A stretch of 42,978 bases of DNA from a virus. The first letter of the stretch is position 1. Every line of letters starts with the position of its first letter. The notes below the pieces were generated by a model. It saw only the letters and a program-made list of their open reading frames with translations. It was not told where the DNA came from and did no database searches. Positions 1 to 42,978 of this stretch are shown piece after piece. The stretch spans positions 1 through 42,978 of the IMG/VR virus record IMGVR_UViG_3300027710_000046. One strand, given 5' to 3'. The position numbers were made by a program, and so were the translations under genes.

Positions 1-6
1 CATAAA

Positions 7-966
7 ATGAACTTAAATGTAGCTTATGATAGAACAGGTAATGTCCCGCACTATTTGAATATTAAGTCTGGATTACTTCAGATACCTAAAGTTGATTCAG
101 CTTTTAATAAATCATTCGCTGAGTGCGTTGAGGATAGGTGTAAAGAACTATTATCTCTTGGTAAGCGAATAAATGTAGTGTGGAGTGGCGGAATAGACAG
201 CACATTAGTTTTGTGTGCTTTGTTACACTACGCAAATGATCCCAGTCAAATAGTTGTATACGGAACGTACACATCCGTTTTAGAATCAGGTGATTTCTTA
301 GAGAAACGAATTATCCCCAGAGGTGTTGAGGTAAAACTTAAAGTATCTTCTCGTAGAGATTTTGATGATTGTTCATCAGATGAGATTTTTGTTACTGGGT
401 TTTTTGGCAACCAGCTATTTGGACCAACGGATAACTTTTCAGTAAACTCAACTGTAAAAACTGACATATCATTCTTTCATCATCAGTTCAATGGTGATCC
501 TCTAGAGGATTATACAAAGTATGTTGACCCAGAACTTCACGAGTTTTTGTTGCCGTGCATTAAAGCTAGCCCCAAGAAAATAGAAACGCTAAGAGATTTA
601 CGCTGGTGGCTTATATTTAATTTTGATTGGTATACTGCAGAATTTGCAACTAGAGTAAATACTAATCAGCAGAATAATCAATATCACTTTTTTAATACTG
701 ATGATTTTCAGCGTTATGTTCTAACTACAAAAGAACCATTTACTAAAGAAGTTGGTAATCCGCTTACACATCGTTGGGTAATGCGACAGTTAATTGAAGA
801 GATGACTGGAGACAGCAATTATGCTTGGACAAAACCAAAAGGGGTTTCCAATTTAGGAAACCCCGATCCAACATGGTTGCTTTTACTAGAAGATTATAGT
901 GTGTTTAAATTACCAACTACATCTTTTATAAATCAAAGCAGGATTACTGCCCAAAACCGACCTTGA
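7..966 (+). CDS. PP-loop (asparagine-synthase-like) ATPase
   Basis: A 319-residue protein with a clear PP-loop motif, SGGIDST, at residues 60-66 inside VVWSGGIDSTLVL. This signature belongs to the adenine nucleotide alpha-hydrolase / asparagine synthase C-terminal fold, where it binds the pyrophosphate of ATP during adenylation of a substrate. No glutaminase domain precedes it, so it is not a complete AsnB. The substrate is unknown; tRNA, nucleotide or small-molecule modification are all possible. The ATG lies 6 bases from the window edge, so its ribosome binding site cannot be checked. It converges on the minus-strand gene and the two 3' ends overlap by 23 bases. The fold is well supported; the role is not. 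Confidence 0.75.
   Translation: MNLNVAYDRTGNVPHYLNIKSGLLQIPKVDSAFNKSFAECVEDRCKELLSLGKRINVVWSGGIDSTLVLCALLHYANDPSQIVVYGTYTSVLESGDFLEKRIIPRGVEVKLKVSSRRDFDDCSSDEIFVTGFFGNQLFGPTDNFSVNSTVKTDISFFHHQFNGDPLEDYTKYVDPELHEFLLPCIKASPKKIETLRDLRWWLIFNFDWYTAEFATRVNTNQQNNQYHFFNTDDFQRYVLTTKEPFTKEVGNPLTHRWVMRQLIEEMTGDSNYAWTKPKGVSNLGNPDPTWLLLLEDYSVFKLPTTSFINQSRITAQNRP
841..864 (-). terminator. Minus-strand terminator inside the PP-loop gene
   Basis: A perfect inverted repeat: nine bases GGGGTTTCC, a 6-base loop, then GGAAACCCC. Read on the minus strand it is followed by TTTTGGTTTT (complement of 831-840), the layout of an intrinsic terminator. It lies about 80 bases beyond the stop codon of the minus-strand gene that ends at 944, inside the last third of the plus-strand coding region. 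Confidence 0.65.
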
Positions 967-1543
967 TATTTAATGTAACATAGGCTTGAGTATCTAGATT
1001 TGTTTCAGTATAACGCATTAGATATCCAGGTGTTACGAAGATTTCACCAAATCTACCACGAATTTGAAACGAAGTAGATACTAAGTTTTGTGAACATACT
1101 TGTCTAGTAGTGTGAACACCACCACGTGAATCTGCAAAATATGTTGGTGGAGTATATTCTCCAGTATGCAGAACTAATGTAAATACCAACGGGACATGCT
1201 CGTAAGCGTGCAAAGGAATGTGTTCTAATTTTTGCTGGAACATAGCATTAGAACCAATAATTAAAGGTGTATACTGCATCTCATTATTAAATTCTGGAAG
1301 ATCTTGACAAATAGTATAAACAATCTCTTTGATTTTATCTACGTATTTGTTATCTTCCATCTTGAATAGATCGTCAGTTACCGTTGTTGATACTGAATTT
1401 ACTAAATCGATAAATTCTTGATCTTGAAAAGTCAAGCCATCCATCATTTCAGGATTGATGTCAAAACTCTTAAACTGTGTTGAAAATAGTTCTTTTGCAC
1501 AGCTTTCTGTTACAAGTTTTGAGACAGGGTTAGTGTTTTCCAT
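944..1543 (-). CDS. Unknown late protein, possibly double-stranded beta-helix fold
   Basis: A 199-residue protein on the minus strand, the only such gene seen. The frame is open further upstream, but the ATG at 1543 is chosen because GGAGA sits four bases before it and a perfect late promoter box lies about 45 bases upstream. The C-terminal half is beta-rich: VFTLVLHTGEY, then a PTYFADSRGG segment, then GEIFVTPGYLMRYTETN and a final YVTLNIKVG strand. This spacing recalls cupin or 2OG-Fe(II) oxygenase barrels, but the expected distal metal histidine is replaced (LMRY), so catalysis is doubtful. No confident family assignment. Confidence 0.65.
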   Translation of the reverse strand: MENTNPVSKLVTESCAKELFSTQFKSFDINPEMMDGLTFQDQEFIDLVNSVSTTVTDDLFKMEDNKYVDKIKEIVYTICQDLPEFNNEMQYTPLIIGSNAMFQQKLEHIPLHAYEHVPLVFTLVLHTGEYTPPTYFADSRGGVHTTRQVCSQNLVSTSFQIRGRFGEIFVTPGYLMRYTETNLDTQAYVTLNIKVGFGQ

Positions 1544-1587
1544 GGTATCTCCATAATAGGTTAAATATCGCTTCAAAGAGCTCAATC

Positions 1588-1595
1588 TATTTATA
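1588..1595 (-). promoter_or_regulatory. T4-type late promoter, minus strand
   Basis: TATAAATA on the minus strand, identical to the T4 late -10 box recognised by gp55. It lies about 45 bases upstream of the ATG of the minus-strand gene. No -35 element is needed at such promoters. Confidence 0.7.
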
Positions 1596-1622
1596 CTATT
1601 CGCAACCAGCGTTTCAAAATTC

Positions 1623-1630
1623 AATAAATA
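1623..1630 (+). promoter_or_regulatory. Candidate late promoter
   Basis: AATAAATA, one mismatch from the T4 late box, 28 bases before the GTG start of the next gene. With the minus-strand box at 1588-1595 it makes a divergent late promoter pair about 30 bases apart. Confidence 0.5.
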
Positions 1631-1657
1631 AGTATGTATATTGGGAGAAAATAAACA

Positions 1658-1993
1658 GTGGCTACAGTAACAAACCTTTACGTTGATCAAGGCGCATTTT
1701 ACAGAACATACGTGACAGTCGCTAATACTGATGGTACTCCATTAGATTTGACTGGGTTCACTGCAGCTTCTCAAATGAGAAAGTCGTATCAGTCCTCAAC
1801 TGCTTACAACTTCACTACTTCTATAAGTAATCCGTCTCAGGGTAGAGTTCGAGTAGAACTATCTTCTGAGCAATCTAGGGTAATCCCAGCAGGTAAGTAT
1901 CTATATGACATAGAAGTTAGATCTCCAACAGGAGAAAGAACTAGAGTTGTAGAAGGTATTGTTTTGATCAACCCAGAAATAACAAAGATTTAA
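1658..1993 (+). CDS. Virion structural protein, BppU-N-like
   Basis: A 111-residue protein starting at a GTG preceded by GGGAGA. It has an alternating beta pattern with the segment DGTPLDLTGFTAASQMR near residues 25-41 and a closing strand TRVVEGIVLINPEIT. This resembles the N-terminal domain of phage baseplate upper proteins (BppU/DUF2479 type), a small beta sandwich that docks receptor-binding modules. It leads the fibre cluster and abuts the next gene by one base, so a tail or adhesion role is likely. The family link rests on pattern only; another Ig-like virion domain is possible. Confidence 0.6.
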   Translation: MATVTNLYVDQGAFYRTYVTVANTDGTPLDLTGFTAASQMRKSYQSSTAYNFTTSISNPSQGRVRVELSSEQSRVIPAGKYLYDIEVRSPTGERTRVVEGIVLINPEITKI

Positions 1994-1994
1994 T

Positions 1995-2225
1995 ATGGCA
2001 GATATTATAGCAACTGTATCCGACCCATATGGTAATACCACTGATGGTGGGGCTACAGTAGTAGCCAGTCAAACATCAGTAGCACCAAACACGATAGAAA
2101 ACATGTTAGATGTTGACTTACAGTCACTAACTAACGGATCGATTTTAATTTACAAGAATAACACTGCCAAATGGACTGCTTCTATAAACTTAGATGCTCA
2201 GAACATGGAAGGCGGAGAATTTTAA
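1995..2225 (+). CDS. Small putative virion protein
   Basis: A 76-residue protein with no signal peptide or membrane segment, translated immediately after its neighbour. The middle (residues 36-60, with NMLDVDLQSLTNGSILIYKN) resembles a short motif found in fibre-associated proteins of marine T4-like phages, where LTNGSIL-type stretches precede the sequence W. Its position between a BppU-like protein and a long fibre suggests a structural or assembly role. I do not recognise a named family. Confidence 0.6.
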   Translation: MADIIATVSDPYGNTTDGGATVVASQTSVAPNTIENMLDVDLQSLTNGSILIYKNNTAKWTASINLDAQNMEGGEF

Positions 2226-2237
2226 CGGAGACATAAG

Positions 2238-4802
2238 ATGGCATCTATTATTCGCATAAAGCGTTCATCAGTTAGTGGAAATCCAGCAACGCTGGGTGCT
2301 GGTGAATTAGCGTACTCAGCATTAACCGATAACGGCTCAAATGGTGGTGATCGTTTATACATTGGTTTTGGTACAGAAACTGCTGGCAATGCTGCTAACC
2401 ACATTGTTATTGGTGGTAAATATTTCACCGATATGTTGGATCATACTAAGGGTGCGACGCTTGCAAACTCTGCTCTTATAACTGATGCAAATTCCAAATT
2501 AGATCTATTATTAGTTGACAATTTATCGCTAAATGGCAATACTTTAAGTTCAACAAACACCAATGGTAATTTAACTCTTGCTGCAAATGGCACTGGGTTT
2601 ATTGATATCTCTACTGGTGTCGTTAAAATTGCTTCCACTACTGCAGCCACTGGTTCAAATACTGGTGCGTTACAAGTTGCTGGTGGTGTTTCTATTGAAG
2701 GTGCTCTTTATCTTAATGGTACATTAGCAGCTGGAAGCTCATCATTCACTTCTATTAATAATACACCAATTGGTAATACTACACCAAGCACTGGTGCATT
2801 TACAACTTTATCTGCAAGCAGCACATTAACTGTTACTGGCGCAGCGACATTTAATGGCGCAGTAAACATTGGTGCTGTAACTCTTGCTGAGTACATCTAT
2901 GATACAGTTGGTGGTGCTGTAACTGGTGGAACAGGTATTACTATTACAAATAGTGATGCTGGAAATACTTCTACAGTTTCTATCACCAATACTGGTGTAA
3001 CTTCTGGGTCATATGGTTCTACTACAGCAATTCCAGTTATCACTGTTAATGCTCAAGGTCAATTAACTGGCGTTACAACTGCTCCAATCACTACAACTCT
3101 TGGTATTGCAGCTGATACAGGCACAGATTCTATTGCTCTTGCCAGTGATACATTAACTTTTGCTGGTGGTGAAGGTATTGATACTTCTATCAATACAGTT
3201 ACTAATACACTTACTATTGCAGCAGAAGATGCTTCTACATCTAACAAGGGTGTCGCTTCTTTTGAAACTGCAGATTTCAATGTAACAGCTGGTGCAGTTG
3301 AATTAAAAGATACAGTTGTTAAATCTGTTACTACAGATTCTGGTGCTTTAACTCCAGCCACTCATGGATTCTCTATCCTTGGTGGTGAAGGTATTGATGT
3401 AACTCACTCTGGTACAACAATCACAGTTACTGGTGAACTGGCTTCTACAACTAATATCGGTGTAGCATCTTTTGACACTAATAACTTTACTGTTACAGCT
3501 GGTGTTGTTGCTGCTAAAACTGTTACTCTTGGTTCTTCTACTTTAACACTTGGTTCTACCACAACTGCTATTGCTGGTCTTACTGAACTAACTGTTGATA
3601 ATTTAAACTTTAATGGCAATACAATCAGTTCTACTGATACTAATGGCGATATTATCATTAGTCCAAATGGTACTGGTAAGGTTGACGTTGCTGGTTCTGT
3701 TATTACTGGTCTTAGTGAACCTGTTGGTCCAACTGATGCAGCAACAAAGAACTATGTTGATACTGTTGCTGAAGGATTACACGTTCACGAAGCTGCAAAA
3801 GTTGCAACTACTGACACTCTTGCTGTTCTTTCTGGTGGAACTGTAACATATGCCAATGGTACTGCTGGTGTTGGTGCAACACTTACTCTTTCTGCTGGTT
3901 TAACAGCACTTGATGGTGTAACACTGGCCAATGGCGATCGTATTCTTGTTAAGAATGAAGCAAACCAAGCACACAACGGTATGTATGTACGTACCAGTGC
4001 AACTGTTCTTACTCGTGCTTCTGACTTTGACACTGCTGCTGAAATCGGTGGTGGTGACTTTACTTTCGTTGAAAATGGTAGTACATACGGAAACACTGGT
4101 TGGGTACAAACTTTTGAAGTATTGACTGTTGGTACAGATACTGTTATCTGGCAACAGTTCTCTGGTACTGGTACATTTACTGCTGGTGCTGGTTTAACTA
4201 TTTCTGGTACAGAGTTTAATGTTATCGGTACTGCAAATAGAATTACAGTAAATCCAGATAGCGTTGATATTGCTTCCACTTATGTTGGTCAAACTTCTAT
4301 CACTACTCTTGGAACAATTAGTTCTGGTACTTGGCAGGGCACTATTGTTGCTGGTCAATACGGTGGTACTGGTGTTAACAATGCTGGTAAGACAATTACT
4401 CTCGGTGGTAACCTTACAACTATTGGTGAATTCACTACAGCATTAACTGCAACTGCTAATACATCATTAACATTACCAACAACTGGTACACTAGCAACTC
4501 TTGCTGGAACAGAAACATTAACTAATAAGACTATCACTGGTGCAGTTATCAGTGGTGGTTCTATTGATAATACCCCAGTCGGTGCAACTACTAGATCTAC
4601 TGGTGCCTTTACATCTCTAGCAGCCAATGGTGCCGTAACATTCACTAGCACTACTGACTCTTCTGCTGTTGGTAATGGAGCTTTGGTTCTTTCTGGTGGC
4701 TTATCTGTTGCCAAAGCAATGTTTATTGGTACTAATATTACTGGTGCTGGTGCAGCAACTTCTACCCTTGATGGATTTAACATCGATGGCGGCACTTATT
4801 AA
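2238..4802 (+). CDS. Long tail fibre-like protein, Mtd-type N-terminus
   Basis: An 854-residue Gly/Ser/Thr-rich protein with a good GGAG site before the ATG. Residues 1-45 (IIRIKRSSVSGNPATLGAGELAYS...) fit the Major tropism determinant N-terminal type, which anchors fibres to the baseplate. The shaft carries repeated units: NGNTLSSTNTNGNL near residue 94 and NGNTISSTDTNGDI near 457; GALQVAGGVSIEGALYLNG near 143 and GALVLSGGLSVAKAMFIG near 815; and TPIGNTTPSTGAF and TPVGATTRSTGAF. A middle domain, about residues 485-640, begins at DAATKNYVD and includes GDRILVKNE, which resembles a common phage fibre domain. It lacks an S74 chaperone at its end. Likely host-recognition fibre. Confidence 0.8.
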   Translation: MASIIRIKRSSVSGNPATLGAGELAYSALTDNGSNGGDRLYIGFGTETAGNAANHIVIGGKYFTDMLDHTKGATLANSALITDANSKLDLLLVDNLSLNGNTLSSTNTNGNLTLAANGTGFIDISTGVVKIASTTAATGSNTGALQVAGGVSIEGALYLNGTLAAGSSSFTSINNTPIGNTTPSTGAFTTLSASSTLTVTGAATFNGAVNIGAVTLAEYIYDTVGGAVTGGTGITITNSDAGNTSTVSITNTGVTSGSYGSTTAIPVITVNAQGQLTGVTTAPITTTLGIAADTGTDSIALASDTLTFAGGEGIDTSINTVTNTLTIAAEDASTSNKGVASFETADFNVTAGAVELKDTVVKSVTTDSGALTPATHGFSILGGEGIDVTHSGTTITVTGELASTTNIGVASFDTNNFTVTAGVVAAKTVTLGSSTLTLGSTTTAIAGLTELTVDNLNFNGNTISSTDTNGDIIISPNGTGKVDVAGSVITGLSEPVGPTDAATKNYVDTVAEGLHVHEAAKVATTDTLAVLSGGTVTYANGTAGVGATLTLSAGLTALDGVTLANGDRILVKNEANQAHNGMYVRTSATVLTRASDFDTAAEIGGGDFTFVENGSTYGNTGWVQTFEVLTVGTDTVIWQQFSGTGTFTAGAGLTISGTEFNVIGTANRITVNPDSVDIASTYVGQTSITTLGTISSGTWQGTIVAGQYGGTGVNNAGKTITLGGNLTTIGEFTTALTATANTSLTLPTTGTLATLAGTETLTNKTITGAVISGGSIDNTPVGATTRSTGAFTSLAANGAVTFTSTTDSSAVGNGALVLSGGLSVAKAMFIGTNITGAGAATSTLDGFNIDGGTY

Positions 4803-4807
4803 TATTG

Positions 4808-4815
4808 ACTAAATA
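4808..4815 (+). promoter_or_regulatory. Candidate late promoter (CTAAATA type)
   Basis: ACTAAATA, matching the CTAAATA variant seen before other virion genes here. It directly precedes the hairpin at 4826-4845, so a transcript starting here would have to pass that hairpin to reach the next gene. It may therefore be weak or not used. Confidence 0.4.
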
Positions 4816-4825
4816 GAATTAGTCG

Positions 4826-4848
4826 GCTGGGGTTTTTACCCCAGCTTT
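4826..4848 (+). terminator. Hairpin terminator after the long fibre gene
   Basis: GCTGGGG and CCCCAGC form a perfect 7-bp stem around a 6-base loop, followed by TTTAACCTTTTTAG. The T tract is interrupted, so termination may be partial. It separates the long fibre gene from the next virion gene. Confidence 0.7.
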
Positions 4849-4867
4849 AACCTTTTTAGGAAGATGA

Positions 4868-5512
4868 ATGAGTAACAAAATTATACTCAAGAAATCATCG
4901 GTCGTAGCGAAAGTTCCGCTTACCAGTGATTTAGAATACGGTGAATTGGCATTAAACTATGCTGACGGCAAACTGTATTTCAAGAATTCTTCCAATGTAG
5001 TAAACTCGTTCGCTGCGAACGTTGACCTGTCTTCATATGTCAGCTTGACAGGCACACAAACCCTCACCAACAAAACCCTCAGCAGTCCTGTACTAACAGG
5101 AACATTGACTGCTGGTGGCAGCACAGGTATAAATGGACAAGTTTTAGTTTCCACTGGTACTGGCGTACAGTGGCAATCACTAGCTTCAAATACTCTAGAT
5201 GGACTTACTGATGTTGTTATAAGTTCACCTCAAGCTCAGCAAGTTCTTAAGTTTAACGGAACTCAGTGGATTAACGCAAACAACGATGTTGCGGTAGCTT
5301 CTGCAGTTTTTGCACCACAAGCAATGAGTGACTTAGGTTCAGTTACTGATTTAGTTATTAGCATATCTGAAGATCTTGGGCTTATCACTGAACTTGCTTA
5401 TTTCGTTTATGACATGGGACAATTACGTTTAGATGGTATTGTATCATTGAATAACTTGGATCAATCTGTTAAATCAGATTATATTACTTACGCAATTATT
5501 TTTGGATTTTAA
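4868..5512 (+). CDS. Short tail fibre / attachment protein
   Basis: A 214-residue protein. Its N-terminus (KIILKKSSVVAKVPLTSDLEYGELALNYADGKLYFK) has the same layout as the N-termini of the two other fibre-like proteins here: a basic strand, then GELAxxxxDGKLYF. Residues 58-72 hold the common fibre motif LTGTQTLTNKTLSSP. The C-terminus is a small mixed region rather than an S74 chaperone. It is probably a baseplate-anchored fibre or an adaptor for one. The ATG at 4868 follows TTTTTAGGAAGATGA, giving an AGGA site. Confidence 0.7.
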   Translation: MSNKIILKKSSVVAKVPLTSDLEYGELALNYADGKLYFKNSSNVVNSFAANVDLSSYVSLTGTQTLTNKTLSSPVLTGTLTAGGSTGINGQVLVSTGTGVQWQSLASNTLDGLTDVVISSPQAQQVLKFNGTQWINANNDVAVASAVFAPQAMSDLGSVTDLVISISEDLGLITELAYFVYDMGQLRLDGIVSLNNLDQSVKSDYITYAIIFGF

Positions 5513-5522
5513 AGGTTAAACT

Positions 5523-8384
5523 ATGGCTCGTCAATTAGCAGAAAAATATATTTTCACTCCAGGTGGTACAAATGCAGGCACAATTAAAATTCCAGGTAAG
5601 ATTGATTTAAACCAATTACTGGTTATCACCAATAAAACTACTCAAGAAAATATCTATGCTCTAGGTGATCCTACCAGAAGTGCATCATGCTCATTTAACG
5701 CAGACGATATTGATACTTTTAATACTGCCTTTGATGGCGTAACAACTATCACTTTGACTAAAGACACATCAGAGATGTTGTCTACACATTCTTTGGCAAT
5801 CTACAGTGATGCTCCAGCTTATCAAGGTACTGTTGTTAAACCATACTTTTTCGGCACAGATGCCATTGAACGTATACGTATTGCAAATCCACAGGCCATG
5901 ATTGACGCTGACTTTGAGTATGGTCTACAAACTACAAAGTGGCAGAACTATTCTTCTATTAGAAACATTCCAGGTATCTATGAGAAACCAGGTCTTGACT
6001 TGTTTATTACCAACGTAACTACTGACGGAGCAACTCCTTCTATTATTACTGTTACTTGTTCAGCACCTCACGGTCTTGCAGTTGCAGATCCAGTAATTTT
6101 ACATGGTCTTTCTGTAGTATCTAATTTTGGTCGTGCAGAAGGTGCATTTATTATCGCCACTGTTCCAAGTGCCACTACGTTTACTTATTATGCTAAAGGT
6201 ATTGTTGGACAAAACGGACAAACTATGTACGGTAGTGCAACATATGGTCGTCGTGGAGGTTTTTACGCTGGTGCACAATTACCAGTAGCTTCAATTACAT
6301 CTAATGGAGCAAACCCATCAAATATTACTGTAACATTATCTGCGAACCATGGTTTAATCCCAGGTTCTCCAATTTCAGTTATTGCCACTTCTAGTGGAAC
6401 AAACCACAACTTAGCTTCTGGAAACTGGTTTTTAGAAACTATTTCTAGCCCAACAACATTCACTTATACTTCTCGAGTAGGTGGAGCAGTAGCTGCTGCA
6501 GGATTAACTGCCAAAGTATTTGTTCGCTCAGATGCTATTTCTATTCACAGACCATTCGATGGTGGTATTATTCTTGGTCCATTCAGTCCATCCAATGGCG
6601 CATCTGCTATCCGACAAACTAAAAAATATATTCGTTATCAATCTGGTAAGGGTATTATGTTTACATCGGGTGTTTTATTTTGCCCAGTACATAACTTAGA
6701 CCAAATTTCAGCCAATGGAACTGCTCCAGGATCTGTTGTTACCGTAGTGTGTGAAAGTAACCATGGTTGTCAAGTTGGAGCAACAGTAACAATTGCTGGT
6801 GTTATCACTGAAGGATATAATGGTACGTATGGTGTTACTTCTATTATTAATGAACAGACATTTACATTCTCAGCTTCTAATACACTAGAAGCTGCCAATA
6901 CAGTATTAACTGATTTACCACGTGTGTCAGTTGTTGGCTGGCATGGCTCTACTGTTCGCTGCGGTCCATTCGATGATCAGAATGGTGTTTACTGGGAATT
7001 TGACGGTCAAGAGTTGGCTGTTGGTAAGCGTTCAGGTACTTATCAATTATCTGGATTTGTTTCTTGTACTCCAAATTCTCAAGCAGTGACAGGGACGAAT
7101 AGTAGATTTACTCAGCAATTGCGTGCTGGTAATAATATTATTATTCGCGGAATGACATACAAAGTTGCATCTATCAGTAGTGATACAGCATTAACAATTA
7201 ACCCACCATATCGTGGTATCAATCCATCTAAACCAGTTAAGTATACAGTAATTAGAGATACACGTGTTACCCAAGCTCAATTTAATATTGATAAAATAGA
7301 TGGAACTGGGGAATCTGGTTATAAAATGAATATCGCCAAGATGCAGATGATCGGAATTCAATTCTCATGGTATGGTGCTGGTTTTATTGATTGGATGATT
7401 CGTGGATCTGATGGTAATATGATTCCTGTCCATAGAATGAAACAGAACAACGTAAACGATGAAGCGTATATGCGTACTGGTAACTCAACTATTCGTTATC
7501 AGGTTATTAATGAAATTGGTGCATCTACATTAACTGAAGATGTAGATGCAACACAAACAACTATTCCAGTTAAAGATGCATCTAGATATCCAGCCACTGG
7601 TGGAGTACTTAATCTTGAAGGTGAGTTAATTCCATTCACTGGTAAAACAGGAAATACATTAACTGGATGTACTCGTGGTGGTAGTATTACTCAATTCGTT
7701 GGTGGTTTAAATAGAACTTTCACAGGTAGAGCAGCGTTTGCGCATAGCAAAGGTGTTGGACAACAAGGTGTTGGATTAATGAGTGTAACATGTTCACCAC
7801 TAATTAACCACTGGGGTTCATCATATATTATGGACGGTAACTTTGACCAAGATCGTGGTTACTACTTTAACTATGCTTCTTTGAATAATACAATTGCGGC
7901 AGGTGCTTCAAAAACCGTATTCTTTATTAGATTGGCTCCTTCAGTTTCCAACTCTATTGCTGGAGACTTTGGTGATCGAGATCTAATCAATCGTTCACAA
8001 TTGCTACTTGAAAAACTACAGATTACTTCTGACCAATCGGTTCAGGTTTATGGTATGTTAAATCCAGGTAATATTGACGCATCATCATTAAGTTGGGAAA
8101 ACGTCAATACAGCAGAGTTAGGTTCTCAGCCATCTTTTGCGCAAATTGCATTTGGTGGTTCTACTGTTGCCAGTCCAGGAGAACAGATTTTCTCAACTCT
8201 GGGACAACCAGGAGGTTTCTCTGAGATTGACTTGGTAAAACTAAAAGAGTTATCGAATTCGGCAATTGGTGGTTATAGTAATTATCCAGATGGTCCAGAC
8301 ATGTTGGCCATTGTTGTTAGAAATTTAGGAACAGCTTCATCTAAGGTAAACGTAAACTTATTCTGGACAGAAGCTCAAGCCTAA
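5523..8384 (+). CDS. Large virion structural protein with three beta repeats
   Basis: A 953-residue protein, start ATG after AAAGG. Three homologous segments are visible near residues 165, 257 and 394, each of the form (S/T/A)NGAxPSxITVTxSxxHGLxxGxPVxIxG followed by a strand ending in TFTY or TFTFS. They probably form tandem beta-sandwich domains. Later parts contain VNEIGASTLTEDVDATQTTIPVKDASRYPATGGVLNLEGE-type segments (near residue 660), typical of phage structural proteins. Similar large proteins lie next to fibre and neck genes in marine T4-like phages. Exact virion location is unknown; baseplate or peripheral tail is most likely. Confidence 0.65.
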   Translation: MARQLAEKYIFTPGGTNAGTIKIPGKIDLNQLLVITNKTTQENIYALGDPTRSASCSFNADDIDTFNTAFDGVTTITLTKDTSEMLSTHSLAIYSDAPAYQGTVVKPYFFGTDAIERIRIANPQAMIDADFEYGLQTTKWQNYSSIRNIPGIYEKPGLDLFITNVTTDGATPSIITVTCSAPHGLAVADPVILHGLSVVSNFGRAEGAFIIATVPSATTFTYYAKGIVGQNGQTMYGSATYGRRGGFYAGAQLPVASITSNGANPSNITVTLSANHGLIPGSPISVIATSSGTNHNLASGNWFLETISSPTTFTYTSRVGGAVAAAGLTAKVFVRSDAISIHRPFDGGIILGPFSPSNGASAIRQTKKYIRYQSGKGIMFTSGVLFCPVHNLDQISANGTAPGSVVTVVCESNHGCQVGATVTIAGVITEGYNGTYGVTSIINEQTFTFSASNTLEAANTVLTDLPRVSVVGWHGSTVRCGPFDDQNGVYWEFDGQELAVGKRSGTYQLSGFVSCTPNSQAVTGTNSRFTQQLRAGNNIIIRGMTYKVASISSDTALTINPPYRGINPSKPVKYTVIRDTRVTQAQFNIDKIDGTGESGYKMNIAKMQMIGIQFSWYGAGFIDWMIRGSDGNMIPVHRMKQNNVNDEAYMRTGNSTIRYQVINEIGASTLTEDVDATQTTIPVKDASRYPATGGVLNLEGELIPFTGKTGNTLTGCTRGGSITQFVGGLNRTFTGRAAFAHSKGVGQQGVGLMSVTCSPLINHWGSSYIMDGNFDQDRGYYFNYASLNNTIAAGASKTVFFIRLAPSVSNSIAGDFGDRDLINRSQLLLEKLQITSDQSVQVYGMLNPGNIDASSLSWENVNTAELGSQPSFAQIAFGGSTVASPGEQIFSTLGQPGGFSEIDLVKLKELSNSAIGGYSNYPDGPDMLAIVVRNLGTASSKVNVNLFWTEAQA

Positions 8385-8387
8385 ATA
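8380..8387 (+). promoter_or_regulatory. Candidate late promoter (CTAAATA type)
   Basis: CCTAAATA overlaps the stop codon of the preceding gene and lies 22 bases before the ATG of the S74 fibre gene. Same variant as at 16447 and 22725. Confidence 0.5.
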
Positions 8388-8408
8388 TAAAAAAATTAGA
8401 GGAAAACC

Positions 8409-10184
8409 ATGGCAACACAAGTACAGTTTAGACGAGGTACAACTACTCAGAATAATGCGTTTACTGGCGCAGTCGGAGAACTAACATACGACACTGAAGT
8501 TAAAACTCTTAGAATTCACGATGGCGCAACTGCTGGTGGTGGTTCCATTGCTTTAACAACAAATGCAACGCAAACAGTTCTAAATAAAACTTTTAGTACT
8601 GGTTCTGTTTGGAATGGTGGTCCAGTCTCGTTACAATACGGTGGAACTGGAACTCCAATCAATCCAGTGGCTGGTGCTGTTGCGTATGGTACAGCTAATG
8701 GTATCCAATTATCTGCAGCTGGTACTTCTGGTCAGGTTTTAATTTCTGGTGGTACTGCTGGTCCTTCATGGATTAACTCTACTGGTCTACAAACTGGTAC
8801 TGCTGTTAACGCAACATTTGCATCTAACGTTGCAGGTGGATCTGCTGGTCAGTTAGTTATTCAGCAAGATTCTTCTTTAACTACATTTATTACTGCTGGT
8901 GCTGTTGGAACATTCTTGAAGTCCAATGGTGCTGGTTATGCTCCAGGTTGGGCAACTGCTGACATTACTATTGGTAGCACTGTTATTGATCTTGGATCTA
9001 GCACTACTTCATTAGCTGGTTTAAACATTTTAGCTGCAACTGGAACTAGCCACTGGACATTACCAGTTGGTACTACTGCCCAACGTCCAGCATCTCCAGC
9101 AGTTGGTCAAGTTCGTTATAACTCTTCTCAATCTACGTTTGAGGGTTACTCATCTGGTGCATGGTCTTCACTTGGTGGTGTTAAATCTGTTGATGGTTTA
9201 ACATACATTATTGCTGAAACTTCAGCTGGAGCATCAAATGATGAATTAGAATTTTATGCTGCAACTGGTTCTTCAACTACAACTAAGGTTGGTGGTTGGA
9301 ATTCCACTCGTTTGCTAGTTTCCAATAGCACTCAGTCTTCAAGCACTAGTACTGGTGCACTACAAGTTGTTGGTGGTGCTGGTATTGGTGGACACTTATA
9401 TGTTGGTGGTACTGTTAATATTACAGGAAACCTTACTGTTACAGGTACTACAACTACTACAAACAGCCAATCACTAACTGTTACAACTCCTCAGTTGTTC
9501 TTGGCTTCTGATAATACTGGTAACACAACTGATATTGGTATTATTGGTGGTTACGTTAGTAGTGGCAATAAGAGAACTGGTCTTGTTAAACAAGCATCTT
9601 CTAACGAATGGCGTTTGTTCTCTAATACTACAGCAAACCCAGGAACAGTATATGATTTCACTGACGCAGTTTATGACAACCTACGTCTTGGTGGAATTAT
9701 CGGTACTGGTAATTCAAGTATCGGTGGCACATTAGCTGTAACTGGTGTAACAACACTAAGTTCTACACTTAGCGTTTCTGGTTTAATTACTTCTACTAGT
9801 GGTATTTCTGGTGGTCCAGCGTCTCATACTACTGGAACATTTAGTGGTGATATAACAGCTACTAGTGGTTCATTTAGTGGTGGTGTAACAGCCTCAGGTG
9901 GTTTCCAAACTTCTTCAGATGCTAGATTAAAGTCTAACATTCAAGATTCTTTATATGGTCTTGATACAGTTCTTGCTTTGCGCTCAGTTACATATACCAA
10001 AGATGGTAAGTCTGATGTAGGTCTTATTGCTCAAGAAGTTGAAGCTATAATTCCAGAATTTGTTGGTGAAAATAATGATGGCATGAAGACTGTTAACTAC
10101 TCACAAATGGTTTCAGTTCTAATTAAAGCTGTTCAAGAATTAAAAGCAGAGGTAGATACTCTAAAAGCCAGACTAGGAGAATAA
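8409..10184 (+). CDS. Tail fibre with Mtd N-terminus and Peptidase_S74 chaperone
   Basis: A 591-residue protein, start preceded by AGAGGAAAACC. The first 45 residues (VQFRRGTTTQNNAFTGAVGELTYDTEVKTLRIHDG) are a textbook Major tropism determinant N-terminal domain. A Gly/Thr-rich shaft follows. From about residue 502 comes SSDARLKSNI, then VGLIAQEVEAIIPEFV, then a coiled-coil end, which is the Peptidase_S74 intramolecular chaperone. It trimerises the beta-helical fibre and then cuts itself off, with the Ser of S-D-A-R as nucleophile. The shaft shares the GALQVxGGxxIxGxLYxxG module with the 854-residue fibre. Receptor-binding role is probable. Confidence 0.9.
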   Translation: MATQVQFRRGTTTQNNAFTGAVGELTYDTEVKTLRIHDGATAGGGSIALTTNATQTVLNKTFSTGSVWNGGPVSLQYGGTGTPINPVAGAVAYGTANGIQLSAAGTSGQVLISGGTAGPSWINSTGLQTGTAVNATFASNVAGGSAGQLVIQQDSSLTTFITAGAVGTFLKSNGAGYAPGWATADITIGSTVIDLGSSTTSLAGLNILAATGTSHWTLPVGTTAQRPASPAVGQVRYNSSQSTFEGYSSGAWSSLGGVKSVDGLTYIIAETSAGASNDELEFYAATGSSTTTKVGGWNSTRLLVSNSTQSSSTSTGALQVVGGAGIGGHLYVGGTVNITGNLTVTGTTTTTNSQSLTVTTPQLFLASDNTGNTTDIGIIGGYVSSGNKRTGLVKQASSNEWRLFSNTTANPGTVYDFTDAVYDNLRLGGIIGTGNSSIGGTLAVTGVTTLSSTLSVSGLITSTSGISGGPASHTTGTFSGDITATSGSFSGGVTASGGFQTSSDARLKSNIQDSLYGLDTVLALRSVTYTKDGKSDVGLIAQEVEAIIPEFVGENNDGMKTVNYSQMVSVLIKAVQELKAEVDTLKARLGE

Positions 10185-10185
10185 G

Positions 10186-10923
10186 ATGGCTGTAACATCA
10201 AGAGATGGTTTGAAACAATATGCGCTGCGAGCACTTGGCGCACCTGTGCTTGAAATTAACGTAGATGATGATCAATTAGAAGATCGCATTGATGAAGCAC
10301 TAGATTACTGGCGTCAGTATCACTGGGATGGTATCGAAAAGGTATACCTAAAACATCGTGTTACTCAGCAAGATATCACTAATAGATATTTGCCACTATC
10401 AGATTTAGTTTGGGGTGTTACTCGTGTAATTCCACTAACTATGGCATCATCGTCACAACAAATTTTTGATTTACAATATCAGTTGCGTTTACACGATTTG
10501 TATGACCTAACATCGGTATCAATGATTTATTACAACCAAGTAATGAGTCACTTAGCCTTGTTAAACGATCAATTGAATGGACCACAAACATTCCGTTTCA
10601 ATAAATTGCAGAGCAAATTGTTCATTGAACTTAATTGGGGCACAGAAGCCAAGGTTGATGATTGGATCGTAGTTGAATGTTATCGTGTGCTAGATCCTGA
10701 AGAATATACCAAAGTATGGGGTGAGGCTTGGTTAAAGCATTATACCACTGCATTGTTTAAGAAACAGTGGGCGACCAATATTAAGAAATTCTCTGGCATT
10801 CAACTTCCAGGTGGCGTTACTCTAGATGGTAATGCACTGTACGATGAAGCTGTTGGAGAAATAAAAGAACTAGAAGATGAGCTAATGAATAAATCAGCTC
10901 CATTAGATATGTTCTTAGGATAA
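10186..10923 (+). CDS. gp13: Neck protein gp13
   Basis: A 245-residue protein whose N-terminus (YALRALGAPVLEINVDDDQLEDRIDEALDYWRQYHWDG) I recognise as the gp13 neck protein of marine T4-like phages. gp13 and gp14 form the collar that seals the filled head and accepts the tail. It is shorter than T4 gp13 (309 residues). It starts one base after the fibre stop and is followed two bases later by gp14, in T4 order 13-14-15, which supports the call. Confidence 0.88.
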   Translation: MAVTSRDGLKQYALRALGAPVLEINVDDDQLEDRIDEALDYWRQYHWDGIEKVYLKHRVTQQDITNRYLPLSDLVWGVTRVIPLTMASSSQQIFDLQYQLRLHDLYDLTSVSMIYYNQVMSHLALLNDQLNGPQTFRFNKLQSKLFIELNWGTEAKVDDWIVVECYRVLDPEEYTKVWGEAWLKHYTTALFKKQWATNIKKFSGIQLPGGVTLDGNALYDEAVGEIKELEDELMNKSAPLDMFLG

Positions 10924-10925
10924 GC

Positions 10926-11843
10926 ATGACCACAACTAATGTCTACTTTTCTCACGGTACTAAAAACGAACAATACCTAGTTGAGGATTTGATCATTGAA
11001 TCGTTACGTATGTACGGTAACGAAGTCTATTACATTCCAAGAACATTAGTTTCAAAAGACGAGATCTTAGGTGAAGATCGTTTGTCTGAATTTAAAACTG
11101 CATTTCCCATTGAAATGTACTTTGAAAACATAGACAACTTTGCTGGGCAAGGTGCGTTTATTCAAAAGTTTGGTCTTATGGTAGAACAGTCTGCCACTCT
11201 AGTAGTTGCACGTCGTCGCTGGGATCAGTTTGTTGGTAGATATGAAGTTAGTATACTACCACACAGACCAGCTGAAGGTGATCTAATTTATTTCCCACTA
11301 TCTAAAGGATTGTTTGAAATTAAGTTTGTTCAGCATCAAGACCCTTTCTATCAACTAGGTAAGTTATACGTTTATAAATTACAAGTTGAATTGTTCCAGT
11401 ATAGTTCTGAGCGTATTGATACTGGTATTGCAGCTGTAGATAACTTTGAATCATTAAAATCATTCACCACAAACTTAACTAGAAGCAACTTTGGTGAAGT
11501 TACTGAAATTAATATGGTTAATCGAGGTAGTGGGTACACAGCAGTTCCAGATGTTACCATAACTGGTGGTTCTGGTCGTGGCGCAACAGCAGTGGCTGTT
11601 ATTGGAAGTGGCTCAGATTTGGGTAAAATTGTTAGAATTGATATTACTAATGGTGGAACTAGCTACAATTCTATTCCAACAGTTACAATATCTCCTCCAA
11701 CCAGTGGTGTTACTGCAACTGCAACAGCAGTAGTTGAAGTTGACATTGATAAAGTTGAATCGTTTGGTGACAACAATAAATTTAAAGAAGAATCTTCTGG
11801 TATTGTTTTCAACGAGAATAATCCGTTTGGAGATGTAATTTAA
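10926..11843 (+). CDS. gp14: Neck protein gp14 with inserted GSGYT repeats
   Basis: A 305-residue protein. Residues 1-160 follow T4 gp14 closely: ESLRMYGNEVYYIPR, then EDLIYFPLSKGLFEIKF-type and DPFYQLGKLYVYKLQ segments. The C-terminus NENNPFGDVI matches the gp14 end (SSPFDNDF type). Between about residues 190 and 275 it carries two copies of a ~41-residue repeat, VNRGSGYTAVPDVTITGG and TNGGTSYNSIPTVTISPP, absent from T4 gp14, which explains the extra length over 256 residues. The stop overlaps the gp15 start (TAATG). Role: neck completion and head-tail joining. Confidence 0.92.
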   Translation: MTTTNVYFSHGTKNEQYLVEDLIIESLRMYGNEVYYIPRTLVSKDEILGEDRLSEFKTAFPIEMYFENIDNFAGQGAFIQKFGLMVEQSATLVVARRRWDQFVGRYEVSILPHRPAEGDLIYFPLSKGLFEIKFVQHQDPFYQLGKLYVYKLQVELFQYSSERIDTGIAAVDNFESLKSFTTNLTRSNFGEVTEINMVNRGSGYTAVPDVTITGGSGRGATAVAVIGSGSDLGKIVRIDITNGGTSYNSIPTVTISPPTSGVTATATAVVEVDIDKVESFGDNNKFKEESSGIVFNENNPFGDVI

Positions 11844-12589
11844 TGTTAAACAATCAAGTGTTTTATCACGGGATTATCCGTAAGACTATTGTTAGTTTTG
11901 GTCGTATGTTTAGCAATATTTACATTGATCGTAAGCAAGGTGACTCTGTTACAGGCACAACTATTCAAAGATTACAAGTTCCACTGGCATATGCTCCAAA
12001 AGAAAAGTGGTTGGTTAGAATTGATTCTGATCCAAACTTGGATAACAATACTTACATATCGTTGCCACGCATGTCATTTGAAATAACTGGATACTCTTAT
12101 GATCCAGCAAGAAAATCAAATAGACTACAAAAGATTACTTGTGGTGCTGGAACAAACTCAATGAAAGCTGTATTTGCTCCAGTTCCATACAATATAGATA
12201 TTACACTTTATATACTAACTAAAACTCAAGAAGATGGCTTGCAAATTCTTGAACAAATTCTTCCTACCTTTACACCAGAATATACTCTTGCAATTAAAGC
12301 TGTGGATGAAATGAATATTGTTCAAGATGTGCCTGTTATCTTAAATAGCGTATCAGTTCAAGATGATTACGATGGTGATTTTCAAACTCGTAGATTTGTA
12401 ACCCACACATTAAACTTTACGCTGAAAACAAACTTATTTGGTTCTACCAATACCCAAGGTGTTATTGATCAAGTTAATGCAAACGTTGGAGAAAATGAAA
12501 ACTTCTCTAATCCAAATAGAGTTTATGTTGCGCAAGGAAATCCTGCCACAGGAATAGTGACGCAGGAAAATTGGGAAGACAACTTTTAA
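11843..12589 (+). CDS. gp15: Tail sheath stabiliser / completion protein gp15
   Basis: A 248-residue protein matching T4 gp15 in length and pattern: an early FYHGIIRKTIVSFGRMFSNIYI segment (T4: FYNSSFRRYATLMGDLFSNIQI), then VPLAYAPKEKW, then LPRMSFEITGYSYDPARKSN, and an EQILPTFTPEYT segment (T4: EQILPYFQPHF). gp15 caps the finished tail and is where the head neck attaches. Translation is coupled to gp14 by a TAATG overlap. The downstream gene starts three bases after its stop; no gp16 lies between. Confidence 0.95.
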   Translation: MLNNQVFYHGIIRKTIVSFGRMFSNIYIDRKQGDSVTGTTIQRLQVPLAYAPKEKWLVRIDSDPNLDNNTYISLPRMSFEITGYSYDPARKSNRLQKITCGAGTNSMKAVFAPVPYNIDITLYILTKTQEDGLQILEQILPTFTPEYTLAIKAVDEMNIVQDVPVILNSVSVQDDYDGDFQTRRFVTHTLNFTLKTNLFGSTNTQGVIDQVNANVGENENFSNPNRVYVAQGNPATGIVTQENWEDNF

Positions 12590-12592
12590 AAT

Positions 12593-14173
12593 ATGGCTCA
12601 AGTTTATAATGCTAATGCGAATCTAAAGGCTGCTGGGGTTTCAGTTCAGTTTACTCCTGAACAAGTTCAAGAGATTATTAAATGTACTGCAGACCCAATA
12701 TACTTTATAGAAACGTATTGTCAAATCGTTTCGCTTGATCGTGGTTTAATTCCATTTAAGCTGTACGATTGTCAAAAAGAAAAAGTTAATATAATCCATA
12801 ACAATCGCCGTGTGATTCTTATGGAAGGTCGTCAGCAAGGTAAGACAACTACCTCTGCTGCTTATATTCTTTGGTATACTATATTCCAAGAAAATAAAAC
12901 TGTAGCTATTCTTGCTAACAAAGCTACTGCTGCTCGAGAAGTATTATCTCGTTATCAGTTAATGTTTGAGCACTTACCTGTGTGGTTGCAACAAGGTGTT
13001 ACTACTTGGAATAAAGGTGACATTGAACTAGAAAATGGCTCAAAAGTTTTTACAGCTGCAACATCAACGTCAGGTATTCGTGGTAAGTCTGTTAACATGC
13101 TTTACGTTGACGAAACTGCTATTATTCCAAACACTGTTGCTGAAGAATTCTTTACGTCAGTGTACCCAACTATTTCAGCTGGTGAAACTACAAAGATTTT
13201 GTTGTCCTCTACGCCACTAGGTTACAATCACTTTTGGAAGTATTGGAATGATGCTGAAAATGGTCGTAATGGTTTCGTTCCACTATTCATTCCTTACTGG
13301 AAAATTCCAGGTCGTGATGAGAAATGGGCAGCTGAACAAAAGGCAATGCTTGGTGAACTAAAATACAACCAAGAAGTATTATGTAAGTTTTTAGGTTCCA
13401 GCTTAACATTAGTTGCAGCAGATACTATTGCAAAAATGTCAATTGCTCAAACAGTGTTTAGTAAAGATGGGTTAGATATATATGAACACGTTAAAGAAGG
13501 TAATGTATACGTATTAGTGGCCGACACAGCTAAAGGTGTTGGTGGTGACTATTCGGCATTTTCTGTCATTGATATATCCGAAGTACCATATAAACTTGTG
13601 GCTAAGTATAGAAAGAATGATATTAGTCCACTTTTATATCCAAACATTATACATCACGTAGCAACACAATTTAATGAAGCATTTGTACTAATTGAGATTA
13701 ATTCAAGTGAGCAAGTGCCTTATATTATACATAATGAACTAGAGTATGAGAACTTGATGTTTGTTAGTAGATCTGGTGGTATGCAAACTATTACTGGCGG
13801 ATTTGGTGGCGGTACTACTCAGCTGGGAGTAAATACCGACAAACGAGTAAAACGAACTGGATGTCATAACTTTAAATCATTAGTTGAAGAAAATAAGTTA
13901 ATCATCCAAGACGCTGATACGATTTCTGAAATTTCCACGTTTATTGAAACACGTGGTTCTTATGCAGCTGACGATGGTTATCACGATGACTTAGTTATGA
14001 CTTTAGTACTGTTTAGCTGGTTAACAGCAACACCGTATTTTAAAGACCTAAATAATGTAAACCTGAGACAAGTTATGTATGAGAAAAGAATCAAGGCATT
14101 GGAGGATGAATTAACTCCATTTGGCTTCTTAGATAATGGCGACACAAGAGAAAAACCACTTTTGAACTTCTGA
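12593..14173 (+). CDS. gp17: Terminase large subunit gp17
   Basis: A 526-residue packaging motor. The ATPase half shows Walker A GRQQGKTT (79-86), Walker B MLYVDET (169-175, catalytic acidic residue after the Asp) and the coupling motif LLSSTP (203-208). The RNase H-like nuclease half shows VADTAKGVGGDYSAF (Asp at about 311) and a final HDDLVMTLVLFSW with paired aspartates. It is somewhat shorter than T4 gp17 (610 residues). The small subunit gp16, which in T4 lies between gp15 and gp17, is missing at this spot and not recognised elsewhere in the window. Confidence 0.97.
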   Translation: MAQVYNANANLKAAGVSVQFTPEQVQEIIKCTADPIYFIETYCQIVSLDRGLIPFKLYDCQKEKVNIIHNNRRVILMEGRQQGKTTTSAAYILWYTIFQENKTVAILANKATAAREVLSRYQLMFEHLPVWLQQGVTTWNKGDIELENGSKVFTAATSTSGIRGKSVNMLYVDETAIIPNTVAEEFFTSVYPTISAGETTKILLSSTPLGYNHFWKYWNDAENGRNGFVPLFIPYWKIPGRDEKWAAEQKAMLGELKYNQEVLCKFLGSSLTLVAADTIAKMSIAQTVFSKDGLDIYEHVKEGNVYVLVADTAKGVGGDYSAFSVIDISEVPYKLVAKYRKNDISPLLYPNIIHHVATQFNEAFVLIEINSSEQVPYIIHNELEYENLMFVSRSGGMQTITGGFGGGTTQLGVNTDKRVKRTGCHNFKSLVEENKLIIQDADTISEISTFIETRGSYAADDGYHDDLVMTLVLFSWLTATPYFKDLNNVNLRQVMYEKRIKALEDELTPFGFLDNGDTREKPLLNF

Positions 14174-14181
14174 AAATGGGT

Positions 14182-14193
14182 TTTAAATAAATA
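14182..14193 (+). promoter_or_regulatory. Late promoter before the sheath gene
   Basis: Overlapping TTTAAATA (14182-14189) and AATAAATA (14186-14193), each one base from TATAAATA. They lie about 60 bases before the ATG of gp18, which has a strong AAGGAG site at 14242-14247. Confidence 0.6.
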
Positions 14194-14254
14194 AATTAGT
14201 GCTTTCAGTGCTCCTCGAAGCAAAACAGAATAACATGTAATAAGGAGAATTACA

Positions 14255-16444
14255 ATGCCTTTTCAACTTAGTCCTGGCGTTGCAGTTGTAGAAAAAGACT
14301 TCACATCAATCGTTCCAGCAGTATCTACTGCAGCTGGAGGTTTTGCTGGTGCGTTCCAATGGGGTCCATGTCTACAACCAGTGACAATTAACTCAGAAAA
14401 CGATTTAGTACGACGTTTCGGTAAGCCATCCGATGTATTATTTCAATCATTTTTTACAGCTGCCAACTTTTTAAGTTATACAAATAACTTACTAGTAGTT
14501 CGTGCTGATACATTATCTCACAGAAATGCTGTTGCTAGCGTATCTGGTACTCTACAAAGCGTAACAATGACCAACGTTGGTTCTGGTTATACCAGTGTCC
14601 CAACTGTTGCATTTAGCGCACCTCAAATTCCTGGTGGCGTAACTGCTACTGGTACTGCTGTTTTATCTGGTGGTGGCGTAACTGCTGCTACTATTGCTAA
14701 CCAAGGTAGTGGTTATATTAGTGCCTTAGTTACTTTTAGTGCACCACAAAATTCAAGTGGCGTACTTGCTACTGGTACTGCTACTATTGTTGGTGGTGCA
14801 ATTACAGGTATCTCAATCACTAATGCTGGTTCTGGTTATACTATCGCTCCTACTGTAACAATTACATCAGCAAGTGGTGTTGGTGCTACAGTTGGTGTTG
14901 TTACTATTCAAGCATCTACTGTTGTTGGTATTACTACTAATAATGGTGGTACTGGTTATACTACTGCTCCTACTGTAACAATTACTGGTGGTGGTGGAAC
15001 TGCAGCAGCTGCAACAGCTTCTATTCAAGTTGGTGGCGTTAAGATTCTAAACGAAAACGATTACTTAGCTAACTGGGCTGCTGGCTCTGGTGTTAATGGT
15101 GAGTGGGCTGCAAAATACCCAGGAACTCTAGGTAACTCTATTAAAGTTTCTATGTGCGGTAATACTGCTGCATTTACAACTTGGGAATATAAAGCAGAAT
15201 TTGATTCTGCACCTGGAACTTCTGATTACGCTGCTAGCGTATCTGGTTCTAATGACGAATTACACGTTATCGTTATTGATAATGATGGTCGTTGGACAGG
15301 TCAGCCTGGAGCAGTTCTAGAAAAGTTTGCTTATGTTTCTAAAGCATCTGATGCTAAAAAATCTGATGGTACAAACAACTACTATAAAGATGTAATCAAT
15401 GGTCGTTCAGAGTATATCTGGTGGACTGATTTCCCATTAAATACTGGTAACACAGCTCCAGTAACTGATTGGGGTATCATTGCTACTAATAATGCGTTTG
15501 ATGATTGCGGTAATAAGACTTATATTTTAGCTGGTGGTGTTGATACAACTGTTCCTACAGATGGTCAGTTGATGACAGCATGGGATATCTATCGTGACGA
15601 CAGTCGTTATGATGTATCTCTAATGCCAATTGGTAAAGCAAGCACTACTGTTGCTAACTTTGTTATTGCAATAGCAGAAGAGCGCAAAGATTGTATGGTC
15701 TTTATTTCCCCACAAGACGTTTCTAGTGGTGAGATTATCCAGAACAGTCAGTATCAAACTGGCGCAATTGAAAAGATTATTGCTTACCGTAATGCTCTAC
15801 CATCAACTTCTTATGCTGCGCTAGACTCTGGTTACAAATATCAGTATGATCGCTATAACGACAAATATCGTTTTATTGCTCTAAATGGTGACGTTGCTGG
15901 TCTATGTGCTCGCACTGATTACACTAATGATCCTTGGTTCTCTCCAGGTGGTCTAAATCGTGGTCAAATCAAGAACGTAGTTAAGTTAGCAGTTCATCTA
16001 CACAAGACTGATCGTGATAACCTTTACAAAGCTGGTATTAACCCTGTTGTTAATTTCCCAGGAGAAGGTACTGTTCTATTCGGTGACAAGACTTTATTAT
16101 CTAAGCCAAGTGCTTTTGATCGTATTAACGTACGTCGTCTATTCATCGTTATGGAAAAAGCAATTGCTACTGCTGCTAAATTCCAGTTGTTTGAATTCAA
16201 CGATGGATTTACTCGTGCTCAGTTCCGTAACTTAGTAGAGCCATTCCTACGTGATGTTCAAGGTCGTCGTGGTATTACTGATTTCGTAGTTAAGTGCGAT
16301 GATTCTAACAACACTGGTGAAGTTATTGATCGTAACGAATTTGTTGCTGACATCTTTATCAAGCCAAATCGTTCTATCAACTTTATCACTCTTAACTTTG
16401 TTGCTGCTCGCTCTGGAATTAACTTTTCAGAGATCGGTGCGTAA
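14255..16444 (+). CDS. gp18: Tail sheath protein gp18 with tandem GSGYT repeats
   Basis: A 729-residue sheath subunit. The N-terminus (PFQLSPGVAVVEKDFTSIVPAVSTAAGGFAGAFQWGP) and the C-terminal half (NGFDRINVRRLFI-type INVRRLFIVMEKAIATAAKFQLFEFND, FVVKCDDSNNTGEVIDRNEFVADIFIKP) are diagnostic of myovirus sheaths. Between about residues 105 and 260 it holds four tandem ~41-residue repeats: GSGYTSVPTVAF, GSGYISALVTF, GSGYTIAPTVTIT and GTGYTTAPTVTIT. These make it longer than T4 gp18 (659). They probably form a surface-exposed domain on the contractile sheath. Preceded by a late promoter and a strong ribosome site; high expression expected. Confidence 0.95.
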   Translation: MPFQLSPGVAVVEKDFTSIVPAVSTAAGGFAGAFQWGPCLQPVTINSENDLVRRFGKPSDVLFQSFFTAANFLSYTNNLLVVRADTLSHRNAVASVSGTLQSVTMTNVGSGYTSVPTVAFSAPQIPGGVTATGTAVLSGGGVTAATIANQGSGYISALVTFSAPQNSSGVLATGTATIVGGAITGISITNAGSGYTIAPTVTITSASGVGATVGVVTIQASTVVGITTNNGGTGYTTAPTVTITGGGGTAAAATASIQVGGVKILNENDYLANWAAGSGVNGEWAAKYPGTLGNSIKVSMCGNTAAFTTWEYKAEFDSAPGTSDYAASVSGSNDELHVIVIDNDGRWTGQPGAVLEKFAYVSKASDAKKSDGTNNYYKDVINGRSEYIWWTDFPLNTGNTAPVTDWGIIATNNAFDDCGNKTYILAGGVDTTVPTDGQLMTAWDIYRDDSRYDVSLMPIGKASTTVANFVIAIAEERKDCMVFISPQDVSSGEIIQNSQYQTGAIEKIIAYRNALPSTSYAALDSGYKYQYDRYNDKYRFIALNGDVAGLCARTDYTNDPWFSPGGLNRGQIKNVVKLAVHLHKTDRDNLYKAGINPVVNFPGEGTVLFGDKTLLSKPSAFDRINVRRLFIVMEKAIATAAKFQLFEFNDGFTRAQFRNLVEPFLRDVQGRRGITDFVVKCDDSNNTGEVIDRNEFVADIFIKPNRSINFITLNFVAARSGINFSEIGA

Positions 16445-16446
16445 CG

Positions 16447-16454
16447 ACTAAATA
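16447..16454 (+). promoter_or_regulatory. Late promoter before the tail tube gene
   Basis: ACTAAATA in the short gp18-gp19 gap, 20 bases before the tail tube ATG and just upstream of its AAGGAG site. It would let the abundant tube protein be made independently of the sheath. Confidence 0.55.
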
Positions 16455-16474
16455 AAGAGAACAAGGAGAATTAA

Positions 16475-17068
16475 ATGGCAAATATTAGCGATTTCAAAGC
16501 GCAAATGATTGGTGGCGGTGCTCGTCCCAATCAATTCCGTGTTGAATTAGTATTCCCTAGCTACGTACCACTAGGTATCGTAGCTGGTCAGCGTGCTCAG
16601 TTCTTGTGTAAAGCTGCACAGTTACCTGCTTCCACTATTGAGAACATTCAAGTTCTTTATAAAGGTCGTCAGATTAACTTTGCAGGTGAACGTAACTTTA
16701 CACCTTGGACTGTAACAATCTATAACGATACAACTTTTAACATCCGCAACGCCATGGAACAATGGCAAGCTGGTATTCAAAGTTACTCAAGCACAGACGG
16801 TAGAACTAATCCACGTGATTATCAAGTAGATTTACAAGTTCATCAATTAGATCGTAGTGGTGCAATCATCAAGAGCTATAAGTTCGTTGATGCTTTCCCT
16901 ACTAACATTGGTCCGATTGCGTTGGATTTTGACCAACAAAATCAGATCGAACAGTTTGACGTAGAATTCCAGTTTAATTACTTTACTTCTAACGCAACTG
17001 AGGGTGGTGGAATCAATGTTAATGTTTCAGTTGATACACCAATCGGTAGCTTCCCACTACCTATCTAA
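16475..17068 (+). CDS. gp19: Tail tube protein gp19
   Basis: A 197-residue protein in the T4 position between sheath and portal. The pattern FRVELVFPSYV, FLCKAAQLPASTIENIQVLYKGRQINFAGERNFTPWTVTIYNDTTFNIRNAMEQWQAGIQ is the tail tube fold (T4 gp19, 163 residues), including the typical switch from LPASTI to PWTVTIYND. It stacks in hexameric rings inside the sheath to form the DNA channel. The extra ~30 residues are mainly at the C-terminus (GGGINVNVSVDTPIGSFPLPI). Strong AAGGAG site before the ATG. Confidence 0.95.
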   Translation: MANISDFKAQMIGGGARPNQFRVELVFPSYVPLGIVAGQRAQFLCKAAQLPASTIENIQVLYKGRQINFAGERNFTPWTVTIYNDTTFNIRNAMEQWQAGIQSYSSTDGRTNPRDYQVDLQVHQLDRSGAIIKSYKFVDAFPTNIGPIALDFDQQNQIEQFDVEFQFNYFTSNATEGGGINVNVSVDTPIGSFPLPI

Positions 17069-17087
17069 CTAGGTTGACAATTTAATT

Positions 17088-18653
17088 ATGCAATTATTTG
17101 GATTCGAGATAACACGTAAAACTGAAAAAGAGGTCGGAGCTGTAGTAACTCCGATCTCTGATGACGGCTCAACAGTTGTATCTTCCAATGCCACTTCCTA
17201 TTATGGAATGGTTATGGATTTGGATACCATTGTTAAGAATGAGAACGATTTAATTAGACGTTATCGTGATACAGCAATGTACGCTGATTGCGATGCAGCC
17301 ATTGAAGACATTGTAAATGAAGCAATCATTTCAGAGTCTGATGATCAAGCTGTAAAGATTAACTTAGATAAAGTTAAGTTGTCTGAGTCTATTAAAAATA
17401 AGATTCGTGCAGAGTTTGACGAAATCTTACGTTTATATAATTTCGATGATAAAGGTCACGAAATTTTCCGTCAGTGGTATATTGATGGGCGTAGTTATTA
17501 CAATATTCTTTTGGATGTTGAGAATCCAAAAGCTGGAATTCAAGAATTGCGTTATGTGGATCCTAGAAAGATTCGCAAGATTAAAAATGTGGAAAAGAAA
17601 CGCAACCCACAAGGTATTGATATCGCTGTAAAGACTGAAGAGTATTACATTTACAACGATAAAGGAATCACTGAGGCACAAGTTGGTGGTGTTAAACTGT
17701 CTGTTGATTCTATTGTCTACTGTCCTTCTGGATATGTAGACCACAATTCAGGTTTAATGCTTTCGTATTTACACAAAGCTATTAAGCCAACCAATCAATT
17801 AAAGATGATTGAAGATGCGGTTGTTATTTACCGTATTAGTCGTGCTCCAGAACGTAGAGTGTTTTATGTTGATGTTGGTAACTTGCCTAAATTAAAGGCT
17901 GAGCAATACGTTAATGATATTATGAACAAGTTTAAAAATAAAATTGTTTATGATGCAACTACTGGTGAAACACGTGACGATCGTCGCCATCTATCAATGA
18001 TGGAAGATTTCTGGATGCCACGTCGTGAAGGTGGTAAGGGTACTGAAATTACCACATTACCAGGTGGACAGAATTTGGGTGACATTCAAGACATTCAATA
18101 CTTCCAACAGAAGTTATATCAAGCATTGAATGTTCCACTATCAAGATTACAACCATCAACTGGGTTTGCACTTGGTAGATCTACTGAAATTACACGTGAT
18201 GAAATTAAGTTTAATAAATTTATCCAACGTGTACGTAAAAAGTTTAGTACCCTATTTGGTGCAGCATTACGTGTTCAGTTGATTGCAAAGAATATTATTA
18301 AGCCAGAAGAATGGAAAGGCTTAGAGCAGTTAATACAGTATGATTATCAGCAAGACAATAACTTTGCTGAATTAAAAGACAATGAACTTTTAATACAACG
18401 TGTAACTGCCCTGACTCAAATGGAACCATTCATTGGTAGATTTTATTCTGCCAAGTGGATTCGTAAAAATGTATTACATCAAACTGACGATGAGATCGAA
18501 CAGTTGGATAAAGAAATGCAAGAAGATCGTGATACAGCTTTTGATGATGCTGAACACAAAGGTGCACTTGCTGGTACTACTCAAGTAGCACAACAGAAAG
18601 AATTATCAGATAATGGATTTGGTGGTGATGAACAATCACCTAATGCACAATAA
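17088..18653 (+). CDS. gp20: Portal vertex protein gp20
   Basis: A 521-residue portal subunit, close to T4 gp20 (524). Recognisable parts are YRDTAMYADCDAAIEDIVNEAI near the start, RQWYIDGRSYYNILLD, LRYVDPRKIRKIKNVEK, YLHKAIKPTNQLKMIEDAVVIYRISRAPERRVFYVDVGNLPK, and STEITRDEIKFNKFIQRVRKKF. The dodecameric portal nucleates prohead assembly and docks the terminase. A 9-bp hairpin (17131-17157) falls within its first 25 codons. The ribosome site before the ATG is weak (no clear GGAG). Followed after 10 bases by gp67. Confidence 0.97.
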   Translation: MQLFGFEITRKTEKEVGAVVTPISDDGSTVVSSNATSYYGMVMDLDTIVKNENDLIRRYRDTAMYADCDAAIEDIVNEAIISESDDQAVKINLDKVKLSESIKNKIRAEFDEILRLYNFDDKGHEIFRQWYIDGRSYYNILLDVENPKAGIQELRYVDPRKIRKIKNVEKKRNPQGIDIAVKTEEYYIYNDKGITEAQVGGVKLSVDSIVYCPSGYVDHNSGLMLSYLHKAIKPTNQLKMIEDAVVIYRISRAPERRVFYVDVGNLPKLKAEQYVNDIMNKFKNKIVYDATTGETRDDRRHLSMMEDFWMPRREGGKGTEITTLPGGQNLGDIQDIQYFQQKLYQALNVPLSRLQPSTGFALGRSTEITRDEIKFNKFIQRVRKKFSTLFGAALRVQLIAKNIIKPEEWKGLEQLIQYDYQQDNNFAELKDNELLIQRVTALTQMEPFIGRFYSAKWIRKNVLHQTDDEIEQLDKEMQEDRDTAFDDAEHKGALAGTTQVAQQKELSDNGFGGDEQSPNAQ

Positions 18654-18663
18654 GGAGATGAAA

Positions 18664-18873
18664 ATGACAGAATCAGTAAAGAACTTAATTAACGCAATAT
18701 CAGCAGGGGATGCTGTTGAAACTGAAAATGCGTTTCAATTAGCAATCGCAGATAAGATTTCAGCCAGACTTGATGATATGAAGATTGAAGTTGCAAAGGG
18801 TATGTTTGCGCAACAAGATTCAGCTGAAGCTGAACAAGAAGTAGAACAAGAAACTCAAACTACAGAAGAATAA
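18664..18873 (+). CDS. gp67: Prohead core protein gp67
   Basis: A 69-residue protein starting at the ATG preceded by AAGGAGATGAAA; an upstream in-frame start inside gp20 is unlikely. The order 20-67-68-21 matches T4. The layout also matches T4 gp67 (80 residues): a short helical N-terminus (LINAISAGDAVETENAFQLAIADKI) then an acidic tail (EAEQEVEQETQTTEE). It is a minor scaffold-core component needed for correct prohead shape and is cut by gp21. Its stop overlaps the next start by one base. Confidence 0.88.
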   Translation: MTESVKNLINAISAGDAVETENAFQLAIADKISARLDDMKIEVAKGMFAQQDSAEAEQEVEQETQTTEE

Positions 18874-19301
18874 TGCATTACTCTAAGTTTATCAAAAGTA
18901 TTAATTCTTCTGCTGCTCCAGTAGTAGCCGAAGAAACTACACTTGATGAAATAATCAAAGAGTCGTACGAAGATATTGAAGATGGTCGAATCGCTACTAT
19001 CATACGAGAACACCACGATATTAAAGTTACAAATACGTTAATAGAATCATACAGAGAATTAGCTGCTTCTAAAATATTTACCGTTGATCCAATCGTACAA
19101 GAAATTAGAAAATTAAACAAATTAGATTCGATCGTTGAAAATAAGATTCACTACACTTTGAATGATAATTCTGTTGTTGCAATAAATGAAGGTACACAAG
19201 AAGTCCTAAATAATTTATTGTCAAAAGATAAAGAAGTTATTGAGTACATGCGAGAAAGCAAGAGTAATTTCTTTTATGTGCTTAAGAAAATTAAGGAATA
19301 A
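18873..19301 (+). CDS. gp68: Prohead core protein gp68
   Basis: A 142-residue protein, almost the exact length of T4 gp68 (141) and in the same place between gp67 and gp21. It begins MHYSKFIKSI and contains helical stretches such as DTNTLIESYRELAASKIF-like VTNTLIESYRELAASK and FTVDPIVQEIRKLNK. The end SKSNFFYVLKKIKE is basic. gp68 is a prohead core protein affecting head form. The start is coupled to gp67 by TAATG. The call depends on synteny and length more than on motif identity. Confidence 0.85.
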   Translation: MHYSKFIKSINSSAAPVVAEETTLDEIIKESYEDIEDGRIATIIREHHDIKVTNTLIESYRELAASKIFTVDPIVQEIRKLNKLDSIVENKIHYTLNDNSVVAINEGTQEVLNNLLSKDKEVIEYMRESKSNFFYVLKKIKE

Positions 19302-19303
19302 AG

Positions 19304-19735
19304 ATGGCATTAACTAAAACCATATTAAAGATGACAGAGACAGAAACTGTCGTTAAGGTTGCTGGTGCTGCTGGATCAGCCACTATTGACTTGCAAACAG
19401 ATTTAGTTGACACAAATCAAGCTACATCAGGTGCAACTCAAACAGTTACTATTACTGGTGTTCGCTGGAATGGTGAACTTAGTAATACCCTTAATATAAC
19501 AAGAAATAGCATAAGAGTACTTACTCTGCCAACTGAGTTGGGTGATTACATTGCGTTTGATGGTCAAGAAATGCCACCAGAAAATACTGAAGCTACTTCT
19601 GATATTGTAATCAGTCAAACTGGCACTGGTCAAGTAGAATTGTATTTAAAACTACGTAAAGTTTCTGGTTATGCACCTAAGGTTGAAACCACACAATTCA
19701 GCGTCTATGATGACGTTAATACAGTAGGAAGCTAA
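19304..19735 (+). CDS. Putative head decoration / structural protein
   Basis: A 143-residue beta-rich protein inserted between gp68 and gp21, where T4 has no gene. Segments such as LTKTILKMTETETVVKVAGAAGSATIDLQTDL and ITGVRWNGELSNTLNITRNSIRVLTLP resemble a structural protein repeatedly found beside capsid genes of marine phages of different families. It may decorate or reinforce the capsid. It is embedded in the head operon with two-base spacing on each side, so it is expressed late. No T4 equivalent recognised. Confidence 0.65.
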   Translation: MALTKTILKMTETETVVKVAGAAGSATIDLQTDLVDTNQATSGATQTVTITGVRWNGELSNTLNITRNSIRVLTLPTELGDYIAFDGQEMPPENTEATSDIVISQTGTGQVELYLKLRKVSGYAPKVETTQFSVYDDVNTVGS

Positions 19736-19736
19736 A

Positions 19737-20390
19737 ATGAGACTAATCAAAGAAGTTTTCGACACAACAAACGTAATCGTTGAATCGAAGCTAGGTAAAC
19801 CAAAACAATATTTTATTGAAGGTGTTTTCCTTCAATCTGAATTGCAAAACCGTAACGGACGTATGTATCCAGAGAAAATTATGGATAAAGAAGTTAGCCG
19901 TTATATGGAAAGTTATGTTGCCAAGAATCGTGCTTATGGAGAACTAGGTCATCCAGATTCACCTTCTATTAATTTAGATCGTGTTTCTCACTTGATCGTA
20001 GATCTACGTAAAGAAGGCACTAACTACATCGGTCGAGCAAAAATTTTAGATACTCCAATGGGTCAAATCGCCAAAGGTCTTTTAGATGGTGGTGCTAACC
20101 TTGGTGTTTCTAGTCGAGCACTTGGTTCTTTACAAATGAACAAAGAAGGTGTTCAAGTGGTACAAGACGACTTCATGCTGTCAACAGCAGCAGATATCGT
20201 TGCGGACCCATCCGCTCCAGATGCTTTCGTTCAAGGTATTATGGAAAGCAAAGAGTGGGTATTTGTTGATGGAAAGTTTGTGGAGAAGCATATTGAAGAG
20301 GCACGTAAGAGTATTATGAAAGCCACTTCCAAGAATCTAGATGAAGCGAAAATACTCGCTTTTCAGAATTTTCTGAGAGAAATCAGATAA
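19737..20390 (+). CDS. gp21: Prohead maturation protease gp21
   Basis: A 217-residue serine protease of the herpesvirus-assemblin-like U9 type, close in length to T4 gp21 (212). The catalytic His is in YGELGHPDSPSINLDRVSH (H72) and the catalytic Ser in LGVSSRALGS (S125 or S126). The N-terminus LQNRNGRMYPEKIM is also typical. It cleaves core proteins, scaffold gp22 and the capsid protein in the prohead, then itself. It ends just before a late promoter pair driving gp22-gp23. Confidence 0.95.
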   Translation: MRLIKEVFDTTNVIVESKLGKPKQYFIEGVFLQSELQNRNGRMYPEKIMDKEVSRYMESYVAKNRAYGELGHPDSPSINLDRVSHLIVDLRKEGTNYIGRAKILDTPMGQIAKGLLDGGANLGVSSRALGSLQMNKEGVQVVQDDFMLSTAADIVADPSAPDAFVQGIMESKEWVFVDGKFVEKHIEEARKSIMKATSKNLDEAKILAFQNFLREIR

Positions 20391-20400
20391 ATAATAAATA
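20386..20400 (+). promoter_or_regulatory. Tandem late promoters before scaffold and capsid genes
   Basis: GATAAATA (20386-20393) and AATAAATA (20393-20400), each one base from TATAAATA, overlap the end of gp21. They sit 35-50 bases before the gp22 ATG, which has a TTAGGAGAAA ribosome site. Tandem boxes suit the high demand for scaffold and capsid. Confidence 0.6.
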
Positions 20401-20434
20401 ATTACATAGAACTAATCCAGTTAGGAGAAAAACG

Positions 20435-21352
20435 ATGTCAATCGAACAAAAAATCGCTGAGCTTCTTGCAGAATCTAAAGCTGCTCAATTAGAAGAACAA
20501 ATTACTGAAGAGACTACTGAAGAAGTAGTATCAGAAGAAGTTGTTGAAGAAATTGCACAAGAACTCGATGAAGCAAAAAAGAAAGAAGTTTGCGAAGACG
20601 AGGAACTTAAAGAAGAAGAACTTACTGTTGACGTGTCAGCTGATGTTGCTGCACTAATCAATGGCGAAGAACTTACTGAAGAATTTAAAACTAAAGCTGC
20701 TACTATTTTTGAAGCAGCAGTAGTTAATCGAGTAAAGCAAGAAGTTGCTAAACTTGAAGAAGAATACGCAGCTCTTTTAATCAAAGAGTCTGAAGAAATT
20801 GCAGAGGGTCTTATTGAAAAGGTTGATGGATATCTCGACTACGTTGTCGAGCAGTGGATTGCACAGAATGAACTAGCCCTTGAGCATGGTATGAAGTCCG
20901 AAATCCTAGAAGGATTTGTTGCTGGACTAAAAGGTCTTTTCGAAGAACATTATATCGATATTCCTGAAGAGAAATTCGACGTAGTGGGCGTAATGGAAAG
21001 TACTATTGAAGAACTAGAAACTAAGTTAAATGAGCAAGTTGCTGCTAATGTTGAGCTAAACAAAACTGTTGGCGAAATGAAGCGTAGCGAGATCGTTGAG
21101 ACAGCCTGTGAAGGTTTATCTGATACTGAAGTTGAGAAGTTCAAAGGTCTAGCTGAAGAGTTAGCATATGAAGATGTTGAAACTTTTACTACTAAAGTTC
21201 AAACTATTCGTGAAAGCTACTTCACTACCAAAGCACAATCAGATGTTGCATCTGTAGTTACTGATTCCCCTGTAGAAATGCTTGCTGAAGAAAAGAAATT
21301 AGATCCAGCAATGGCACAATACTTGGCAGCAATTAATCAGTTCAAAAAATAA
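20435..21352 (+). CDS. gp22: Prohead scaffold (core) protein gp22
   Basis: A 305-residue, very Glu-rich, almost entirely helical protein, longer than T4 gp22 (269). Residues 15-65 are an acidic run rich in EE pairs. The middle shows heptad-like helices (AAVVNRVKQEVAKLEEEYAALLIKESEEIAEGLIEKVDGYLDYVVEQWIAQNELALEHGMKSEI), of which EQWIAQNELALE is typical of gp22 in marine T4-like phages. It forms the internal core on which the capsid shell assembles and is degraded by gp21. Confidence 0.93.
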   Translation: MSIEQKIAELLAESKAAQLEEQITEETTEEVVSEEVVEEIAQELDEAKKKEVCEDEELKEEELTVDVSADVAALINGEELTEEFKTKAATIFEAAVVNRVKQEVAKLEEEYAALLIKESEEIAEGLIEKVDGYLDYVVEQWIAQNELALEHGMKSEILEGFVAGLKGLFEEHYIDIPEEKFDVVGVMESTIEELETKLNEQVAANVELNKTVGEMKRSEIVETACEGLSDTEVEKFKGLAEELAYEDVETFTTKVQTIRESYFTTKAQSDVASVVTDSPVEMLAEEKKLDPAMAQYLAAINQFKK

Positions 21353-21375
21353 AATCTTTTTAAAAGGAAACTAAA

Positions 21376-22644
21376 ATGACAACTCGTCAAGAATTAATGG
21401 AAAAATGGGCACCAGTATTAAATGCTGAAGCTGCTCCACAAATTAAAGATCAGTACCGTAGAGAAGTTACTGCTGTTCTTTTAGAGAACCAAGAACGCGA
21501 AGCTGCTAAGCAGAACCAAGTGTTCACTGAAGCTACTCATGCAAACGCTGGTGGTACTGGTGTTGCTTTAGGTGGTGCAGGTACTAACGCAAACATGGCT
21601 GGTTACGATCCAGTTCTTATCAATCTAGTACGTCGTGCTGCTCCACAGATGATCGCTTATGACATCGCTGGTGTTCAGCCAATGACTCAGCCAACTGGCT
21701 TGATCTTTGCAATGAAGAGCAAGTATACTAGCCAAGCTGGCGCAGAAGCATTGTTCAATGAAGCTGATACAGACTTTGCTGGTACAGGTACTCACGCTGG
21801 TGCAAACCCAGTTGACGGTACTTATACTACTGGTACTGGTATGTCTACTGATACTGCTGAAGGTCTTGGCGATAGCACTGCTTTCGGTCAAATGGCTTTC
21901 TCTATCGAGAAGACTACTGTAACTGCTAAGACACGTGCTTTGAAAGCAGAATACACTGTTGAATTGGCTCAAGACTTACAAGCTGTTCACGGTCTAAACG
22001 CTGAAGCTGAACTAAGCAACATCCTTTCAACAGAAATCACTGCTGAATTGAACCGTGAAGTTGTACGTACTGTTTACACTGCTGCTAAAGTTGGTGCTGA
22101 AATCGGTACTGCTACTGCTGGTACTTTTGACCTTGACGTTGACGCAAATGGTCGTTGGTCTGTTGAGAAGTTCAAAGGTCTATTGTTCCAAATCGAACGT
22201 GAAGCAAACGCTATTGCCCAGACTACTCGTCGTGGCCGTGGTAACTTCATCATCTGTTCTTCTGACGTAGCTTCTGCTTTGGCAATGGCTGGCGTACTTG
22301 ACTATGCTCCTGCATTGTCAACTGGTTTGAACGTAGATGAGGCTTCTACTACTTTCGCTGGTGTTCTAAATGGTAAGTACAAAGTATATGTTGACCCATA
22401 TTCTGCTAACCAATCTGCTAGCCAGTTCTTTGTAGTTGGTTACAAAGGTACTTCTGCGTTTGACGCTGGTTTGTTCTATTGCCCATACGTTCCACTACAG
22501 AAAGTAAACGCAATTGATCCAAACACTTTCCAGCCAAAAATTGGCTTCAAGACTCGCTACGGTATGGTTGCAAACCCATTCACTAGCTTGTCTTCAGGTG
22601 CTAACATCTATTACCGTAAAGTTAAAGTTACTAACATTATGTAA
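21376..22644 (+). CDS. gp23: Major capsid protein gp23
   Basis: A 422-residue HK97-fold capsid protein, clearly shorter than T4 gp23 (521), as is usual in marine relatives. Diagnostic stretches are GYDPVLINLVRRAAPQMIAYDIAGVQPMTQPTGLIFAMK, AELSNILSTEITAELNREVVRTVY, RGRGNFIICSSDVASALAMAGVLDY and FYCPYVPLQ. A likely gp21 cleavage site is VFTE/A at residues 49-53, removing an N-terminal peptide of about 52 residues. AAAGGAA ribosome site. A strong terminator follows. There is no separate vertex gene (gp24) beside it in this window. Confidence 0.97.
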   Translation: MTTRQELMEKWAPVLNAEAAPQIKDQYRREVTAVLLENQEREAAKQNQVFTEATHANAGGTGVALGGAGTNANMAGYDPVLINLVRRAAPQMIAYDIAGVQPMTQPTGLIFAMKSKYTSQAGAEALFNEADTDFAGTGTHAGANPVDGTYTTGTGMSTDTAEGLGDSTAFGQMAFSIEKTTVTAKTRALKAEYTVELAQDLQAVHGLNAEAELSNILSTEITAELNREVVRTVYTAAKVGAEIGTATAGTFDLDVDANGRWSVEKFKGLLFQIEREANAIAQTTRRGRGNFIICSSDVASALAMAGVLDYAPALSTGLNVDEASTTFAGVLNGKYKVYVDPYSANQSASQFFVVGYKGTSAFDAGLFYCPYVPLQKVNAIDPNTFQPKIGFKTRYGMVANPFTSLSSGANIYYRKVKVTNIM

Positions 22645-22690
22645 TTCATAATGTTGGTTTCATAGAAACTGACGATAAGAAGCAGTGTTT

Positions 22691-22720
22691 AAGGGGAACA
22701 GAAATGTTCCCCTTTTTTAT
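22691..22720 (+). terminator. Strong intrinsic terminator after gp23
   Basis: AAGGGGAACA / TGTTCCCCTT form a perfect 10-bp stem with a GAAA tetraloop (22701-22704), followed by TTTTAT. It closes the head operon. Confidence 0.93.
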
Positions 22721-22724
22721 TTGT

Positions 22725-22732
22725 CCTAAATA
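22725..22732 (+). promoter_or_regulatory. Late promoter for the second tube-like gene
   Basis: CCTAAATA directly after the gp23 terminator and 20 bases before the next ATG. A single virion-type gene lies behind it, so it should be an independent late unit. Confidence 0.55.
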
Positions 22733-22751
22733 AAAGAAACGAGAACTGACT

Positions 22752-23288
22752 ATGACCAACAGAACATTAAGTTGCCCGATTCCTGATAACATTTCACCAT
22801 TGTCACCAAATGGGTTTCAGTTTGGCATTCAAAAATTACCACAACTTAGCTTCTTTTGCCAACAGGTAAATCTTCCAGGAATTACATTGGGATCACCAGA
22901 GTTTGGTAACCCATTTAACGTTGCACCAATTCCAGGTGATACGCTAACGTATGATACTTTATCTGTTCAGTTTTTGGTTGATGAAAATATGTCCAATTAT
23001 AAAGCAATATATAATTGGGTAGTTGCACTGGGTTTCCCAGAAACATATGAGCAATACTTGACTTTAATAAGTGGTGCTGATATTAATAGTTTAAGTGAAC
23101 TTGCAAAGAATTATTCCGATGCATCTTTAACAATATTGGGTGCGTCAAATAATCCTGTGCAAACAATTGAATTCTACGATTTGTTTCCTGTAACTATTGA
23201 CTCATTAATGTTTCAGTCAACAAACCAAGACGTGCAATACTTAGTTGGGAATGCAACTTTTAGATACGCTTATTATAAATTTTTGTAA
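22752..23288 (+). CDS. Tail-tube-like virion protein (second gp19-type paralogue)
   Basis: A 178-residue protein. Its N-terminal half, FQFGIQKLPQLSFFCQQVNLPGITLGSPEFGNPFNVAPIPGDTLTYDTLSVQFLVDENMSNYKAIYNWVVALGFP, has the tail tube/baseplate tube layout: a VNLPGI loop, then PIPGDTLTYDTLSVQFLVDE, then a NYKAIYNWV helix. This is distinct from the gp19 gene at 16475. Similar proteins in marine T4-like phages are annotated as virion structural proteins; a baseplate tube initiator (gp54- or gp48-like) or tube terminator role is plausible. It stands alone between a terminator and an early promoter. Confidence 0.75.
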   Translation: MTNRTLSCPIPDNISPLSPNGFQFGIQKLPQLSFFCQQVNLPGITLGSPEFGNPFNVAPIPGDTLTYDTLSVQFLVDENMSNYKAIYNWVVALGFPETYEQYLTLISGADINSLSELAKNYSDASLTILGASNNPVQTIEFYDLFPVTIDSLMFQSTNQDVQYLVGNATFRYAYYKFL

Positions 23289-23293
23289 AATAC

Positions 23294-23322
23294 TTGCTTT
23301 AAATTGCAAGGTGTAGTATAAT
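23294..23322 (+). promoter_or_regulatory. Sigma70-type promoter for uvsY-uvsW
   Basis: TTGCTT, a 17-base spacer and a perfect TATAAT, ending 26 bases before the uvsY ATG. First of a family of look-alike promoters in this window. Confidence 0.85.
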
Positions 23323-23348
23323 GATAGTTATGTCCATGTGAGGAAATT

Positions 23349-23786
23349 ATGACTTTAAATGAATTGCAAGAAATGTGGGAAACTGATGCTGGGATAGATG
23401 ATAACTATCTTGGTGAAAGTTCTGTCGCCACTCCAAAACTCCACGCCAAATATATCAAACTGCTTGTCGGTGCAAAACTCAAGCACACTAAACTTCAATC
23501 AGATTATTTGCTACTGCGCAAAAACAAATTTCGTTTATATCGTGGCGAGTTATCTCGTGATGAATTAACAAATCTTGGTTGGGCTCAGTGGCAAGGTGTT
23601 AAGCCATTGAAGAATGAGATGGATGAATTTTTACAAGGTGACTCTGAGTTAGTCACTATTAAAGTAAAGATTGATTATCTTGAAACAATGATTTATTTTT
23701 TAGAATCCGTTCTAGGTCAAATCAAAGCCAGAGACTGGCAGATTAAAACTGCCGTGGAATGGAAACGATTCTTAGCTGGTATGTAA
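23349..23786 (+). CDS. uvsY: Recombination mediator UvsY
   Basis: A 145-residue, mostly helical protein, similar in size to T4 UvsY (137). Shared layout: MTLNELQEMWETDAGIDDNYLGESS at the start (T4: MRLEDLQEELKKDVFIDSTKL), a central basic LRKNKFRLYRGELSRDE segment, and the end LGQIKARDWQIKTAVEWKRFLAGM (T4: LDAIKSRGFAIKHIQDMRAFEAGK). UvsY loads the UvsX recombinase on ssDNA covered by gp32. It is directly coupled to uvsW through TAATG, as expected for a recombination operon. UvsX itself is not in this window. Confidence 0.92.
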   Translation: MTLNELQEMWETDAGIDDNYLGESSVATPKLHAKYIKLLVGAKLKHTKLQSDYLLLRKNKFRLYRGELSRDELTNLGWAQWQGVKPLKNEMDEFLQGDSELVTIKVKIDYLETMIYFLESVLGQIKARDWQIKTAVEWKRFLAGM

Positions 23787-25267
23787 TGATAAAAATTGAA
23801 AAACTAGACGAAGTCTATGTAAGAGTTTTTAGTGAAGGTTCAATTGAACAAGAACTATCAGACTTCTTTACGTATGAATATCCAGGTGCTAAATTTACAC
23901 CACAGTTCCGTGCTAGATTGTGGGATGGTAAAGTACGTTTATACGATCAAATACGTAAAACCCTTTATGTTGGTCTAGTATCATACGTTGAAGAGTTTGC
24001 CACCCGCAATGGGTATGGTATTCAGTACGTTTCCCCAATACACAAAACAAATAATATTACTGCAGATCAAGTGCAAGATTACGCTGCTGCATTAGAACCA
24101 ATGGGTCACGGTAAACCTATTGAGATACGTGACTACCAAATTGAAGCAGTGCAAACTGCACTAGATCGTGAAAGAGTATTACTACTATCACCAACAGCGT
24201 CAGGTAAGTCATTTATTATTTACACAACAATGCGTTGGCATGTTGAGCAAAACCGCAAGTGTATTATTATTGTTCCAACTACTTCTCTTGTTGAGCAGTT
24301 GTATACTGATTTTGAAGACTATTCCTCAGCAAATGGTTGGGAACCATCTATTCACTGTCAAAAATTATATTCTGGGTTTACAAAAGACTTTACCAAGGAT
24401 GTACTAATTACAACTTGGCAATCAGTTTATCTGCAACCAAAATCTTGGTTTAAACAATTTGATGTTATCTTTGGCGATGAAGCACATCAGTTCAAAGCAA
24501 AGTCCTTAACCACAGTTATGGAAAAGATGGATAATGTTCGTTATCGTATTGGCACAACAGGTACGCTTGATAATAAAAAGATTCATCGTTTAGTTCTTGA
24601 GGGTATGTTTGGTCCAGTGCATCGTGTCACTACAACTAAAGCCCTAATGGAAACCCAGAAGTTAGCCAAGCTAAATATAATGTGCGTGGTTCTTAAGTAT
24701 AATGAAGAGATTCGTAAGGGACGTAAAAATAACACATACCAAGAAGAAATGGATTGGCTTGTTTCTTGTGAACCAAGAAATAAATTTATCCGAAACTTGG
24801 CAGTAAAGTCTAAAGGTAATACGCTGGTACTTTTTCAATACGTTGAAAAACACGGCAAAGTCCTGTACGATCTTATCAAAGAAAAAGTTCATTCTGAAAG
24901 AAAAGTATTTTTCGTTTACGGTGGAACTGAGACTTCAGATAGAGAAGCAATAAGACATATTACAGAAGGTGAACCAGATGCTATTATTATTGCATCGTAT
25001 GGAACATTTTCTACTGGAATTAATATACCTTCGATTGAAAACGTAATCTTTGCTAGCCCTTCAAAAAGCAAAATACGTAATCTCCAATCAATAGGTCGTG
25101 GGTTACGTTTAAAAAATGGTAAGACTGAGTGCAACTTATTTGATTTAGCAGATGACTTGCATTGGAAGTCTTGGAAAAACCATACATTAAATCATGCAGC
25201 GGAGCGTTACAAAACATACGCTGAAGAACAATTTGATTTAAAACTAGTAGAGGTTAATTTATGTTGA
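23786..25267 (+). CDS. uvsW: DNA/RNA helicase UvsW
   Basis: A 493-residue superfamily 2 helicase. The ATG overlapping the uvsY stop (TAATG) is preferred to an upstream in-frame start inside uvsY. Residues 1-80 form the UvsW N-terminal domain (FTYEYPGAKFTPQFRARLWDGKVRLYD). Motifs: Walker A SPTASGKS (135-142), DEAH (231-234), motif III GTTGT, and motif VI IGRGLR. UvsW unwinds R-loops and regresses forks, closing origin-type initiation and promoting recombination-driven replication. Its end overlaps the next gene by seven bases. Confidence 0.96.
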   Translation: MIKIEKLDEVYVRVFSEGSIEQELSDFFTYEYPGAKFTPQFRARLWDGKVRLYDQIRKTLYVGLVSYVEEFATRNGYGIQYVSPIHKTNNITADQVQDYAAALEPMGHGKPIEIRDYQIEAVQTALDRERVLLLSPTASGKSFIIYTTMRWHVEQNRKCIIIVPTTSLVEQLYTDFEDYSSANGWEPSIHCQKLYSGFTKDFTKDVLITTWQSVYLQPKSWFKQFDVIFGDEAHQFKAKSLTTVMEKMDNVRYRIGTTGTLDNKKIHRLVLEGMFGPVHRVTTTKALMETQKLAKLNIMCVVLKYNEEIRKGRKNNTYQEEMDWLVSCEPRNKFIRNLAVKSKGNTLVLFQYVEKHGKVLYDLIKEKVHSERKVFFVYGGTETSDREAIRHITEGEPDAIIIASYGTFSTGINIPSIENVIFASPSKSKIRNLQSIGRGLRLKNGKTECNLFDLADDLHWKSWKNHTLNHAAERYKTYAEEQFDLKLVEVNLC

Positions 25268-25734
25268 TGGGCGATGAGCATTACGTTATTGTTAAGTTTA
25301 CTTCAGGTGAACAAGTTATGGCTGTCTTGTTAGAAGAAACTATTGAGGATTTAACTATTGTATATCCAATGCAAATTCGTTTGACTCCTATTCTAGATGC
25401 TGATGGTGCAAGAGAACACGTTACAGCAACTCCTTGGAATAAATTTGCAGATGATCCACAAGTGACAATTAATAAAAGAAATGTTCTCTTTATTAAAAAT
25501 CTCCACCACGTACTGATCCCGCATTATACACGTTTAGTTTCTGAGAATGAAGAAACGCAATTAGTGAATAAAAAAGAAAACAGAGCAGAAGATCTTTCTT
25601 GGGGAGATGAAGAGACACAGGAAGAAGTCGATGCATTAAGCAATGAAGAACTTCTAAAGAGAATAAGAATGCTAGAATCTATTGCGGAGAAGGAAGAAAC
25701 AGTATTCGTTGAAGGAAACGATACAATTCACTAA
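25261..25734 (+). CDS. Putative Sm-like (LSm-fold) small protein
   Basis: A 157-residue protein overlapping the uvsW end. Residues 1-75 read as a five-stranded barrel: HYVIVKFTSGEQVMAVLLEET, LTIVYPMQIRLTPI, VTATPWNKFADDPQVTINKRNVLFIKNLHHVLIPHYTR. The opening hydrophobic-x-FxxGE-x-hhA pattern recalls Sm1 motifs and is shared with the gene at 41935. The remaining half is acidic and helical (SWGDEETQEEVDALSNEELLKRIRMLE). Related proteins occur beside uvsW/gp55 in marine T4-like phages. RNA binding is a guess from fold pattern. Confidence 0.6.
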   Translation: MLMGDEHYVIVKFTSGEQVMAVLLEETIEDLTIVYPMQIRLTPILDADGAREHVTATPWNKFADDPQVTINKRNVLFIKNLHHVLIPHYTRLVSENEETQLVNKKENRAEDLSWGDEETQEEVDALSNEELLKRIRMLESIAEKEETVFVEGNDTIH

Positions 25735-25759
25735 CAGTTCCGATCAACCCTAACACAGT

Positions 25760-25792
25760 GAGTTTACCTGTTTTCAAAATAAAAGTAAACTC
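25760..25792. repeat. Inverted repeat upstream of gp55
   Basis: GAGTTTAC (25760-25767) and GTAAACTC (25785-25792) flank an A/T-rich 17-base centre that can extend the pairing (TTTT with AAAA). GGTAAACT appears again at 25846-25853, overlapping the -10 of the gp55 promoter. It could be an operator or a weak RNA hairpin; there is no T tract after it. Confidence 0.5.
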
Positions 25793-25824
25793 TAATTATA
25801 TTGCAGCAATGCAAAAACTTTTAC

Positions 25825-25853
25825 TTGCCTTTAACTCACTATCAAGGTAAACT
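25825..25853 (+). promoter_or_regulatory. Promoter for gp55
   Basis: TTGCCT, 17-base spacer, TAAACT. The -35 and the following TTAA match the other early promoters here, but the -10 matches TATAAT at only four of six positions, so it may need an activator or be weak. TAAACT also recurs at 34646. Confidence 0.6.
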
Positions 25854-25889
25854 TATATTTGTAGCTGGTTCAACCAGATAGGATATATT

Positions 25890-26450
25890 GTGGCAAATTA
25901 CATTAACAACGCTGACTTTTTAGCAGCAATTAAATTATACAAACAGTCTGTATTAGATGCAGAAGCAGCTGGGTTACCGAAACCACAGATTCCACGATAT
26001 TTGGGAGAGTGTATTTTAAAGATTGCAACGCATCTTTCTTATAAACCTAACTTTATCAATTATACCTACAAAGATGATATGATTCTTGATGGTATTGAAA
26101 ACTGCATTAATTACTTTGACAACTTTGATCCCAATAAGTCCAGCAATCCGTTTGCGTACTTTACACAAATTATATTTTATGCTTTCTTGCGAAGAATCTC
26201 CAAAGAAAAGAAACACTCTTACATCAAGAACAAACTAATTCAAGATATGCCGTTTGATGCATTTGAATTACAACAACAAGATGAAGACGGACACTTTCAT
26301 AATGCGTATATTGATTTTATGCAAAGCAACAATAACTTTGATAACTCGTTTATCGAAAAGAAAAAAGTAAAGAGTAAAAAACAAAAGTCCAATCTAGATG
26401 ATTTTATAGGTGATAGTGATGCACAAATCGATTCGGGATCTGATACGTAA
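25890..26450 (+). CDS. gp55: Late-transcription sigma factor gp55
   Basis: A 186-residue protein, one residue different in length from T4 gp55 (185). It contains the sigma region 2-like core: YTYKDDMILDGIENCINYFDNFDPNKSSNPFAYFTQIIFYAFLRRISKEKKHSYIKNKL, where FNPFAYFTQI-type and FLRRI segments contact core polymerase and the -10 box. The acidic, Gln/Asp-rich C-terminus (NLDDFIGDSDAQIDSGSDT) suits the clamp-binding tail. The start is a GTG with a modest AGGA site. It directs host RNA polymerase to the TATAAATA-like boxes seen across this window, with gp45 as activator. Confidence 0.95.
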   Translation: MANYINNADFLAAIKLYKQSVLDAEAAGLPKPQIPRYLGECILKIATHLSYKPNFINYTYKDDMILDGIENCINYFDNFDPNKSSNPFAYFTQIIFYAFLRRISKEKKHSYIKNKLIQDMPFDAFELQQQDEDGHFHNAYIDFMQSNNNFDNSFIEKKKVKSKKQKSNLDDFIGDSDAQIDSGSDT

Positions 26451-27600
26451 TTTAGGTGATAATGGTGTTGATTTTCAGCCAGCAATAGCAAGATCGACAA
26501 GTAGAGCCAGAAAAAGAGCACGTGTTCGCAATGGTAAGTTACTACGTAAGTTTACTTGGGACGCAACAGATGATCAGTTTAATTTGAAAGAAATTATGAA
26601 TAACAGTGATAACAAAATTTTCTTAGGTGTTTCAGATGTTGAAGACCTAGTTACAGCAGAGATTGTAAAGCGTCGCATTGAAGATGGACATACAACTGTT
26701 CAACGTGAGACCACTGTTCTTTGTAATCGTGAACGCTGGGCAACTTGGGCAGAAGCCCATTATAAAACTATGCTTTATGTTCAAAGCAATTCTTCTTCTG
26801 GCTTTATCATTGAAGAAGAAACTGAAAACTTTATCAAGTTTGATGTAAACTCCAACTCAACTACTGTGCGTGCATACGGAGATGCTGTATTTGCAGAATG
26901 CATCGTTGCTGAAGTTGAAGCTACCTTTGATGTTGTTACATCTTATATTGAGTGGATTTATGGTAGTGATGGTAACTCTGTCAACGTGCCACTAAATCGT
27001 GATCGTATGCCTGTTGAAGAAATGTATCCATTCCTTAAAGGCGAATCCCTTGGTGATTACTACGATCGCTACATGGAATCTTCTGCCAACATTCTCCTAC
27101 TAATTGGACCTCCAGGAACTGGTAAAACTACATTCATTCGTGGTTTACTTGCACACCGTAACGCATCTGCAATCGTAACATACGATGCACAGATTCTTGA
27201 GAAAGATGGTTTCTTTGCTCGCTTTATCGAAGATGATACTCAAGTTATGGTGCTTGAAGATTCTGATGCATTCTTGAAATCTCGTAGCGACGGTAACACA
27301 ATGATGCATCGTTTCCTAAACGTAGGTGATGGTCTTGTGACAACTAAAGGTAAGAAAATGATTTTCTCTACTAACCTTCCATCTATCCGTGACATTGATT
27401 CTGCATTGATTCGTCCAGGACGTTGCTTTGACATCGTCACATTCGATGCACTAAATTATGCTGATGCCAAGAAACTTGGTGATAAACTCGGTGTTCCTGT
27501 TGATGCTGGAGCTTCTTCTTATTCTATTGCTGAAGTGTTCAACAAACAATCAGAGTTCAGCCAAAAGACACAATCAAATAGAAAGGTAGGTTTCATTTGA
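26419..27600 (+). CDS. BCS1-like AAA ATPase
   Basis: A 393-residue protein. The ATG at 26419 is preferred to in-frame GTGs at 26410 and 26416 because AGGTGA lies five bases before it; it overlaps gp55 by 32 bases. The first 200 residues are beta-rich and unassigned. The C-terminal AAA domain has Walker A GPPGTGKTT (about 230-238), Walker B VMVLEDSD (276-283), sensor 1 FSTN and a second-region RPGRCFD motif. The RPGR end is typical of BCS1/Vps4-type AAA proteins. Neighbours gp55 and gp47 suggest a DNA-metabolism or virion-related remodelling role. It has no T4 counterpart. Confidence 0.8.
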   Translation: MHKSIRDLIRNLGDNGVDFQPAIARSTSRARKRARVRNGKLLRKFTWDATDDQFNLKEIMNNSDNKIFLGVSDVEDLVTAEIVKRRIEDGHTTVQRETTVLCNRERWATWAEAHYKTMLYVQSNSSSGFIIEEETENFIKFDVNSNSTTVRAYGDAVFAECIVAEVEATFDVVTSYIEWIYGSDGNSVNVPLNRDRMPVEEMYPFLKGESLGDYYDRYMESSANILLLIGPPGTGKTTFIRGLLAHRNASAIVTYDAQILEKDGFFARFIEDDTQVMVLEDSDAFLKSRSDGNTMMHRFLNVGDGLVTTKGKKMIFSTNLPSIRDIDSALIRPGRCFDIVTFDALNYADAKKLGDKLGVPVDAGASSYSIAEVFNKQSEFSQKTQSNRKVGFI

Positions 27601-28652
27601 AGGTAGCCATTATTACTGACCAACACTTTGGTGCTAGGAATGACAGCATCGCATTCTTAGACTTCTATGAGAAATTCTATGAAAATACTTTCTTTCCTGC
27701 TCTTGATTCTGCTGGCATTACTACCGTACTTGTTCTTGGCGACACATTTGATAGACGCAAGTATGTAAATTTCTATGCACTTGACAGAGCCAAAAAAATG
27801 TTCTTTAATGAATTAGAAGAACGTGGTATACAAGTACATATGCTGGCAGGTAATCATGACACGTATTTTAAAAATACCAATGACGTGAATTCACCTGACT
27901 TATTGCTGCGTGAGTATAGCAACATTAATGTAATTGATCACCCAACTACAATTAATGTAGATGGTACAGACATCTGTATGATGCCTTGGATTTGTCCTGA
28001 GAATTATCAATCATCTCTTGACGAAATGAAAACAACAAAAGCTGAAATCTGTATGGGTCACTTTGAGATCGCAGGTTTTGCAATGTATAGAGGAATGGAG
28101 TCACATGAAGGACTTTCTAAAGAAGTGTTTGATAAGTTTGATCTTGTCTTTTCTGGTCATTATCATCATAGAAGTGATGATAAGCACATCTACTATCTCG
28201 GGAATCCGTACGAACTTACTTGGCAAGACTATAACGATCCCAGAGGGTTTCACTTGTTCGACACAACTACAAGAGGACTCGAGTTCATTTGCAATCCTTA
28301 TACAATGTTCGCAAGAATCGAGTACGACGATAAGGAAAGCGAGCCCATCGAGATCGATGCCGTTGATTTAAAAGAAAAGTACGTTAAACTAATTGTAACA
28401 AATAAAACTGACTTTTATAAATTTGACCGATTTATACAAAAGCTGTATAATAAAGGTTGCCATGAAATTAAGATATTGGAAGATATGTCTGAGTTTGAAG
28501 ATGGCGAAGTTGGTGAAGAAATTAACTTAGAAGATACAGTTAGTGTTCTCTCGCATTATATTGATAGTATTCAAACTGATGTTGACAAAGAACAAATTAA
28601 GAATTATATGAGAACACTTTATACGGAAGCCGTGAACCAAGAGGTAGTATAA
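27597..28652 (+). CDS. gp47: Recombination endonuclease subunit gp47 (Mre11/SbcD family)
   Basis: A 351-residue metallophosphoesterase starting at TTG, with AAAGGTAGG upstream and its first bases overlapping the previous TGA. Motifs: DQH (residues 8-10), GDTFDRRK, GNHDTYFKN, MGHFEIAGF and SGHYHH, which together hold the two metal ions. T4 gp47 has 339 residues and the same motif order. With gp46 it resects DNA ends to make the 3' tails used by UvsX/UvsY. Its stop overlaps the next start (TAATG). Confidence 0.96.
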   Translation: MKVAIITDQHFGARNDSIAFLDFYEKFYENTFFPALDSAGITTVLVLGDTFDRRKYVNFYALDRAKKMFFNELEERGIQVHMLAGNHDTYFKNTNDVNSPDLLLREYSNINVIDHPTTINVDGTDICMMPWICPENYQSSLDEMKTTKAEICMGHFEIAGFAMYRGMESHEGLSKEVFDKFDLVFSGHYHHRSDDKHIYYLGNPYELTWQDYNDPRGFHLFDTTTRGLEFICNPYTMFARIEYDDKESEPIEIDAVDLKEKYVKLIVTNKTDFYKFDRFIQKLYNKGCHEIKILEDMSEFEDGEVGEEINLEDTVSVLSHYIDSIQTDVDKEQIKNYMRTLYTEAVNQEVV

Positions 28653-28963
28653 TGCAACAACTTAACATAGAGTATTTCTTTCCACTTACGGAACAGATTC
28701 CACTTGACTTAGATTTTACGCTAACTGAAAAGTATATTTTAGATAAGCGAAATGAGCAGTTAAATAATTGTGTTACCTTGTCTGCAGGGCAGGCATTGTG
28801 GGCATTTAATGGTGGAACAGTTACTATGGGCAACAATTTGGGTAATCCATCGTTTACTATCAACGTGGATCAAACACCAATTACTATTGTATCTAAAAAG
28901 AAACCCAACTTTATAAAGCAGTTCATTTATAAGTCTTTGGGTATGAAATGGAAAAGTGAATGA
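28652..28963 (+). CDS. Unknown small protein between gp47 and gp46
   Basis: A 103-residue protein, coupled on both sides (TAATG to gp47, ATGA to gp46). Residues 1-50 are mixed (FFPLTEQIPLDLDFTLTEKYILDKRNEQLNN), followed by a small Gly/Asn-rich beta part (GGTVTMGNNLGNPSFTINV) and a basic end (KKKPNFIKQFIYKSLGMKWK). I recognise no family. T4 has tiny genes at the same place (46.1, 46.2), but no similarity can be claimed. Tight coupling suggests production together with the resection nuclease. Confidence 0.65.
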   Translation: MQQLNIEYFFPLTEQIPLDLDFTLTEKYILDKRNEQLNNCVTLSAGQALWAFNGGTVTMGNNLGNPSFTINVDQTPITIVSKKKPNFIKQFIYKSLGMKWKSE

Positions 28964-30672
28964 TTGTATTTAAAAGTGTAGAGTGGTCTAACTTTTTATC
29001 GACTGGTAATTCTCCAAATAAAGTTTTACTTGATAAAGCACCAACAACTCTTATCATTGGTAAGAATGGTGAAGGTAAAAGCACAATCTTGGATGCATTG
29101 TGCTTTTCATTGTTTGGTAAACCATTCCGTAACATCAATAAGAATCAGTTGATCAATAGCATCAATGGTAAAAAGTGTTTGGTTACTGTTGAGTTTTCTA
29201 TTAGTGGTCATGACTACAAAGTAGTGCGTGGAATCAAACCAAACTTGTTTGAGATCTATCAAGATGACGAATTACTTAATCAAGATGCGGCATCTCGTGA
29301 CTACCAAAAGATTCTTGAGCAACAAATCTTAAAATTAAATTACAAGACATTTACTCAAGTAGTTATTCTTGGTTCAGCATCGTTTGTTCCATTTATGCAG
29401 TTACCATCAAACCAACGAAGAGAAGTTATTGAAGATATTCTTGATATCCGTATTTTCTCAACAATGAACCAACTGTTGAAAGCCAAGGCACTGGAGACTA
29501 AAGATGCAATTACAAGAATCGAAAATGAGATATCAAATGCAAAGACAAAGGTTGAATCTCAAACGCAACTTATTAAAACCATTAACGAAGCCAAAACGCA
29601 AAGCATTAACGCAATCCAATCAAAAATTACTGCTAACCTGTCTGAGATTTCTAAGACAGAGGGCGAGATCAGTGGCATCGTGGCGGAGATCGAAAGTCTT
29701 AAAGTCAGCATCGCAAATAAGGAAAAGGTATCTGAAGACATCGACAAAGCCAAAACTATCAAGTCCAAGTTACTCCAGAAAATCGAAACTTGTGAGCACA
29801 ACACAGAGTTTTTTAGCGAACACGATGTATGTCCAAGCTGTAACCAAGATATCGCAGAGGAATACAAAGAGAGTATTGTCAAAGATCTTAATGAGAAAAT
29901 GTTGGATAACAACAACAAGATTAATGAACTCGAAACCATACTCACTAATCTCAATGCGAATCTATCGAAAATTAACGAAGTGGTTGGGCAAATTACCGAT
30001 AAGAACATTGAGTTATCTACAAGGAACTCTACTATCACCTTACTCAATAAACAAGTCAAAGAACTTGAAGCTGAGACCAAAAGGGTTGAATCTGACACAA
30101 CTAACATCGATGAAGAGAAGAGCAAGTTAAAGGAACTTGCCACTGATGCTATCTGTAAACTCAATACGAAAACTTCTCTGCAAGAGCATCGTAATCTAGA
30201 AGAAGTTGCATCAATCTTGTTAAAAGATACTGGTATTAAAACAGCCATTATCCGTGAGTACTTGCCCATTATGAACAAGTTGATCAACAAGTACCTTGCT
30301 GCAATGGATGCTTATATCCACTTTGAATTGGATGAAGCATTCAATGAGATTGTTAAATCTCGTTATCGTGATGAGTTTACTTATGCAAGTTTTAGTGAAG
30401 GTGAAAAGATGCGCATTGACTTGGCTATTCTTTTTACTTGGCGTCAAATTGCAAAGATGAAAAACTCTGTGAACACAAACTTGCTTATCTTGGATGAGAT
30501 CTTTGACTCATCTCTTGATACAGCTGGCACGGATTACTTCTTAAATTTGATGAATCAACTTGGTGACAAGAGCAACATTTTTGTGATTTCACACAAAGGT
30601 GATCAGCTGTTTGATAAGTTTAGATCCGTGATTCGGTTTGAAAAACGTAGTGATTTCTCTGTTATCGTATAA
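28960..30672 (+). CDS. gp46: Recombination endonuclease subunit gp46 (Rad50/SbcC family)
   Basis: A 570-residue SMC-like ATPase, near T4 gp46 (560). N-terminal Walker A GKNGEGKST (about 34-42). Long coiled coils run through residues 170-400 around a zinc hook CPSC in DVCPSCNQD. The C-terminal half has the signature FSEGEKMRIDLAILF, Walker B LLILDEIFDSSLD and the ISHK switch histidine. It partners gp47 in end resection. Overlaps the preceding gene by four bases (ATGA). A terminator overlaps its last bases. Confidence 0.96.
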   Translation: MIVFKSVEWSNFLSTGNSPNKVLLDKAPTTLIIGKNGEGKSTILDALCFSLFGKPFRNINKNQLINSINGKKCLVTVEFSISGHDYKVVRGIKPNLFEIYQDDELLNQDAASRDYQKILEQQILKLNYKTFTQVVILGSASFVPFMQLPSNQRREVIEDILDIRIFSTMNQLLKAKALETKDAITRIENEISNAKTKVESQTQLIKTINEAKTQSINAIQSKITANLSEISKTEGEISGIVAEIESLKVSIANKEKVSEDIDKAKTIKSKLLQKIETCEHNTEFFSEHDVCPSCNQDIAEEYKESIVKDLNEKMLDNNNKINELETILTNLNANLSKINEVVGQITDKNIELSTRNSTITLLNKQVKELEAETKRVESDTTNIDEEKSKLKELATDAICKLNTKTSLQEHRNLEEVASILLKDTGIKTAIIREYLPIMNKLINKYLAAMDAYIHFELDEAFNEIVKSRYRDEFTYASFSEGEKMRIDLAILFTWRQIAKMKNSVNTNLLILDEIFDSSLDTAGTDYFLNLMNQLGDKSNIFVISHKGDQLFDKFRSVIRFEKRSDFSVIV

Positions 30673-30697
30673 CCCTCAGTTCTTGAGGGTTATTTTT
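30671..30697 (+). terminator. Intrinsic terminator after gp46
   Basis: AACCCTCA / TGAGGGTT form a perfect 8-bp stem with a 5-base loop, followed by ATTTTT. It begins inside the gp46 stop codon and ends the recombination operon. Confidence 0.9.
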
Positions 30698-30728
30698 CCC
30701 CTTTAAAATCAACAACTTACGCAGTCGC

Positions 30729-30757
30729 TTTACTTTAATTCAGATCTAAGGCATAAT
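30729..30757 (+). promoter_or_regulatory. Early promoter for the metalloprotease-VWA unit
   Basis: TTTACT, 17-base spacer, CATAAT. Promoter and leader (30726-30778) are almost identical to those at 33197-33249 (about 49 of 53 bases). Confidence 0.75.
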
Positions 30758-30782
30758 TCTACTATTGAATGGAGATTATACT

Positions 30783-30947
30783 ATGGAAATGTGGAAAGAC
30801 TTTAGCGACTTTGAAATTGCATCTCTTGCTGGAAGTTATGGCTTGGAAGACTTAATTGTTTTCAATAGCGATCTAACTCTTGCAAACCGCACACAGCTTG
30901 AAACTTTGATTGCGGAATTTGAAATTGACATGGCATTTGGAGAATAA
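30783..30947 (+). CDS. Small unknown acidic protein
   Basis: A 54-residue acidic protein. The ATG at 30783 is chosen over an upstream in-frame ATG because GGAGA (30771-30775) then lies eight bases away. The sequence is helical (DFSDFEIASLAGSYGLEDLIVFN, RTQLETLIAEFEIDMAFGE) with no family I recognise. It is the first gene after an early promoter and ends one base before the metalloprotease-VWA gene, so the two are co-translated. It might regulate or accompany that protein. Confidence 0.6.
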   Translation: MEMWKDFSDFEIASLAGSYGLEDLIVFNSDLTLANRTQLETLIAEFEIDMAFGE

Positions 30948-30948
30948 T

Positions 30949-33138
30949 ATGAACTCTAAAATAAATGCAGTTGACTTAACAGCAAAACTTCTTGCCACAG
31001 AAAACCTAAGCGTACGTCGTGCTCGATCACGTACTGCATCTTTTGATATTAAATCTCGGGTGCTAACTCTTCCAATGTGGAAAGACATGACACCAGAAGT
31101 TGAGGGTATGTTGGTTGGTCACGAAGTTGGTCATGCTCTATGGACTGGCGATGAGTACATGAAACCGATCCAAGAAAACCCAAAGATGCATTCTTACTTG
31201 AATGTGTTGGAAGACGTACGTATTGAGAAATTGCTCAAACGTAAATATCCAGGTATTCGTAAGACCATGAATGAGGGTTACAAACAACTCAACGAAAAGG
31301 ACTTCTTTGGTGTTGGTAAAACTGATCTGACTTTAATCAATCTTATTGACAGAATTAACCTTTATTACAAAGCAGGTTTTACTTGTGGTGTTCAGTTTAC
31401 ACCTGAAGAAAAGTCATTCGTAGTTCGTGCTGAAAAGACAGAAACTATTGATGAGGTAGTTACCCTTGCCAAAGAAATTTATGAATACTCTCTGGAGCAA
31501 GCAAAAAAGAATGCTGGTCAACGTATGCTCGAAGAACAACAAGAGCGAGAAGAAGACGATGAGGAATCGGGTGAGTATGATGACCTAGATGAAATTGATG
31601 AAGACTTCGATAACATCGATGATTCAGATATGGACAAGACAGGTGAAACTCAAGACGAAGATGCTTTTGAGGGTGAAGAAAAGAAACAATCTTCTTTGGG
31701 CAAAACCAAAACTGAAGAAGAAAAGAAACAAGAAATTGTTGACAAAGAAATGGAATCCGTGACGGATAAAACTCTGGAAGAGAAACTTGCTGAATTGGCA
31801 GATGAATCAACTGAGTTCCACTACCATCAGCTGGACAGCGATTATGTCGTTGACCACGTTATTGGTTACAAAAAGATTTTGTCTGATGTTGCCGAGTCGT
31901 TTGTAAATATGGAACACAATGTTAAATCTATTGATGACTTTAAACCAGAATCTTCACGTATCGTGAATTATCTCATCAAAGAATTTGAGATGAAAAAGTC
32001 TGCAACAATGTATAAACGTGCTCAGACTTCAAAGATGGGTTCTTTGGATATGAAGAAAGTTTGGTCTTACAAGTTGAATAGCGATTTGTTCAAACGTGTA
32101 ACTACTTTCCCGCAAGGTAAAAATCACGGTATGATTTTCTTGCTTGACTGGTCAGGTTCGATGGATATGATGTTGGATGACACTATCAAACAAGTTGTTA
32201 CCTTGGCAATGTTCTGTCAACGTGCTCAGATCCCGTATCAGGTATTTGCCTTTAGTAGTCAATACGACATCTTTACTCAGCACACTGATGCATATAGTAA
32301 AATGCGTGCCAAGCAGACTGCTATCTACGCAACTGAAGATACTAAGATTCTGAATAATGCTGTGAACAACTTTGCTTTACTTGAGTTGTTTAGCAACAAG
32401 ATGAGTAATGTTGAGTTCAACACAATGTGTAAGTATGTGATGGATCGTTACTTCCGCTACGCCAGAAATGGTGAATACAATACTGGTGGTACTCCACTAA
32501 ATGAAGCATTGGCATATATGGTTGATTATATTCCAAAATTCATCAAAGCCCACAACGTTGAGAAAATGTCATTCATTACTCTGACGGATGGTGAGGGTGC
32601 AGCTTTGTATCCTGTGTATCGTCAATCTCTCGATTCAGTACGCAATGAACGTGTCCTTGACGAAAAGACTGGTGAGTACAGATACAATCGTATTCAGATG
32701 AAACACTTCTTACAAGATCCTATGACTAAAAAGTCTTATGAATTGCCTAAGCATGGTAGTGGTCAAAGCGAAGTATTGTTGCGTATGATTAAAGATCGTT
32801 ACAATGTTAATAGCGTTGGATTTTATATCGTGCCAAATACACGTCGTTACTTGTGTCAAGCAGTTCGTGCAAACTTGCCTGGATTTGCTGGTTCTGAATA
32901 TAACCTTGTTGACGTATGGCGTAAAGAGTTCCGTGACAATGGATTTGCATCTGTTAAAAACACTGGACGTGATGACTTGTTTATTATCCCTCAGAATAAA
33001 CTTGCTGTTGAAAATGAACAACTTGAAATTCTTGCAAACCAAACGGCAAAGCAAATTTCAAATAAGTTCAGTAAAATGATGTCCTCCAAGAAGACTAGCC
33101 GAGTGCTGCTCAACAAGTTTATTGGTTACGTTGCGTAA
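30949..33138 (+). CDS. Metalloprotease-VWA protein, CobT-like
   Basis: A 729-residue protein; the ATG at 30949 follows GGAGAATAAT. Near the N-terminus is HEVGH (58-62), a zinc metalloprotease HExxH signature, with a downstream acidic stretch LNVLEDVRIEKLL that may supply the third ligand. Residues 200-275 are a very acidic linker. From about 395 comes a VWA domain with a complete MIDAS: DWSGSM (D400, S402, S404), TGGTPLNEAL near 512 and TLTDGEG near 545. CobT-type VWA proteins pair with MoxR/CobS ATPases, and such an ATPase lies two genes downstream. Probable role: ATPase-driven remodelling or proteolysis of a host or phage complex. Confidence 0.8.
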   Translation: MNSKINAVDLTAKLLATENLSVRRARSRTASFDIKSRVLTLPMWKDMTPEVEGMLVGHEVGHALWTGDEYMKPIQENPKMHSYLNVLEDVRIEKLLKRKYPGIRKTMNEGYKQLNEKDFFGVGKTDLTLINLIDRINLYYKAGFTCGVQFTPEEKSFVVRAEKTETIDEVVTLAKEIYEYSLEQAKKNAGQRMLEEQQEREEDDEESGEYDDLDEIDEDFDNIDDSDMDKTGETQDEDAFEGEEKKQSSLGKTKTEEEKKQEIVDKEMESVTDKTLEEKLAELADESTEFHYHQLDSDYVVDHVIGYKKILSDVAESFVNMEHNVKSIDDFKPESSRIVNYLIKEFEMKKSATMYKRAQTSKMGSLDMKKVWSYKLNSDLFKRVTTFPQGKNHGMIFLLDWSGSMDMMLDDTIKQVVTLAMFCQRAQIPYQVFAFSSQYDIFTQHTDAYSKMRAKQTAIYATEDTKILNNAVNNFALLELFSNKMSNVEFNTMCKYVMDRYFRYARNGEYNTGGTPLNEALAYMVDYIPKFIKAHNVEKMSFITLTDGEGAALYPVYRQSLDSVRNERVLDEKTGEYRYNRIQMKHFLQDPMTKKSYELPKHGSGQSEVLLRMIKDRYNVNSVGFYIVPNTRRYLCQAVRANLPGFAGSEYNLVDVWRKEFRDNGFASVKNTGRDDLFIIPQNKLAVENEQLEILANQTAKQISNKFSKMMSSKKTSRVLLNKFIGYVA

Positions 33139-33150
33139 GTCATTGATTTA

Positions 33151-33177
33151 TAAGGGGAAAATAATCCCCTTATTTTT
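33151..33177 (+). terminator. Terminator after the VWA gene
   Basis: TAAGGGGA / TCCCCTTA form an 8-bp stem with a 6-base loop, followed by TTTTTGG. The surrounding block 33137-33169 recurs at 42298-42329. Confidence 0.88.
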
Positions 33178-33199
33178 GGTAGGGAATGCAAGAAATCGC

Positions 33200-33228
33200 T
33201 TTACTTAAATTCAGATATCAGGCATAAT
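33200..33228 (+). promoter_or_regulatory. Early promoter for the CobS-like unit
   Basis: TTTACT, 17-base spacer, CATAAT; near-duplicate of the promoter at 30729. It follows the terminator at 33151-33177 directly. Confidence 0.75.
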
Positions 33229-33252
33229 TATACTATTGAATGGAGATTAATT

Positions 33253-33450
33253 ATGAATGAATTTACTACGTTTTCTGCTGGTGTTGCTGACGCTACTCTT
33301 GACTTGTTGGCTGGTCCTGTGTTCGCTGGTGGTCCTACTGAAAAACCTGAATTGGCGTCGCTTGACTTTATCGTGAATGAATTTCGTTTACGTTTAGGTT
33401 GTTCTGATGCTTATCTTGCTGGTTATTTGTCTGTGCTGTTCTCTGAATGA
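33253..33450 (+). CDS. Small unknown protein
   Basis: A 65-residue protein with a GGAGA site eight bases before the ATG. Residues 1-30 are small and hydrophobic (TTFSAGVADATLDLLAGPVFAGGP) and the rest is a helix pair (LDFIVNEFRLRLGCSDAYLAGYLSVLFSE). No family recognised. Its promoter and leader nearly duplicate those of the 54-residue gene before the VWA protein, so each member of the VWA/CobS pair is led by a small gene with the same control region. Confidence 0.6.
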   Translation: MNEFTTFSAGVADATLDLLAGPVFAGGPTEKPELASLDFIVNEFRLRLGCSDAYLAGYLSVLFSE

Positions 33451-33484
33451 TGTTGAGTTTTAATTTTATTATGAAAGTGAGTGA

Positions 33485-34621
33485 ATGATGTCAAACGAAC
33501 AAACTGTTTTTGAAACCAAAATGTATGAGATGTTTCCCGATATTCAAACCAAAGGTACTGTTGAAAATTCTCAGCTACTTGCAGTAATGAAAGAATTGGG
33601 TACTAAGAAATCACCACGTTGGTTGATGGTGGATAAAGTTGGTCGTGGTCTTTACGCAATTCCAGGTGGAAAGATTGTTGGTAATACTGCTTTGAAAGAA
33701 GAGCCTGTTATGGAATCGTTTAATGTCGACTACTCCAATATTGAGTCTTTGATCCCCAAGAAAGATGCAAACTTTGTACCATTTGGTAACTATACTGATC
33801 TAGAGAATATTATCAAGTCAGGTATCTTTTATCCTTCTTACATCTCAGGTCCAACTGGGAATGGTAAGTCAACGATGGTCGAGCAGATTTGTGCCAAACA
33901 TAAAAAGCCACTCATTCGTGTAAACTTAAACATGATGACTGACGAAGAGCAATTGATTGGTTCCAAGACCCTAGAGAATGGTAATGTGGAGATTGTAGAG
34001 GGTCCAGTTCTTATTGCAATGCGCAATGGTACTACTATGTTGCTTGACGAGATTGATGCTGGTTCAGCAAATACTCTGTTGTGCTTGCAACCAATTCTTG
34101 AGGGTAAGCCATACTACTTTAAACTCAAGAATGAGATGATTGTTCCTGCCAAGGGATTCAACATCATCGCCACTGCAAATACAAAGGGTAAAGGTTCAGA
34201 CGATGGTCGTTACATTGGTACCAACGTATTGAACGAAGCATTCTTGGAGCGATTCGCTGTTACATTTGAACAGGAATATCCAGCTGCAAAAGTTGAGATC
34301 AAGATTATCAAGAATCTTATGGAATCATATGGATGTGTTGATGAAGAATTTGCCGATACATTAGTTAAATGGGCAGAGTCTATCCGTCGCACGTTTGATG
34401 ATGGTGGAGTAGACGAAACTATTACAACTCGTCGTATGACACATATTGTTCGTGCCTTTGCAATCTTTAAGAATCGTAGCAAAGCAGTTGAACTTTGTTG
34501 CAATCGTTTTGACTCTGCAACAAAACTTGCATTTATTGACTTGTACGATAAGGTATCAAACCCTGTTCCTGAAGTCGTTGCTCCAGTAATGCAAGAAACA
34601 TCTAGTGAAGTGCCGTTTTAA
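33485..34621 (+). CDS. CobS/MoxR-type AAA ATPase
   Basis: A 378-residue AAA+ ATPase of the type labelled CobS in cyanophages. Walker A GPTGNGKST (122-130), Walker B MLLDEID (185-191), sensor region NIIATANTKGKGSDDGRYIGTNVLNEAFLERF, where the ERF arginine is the likely finger. The first 60 residues form a small separate domain (SRSQLLAVMKELGTKKSPRWL-type). Real CobS needs CobN and CobT to insert cobalt; no CobN is here, but a VWA partner is. A chaperone role with the neighbouring VWA protein is more likely than vitamin B12 synthesis. Start could equally be the second ATG at 33488. Confidence 0.88.
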   Translation: MMSNEQTVFETKMYEMFPDIQTKGTVENSQLLAVMKELGTKKSPRWLMVDKVGRGLYAIPGGKIVGNTALKEEPVMESFNVDYSNIESLIPKKDANFVPFGNYTDLENIIKSGIFYPSYISGPTGNGKSTMVEQICAKHKKPLIRVNLNMMTDEEQLIGSKTLENGNVEIVEGPVLIAMRNGTTMLLDEIDAGSANTLLCLQPILEGKPYYFKLKNEMIVPAKGFNIIATANTKGKGSDDGRYIGTNVLNEAFLERFAVTFEQEYPAAKVEIKIIKNLMESYGCVDEEFADTLVKWAESIRRTFDDGGVDETITTRRMTHIVRAFAIFKNRSKAVELCCNRFDSATKLAFIDLYDKVSNPVPEVVAPVMQETSSEVPF

Positions 34622-34622
34622 C

Positions 34623-34651
34623 TTTACTTTAATTATGAATCGTAGTAAACT
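34623..34651 (+). promoter_or_regulatory. Candidate early promoter
   Basis: TTTACT, 17-base spacer, TAAACT: the same -35 family as the other early promoters, with the same weaker -10 seen before gp55. Confidence 0.5.
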
Positions 34652-34689
34652 AATGGTTGTGAATTAAATACTTGAAAAGGAAATATATT

Positions 34690-35091
34690 ATGTTGAAATT
34701 TAATGATCTGTCTAAGTCTCAGAAGAAATGTATCATTGCTTTGATTGAAGCTAACCCTGCCCTGAAAACCACAGGAAAGATTAGTTTGAAAGAAGTTGTA
34801 GCTATTACCCAAGATCTTGCTGCCAAACGTACTGCTGGTGCACCAAAGATTGGTTACCCAAATTGGTTGTTTAAGCACAACAAGATTGAGCGTGGTATGT
34901 ATGAACTTCCACTTCCAACTGAGCAAGATCTTTCTGATTATGCGCAAGGTTCCGTAAAGCAACCTAAGGTGTCTAAATCTAAAGCTGCTGCTGCAACTCG
35001 CCTAGAGAAAATCATTGAGTCATCCCCTGTTCATACTCAGGATGTTGAAGACTTCAATGCGATCTTACGTGAGAATGGTATCACAGTATAA
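34690..35091 (+). CDS. Unknown protein with basic middle region
   Basis: A 133-residue protein. The ATG at 34690 is chosen for the AAAAGGAAA site eight bases upstream; a longer in-frame start lies inside the leader. The N-terminal half is helical (LSKSQKKCIIALIEANPALKTTGKISLKEVVAITQDLAAKR), then GAPKIGYPNWLFKHNKIERGMYELPLP, which resembles a small winged-helix-like domain also seen at the start of the CobS-like ATPase (PRWLMVDKVGRGLYAIP). A linker and a short helix follow. The 21-base leader recurs before the last gene of the window. DNA or protein binding is possible; function unknown. Confidence 0.65.
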   Translation: MLKFNDLSKSQKKCIIALIEANPALKTTGKISLKEVVAITQDLAAKRTAGAPKIGYPNWLFKHNKIERGMYELPLPTEQDLSDYAQGSVKQPKVSKSKAAAATRLEKIIESSPVHTQDVEDFNAILRENGITV

Positions 35092-35105
35092 TTTAATTTT
35101 GTAGT

Positions 35106-35144
35106 ATCGGGTTGGGGACTGCCATCTCCCAACTCGATTTTTTT
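35106..35144 (+). terminator. Terminator before the winged-helix gene
   Basis: ATCGGGTTGGGG pairs with TCCCAACTCGAT (two G-U pairs) around a short loop, followed by seven T's. A strong intrinsic terminator 30 bases before the next start. Confidence 0.85.
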
Positions 35145-35174
35145 CGATGGCGTTTTTTAACATGGAGATATTAT

Positions 35175-35444
35175 ATGTCTAAGCAAGCAAAGTTGTTGTC
35201 TCATCTGCAAGCTGGTAATGAGTTGACTGCAAAACAGATCAAAGGTTCTTTCGGTATTGCTCATCCTGCGTCAGCAGTTCGTAACTTGCGTGAAAAGGGT
35301 TACTGTGTTTATTCAAACGCAGCTAAACTTGCAGACGGTACACCTACTGTAAAGTATCGTATCGGCATGCCAAGCAAGCGTATGGTTGCTATTGTAAATG
35401 CAGTTGTTGGCGCATCTGCCTTCACAGCACAGCGTACACGCTAA
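35175..35444 (+). CDS. Winged helix-turn-helix protein
   Basis: An 89-residue protein; the ATG at 35175 follows ATGGAGATATTAT, and the longer frame upstream runs through the terminator hairpin. The sequence LLSHLQAGNELTAKQIKGSFGIAHPASAVRNLREKGYCVYSN is a compact winged helix resembling HTH_39-type domains (LTAKQ first helix, SAVRNLREKGY recognition helix, YRIG wing). Such small proteins are frequent in marine T4-like phages. It is probably a DNA-binding regulator; targets are unknown. No promoter of the early family is visible before it, so it may be expressed by read-through. Confidence 0.75.
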   Translation: MSKQAKLLSHLQAGNELTAKQIKGSFGIAHPASAVRNLREKGYCVYSNAAKLADGTPTVKYRIGMPSKRMVAIVNAVVGASAFTAQRTR

Positions 35445-35445
35445 G

Positions 35446-35489
35446 CAGTAAGTGTATGGGCATTCTCTGAGTGCCTATACGCATTACTG
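35446..35489 (+). promoter_or_regulatory. Large leader hairpin before the diphosphohydrolase gene
   Basis: A 17-base arm (35446-35462) pairs with an 18-base arm (35472-35489) with one bulged base and two G-U pairs, around a 9-base loop. No T tract follows; instead the GGAG ribosome site and the ATG come 2-12 bases later. This looks like a translational or RNA-stability element rather than a terminator. Confidence 0.7.
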
Positions 35490-35500
35490 TTGGAGAAAAT

Positions 35501-35842
35501 ATGGCAACTAAAGAAGATATTAAAAAGTCGCAGAATGCCACTACTGGTGGACGTAAGTTTGATGGTAACAAAATTCAATATGGATTGTTACCTCCACTTG
35601 CACTAAAAGCTACTGCAGAAATTCTAACATTTGGGGCGGAGAAATACGAACCAGATAATTGGAAGTTTGTTCCTGACTCAAAACGTAGATACTTTGACGC
35701 AATGCAAAGACATCTCTGGGCATGGAAAGAGGGTGAGCAAAACGATCCCGAGACTGGTAAGAATCACCTAGCACACGCAATGTGTTGTCTAATGTTTCTT
35801 TATGAGCATGATGTAAAGTATTCAAAGGATTCAAATGTTTAA
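35501..35842 (+). CDS. dATP/dGTP diphosphohydrolase-like protein
   Basis: A 113-residue protein; ATG after TTGGAGAAAAT. The core GLLPPLALKATAEILTFGAEKYEPDNW (28-54) and GKNHLAHAMCCLMFLYEHD (86-104) match the N-terminal all-helical domain of phage dATP/dGTP diphosphohydrolases, a MazG-type fold whose E/H/D residues hold the metal. In other phages such enzymes trim purine deoxynucleotide pools, in some cases for use of 2-aminoadenine. No PurZ or DpoZ is in this window, so pool balancing is the safer reading. Its end overlaps the next small gene by eight bases. Confidence 0.78.
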   Translation: MATKEDIKKSQNATTGGRKFDGNKIQYGLLPPLALKATAEILTFGAEKYEPDNWKFVPDSKRRYFDAMQRHLWAWKEGEQNDPETGKNHLAHAMCCLMFLYEHDVKYSKDSNV

Positions 35843-36011
35843 AATGTTAATTACATTTATATTTCTTTTCGTTATATTCTATACGGGAATTGAAATCTTC
35901 CGTAAGTTTAGTGGCAAAGAGAAATGGGAAGTTGCAAAGACTACCATTTATAGCGTGACGATCGCTCTTCTCGTTATTGTGTTTCTTACTATTGTCGTTG
36001 TTTTATTTTAA
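35835..36011 (+). CDS. Two-helix membrane peptide
   Basis: A 58-residue protein; ATG with AAAGGAT nine bases upstream, overlapping the end of the preceding gene. It has two transmembrane helices, MLITFIFLFVIFYTGIEIF (about 4-22) and YSVTIALLVIVFLTIVVVLF (about 39-58), joined by a charged loop RKFSGKEKWEVAKTT. It ends nine bases before the SPFH lipoprotein gene, suggesting shared translation and perhaps a membrane complex with it. A holin is another possibility, but its early-region location argues against lysis. Confidence 0.7.
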   Translation: MFKMLITFIFLFVIFYTGIEIFRKFSGKEKWEVAKTTIYSVTIALLVIVFLTIVVVLF

Positions 36012-36020
36012 GGATTGATT

Positions 36021-36815
36021 ATGAAAAAAGTTTTTACCATCGGTGTTTTAGCTGCAGCAATTCTTGCTACAGGTTGTACTCGTATTGAGACTGGCGAGGT
36101 AGGTGTTCGTGTTGGTTTTGACAAGCAAGTTCAGCAAGGTGAGTTGCTTCCAGGTTCTTTCAATCAAGTGCTAATTGGTGATGTTCTTACATTCCCCATC
36201 AAAGACGTTAATGTTAAACTTGATGATATGACTCCAGTTGCTCGAGATAACTCAACTATGAAAGACTTTGACGCAGTAGTTATCTACAACATCAATCAAG
36301 CACAAGTCGCTGAACTGTATAGCCAAAAGAGTCAAGCATTTCATGCTCGTCACAATGGCGATATCTACTTGATGTATAACTACATCGTTCAAGCTACACG
36401 AAATGCTATCTACAAAGAAGCACGTAAGTATGAAGCGTTGGATATGGCAGACAATCGTACCTCAATGGAACAAGCAATCAAAGAACAGATTCAAAAATCT
36501 TTGGCTGACGAAAAACTGGACGGCAGTCTTGTTGTTGGACAGGTTCTTATTCGTAACATTGTACCAGCGGACTCAGTTGTTGCAAGTGCCAATGAATTGG
36601 TTCGTGCCAAGAATGAGTTGAAGCAGAAGGAAGTTGAAGTAAAGACTGCCAAGATGGAAGCTGAACGTATGCAAGCACTTTCCAATCAAGGTGCCCAAAG
36701 TATTGCTTATATGCAAGCTCAAGCAATGATCAATATCTCTGAAGGTATTAAACAAGGTAAGGTTCAAACTATTGTTGTTCCTGCCAACTTTAATGCACTG
36801 ATGATGCCAAAATAA
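36021..36815 (+). CDS. SPFH/prohibitin-family lipoprotein
   Basis: A 264-residue protein starting at ATG after AAGGATTGATT. Residues 1-19 are a lipoprotein signal ending in lipobox LATGC (lipidated Cys19). The SPFH/band 7 domain follows: RIETGEVGVRVGFDKQVQQGELLPGSFNQ, LDDMTPVARDNSTMKDFDAVVIYNIN, and LVVGQVLIRNIVPADSVVASANE. Then come a coiled coil (KNELKQKEVEVKTAKMEAERMQ) and a short end. SPFH proteins build ring cages in membranes; HflK/HflC of this family control the FtsH protease. A phage copy could alter host membrane proteolysis or block superinfection, which is inference. Confidence 0.88.
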   Translation: MKKVFTIGVLAAAILATGCTRIETGEVGVRVGFDKQVQQGELLPGSFNQVLIGDVLTFPIKDVNVKLDDMTPVARDNSTMKDFDAVVIYNINQAQVAELYSQKSQAFHARHNGDIYLMYNYIVQATRNAIYKEARKYEALDMADNRTSMEQAIKEQIQKSLADEKLDGSLVVGQVLIRNIVPADSVVASANELVRAKNELKQKEVEVKTAKMEAERMQALSNQGAQSIAYMQAQAMINISEGIKQGKVQTIVVPANFNALMMPK

Positions 36816-36817
36816 AT

Positions 36818-36846
36818 TTGACATATACCTCATTTTGGGGTATAAT
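36818..36846 (+). promoter_or_regulatory. Full-consensus sigma70 promoter for gp45
   Basis: TTGACA, exactly 17 bases, TATAAT, 35 bases before the clamp ATG. The best match to the sigma70 consensus in the window; strong immediate-early expression expected. Confidence 0.93.
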
Positions 36847-36881
36847 GTATTATACATAGTTAATATGAACAGGAGAAGTGA

Positions 36882-37541
36882 ATGAAATTATCTAAAGAAA
36901 CCGTAGCCGTTATTAAGAACTTTGCTGGTATCAACAGCAATCTTCTTTTGAAATCAGGCAGCAAAGTAGCAACAATCTCGTCACAAAAGAATGTGATGGC
37001 AGATACAACTGTAACTGAATCATTCCCAAGTGATTTTGGTATCTATGACCTCAACGAGTTCTTGGGTGCCATGTCTTTGTTTGAAGATCCAGAGTTGGAA
37101 TTCAGCGAAAAGTTTGTTACTATCAAACAAGGTGGTATGAGCATTAAGTATTATGCTGCTGCCGCAGATGTCTTGGTTGCCCCAACTAAGAGTATCACTT
37201 TCCCAGATGCAGAAATCAATTTTAATATCACAGCTTCCCAGCTTGATATGATTCGCAAGACTGCTGGTGTATTGCGTAGTGAAGACGTTTCTATTGTTGG
37301 TGATGGTAGCAAAATTGCTGCTGTTGTTGGTGACAAGAAAAACTCTACGTCAAACTCTTTCAATCAAGCAGTTGGTACAACTGACAAGACATTTAAAGTT
37401 AATCTAAAGGTAGAAAACCTAAAGATGATTCCAGGTGATTATGCAGTTAGCATTTCGTCAAAGAAAATCTCTCGCTTTAAAGGTTCTGGGGATTTAGTTT
37501 ATTACGTAGCTGTTGAGGCAGATTCTACATTCGAAGGATAA
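36882..37541 (+). CDS. gp45: Sliding clamp gp45
   Basis: A 219-residue clamp subunit (T4 gp45: 228). The N-terminus MKLSKETVAVIKNFAGINSNLLLKSG matches T4 MKLSKDTTALLKNFATINSGIMLKSG; IYDLNEFLGAMSLFEDPELEFSE and the C-terminus VYYVAVEADSTFEG also match. The trimeric ring tethers the DNA polymerase and, with gp55, activates late promoters. Strong AGGAGAAGTGA ribosome site. It heads the clamp, clamp-loader and RegA operon. Confidence 0.97.
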   Translation: MKLSKETVAVIKNFAGINSNLLLKSGSKVATISSQKNVMADTTVTESFPSDFGIYDLNEFLGAMSLFEDPELEFSEKFVTIKQGGMSIKYYAAAADVLVAPTKSITFPDAEINFNITASQLDMIRKTAGVLRSEDVSIVGDGSKIAAVVGDKKNSTSNSFNQAVGTTDKTFKVNLKVENLKMIPGDYAVSISSKKISRFKGSGDLVYYVAVEADSTFEG

Positions 37542-37550
37542 TTCCTTTTT

Positions 37551-38201
37551 ATGAAGCGTACAAATATATTCAGTTGCCCTATATGGGAATGGGATAATCT
37601 TCCAATAGATAATTCCAAACTTGAACAACATGTGTATACTTTAATGGAACGTGATCCAGAGTTTAGAAACCCTGAAGGATATAGTGGACTTATATTAAAG
37701 TGGAAGAGTTATAACCTAACATCAAAAGACTTTTTGGCTTTTCCTGAAACTGGTAAACTAATCGCTTTAATTAAAGAATTAGTAGTTCCTTGTATCGCTG
37801 AATTAAATCCACGGGATTCTGCTACTTTTGTTTTACAAGAAGTGTGGTTCAATGTTTACCCACCACTTGCTTCATTGGAAAGTCACCCACACGTAGGTAA
37901 TGTTTTGTCTGGAACATACTACATCAAAGCCAAACCAAACTGTGGTGACTTGGCATTTTTAACAGGTGATAATAGCACATACTATAACTTTGCTGCTAAG
38001 TACTTTCATAACAGAAATGACATAACTGCAATTAAACATCTAGTGAAACCTGTGGAAAATTCTATGATAGTTGCACCCTCGCATTTAATGCATGCTGTAA
38101 AAGAGAATCGCTCAGAAGAGGATAGAATTTCTCTTTCCTTTAATTTTAAAGTTGTTAGTGATAACACATACACACCAAACGACAAGTATTTTAAAATTTA
38201 A
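37551..38201 (+). CDS. 2-oxoglutarate/Fe(II)-dependent oxygenase
   Basis: A 216-residue protein of the type seen in marine phages (2OG-FeII_Oxy_5 pattern). It contains QEVWFNVYPPLASLESHPHVGNVLSGTYYIKAKPNCGDLAFLTGD, where H112/H114 are likely first metal ligands, and SMIVAPSHLMHAVKENRSEEDRISLSFNF with distal His H181 and 2OG-binding Arg R192. It sits between clamp and clamp loader, where T4 has no gene. The substrate is unknown: nucleic acid, protein or free base. The ribosome site is an AAGGA about 12 bases before the ATG, overlapping the gp45 stop. Confidence 0.85.
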   Translation: MKRTNIFSCPIWEWDNLPIDNSKLEQHVYTLMERDPEFRNPEGYSGLILKWKSYNLTSKDFLAFPETGKLIALIKELVVPCIAELNPRDSATFVLQEVWFNVYPPLASLESHPHVGNVLSGTYYIKAKPNCGDLAFLTGDNSTYYNFAAKYFHNRNDITAIKHLVKPVENSMIVAPSHLMHAVKENRSEEDRISLSFNFKVVSDNTYTPNDKYFKI

Positions 38202-38221
38202 CTATATTATGAAAGTTTATT

Positions 38222-39175
38222 ATGATTGAATCTCGTGACGAGTTGTTTCTGTGGGTTGAGAAGTATCGTCCACAAACTATTGATGAGTGTGTACTTCCAG
38301 AGTCATTGAAGAAAACTTTCAAGGACTACGTATCTAAAGGTCAACTACCTACATTCTTGTTATGTGGTACTGCTGGTGTTGGTAAAACTACCATTGCCAA
38401 AGCACTGTGTAATGAGGTAGGTGCTGATTACATTATGATTAACGGATCTGACGAAGGTCGTTCCATTGATACCCTGCGCACAACCATCAAGAACTTTGCT
38501 TCAACAGTATCTCTAACTGATGCTAAAAAGGTAGTTATCGTTGATGAAGCAGACTATATGAACAGTGACTCTGTTCAACCTGCTCTGCGCAACTTTATCG
38601 AACAGTTCTCTGGTAATTGTTCCTTTATCTTTACTTGTAATTTTAAGAATCGTATTATTGAGCCACTTCACTCTCGTTGTGCAGTGATTGAATTTAAGAT
38701 TGATAGTAAAGACAAGCAAGAGATTGCTGCTACTTTCTTTAAGCGAGCAACCACTATCCTCAAGCAAGAGGGTATTGAATTTGATCCCAAAGTTGTTTCT
38801 GAACTTATAATCAAACACTTTCCTGACTATCGTCGTATCTTAAATGAACTTCAACGATATTCTGTATCTGGTAAAATCGATACAGGCATCTTAGTTAATT
38901 TGGGTCAAGAATCCTTTAAACAATTAGTCAAGGATATGAAGGAAAAGGATTTCCCAGAAGTTCGTAAATGGGTATCAAAGAATTCTGAACTTGGAACTGC
39001 CCAAATCTTCCGTGAATTATATGACAACGCATCTGTTGTAATGCAAGATATTAGTATCCCGCAACTTGTATTAATCTTGGCTGAATATCAGTATAAGTCT
39101 GCTTTTGTGGCAGATCAAGAGATAAATATAATGGCAGCATTAACAGAAGTAATGTCTCAATGTAAATTTAAGTAA
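38222..39175 (+). CDS. gp44: Clamp loader large subunit gp44
   Basis: A 317-residue AAA+ ATPase (T4 gp44: 319). Walker A GTAGVGKTT (49-57), Walker B VVIVDEADYM (104-113), SRC motif (151-153) whose Arg acts on the neighbouring subunit, and sensor 2 near DYRRILNELQRYS. Four gp44 with one gp62 open and load gp45. The ATG has no good Shine-Dalgarno (only GAAAG), a configuration suited to RegA control. In T4, RegA represses gp44 at its initiation region. Confidence 0.97.
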   Translation: MIESRDELFLWVEKYRPQTIDECVLPESLKKTFKDYVSKGQLPTFLLCGTAGVGKTTIAKALCNEVGADYIMINGSDEGRSIDTLRTTIKNFASTVSLTDAKKVVIVDEADYMNSDSVQPALRNFIEQFSGNCSFIFTCNFKNRIIEPLHSRCAVIEFKIDSKDKQEIAATFFKRATTILKQEGIEFDPKVVSELIIKHFPDYRRILNELQRYSVSGKIDTGILVNLGQESFKQLVKDMKEKDFPEVRKWVSKNSELGTAQIFRELYDNASVVMQDISIPQLVLILAEYQYKSAFVADQEINIMAALTEVMSQCKFK

Positions 39176-39184
39176 GAGGTTTGT

Positions 39185-39514
39185 ATGGAAGGTCTCTATA
39201 TTCTTGTAGGGTTTTTACTTTGGGTTTGGGGTATTATTATTGGATGGCGAGCACGTGAGGTTCACGCAAAGCAACAAGTAGAAAAGTTGCTGGCAGAAAA
39301 TGTTGATGTCCCAGAAACAGATGAAGAAACACGAATTAAAATTAAAATCGAAAAAGATGAAAACGGATTTTTCGTTTATGATTGCATAACAAATGAGTTT
39401 ATGGCACAGGGTACAACTCGTAACCAAGTGGAACTGGCTCTAGCGAAAAGATATCCTGGTAAGCAGTTTGCTGCCACCCCAACCAATCTACATGAAACAG
39501 GATTTACATTATGA
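39185..39514 (+). CDS. Small membrane-anchored unknown protein
   Basis: A 109-residue protein with one N-terminal membrane helix (LYILVGFLLWVWGIIIGW, residues 4-21), then a coiled-coil-like acidic linker and a small domain, EKDENGFFVYDCITNEFMAQGTTRNQVELALAKRYPGKQFAA. The latter resembles small alpha/beta DUFs of marine T4-like phages, with Phe-Val-Tyr-Asp and a TRNQVELAL helix. It is inserted between clamp-loader genes gp44 and gp62 and overlaps the next gene by four bases. No function assigned. AGAGGTTTGT ribosome site. Confidence 0.65.
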   Translation: MEGLYILVGFLLWVWGIIIGWRAREVHAKQQVEKLLAENVDVPETDEETRIKIKIEKDENGFFVYDCITNEFMAQGTTRNQVELALAKRYPGKQFAATPTNLHETGFTL

Positions 39515-39696
39515 TGCCAATACTAAGTAACTATCAAGAAGGTACACGTAACGCCAAGGTATATAAAACTGCCACTGGTGAATATGGTGTTCTTGTATAT
39601 GATGCTGATGACGACTATAATGGGTTTGATTCTTTTAGTGATATAGACACAGCAGAAGATTTTGCTGAGGATTGGGTATTGAGAGCAGGGCGATGA
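39511..39696 (+). CDS. Unknown acidic small protein
   Basis: A 61-residue acidic protein coupled by ATGA on both sides, to the membrane protein and to gp62. It reads RNAKVYKTATGEYGVLVYDADDDYNGFDSFSDIDTAEDFAEDWVLRAG, a beta hairpin followed by an acidic helix. Similar short proteins with a Y-x-V-x-x-Y-D-x-D hairpin are common in marine T4-like phages; function is unknown. Its position forces co-expression with the clamp loader. Confidence 0.6.
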   Translation: MMPILSNYQEGTRNAKVYKTATGEYGVLVYDADDDYNGFDSFSDIDTAEDFAEDWVLRAGR

Positions 39697-40070
39697 CTCC
39701 TTTTGACTTTATCAATGCTATCAATACTAGCAAAGAAAACTTGTTTCGCGACCCACAAGCAAACAAGGATTATAATGCGTGGATTGTAAATAAAGGGTTG
39801 TCTTATTTTCCAGACACCGTATTGTACGCCAATGAGATGAATTTTCACCGTAGTATACCCAAAGAATGGCAATTCCAGTTTCTACTAAATAGTATACCCA
39901 AGAAAAAGCGATTTAGTAAGTGGTCTAAAAAAGACACTCGTACTGAAACCTTGTCCTTGGTTATGGAGTATTTTGGGTATTCTGAAGAGAAAGCTAAACA
40001 AGCATTAAGCATTCTCAGTAGTGACCAATTGACTATGATACAAGAAAAATTATACAAAGGTGGAAAATAA
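39693..40070 (+). CDS. gp62: Clamp loader small subunit gp62
   Basis: A 125-residue protein; the ATG at 39693 overlaps the previous TGA. It aligns by eye to the first two thirds of T4 gp62 (187 residues): YNAWIVNKGLSYFPDTVLYANEMNFHRSIPKEWQFQFLLNSIPKKKRFSKWSKK matches T4 [54 protein letters not shown]. The T4 C-terminal region is missing, as usual in marine relatives. It forms the fifth, non-ATPase subunit of the loader. Ends in TAATG overlap with regA, as in T4 order 44-62-regA. Confidence 0.9.
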   Translation: MTPFDFINAINTSKENLFRDPQANKDYNAWIVNKGLSYFPDTVLYANEMNFHRSIPKEWQFQFLLNSIPKKKRFSKWSKKDTRTETLSLVMEYFGYSEEKAKQALSILSSDQLTMIQEKLYKGGK

Positions 40071-40489
40071 TGACTGTGGAAATGATTTACTACGACTGGA
40101 CGGCAGAGTCCATGCTTGAGGTGACACTCCCAGAACCAGACAATTTTTTAAAGGTTCGTGAGACTCTAACTCGCATTGGTATTGCATCCCGTAAAGAAAA
40201 TACATTATATCAATCTTGCCATATTTTACATAAGCAAGGTAGATATTTCATTGTCCATTTCAAAGAACTATTTGCTTTGGATGGAAAAGAATCGAATATC
40301 ACATCAGGTGATATCGAGCGTAGAAATGCCATTGCTAGTTTGTTGCAGGATTGGGAATTGTTAAAGATTCTAGATCCTAAACGTGCCGAGCAAAAAGCAT
40401 CTCTATCGCAAATTAAGGTGGTCTCTTATAAAGAAAAAGACCAGTGGGAATTAGTTCCAAAATATAACATAGGAAAGAAACTGAAATGA
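40070..40489 (+). CDS. regA: Translational repressor RegA
   Basis: A 139-residue protein, longer than T4 RegA (122) by about 16 N-terminal residues. From LEVTLPEPDNFLKVRETLTRIGIASRKENTLYQSCHILHKQGRYFIVHFKELFALDGKE it follows T4 LKKPEDFLKVKETLTRMGIANNKDKVLYQSCHILQKKGLYYIVHFKEMLRMDGRQ, and the end EWELVPKYNIG-like WELVPKYNIGKK is also conserved. RegA binds initiation regions of early mRNAs, including gp44, gp45 and its own, and blocks ribosome entry. Coupled to gp62 through TAATG. Confidence 0.96.
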   Translation: MTVEMIYYDWTAESMLEVTLPEPDNFLKVRETLTRIGIASRKENTLYQSCHILHKQGRYFIVHFKELFALDGKESNITSGDIERRNAIASLLQDWELLKILDPKRAEQKASLSQIKVVSYKEKDQWELVPKYNIGKKLK

Positions 40490-40668
40490 TTAAACTTGAA
40501 TTGACTATCGATGAGTGCAATACTATTCTTCGTGTATTGGGCAAACACCCATTTGAGGAAGTTGTAACAATTATTCAAAAGATTAAATCACAAGGCGAGC
40601 CACAAGTGGTCGCACTTGAAGCAGAAGCAGCAAAGCAAGCAGAGTTGCCAGCTGCACCTGCTGCGTAA
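40486..40668 (+). CDS. Small unknown protein at the end of the regA operon
   Basis: A 60-residue protein overlapping the regA stop by four bases (ATGA). Residues 1-34 (IKLELTIDECNTILRVLGKHPFEEVVTIIQKIKSQ) form two predicted helices, a pattern common in small proteins of T4-like marine phages where LTxDExNxIL begins the first helix. The tail is Ala/Glu rich (EAEAAKQAELPAAPAA). Function unknown. It is the last gene before the structured non-coding stretch. Confidence 0.65.
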   Translation: MIKLELTIDECNTILRVLGKHPFEEVVTIIQKIKSQGEPQVVALEAEAAKQAELPAAPAA

Positions 40669-40809
40669 AGAATTCACCTTAGGACCGCTAAGTTACGAAT
40701 CGTGGTAAAGCTGACAGTACGTTAAGCTGTCGCTGGAACTAGTAACCAGCATTAATGATATGCCTTCGGGGTATCAATTTTATTTTAACTCGCTTAATAG
40801 GAGCACACA
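40669..40809 (+). ncRNA. Structured non-coding stretch with three hairpins
   Basis: No open frame. Hairpins in a row: GACAG/CTGTC (40713-40717, 40727-40731), extendable by AGC/GCT; GCTGG/CCAGC (40732-40736, 40746-40750), sharing GCT with the first so that the two partly exclude each other; and GATAT..CC-TTCG-GG..GTATC near 40757-40775 with a UUCG tetraloop, followed by AATTTTATTTT. The last may be a terminator; the whole could be an attenuator, processing site or small RNA. No tRNA fold. Confidence 0.45.
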
Positions 40810-41028
40810 ATGCTACAACAATTAAACACGTTCATTGACACCGTACAGGATGCCAAGAAACAAATCGTCAAGACATTCGTTCAAGACAAAACCCTAGCAG
40901 AAACCATCAACGACTTTGTAGAGTCACAACGCACTTTTAGCAAGCAAATTGCTAAGACTACATTTGAAGTTGCAACTGAGTCTGCTAAACAAGCAGCTAA
41001 GTTTGATCTGTCAAAGGTGAAACTATGA
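40810..41028 (+). CDS. Helical protein, weakly phasin-like
   Basis: A 72-residue, fully helical protein with AGGAGCACACA before the ATG. The sequence FIDTVQDAKKQIVKTFVQDKTLAETINDFVESQRTFSKQIAKTTFEVATESAKQAAKFDLSK recalls the C-terminal helices of phasins, small proteins that coat polyhydroxyalkanoate granules (typical SFxKQ..TxExxKQAxKF). It overlaps the Hsp20 gene by four bases. A phasin-like link is tentative; it could instead be a generic amphipathic helix protein. Confidence 0.6.
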   Translation: MLQQLNTFIDTVQDAKKQIVKTFVQDKTLAETINDFVESQRTFSKQIAKTTFEVATESAKQAAKFDLSKVKL

Positions 41029-41501
41029 CATCAAATTTTATCCCCACATTCTGGACTACCAAAGATCTAGATAAATTCTTTGTTGGCTTTGATGATCAGT
41101 TTAAAACTCTTCAAAAACTACATGATGATGTCACAAAGAACATCCCTAACTACCCTCCATATAACATCAAGAAAATTGATGATACTCACTATACCATTGA
41201 GTTGGCTGTAGCAGGTTTCGGTCAAAACGAAATCGACATTGAGATTGATGGAGCTAAGTTAGTTGTTAAAGGTAATGTAGCTACTCAAGAAGCTGAAGAT
41301 AATTTCTTGTTTAGAGGAATTGCTGCACGTGCCTTTACTCGTACCTTTGCCCTTAACGATCAAGTAGAAGTTAAGGATGCAGAACTATTCAACGGTATGC
41401 TTAAGATTGCTCTGGAGCGTATGATTCCAGAAGAAAAGAAACCAAAGAAAGTTCTAGTAAAAGCAAAAGGCGAGAAGCAATTATTGAATGAGGGTAACTA
41501 A
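41025..41501 (+). CDS. Small heat shock protein, Hsp20/IbpA family
   Basis: A 158-residue alpha-crystallin-type chaperone. The N-terminal region ends in YPPYNIKKIDDTHYTIELAVAGFGQNEIDIEIDGAKLVVKGNVA (YPPYNI is typical of IbpA). The ACD continues as LFRGIAARAFTRTFALNDQVEVKDAELFNGMLKIALERMIPEE, with conserved A-x-x-x-N-G-x-L-x-I. The C-terminal KKPKKVLVK contains the VLV-type anchoring motif. It holds denatured proteins; in T4-like marine phages Hsp20 is common and probably aids virion or replisome proteins. The start is coupled to the previous gene through ATGA. Confidence 0.93.
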   Translation: MTSNFIPTFWTTKDLDKFFVGFDDQFKTLQKLHDDVTKNIPNYPPYNIKKIDDTHYTIELAVAGFGQNEIDIEIDGAKLVVKGNVATQEAEDNFLFRGIAARAFTRTFALNDQVEVKDAELFNGMLKIALERMIPEEKKPKKVLVKAKGEKQLLNEGN

Positions 41502-41600
41502 ATGAAACTCTTAAAAAAAGTTTTTAATTTTATTGTTACCATGTCAGATTCTTTGCATGAAGCAAAAGAAATGCAAAGAAAATCAAAAAGGATCCCATAA
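41502..41600 (+). CDS. Tiny basic peptide
   Basis: A 32-residue basic peptide (KLLKKVFNFIVTMSDSLHEAKEMQRKSKRIP). ATG one base after the Hsp20 stop, with GAGGGT nine bases upstream, and the stop overlaps another tiny frame (TAATG). Amphipathic helix; function unknown. Real expression is plausible because of the spacing pattern. Confidence 0.4.
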   Translation: MKLLKKVFNFIVTMSDSLHEAKEMQRKSKRIP

Positions 41601-41674
41601 TGAACTACTGGATCCCAATGACTGAAGATGATGTTGATTGGGTAAACGGTAAAACCGTACCAACCAATAAGTGA
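41600..41674 (+). CDS. Tiny acidic peptide
   Basis: A 24-residue peptide (NYWIPMTEDDVDWVNGKTV...) coupled to the preceding tiny gene by TAATG. Strong GGATCCC lies upstream. Very short, so support is only the coupling and the terminator placed four bases after its stop. Confidence 0.35.
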   Translation: MNYWIPMTEDDVDWVNGKTVPTNK

Positions 41675-41677
41675 AAT

Positions 41678-41697
41678 AAGGGGAGGAAACTCCCCTT
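41678..41697 (+). terminator. Terminator after the Hsp20 unit
   Basis: AAGGGGAG / CTCCCCTT, 8-bp stem with GAAA tetraloop; T's (TTTTATT) start five bases later. Same GGGGA-type stem as at 22691 and 33151. Confidence 0.75.
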
Positions 41698-41710
41698 GCC
41701 AGTTTTATTG

Positions 41711-41728
41711 ATACCTAAATATAGGTAT
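41711..41728 (+). promoter_or_regulatory. Palindrome containing a CTAAATA late box
   Basis: ATACCTA-AATA-TAGGTAT is a perfect inverted repeat with 7-bp arms, and it contains CCTAAATA (41714-41721), the late-promoter variant used elsewhere. It is 72 bases before the next likely start. Could be a late promoter, an operator, or both. Confidence 0.45.
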
Positions 41729-41792
41729 GATGAAAGCAAGAGTTTCCCCAAATTTAATCTCATTCGTTACGATACGTCGTGGGGATTGGATT

Positions 41793-41933
41793 ATGAAAAT
41801 ATCTGTCTACAAGACAAAAGATATTTTACTCGTCGCACAACATTATTTTGAAAATGAAAAATTTCAGGTAGTACATTTTTCAAATCAAGATGATGCTGCG
41901 ATCTACATTGACAAATTAGCAGAAGAGGTTTAA
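41793..41933 (+). CDS. Small unknown protein
   Basis: A 46-residue protein, MKISVYKTKDILLVAQHYFENEKFQVVHFSNQDDAAIYIDKLAEEV. The ATG at 41793 is preferred because GGGGATTGGATT lies upstream; a longer in-frame start at 41727 would add 22 residues. It reads as beta-beta-alpha-like with a final helix. No family recognised. It is followed after one base by the Sm-like paralogue. Confidence 0.5.
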   Translation: MKISVYKTKDILLVAQHYFENEKFQVVHFSNQDDAAIYIDKLAEEV

Positions 41934-41934
41934 C

Positions 41935-42237
41935 ATGAGCGTGAAAGTTTTTAAATTGATCAATGGTGAAGAATTGATTGCAACAGTATCAGCACAAAGT
42001 GATACAGAGTATCATCTCACTGATCCAACAACCATTGTTATGCAGCAAACTGAACGTGGTGTTGGTGTTGCTCTAATGCCATATATGCCATACGCTGGCA
42101 AACAAGTTACACTCAATAAGAGTGCCGTTGCTTCTGAGGGTTCTCCTCTAGTAGAAATGCAAAACGAATATAGTCGAGTCACTGGGTCAGGAATCCAGAT
42201 TGTCTCGTCTTCAGCCCTTGCTGGGCTTAGTTCTTAA
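41935..42237 (+). CDS. Putative Sm-like small protein (second copy)
   Basis: A 100-residue protein whose first half, VKVFKLINGEELIATVSAQSDTEYHLTDPTTIVMQQTERGVGVALMPYMPYAGKQVTLNKSAVA, has the same hydrophobic-x-F-x-x-G-E-x-h-h-A opening and strand pattern as the gene at 25261, including a VTLNKS/VTINKR strand. This is a common short protein in marine T4-like phages and its barrel pattern resembles the Sm fold. The end is Ser-rich. RNA binding is an inference. A terminator follows. Confidence 0.65.
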   Translation: MSVKVFKLINGEELIATVSAQSDTEYHLTDPTTIVMQQTERGVGVALMPYMPYAGKQVTLNKSAVASEGSPLVEMQNEYSRVTGSGIQIVSSSALAGLSS

Positions 42238-42253
42238 GCCAGTAAATCCCCCT

Positions 42254-42283
42254 AAGACCCTCTCTAGTAGAGGGTCTTTTTCA
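42254..42283 (+). terminator. Strong terminator after the Sm-like gene
   Basis: AAGACCCTCT / AGAGGGTCTT is a perfect 10-bp stem with a 5-base loop, followed by TTTC. A very strong intrinsic terminator. Confidence 0.93.
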
Positions 42284-42297
42284 TTGTAGGACTGCCT

Positions 42298-42330
42298 AAG
42301 TCATTGATCTATAAGGGGAAATAATCCCCC
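42298..42330 (+). repeat. Copy of the terminator block from 33137
   Basis: TAAGTCATTGAT, one changed base, then ATAAGGGGAAATAATCCCC. The block at 33137-33169 is nearly identical (one substitution, one extra A). Here no coding sequence ends nearby and the T tract is lost (CCCCATTTCC), so it looks like a relic copy, placed directly before an early promoter as at 33151-33228. Confidence 0.7.
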
Positions 42331-42360
42331 CATTTCCTGAGGGTTACTTTGCAAAATACC

Positions 42361-42389
42361 TTGCCTTTAATTCATATCACTGGTATAAT
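42361..42389 (+). promoter_or_regulatory. Early promoter before the last genes
   Basis: TTGCCT, 17-base spacer, perfect TATAAT preceded by TGG. The start point would fall near 42396, so the ATG at 42420 is a better start than the ATGs at 42396-42399. Confidence 0.88.
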
Positions 42390-42419
42390 AGTCTTATGAT
42401 GATTGAAAAGGAAATGAAA

Positions 42420-42674
42420 ATGATTGTAAAAACTGGTGATGTGATTCGTTCTTATGACTTTAAGCCAATGGTTGGTCGTGAAGATTGTTTCGTTGAAGGT
42501 GTTGTTGAGCGTGAGACAAATGAGCAAGGTTACGATGCTTACAAAATTACCGTGACCAAAGATTCTTGGTCTGATGCGACTGATAAAGGTCGTCTTGGTA
42601 AAATTGTTTATGTACCTAAGCGTGTTTCGTTTATGGAATATTCTGGTCGCATTATCAACTTGTCACGTATCTAA
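42420..42674 (+). CDS. Unknown small beta-rich protein
   Basis: An 84-residue protein. The ATG at 42420 gives proper spacing to AAAAGGAA; upstream ATGs would be too close to the promoter start. It reads MIVKTGDVIRSYDFKPMVGREDCFVEGVVERE, then YKITVTKDSWSD, then KIVYVPKRVSFMEYSGRIINLSR, a small beta barrel reminiscent of conserved cyanophage proteins with the motif GDxIRSYDFxPMxGR. Function unknown. First gene of a short early unit. Confidence 0.65.
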   Translation: MIVKTGDVIRSYDFKPMVGREDCFVEGVVERETNEQGYDAYKITVTKDSWSDATDKGRLGKIVYVPKRVSFMEYSGRIINLSRI

Positions 42675-42692
42675 TTGAAAAGGAAATATATT

Positions 42693-42929
42693 ATGAAAAA
42701 CAAACAAATCGTTGCAACAATTTACAATCGCCCAGTTCAAACTAAATCTGAGGCACGTGCTGAATCTGAGAAAGCACTGAAGGCATTCTTGAAGTCTGGT
42801 GGAGTAATTCAAGAAAGTAAATCCCGTCGTAATCCAAAGAGCAAGATGTCTGGGAAAAGTTCCCGTGGGTTTATCTGTGGTACTTCTGGTTTCGCTACTG
42901 GTTTTCCTAGACGTACGATGGGTGCTTGA
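42693..42929 (+). CDS. Unknown basic protein
   Basis: A 78-residue, strongly basic protein (KNKQIVATIYNRPVQTKSEARAESEKALKAFLKSGGVIQESKSRRNPKSKMSGKSSRGF...). ATG at 42693 after AAAAGGAAA; its 21-base leader is the same as that of the gene at 34690 (34672-34692 and 42675-42695). Helical first half, Gly/Ser/Arg end. It might bind nucleic acid, but no family is recognised. Its stop is followed at once by the next promoter. Confidence 0.6.
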   Translation: MKNKQIVATIYNRPVQTKSEARAESEKALKAFLKSGGVIQESKSRRNPKSKMSGKSSRGFICGTSGFATGFPRRTMGA

Positions 42930-42954
42930 CTTTAATTCGCAAATAAAGTATAAT
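42926..42954 (+). promoter_or_regulatory. Early promoter at the window end
   Basis: TTGACT overlapping the previous stop codon (TGA), 17-base spacer, perfect TATAAT; a GGAG site follows at 42967-42970. The gene it drives starts at or beyond the window edge. Confidence 0.85.
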
Positions 42955-42978
42955 TGTTTATATAATGGAGAATGTGAT

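Follow-up and report, generated by a model that had tools for sequence, protein, structure and literature searches.

The window, a stretch of 42,978 nucleotides from IMG/VR virus record IMGVR_UViG_3300027710_000046, carries two consecutive units on its forward strand, the first containing the gene for a VWA protein and the second a cobS-like ATPase gene, each headed by a small open reading frame. The features of the locus are:

30671..30697, + strand: terminator-like stem-loop with a T tail, 3' of the gp46-like gene (AACCCTCAgttctTGAGGGTTATTTTT, read directly)
30729..30758, + strand: sigma70-type promoter of the first unit, TTTACT-17-CATAAT (pattern match)
30783..30947, + strand: small ORF of 54 aa, companion of the VWA gene
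30949..33138, + strand: VWA gene, encoding a zincin-VWA protein of 729 aa (phrog_459 'peptidase'; CobT-like; PHROG match, alignment, AF2 models)
30949..31524, + strand: predicted N-terminal minigluzincin-like domain, residues 1-192 (model, PDB fold matches, phage CobT proteins in BFVD)
31120..31134, + strand: HEVGH, predicted zinc/catalytic motif, residues 58-62
31201..31227, + strand: NVLEDVRIE, residues 85-93, predicted glutamate helix with the putative third zinc ligand
32125..32598, + strand: VWA-domain core with the MIDAS residues D400xS402xS404, T515 and D547 (alignment, Foldseek)
33150..33173, + strand: terminator-like site 3' of the VWA gene
33200..33229, + strand: second copy of the TTTACT-17-CATAAT-type promoter (pattern match)
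33253..33450, + strand: ORF of 65 aa between the VWA gene and cobS, not a constant component
33485..34621, + strand: MoxR/CobS-type AAA+ ATPase, 378 aa (phrog_249; Pfam, PHROG, TIGRFAM and PDB matches, residue conservation)

The VWA gene runs from an ATG at 30949 to a stop at 33138, and its product matches phrog_459, 'peptidase', with an E-value of 8e-183 in a PHROG search; Pfam returned only a sub-threshold VWA match. The sequence-only reading had described a HEVGH motif at residues 58-62 and a full MIDAS, and both read as claimed: the MIDAS is made up of DWSGSM (D400, S402, S404), GGTPL (T515) and TDGEG (D547), and its residues are invariant across the homologue alignment. A Foldseek search with the full-length model matched VWA domains, including those of the NorQ-NorD complex and the Midasin MIDAS. 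A search of genome contigs for a cellular origin of the T4-like VWA gene recovered 17 loci, mostly on marine MAG contigs, and these are likely to be phage contigs.

The fold of the N-terminal domain, as modelled (pLDDT 89.5, pTM 0.85), is zincin-like. The best 16 PDB folds for the model are all of the zincin type, with minigluzincins first, and the matches include selecase, jannalysin, abylysin, ArdC, BlaR1 and IrrE/PprI; Foldseek probabilities reach 0.99 with weak E-values (0.06-0.84), and a sequence search of the domain in the PDB gave nothing meaningful. In the model, HEVGH lies on a helix spanning residues 49-65 and NVLEDVRIE on a second helix, residues 78-99. Among 51 N-domains with 40-82% identity to that of the window, H58, E59, H62, N85, E88, D89 and R91 are invariant, while G61 and E93 vary slightly. 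The earlier proposal had hinged in part on a third zinc ligand, and a putative helix for it is present, given the invariant N85-x-x-E88-D89 on modelled helix 78-99. The ligand is probably E88, with D89 and E93 as the other acidic candidates.

The ATPase matches phrog_249, 'porphyrin biosynthesis', at 9e-104 in the PHROG search and Pfam AAA_5 at 6e-18. That a CobS/MoxR ATPase with intact Walker motifs stands two genes beyond the VWA gene was confirmed: the Walker A (GPTGNGKS) and Walker B (LLDEID) motifs, the sensor and the Arg finger are intact, and G122, G125, G127, K128, D188, E189, N232, R256, R316 and R317 are invariant in 76 close homologues. Midasin is the best sequence match among solved structures (1.5e-38), followed by cobaltochelatase CobS (1.6e-23). 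A search of a defence-system library gave nothing beyond a 13.5-bit P-loop match.

That the two genes belong together is borne out by their neighbourhood in 81 homologue loci, of which the first is the window and the second a 100% copy carried by an IMG/VR contig of 161,882 bp. Wherever the contig leaves room, cobS lies downstream of the VWA gene on the same strand and within 750 nt (70/70 loci); in the remaining 11 of the 81 the contig ends within 175 nt past the VWA gene. The numbers of cyanophage records by organism name are equal for both genes (365, 61 and 24), these being counts and not a record-by-record pairing. The sequence-only reading had named routine occurrence of cobS without the VWA gene as the observation that would speak against it. 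For T4-like cobS no such pattern was seen, and the idea holds to that extent; it does not carry over to more distant CobS-like ATPases (about 26% identity), which occur in Staphylococcus and Listeria phages. In the one such case examined, Sb-1, no HExGH-VWA gene can be recognised beside the ATPase gene, which is followed by a DUF7192 gene.

A terminator-like site precedes each of the two units and is followed by a near-identical sigma70-type promoter. Positions 30729-30758 and 33200-33229 fit a single 30-nt promoter pattern with 0 mismatches (shuffles expect 0.00), and the likeness of the two leader copies extends past the Shine-Dalgarno sequence up to the start codon, so the duplicated promoter and leader described earlier are real. 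With up to 3 mismatches allowed, the pattern has 8 matches in the 161.9-kb sister contig, all in the forward orientation, and the reversed control has 0. The accompanying suggestion of a small gene heading each half stood for one half only. Homologues of the 54-aa ORF are found at 50 of the 81 loci, no more than 23 nt from the VWA start or overlapping it by 1 base, and the ORF is likely to be translationally coupled to the VWA gene. It belongs to no family in Pfam or PHROG and is absent from the other loci (in L035, for example, gp46 directly precedes the VWA gene). The 65-aa ORF is not tied to cobS: its homologues are confined to 6 loci, a count that includes the window copies, most loci are without it, and it precedes the 54-aa ORF in L004-L006.

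The pair is flanked by gp55-gp47-gp46 on one side and gp45-gp44-gp62 on the other. In other elements its neighbours are DNA ligase and dnaE, dnaE, primase, or an ssb-bet-exonuclease group, so that replication, recombination or repair genes adjoin it across unrelated elements. Early phage genes commonly cluster near replication genes, and this neighbourhood fits an early role of the pair; the infection-transcriptome papers examined report no timing for the peptidase/cobS pair. Pairs of a related kind are found in phages and plasmids of E. coli, Salmonella, Klebsiella and Vibrio, and one is also present on conjugative IncC plasmids.

We propose that the two proteins form a two-component, ATP-driven remodelling metalloprotease and not a vitamin B12 enzyme, a reading to which we assign a probability of about 0.62. 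The CobS-like protein would form a MoxR-type AAA+ ring, as its family and observed ATPase residues suggest, and the VWA protein would dock on this ring and grip the substrate through its MIDAS, by family analogy with NorQ-NorD, CobS-CobT and Midasin. The predicted minigluzincin-like N-domain may then cut or trim the protein that is being pulled apart by the ATPase. The upstream ORF of about 54 aa is probably an accessory or regulator within one sublineage. Since the promoters are of the host type and the genes lie inside the replication/recombination module, its action most likely precedes virion assembly.

Known systems share parts of this design. NorQ-NorD (9qhe) and Midasin/Rea1 likewise combine an AAA+ ATPase with a MIDAS-VWA partner or domain, Midasin as a single giant chain, although to our knowledge neither has a protease domain. 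Minigluzincins and their relatives (selecase, jannalysin, abylysin, Wss1) share the predicted N-domain fold and HExxH but are without a VWA domain. Wss1 recruits Cdc48 through short motifs (PMC4559962). By analogy with this minigluzincin-like protein working with an AAA+ ATPase, the target of the phage machine could be a DNA-bound protein or one trapped in replication or recombination complexes, a speculation that we offer only tentatively.

The pair itself is not new. It corresponds to the cyanophage core genes 'peptidase' and 'cobS', which belong to the same families (phrog_459/phrog_249) and, in S-SSM5 and HTVC008M, follow the order gp55, gp47, gp46, peptidase, cobS, gp45, gp44 with extra genes between; identity to the window is about 31-35% for the full-length VWA protein and 48-58% for CobS, and no counterpart of the 54-aa companion ORF was found in these cyanophages. 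The architecture has also been described in group 2.2 jumbo phages, from which a MoxR-vWA-metallopeptidase pair was named and a virion-assembly role proposed (Iyer et al. 2021, PMC7824862): there too a MoxR AAA+ gene adjoins one that encodes a vWA protein with a metallopeptidase domain at its N terminus. The present pair differs in belonging to a T4-like phage of about 160 kb and in its replication-module context, and it is likened to the jumbo-phage pair by architecture. What is added here is the invariant zinc site, the pseudo-site of CobT, the CobN and RNR tests and the coupled small ORF.

The jumbo-phage proposal, a chaperone and processing protease for structural proteins in virion assembly or maturation, draws on this shared metallopeptidase-vWA-MoxR architecture and on an archaeal virus MoxR-vWA system reported to be necessary for tail assembly (PMC7824862). 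We regard it as unlikely for the T4-like pair, given the host-type promoters, the location in the replication/recombination module and the relatives on conjugative IncC plasmids, elements that form no virions. The ATAAATA late-type motif is also missing from 20400-39122, a weak point that says little, since the scan gave fewer motifs than expected by chance.

The VWA protein of the window has no match to Pfam CobT with either its N or its C domain, and direct profile comparison with cellular CobT is weak for the N-domain (probability 2.9%, compared with 88% for the VWA part). The case for homology of the N-domain to CobT thus comes from phage proteins that bridge the two (RHph_N2_6, KPC53 and CRP-810) and from the BFVD fold search, in which phage CobT proteins were matched. 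RHph_N2_6 weakly matches the N-domain of the window (E 0.03), and the CobT N-domain family PF06213 matches KPC53 (1.9e-22), CRP-810 (2e-15), an Acinetobacter plasmid protein (2.6e-10) and the IncC plasmid protein (5e-6). The zinc site is intact in SSU5, KPC53, RHph_N2_6, CRP-810 and the IncC protein. ICP2/JSF23 have a variant form of it, and it has been lost, although the pair is kept, from the Acinetobacter plasmid and from the phages nickie (Pseudomonas) and ANB28 (Stenotrophomonas). When 16 alphaproteobacterial CobTs were aligned with KPC53, a D-x-x-A-L-R-like stretch replaced the phage DHExGH, and the ED pair was missing in all or nearly all of them. Catalysis is therefore dispensable in some members. 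It is also possible, if still less probable than a role in virion assembly, that the pair is an ATP-driven remodeller whose zincin fold merely binds metal or substrate. Retention of the pair where the zinc site is lost, in cellular CobT as in the sister pairs, favours such a role without cleavage; against it, the predicted catalytic Glu59 and both histidines are invariant in the T4-like lineage, which would be needless for binding alone.

Phage cobT has been said to be mistakenly called a peptidase (PMC8651126). Since the bridging phage proteins match the CobT N-domain but the 16 cellular CobTs have lost HExxH, this view is probably backwards for the T4-like lineage, and CobT, the subunit of the B12 enzyme, appears to be a relative of the phage protein with a dead protease site.

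Databases place the pair under vitamin B12 synthesis. The same reading in the literature takes it as CobST cobaltochelatase subunits that join host CobN to raise cobalamin (PMC8651126). It draws on homology of the ATPase to CobS (TIGR01650, the CobS equivalog, at 2e-22), on CobT homology (PF06213) through the bridging phage proteins, and on the presence of CobN in a cyanobacterial control genome. The TIGR01650 score is 79.7 bits, however, against a cut-off of 558, and T4-like CobS is set off from cellular CobS as a clade of its own (support 0.996, in a midpoint-rooted tree of limited sample). Cellular CobS-CobT (PDB 9uka, 9ujv) likewise joins an AAA+ ATPase to a VWA protein, but has CobN as a partner and a CobT lacking both HExxH and the ED pair. 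No CobN/Mg-chelatase H was found in the window or in seven phage genomes, a search of phage DNA in which the positive controls matched; the window's host may itself have CobN. B12-dependent NrdJ had no match above the cut-off in any of the seven, and a class I RNR small subunit was found in 6/7 (none in G006). The weakness that the sequence-only reading saw in the B12 assignment is thus upheld. With related pairs also occurring in phages of E. coli, whose control genome gave no CobN match, and with an invariant zinc site that is missing from cellular CobT, we consider cobaltochelatase activity very unlikely.

A wider proposal, which we consider doubtful, is that CobS-CobT-type pairs are primarily mobile-element ATP-driven minigluzincin proteases that clear or remodel nucleoprotein in replication and recombination, in a Wss1-Cdc48-like manner, with cellular CobT as a pseudoprotease branch. 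Because CobN was undetected in 20 of the 41 CobT-bearing alphaproteobacterial genomes sampled, the bacterial pair might then often do something besides cobalt insertion.

Marine virus surveys count cobS as an auxiliary metabolic gene of vitamin B12 or nucleotide synthesis. If the pair is instead a remodelling protease, these ecological readings would misinterpret two core genes of marine phages that are very common, and the phage protein may offer a possible evolutionary origin for CobT.

Among 58 alphaproteobacterial genomes sampled (G001 and G010-G066, some of which may be incomplete), the CobT N-domain was found in 41 and CobN/Mg-chelatase H in 22, and 20 of the 58 had CobT but no detectable CobN. 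The Caulobacter vibrioides control likewise carries CobT without CobN.

At homologue loci L131, L132 and L137 (Pseudomonas phage nickie, Stenotrophomonas phage ANB28 and an Acinetobacter plasmid), the VWA partner has lost the predicted zinc site and the pair is still kept; at L046, L047, L049 and L050, DWSASM replaces DWSGSM as the first MIDAS motif. In Staphylococcus phage Sb-1 (L085 6867-7712), the CobS-like ATPase gene is followed next by a DUF7192 gene, whose product, judged by eye only, may be a degenerate VWA. On IncC conjugative plasmids (L144, 6809-7777 and 13006-14693; L136, 3932-5728), genes for a CobS-like ATPase and a HEAAH-VWA protein flank an ssb-bet-exonuclease cluster.

Directly upstream of the zincin-VWA gene, window 30783-30947 is a 54-aa ORF whose family is conserved, with a consensus of roughly MWxDFxDFELAxLxxxYG...LANRxxIExLLTExE...AFGE; it matched no Pfam or PHROG family. 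The region of the pair also encodes an SPFH/Band 7 protein (36015-36815; Pfam E 2e-17) with a lipoprotein-like N-terminus. A predicted sigma70-type promoter with a perfect 12/12 match (36818-36846) lies shortly upstream of the ORF at 36882, which occupies the position expected for the sliding clamp gene.

Follow-up and report, generated by a model that had tools for sequence, protein, structure and literature searches.

Why should a bacteriophage carry a gene for a prohibitin-like protein? In every domain of life, SPFH proteins serve to organise membranes, and most of the bacterial ones are without clear function. Genes for them have been recorded in phages since 2006, in 44RR, Aeh1 and RB43 (PMC1524935); an SPFH domain was noted in phiSH19 (PMC3220722), the protein was represented by three spectra in the proteome of a Vi01-like phage (PMC10892097) and detected by mass spectrometry in Erwinia jumbo phages (PMC7760394), and that of phage GIB1 was listed as a lipoprotein (PMC13239085). 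In the passages of such papers that deal with these genes, the reason for their presence is called unclear, as for GIB1, and the corresponding passages of the five papers cited make no mention of a partner gene beside them. The same question is raised by the viral DNA analysed here (IMG/VR record IMGVR_UViG_3300027710_000046, a fragment of 42,978 bases, hereafter the window), in which the gene for a predicted SPFH lipoprotein directly follows that for a 58-residue membrane protein (Table 1). The two genes constitute a real two-gene module, and their products very probably work together. This pairing of a lipid anchor with a membrane hairpin appears to be undescribed for phage SPFH proteins in the open-licence literature searched, in which no paper combining SPFH and a lipobox was found.

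Table 1. Features of the SPFH locus in the window.
Feature	Position	Strand	Basis
Preceding gene, dATP/dGTP pyrophosphohydrolase N-terminal family	35492..35842	+	PF18909, E=1.9e-34
Shine-Dalgarno AAAGGA of the 58-aa ORF, within the preceding gene	35824-35829	+	Sequence
58-aa two-helix membrane protein	35835..36011	+	ORF (ATG 35835, stop TAA 36009-36011), sequence
Shine-Dalgarno AAGGA for SPFH, overlapping the TAA that ends the 58-aa ORF	36010..36014	+	Sequence; 6 bases before ATG 36021
SPFH/Band 7 lipoprotein, 264 aa	36021..36815	+	PF01145, PHROG_200, fold match
Predicted lipoprotein signal peptide, residues 1-18 (MKKVFTIGVLAAAILATG)	36021..36074	+	Sequence, hydrophobic segment, model helix 2-16
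Cys19 codon, predicted acylated residue, followed by Thr	36075..36077	+	Sequence; both residues conserved in 80/80 close relatives
Band_7/SPFH domain	36081..36659	+	Profile positions 2-175 of 176 matched
Predicted C-terminal helices, residues 184-221 and 225-244	36570..36752	+	AlphaFold2 model

The SPFH protein matched the Pfam family Band_7 (PF01145) with E=2.2e-17 and 64 bits against a curated cut-off of 23.6, and PHROG_200, labelled 'lipoprotein', with E=4.7e-32; an identical protein is encoded on a second IMG/VR contig of 161,882 bases (L006). Its start was taken as ATG 36021 and not as the TTG at 36015 given by the mechanical ORF list, because relatives support a start of the MKK/MKR type. 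The N-terminus, MKKVFTIGVLAAAILATGC, has the appearance of a signal peptide with an LATGC lipobox and Cys19; alanine at position -3 of a lipobox is tolerated, if not typical. Both Cys19 and the threonine after it are present in all 80 close relatives, defined as the cluster of 80 sequences with at least 70% SPFH identity. A band 7/prohibitin domain behind a lipoprotein signal had been proposed in the first-pass annotation of this DNA and is borne out by these matches; its suggestion that the domain faces the periplasm agrees with the signal peptide and lipobox, which mark the product as a probable lipoprotein of the periplasmic side, predicted to be acylated on Cys19.

The fold was modelled with AlphaFold2 as a single chain from an alignment of 44 sequences (mean pLDDT 78, pTM 0.61, with confidence falling towards the C-terminus). 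In the model, a beta-rich SPFH part is followed by the two helices listed in Table 1 and then by a low-confidence tail, the protein terminating 20 residues past the last helix. In known SPFH rings, the C-terminal helices form the coiled coil of the cage wall. When compared with the PDB by Foldseek, the model matched human prohibitin PHB1/2 (E=7e-13; best match 9o9z) and HflK (E=2e-12), followed by stomatin, erlin and QmcA, the last including the QmcA-YbbJ structure 8z5g; the alignments to PHB1/2 and HflK ran over approximately 250 columns, and all of these matches spanned almost the entire protein at 10-18% identity. A search of PDB sequences with the single protein gave no match, whereas one with an alignment profile found HflK as the best (E=6e-4), together with stomatin, QmcA, HflC and, weakly, prohibitin. 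Since both fold and profile matches extend to HflK, prohibitin, stomatin and QmcA, the protein is modelled as a complete SPFH module, with an SPFH1/2 fold and subsequent coiled-coil helices, and not specifically as an HflC or HflK; by analogy with these proteins, it would build a ring or cage oligomer.

The upstream gene is the most original part of the finding, as it encodes a new small protein family. No credible match to it was found in Pfam, NCBIfam, PHROGs or PADLOC, and Pfam found no NfeD domain in 17 members. As the first-pass annotation had stated, its product has two hydrophobic, potentially transmembrane (TM) segments and its reading frame ends 9 bases before the SPFH gene (36011 and 36021, respectively); AlphaFold2 modelled it as a helical hairpin of residues 2-24 and 27-57 with a pLDDT of 90. 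The idea of folding both genes as one read-through product was dropped, since such a fusion would have the wrong topology. The length of exactly 58 codons is kept in 78 of the 80 close relatives, and the 56 distinct sequences among those 78 preserve F58 in 100%, K35 in 98%, and I19 and V55 in 92%. Purifying selection acts on the gene (mean pN 0.40 against a saturating mean pS of 0.69; median dN/dS 0.45 for the pairs that could be corrected). Across the 56 sequences, the loop between the helices carries a mean of 4.0 lysine and arginine residues and a net charge of +2.4, the N- and C-termini having 1 and 0 such residues, respectively, and by the positive-inside rule this distribution suggests that both ends of the hairpin lie in the periplasm. 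Each of the two genes has a good Shine-Dalgarno sequence, and with that of the SPFH gene overlapping the stop codon of the smaller one, translational coupling of the two is suggested.

Conservation of gene order was followed among the close relatives. A gene of the 58-aa type lies upstream of the SPFH gene in 80/80, while the window's upstream neighbour of the pair is kept in only 11 of 73 and gp45 follows the SPFH gene in only 15 of 76; as the flanking genes have been exchanged and the pair retained throughout, the two genes stay together as a module. The pyrophosphohydrolase-family gene, which overlaps the start of the 58-aa frame by 8 bases in the window, is thus a neighbour standing outside of the module. 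In 16 of the 80 relatives, the hairpin and SPFH genes are separated by a third, very small ORF, which encodes 27-31 aa with a single hydrophobic helix; one example reads MIDDRWLRPLYFALGFAVCFFLFSQGII. Mini-ORFs of this kind are located at L032 4913-4999, L036 4914-5000, L066 4915-5001 and L069 4914-5000, and also in L007/L008 and others.

Within the window, Pfam and PHROGs identified gp45 (sliding clamp), a 2OG-Fe(II) oxygenase and gp44 (clamp loader) downstream of the SPFH gene. By these neighbours, the phage, a large one of a freshwater type, is T4-like, and the pair is positioned among replication genes. The late-type motif TATAAATA was not found near the pair, and its one occurrence in the window, fewer than expected by chance, is far away; with this motif absent nearby and the location among replication genes, a holin, spanin or other lysis role was considered and provisionally set aside. 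Other features were observed in the vicinity. A perfect sigma-70 consensus (TTGACA-17-TATAAT) at 36818-36846, after the SPFH gene and before gp45, is likely an early promoter of the clamp gene, and a hairpin at 36824-36844 overlaps it. A strong stem-loop of 14 pairs (35452-35482) separates an HTH gene from the operon containing the pair. Farther upstream are an AAA+ (AAA_5) gene at 33485-34621, matching phrog_249 with its label 'porphyrin biosynthesis', and before it an ORF of 742 aa (30910-33138) that by eye resembles its CobT/von Willebrand-type companion.

More distant SPFH genes were gathered by tblastn and by IMG/VR scans (alignment A1 proved too divergent for locus scans) and were recovered from Ackermannviridae, Straboviridae, Schitoviridae, Kyanoviridae, Demerecviridae, Pootjesviridae, Zobellviridae and Autographiviridae, as well as from an Acinetobacter plasmid of approximately 107 kb. 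A lipid-anchored SPFH protein together with a two-TM gene was found in the Ackermannviridae, Straboviridae, Schitoviridae, Kyanoviridae and Pootjesviridae, and on the plasmid-borne element. Among 15 annotated isolates, the gene directly upstream encodes a protein of at most 100 aa with at least two TM segments in 9, compared to 7 of 181 other genes of these regions (Fisher p=5e-8, related isolates not being independent). The partners of phiEa2809 (L092 1804-1998) and of the Acinetobacter plasmid (L098 1787-1969) are without annotation in the public records. When the SPFH proteins were grouped into 34 clusters at 70% identity, with L004 corrected by hand to lipid-anchored and L193 to TM-anchored, 22 of the 25 lipid-anchored clusters proved to have a small two-TM gene directly upstream (L097 among them, with a gap of approximately 80 bases). 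The first-pass annotation had named, as what would refute it, absence of the 58-residue gene wherever the SPFH gene occurs; with a partner in 80/80 close relatives and in 22/25 of these clusters, it passed this check. The corresponding value for TM-anchored clusters, with L156 counted apart, was 3 of 10 (Fisher p=0.0016), but the association is not statistically independent, since anchor type changes only three times on a maximum-likelihood tree and the partner six times. Independent pairs drawn from that tree gave two concordant, no discordant and one neutral case. Exceptions of both kinds occur: a partner is lacking beside the lipid-anchored proteins of Herod/AM24, L202 and the Duganella/Massilia group, and is present beside the TM-anchored ones of the S-CREM1/B23 clade and Vibrio 495E54-1. 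In L156, which is situated near lipid-anchored relatives on the tree, a TM helix replaces the lipobox and no two-TM gene lies directly upstream. Taken together, it is suggestive that the lipid anchor predicts the partner, and the hairpin may supply the transmembrane part that lipid-anchored SPFH proteins are missing; the two-TM partners of distant clades are candidates matched by position, with no homology to the 58-aa protein implied. As a separate observation, the PHROG_200 label 'lipoprotein' is misleading for members of the RB43, 44RR and T5 types, since these carry a TM helix at the N-terminus and lack the lipobox cysteine (L086 10590-11483; L087 5270-6193; L093 1911-2858). The TM-anchored SPFH gene of RB43 and 44RR is situated near the lysis-inhibition gene rI, within the tk-rI region (L086 10590-12243; L087 1744-6193).

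The pair is also present in bacterial chromosomes. A scan of 84,980 species genomes returned 14 loci at 51-63% identity to the SPFH protein. In Roseateles, Pelomonas, Mitsuaria and Gallionellaceae/Nitrosomonadales, the SPFH gene has a partner of 58-60 aa located 9-14 bases upstream that can be aligned with the phage protein over its whole length, the C-terminal (I/V)VxLF included; these betaproteobacterial SPFH copies are 51-56% identical to that of the window. Such copies are rare; the order yielded 1 among 300 sampled (a 27% relative aside), the genus 5/16, a Gallionellaceae-type family 5/120 and the phylum 2/399. A search of the Duganella family found 11 close SPFH copies in 196 genomes, mostly without the partner where inspected, and this family also has a different lipid-anchored SPFH protein (26-27% identity), which at one inspected locus is accompanied by a 65-aa two-TM partner. 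The flanking chromosomal genes in five genomes are ordinary-looking and none is common across lineages; owing to this inconsistency, they were not used to infer a function. Two Gallionellaceae/Nitrosomonadales chromosomes have a gene for a FapA_N-domain protein downstream of that for SPFH, either immediately following it or three genes later (L233 5897-7879; L232 4570-6564). Phage and bacterial SPFH proteins form one supported group of 12 rows (97/98), and with the order inside this group not settled, transfer between phages and bacteria may have run in either direction.

We tentatively propose, at somewhat less than even confidence, that the locus encodes an envelope module in which an acylated SPFH ring and an inner-membrane hairpin organise a patch of membrane during the replication stage. 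The SPFH protein would be exported, acylated on Cys19 and assembled into a homo-oligomeric ring or cage on a membrane, facing the periplasm in the manner of prohibitins and HflK/C. The hairpin would lie in the inner membrane, both of its ends projecting into the periplasm and its basic loop cytoplasmic, and would bind to this ring and provide its missing transmembrane part. It would thereby either keep the cage at the inner membrane or connect it to a membrane client. Produced together with replication-stage genes, for which the lack of the late-type motif TATAAATA nearby speaks, the pair would then organise or protect an inner-membrane patch of the infected cell. Bacterial SPFH genes offer an established precedent for an adjacent membrane partner, in the form of NfeD (PMC2636767).

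Which membrane receives the lipid anchor is the point at which the foremost rival departs. An aspartate after the cysteine is the inner-membrane retention signal of lipoproteins in enteric bacteria (PMC6469965), and lipid-anchored SPFH members never have it, except for one P1-named record; by the E. coli rule, the threonine found here would predict the outer membrane. The pair might then span or prop the periplasm, the hairpin staying in the inner membrane and the SPFH protein being sorted to the inner leaflet of the outer one. Outer-membrane vesicles of Pasteurella multocida were found to contain an HflK/C-like SPFH protein encoded by a prophage (PMC9872710), with no kinship to the window family implied. 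However, this +2 rule is weak and often fails outside of the enterics, where MexA and PscJ of Pseudomonas remain at the inner membrane without aspartate (PMC6469965); large oligomers would be poor Lol cargo, and an SPFH ring on the outer membrane has no precedent in the literature searched. The inner membrane was put first because the hairpin would have to reside there and tends to be missing where the SPFH protein has a TM helix of its own. A two-membrane arrangement is unlikely, and slightly more so its fullest version, a split envelope-spanning machine without such precedent, in which a lipid-held prohibitin-like cage on the outer membrane would dock onto the inner-membrane two-helix protein (and in 16/80 relatives also the one-helix protein of 27-31 aa) and would have been exchanged between phages and betaproteobacteria.

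The first-pass annotation had gone further in likening the protein to host HflK/HflC and their control of FtsH. A phage SPFH ring that enclosed or competed for FtsH could redirect inner-membrane proteolysis during infection, and HflKC is known to repress degradation of lambda CII by FtsH (PMC12005517); moreover, HflK was the best profile match and among the best folds. This part of the annotation has not been supported, and none of the results links the protein to FtsH, to exclusion of competitors or to protection of phage proteins. Prohibitin, stomatin and QmcA match about equally well, the gene is single and its product lipid-anchored instead of an hflK-hflC pair with TM anchors, and no FtsH link was seen in any related locus. 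Judged by the end of its sequence and the AlphaFold2 model, the window protein is missing the HflK-type C-terminal extension, which contacts FtsH (PMC12005517). With the features that tie HflK to FtsH missing and a threonine after the cysteine, the FtsH proposal is weakened and we regard it as doubtful.

Still less probable is superinfection exclusion or anti-defence, by which the cage would block or shield a site of DNA entry or membrane-bound defence proteins. The pair of CBA120 follows a gene annotated 'superinfection exclusion' (phrog_1510), such a gene lies two genes away from the pair of phiEa2809, and the patchy, accessory distribution in bacteria would be in keeping; however, that annotation derives solely from similarity, no such neighbour appeared in the other families, and no PADLOC defence family was matched, which also led to the rejection of a known defence system. 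The reading that there is no functional pair, and that a common type of small membrane gene happens to lie upstream of SPFH by chance, is very improbable and was rejected as already contradicted by gene order, for although 3.9% of other annotated genes are small with at least two TM segments, retention in every close relative with shuffled neighbours, the 22/25 lipid-anchored clusters, the chromosomal copies and the Fisher test against that background all oppose it.

A minimal two-gene unit is named here whose smaller partner is often omitted by annotation. As the pair recurs in phages of tractable laboratory hosts, such as BUCT-ZZ01 on Synechococcus elongatus PCC 7942 (homologous genes at L001 5775-5951 and 5971-6783), the question of why phages carry prohibitins becomes experimentally addressable, and the contrast between lipid and helix anchors bears on how SPFH cages attach to membranes.

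Among known systems, the PHROG_200 proteins of phages (CBA120 orf126, phiSH19, 44RR ORF098c, Aeh1 and RB43 ORF139c) belong to the same SPFH family by profile. Those of the CBA120 and AbTZA1 types share the lipobox and upstream two-TM gene with the window, whereas the RB43, 44RR, T5 and Aeh1 proteins have a TM anchor, no cysteine and no partner. HflK and HflC (SPFH3) resemble the window protein in the SPFH domain and C-terminal helices, with a fold match over the full length, but they are anchored by a TM helix, for which the window protein has its signal peptide and lipobox. They are also encoded in tandem and are longer (334 aa for HflC and 419 for HflK), while the window gene is followed by gp45, with no second SPFH match in this phage fragment. 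Prohibitins (PHB1/2; SPFH4 in bacteria) agree in length and full-length fold and differ in having a TM helix and only 10-16% identity. An organisational parallel may be drawn with QmcA-YbbJ and other SPFH-NfeD operons, in which an SPFH gene likewise lies beside one for a membrane protein. The survey of prokaryotic SPFH proteins describes NfeD as the operon partner and the members as TM or soluble, and the words 'lipoprotein' and 'phage' are absent from it (PMC2636767). The NfeD-type partner complexes with its SPFH protein, whereas the window pair is known from genes and predicted folds, its partner a bare hairpin and its SPFH protein lipid-anchored. Lastly, the chromosomal SPFH lipoproteins of Roseateles, Pelomonas, Mitsuaria and Gallionellaceae/Nitrosomonadales, on which no study was found, are cellular, rare and patchy in occurrence, and they share with the phage locus its small partner of 58-60 aa.
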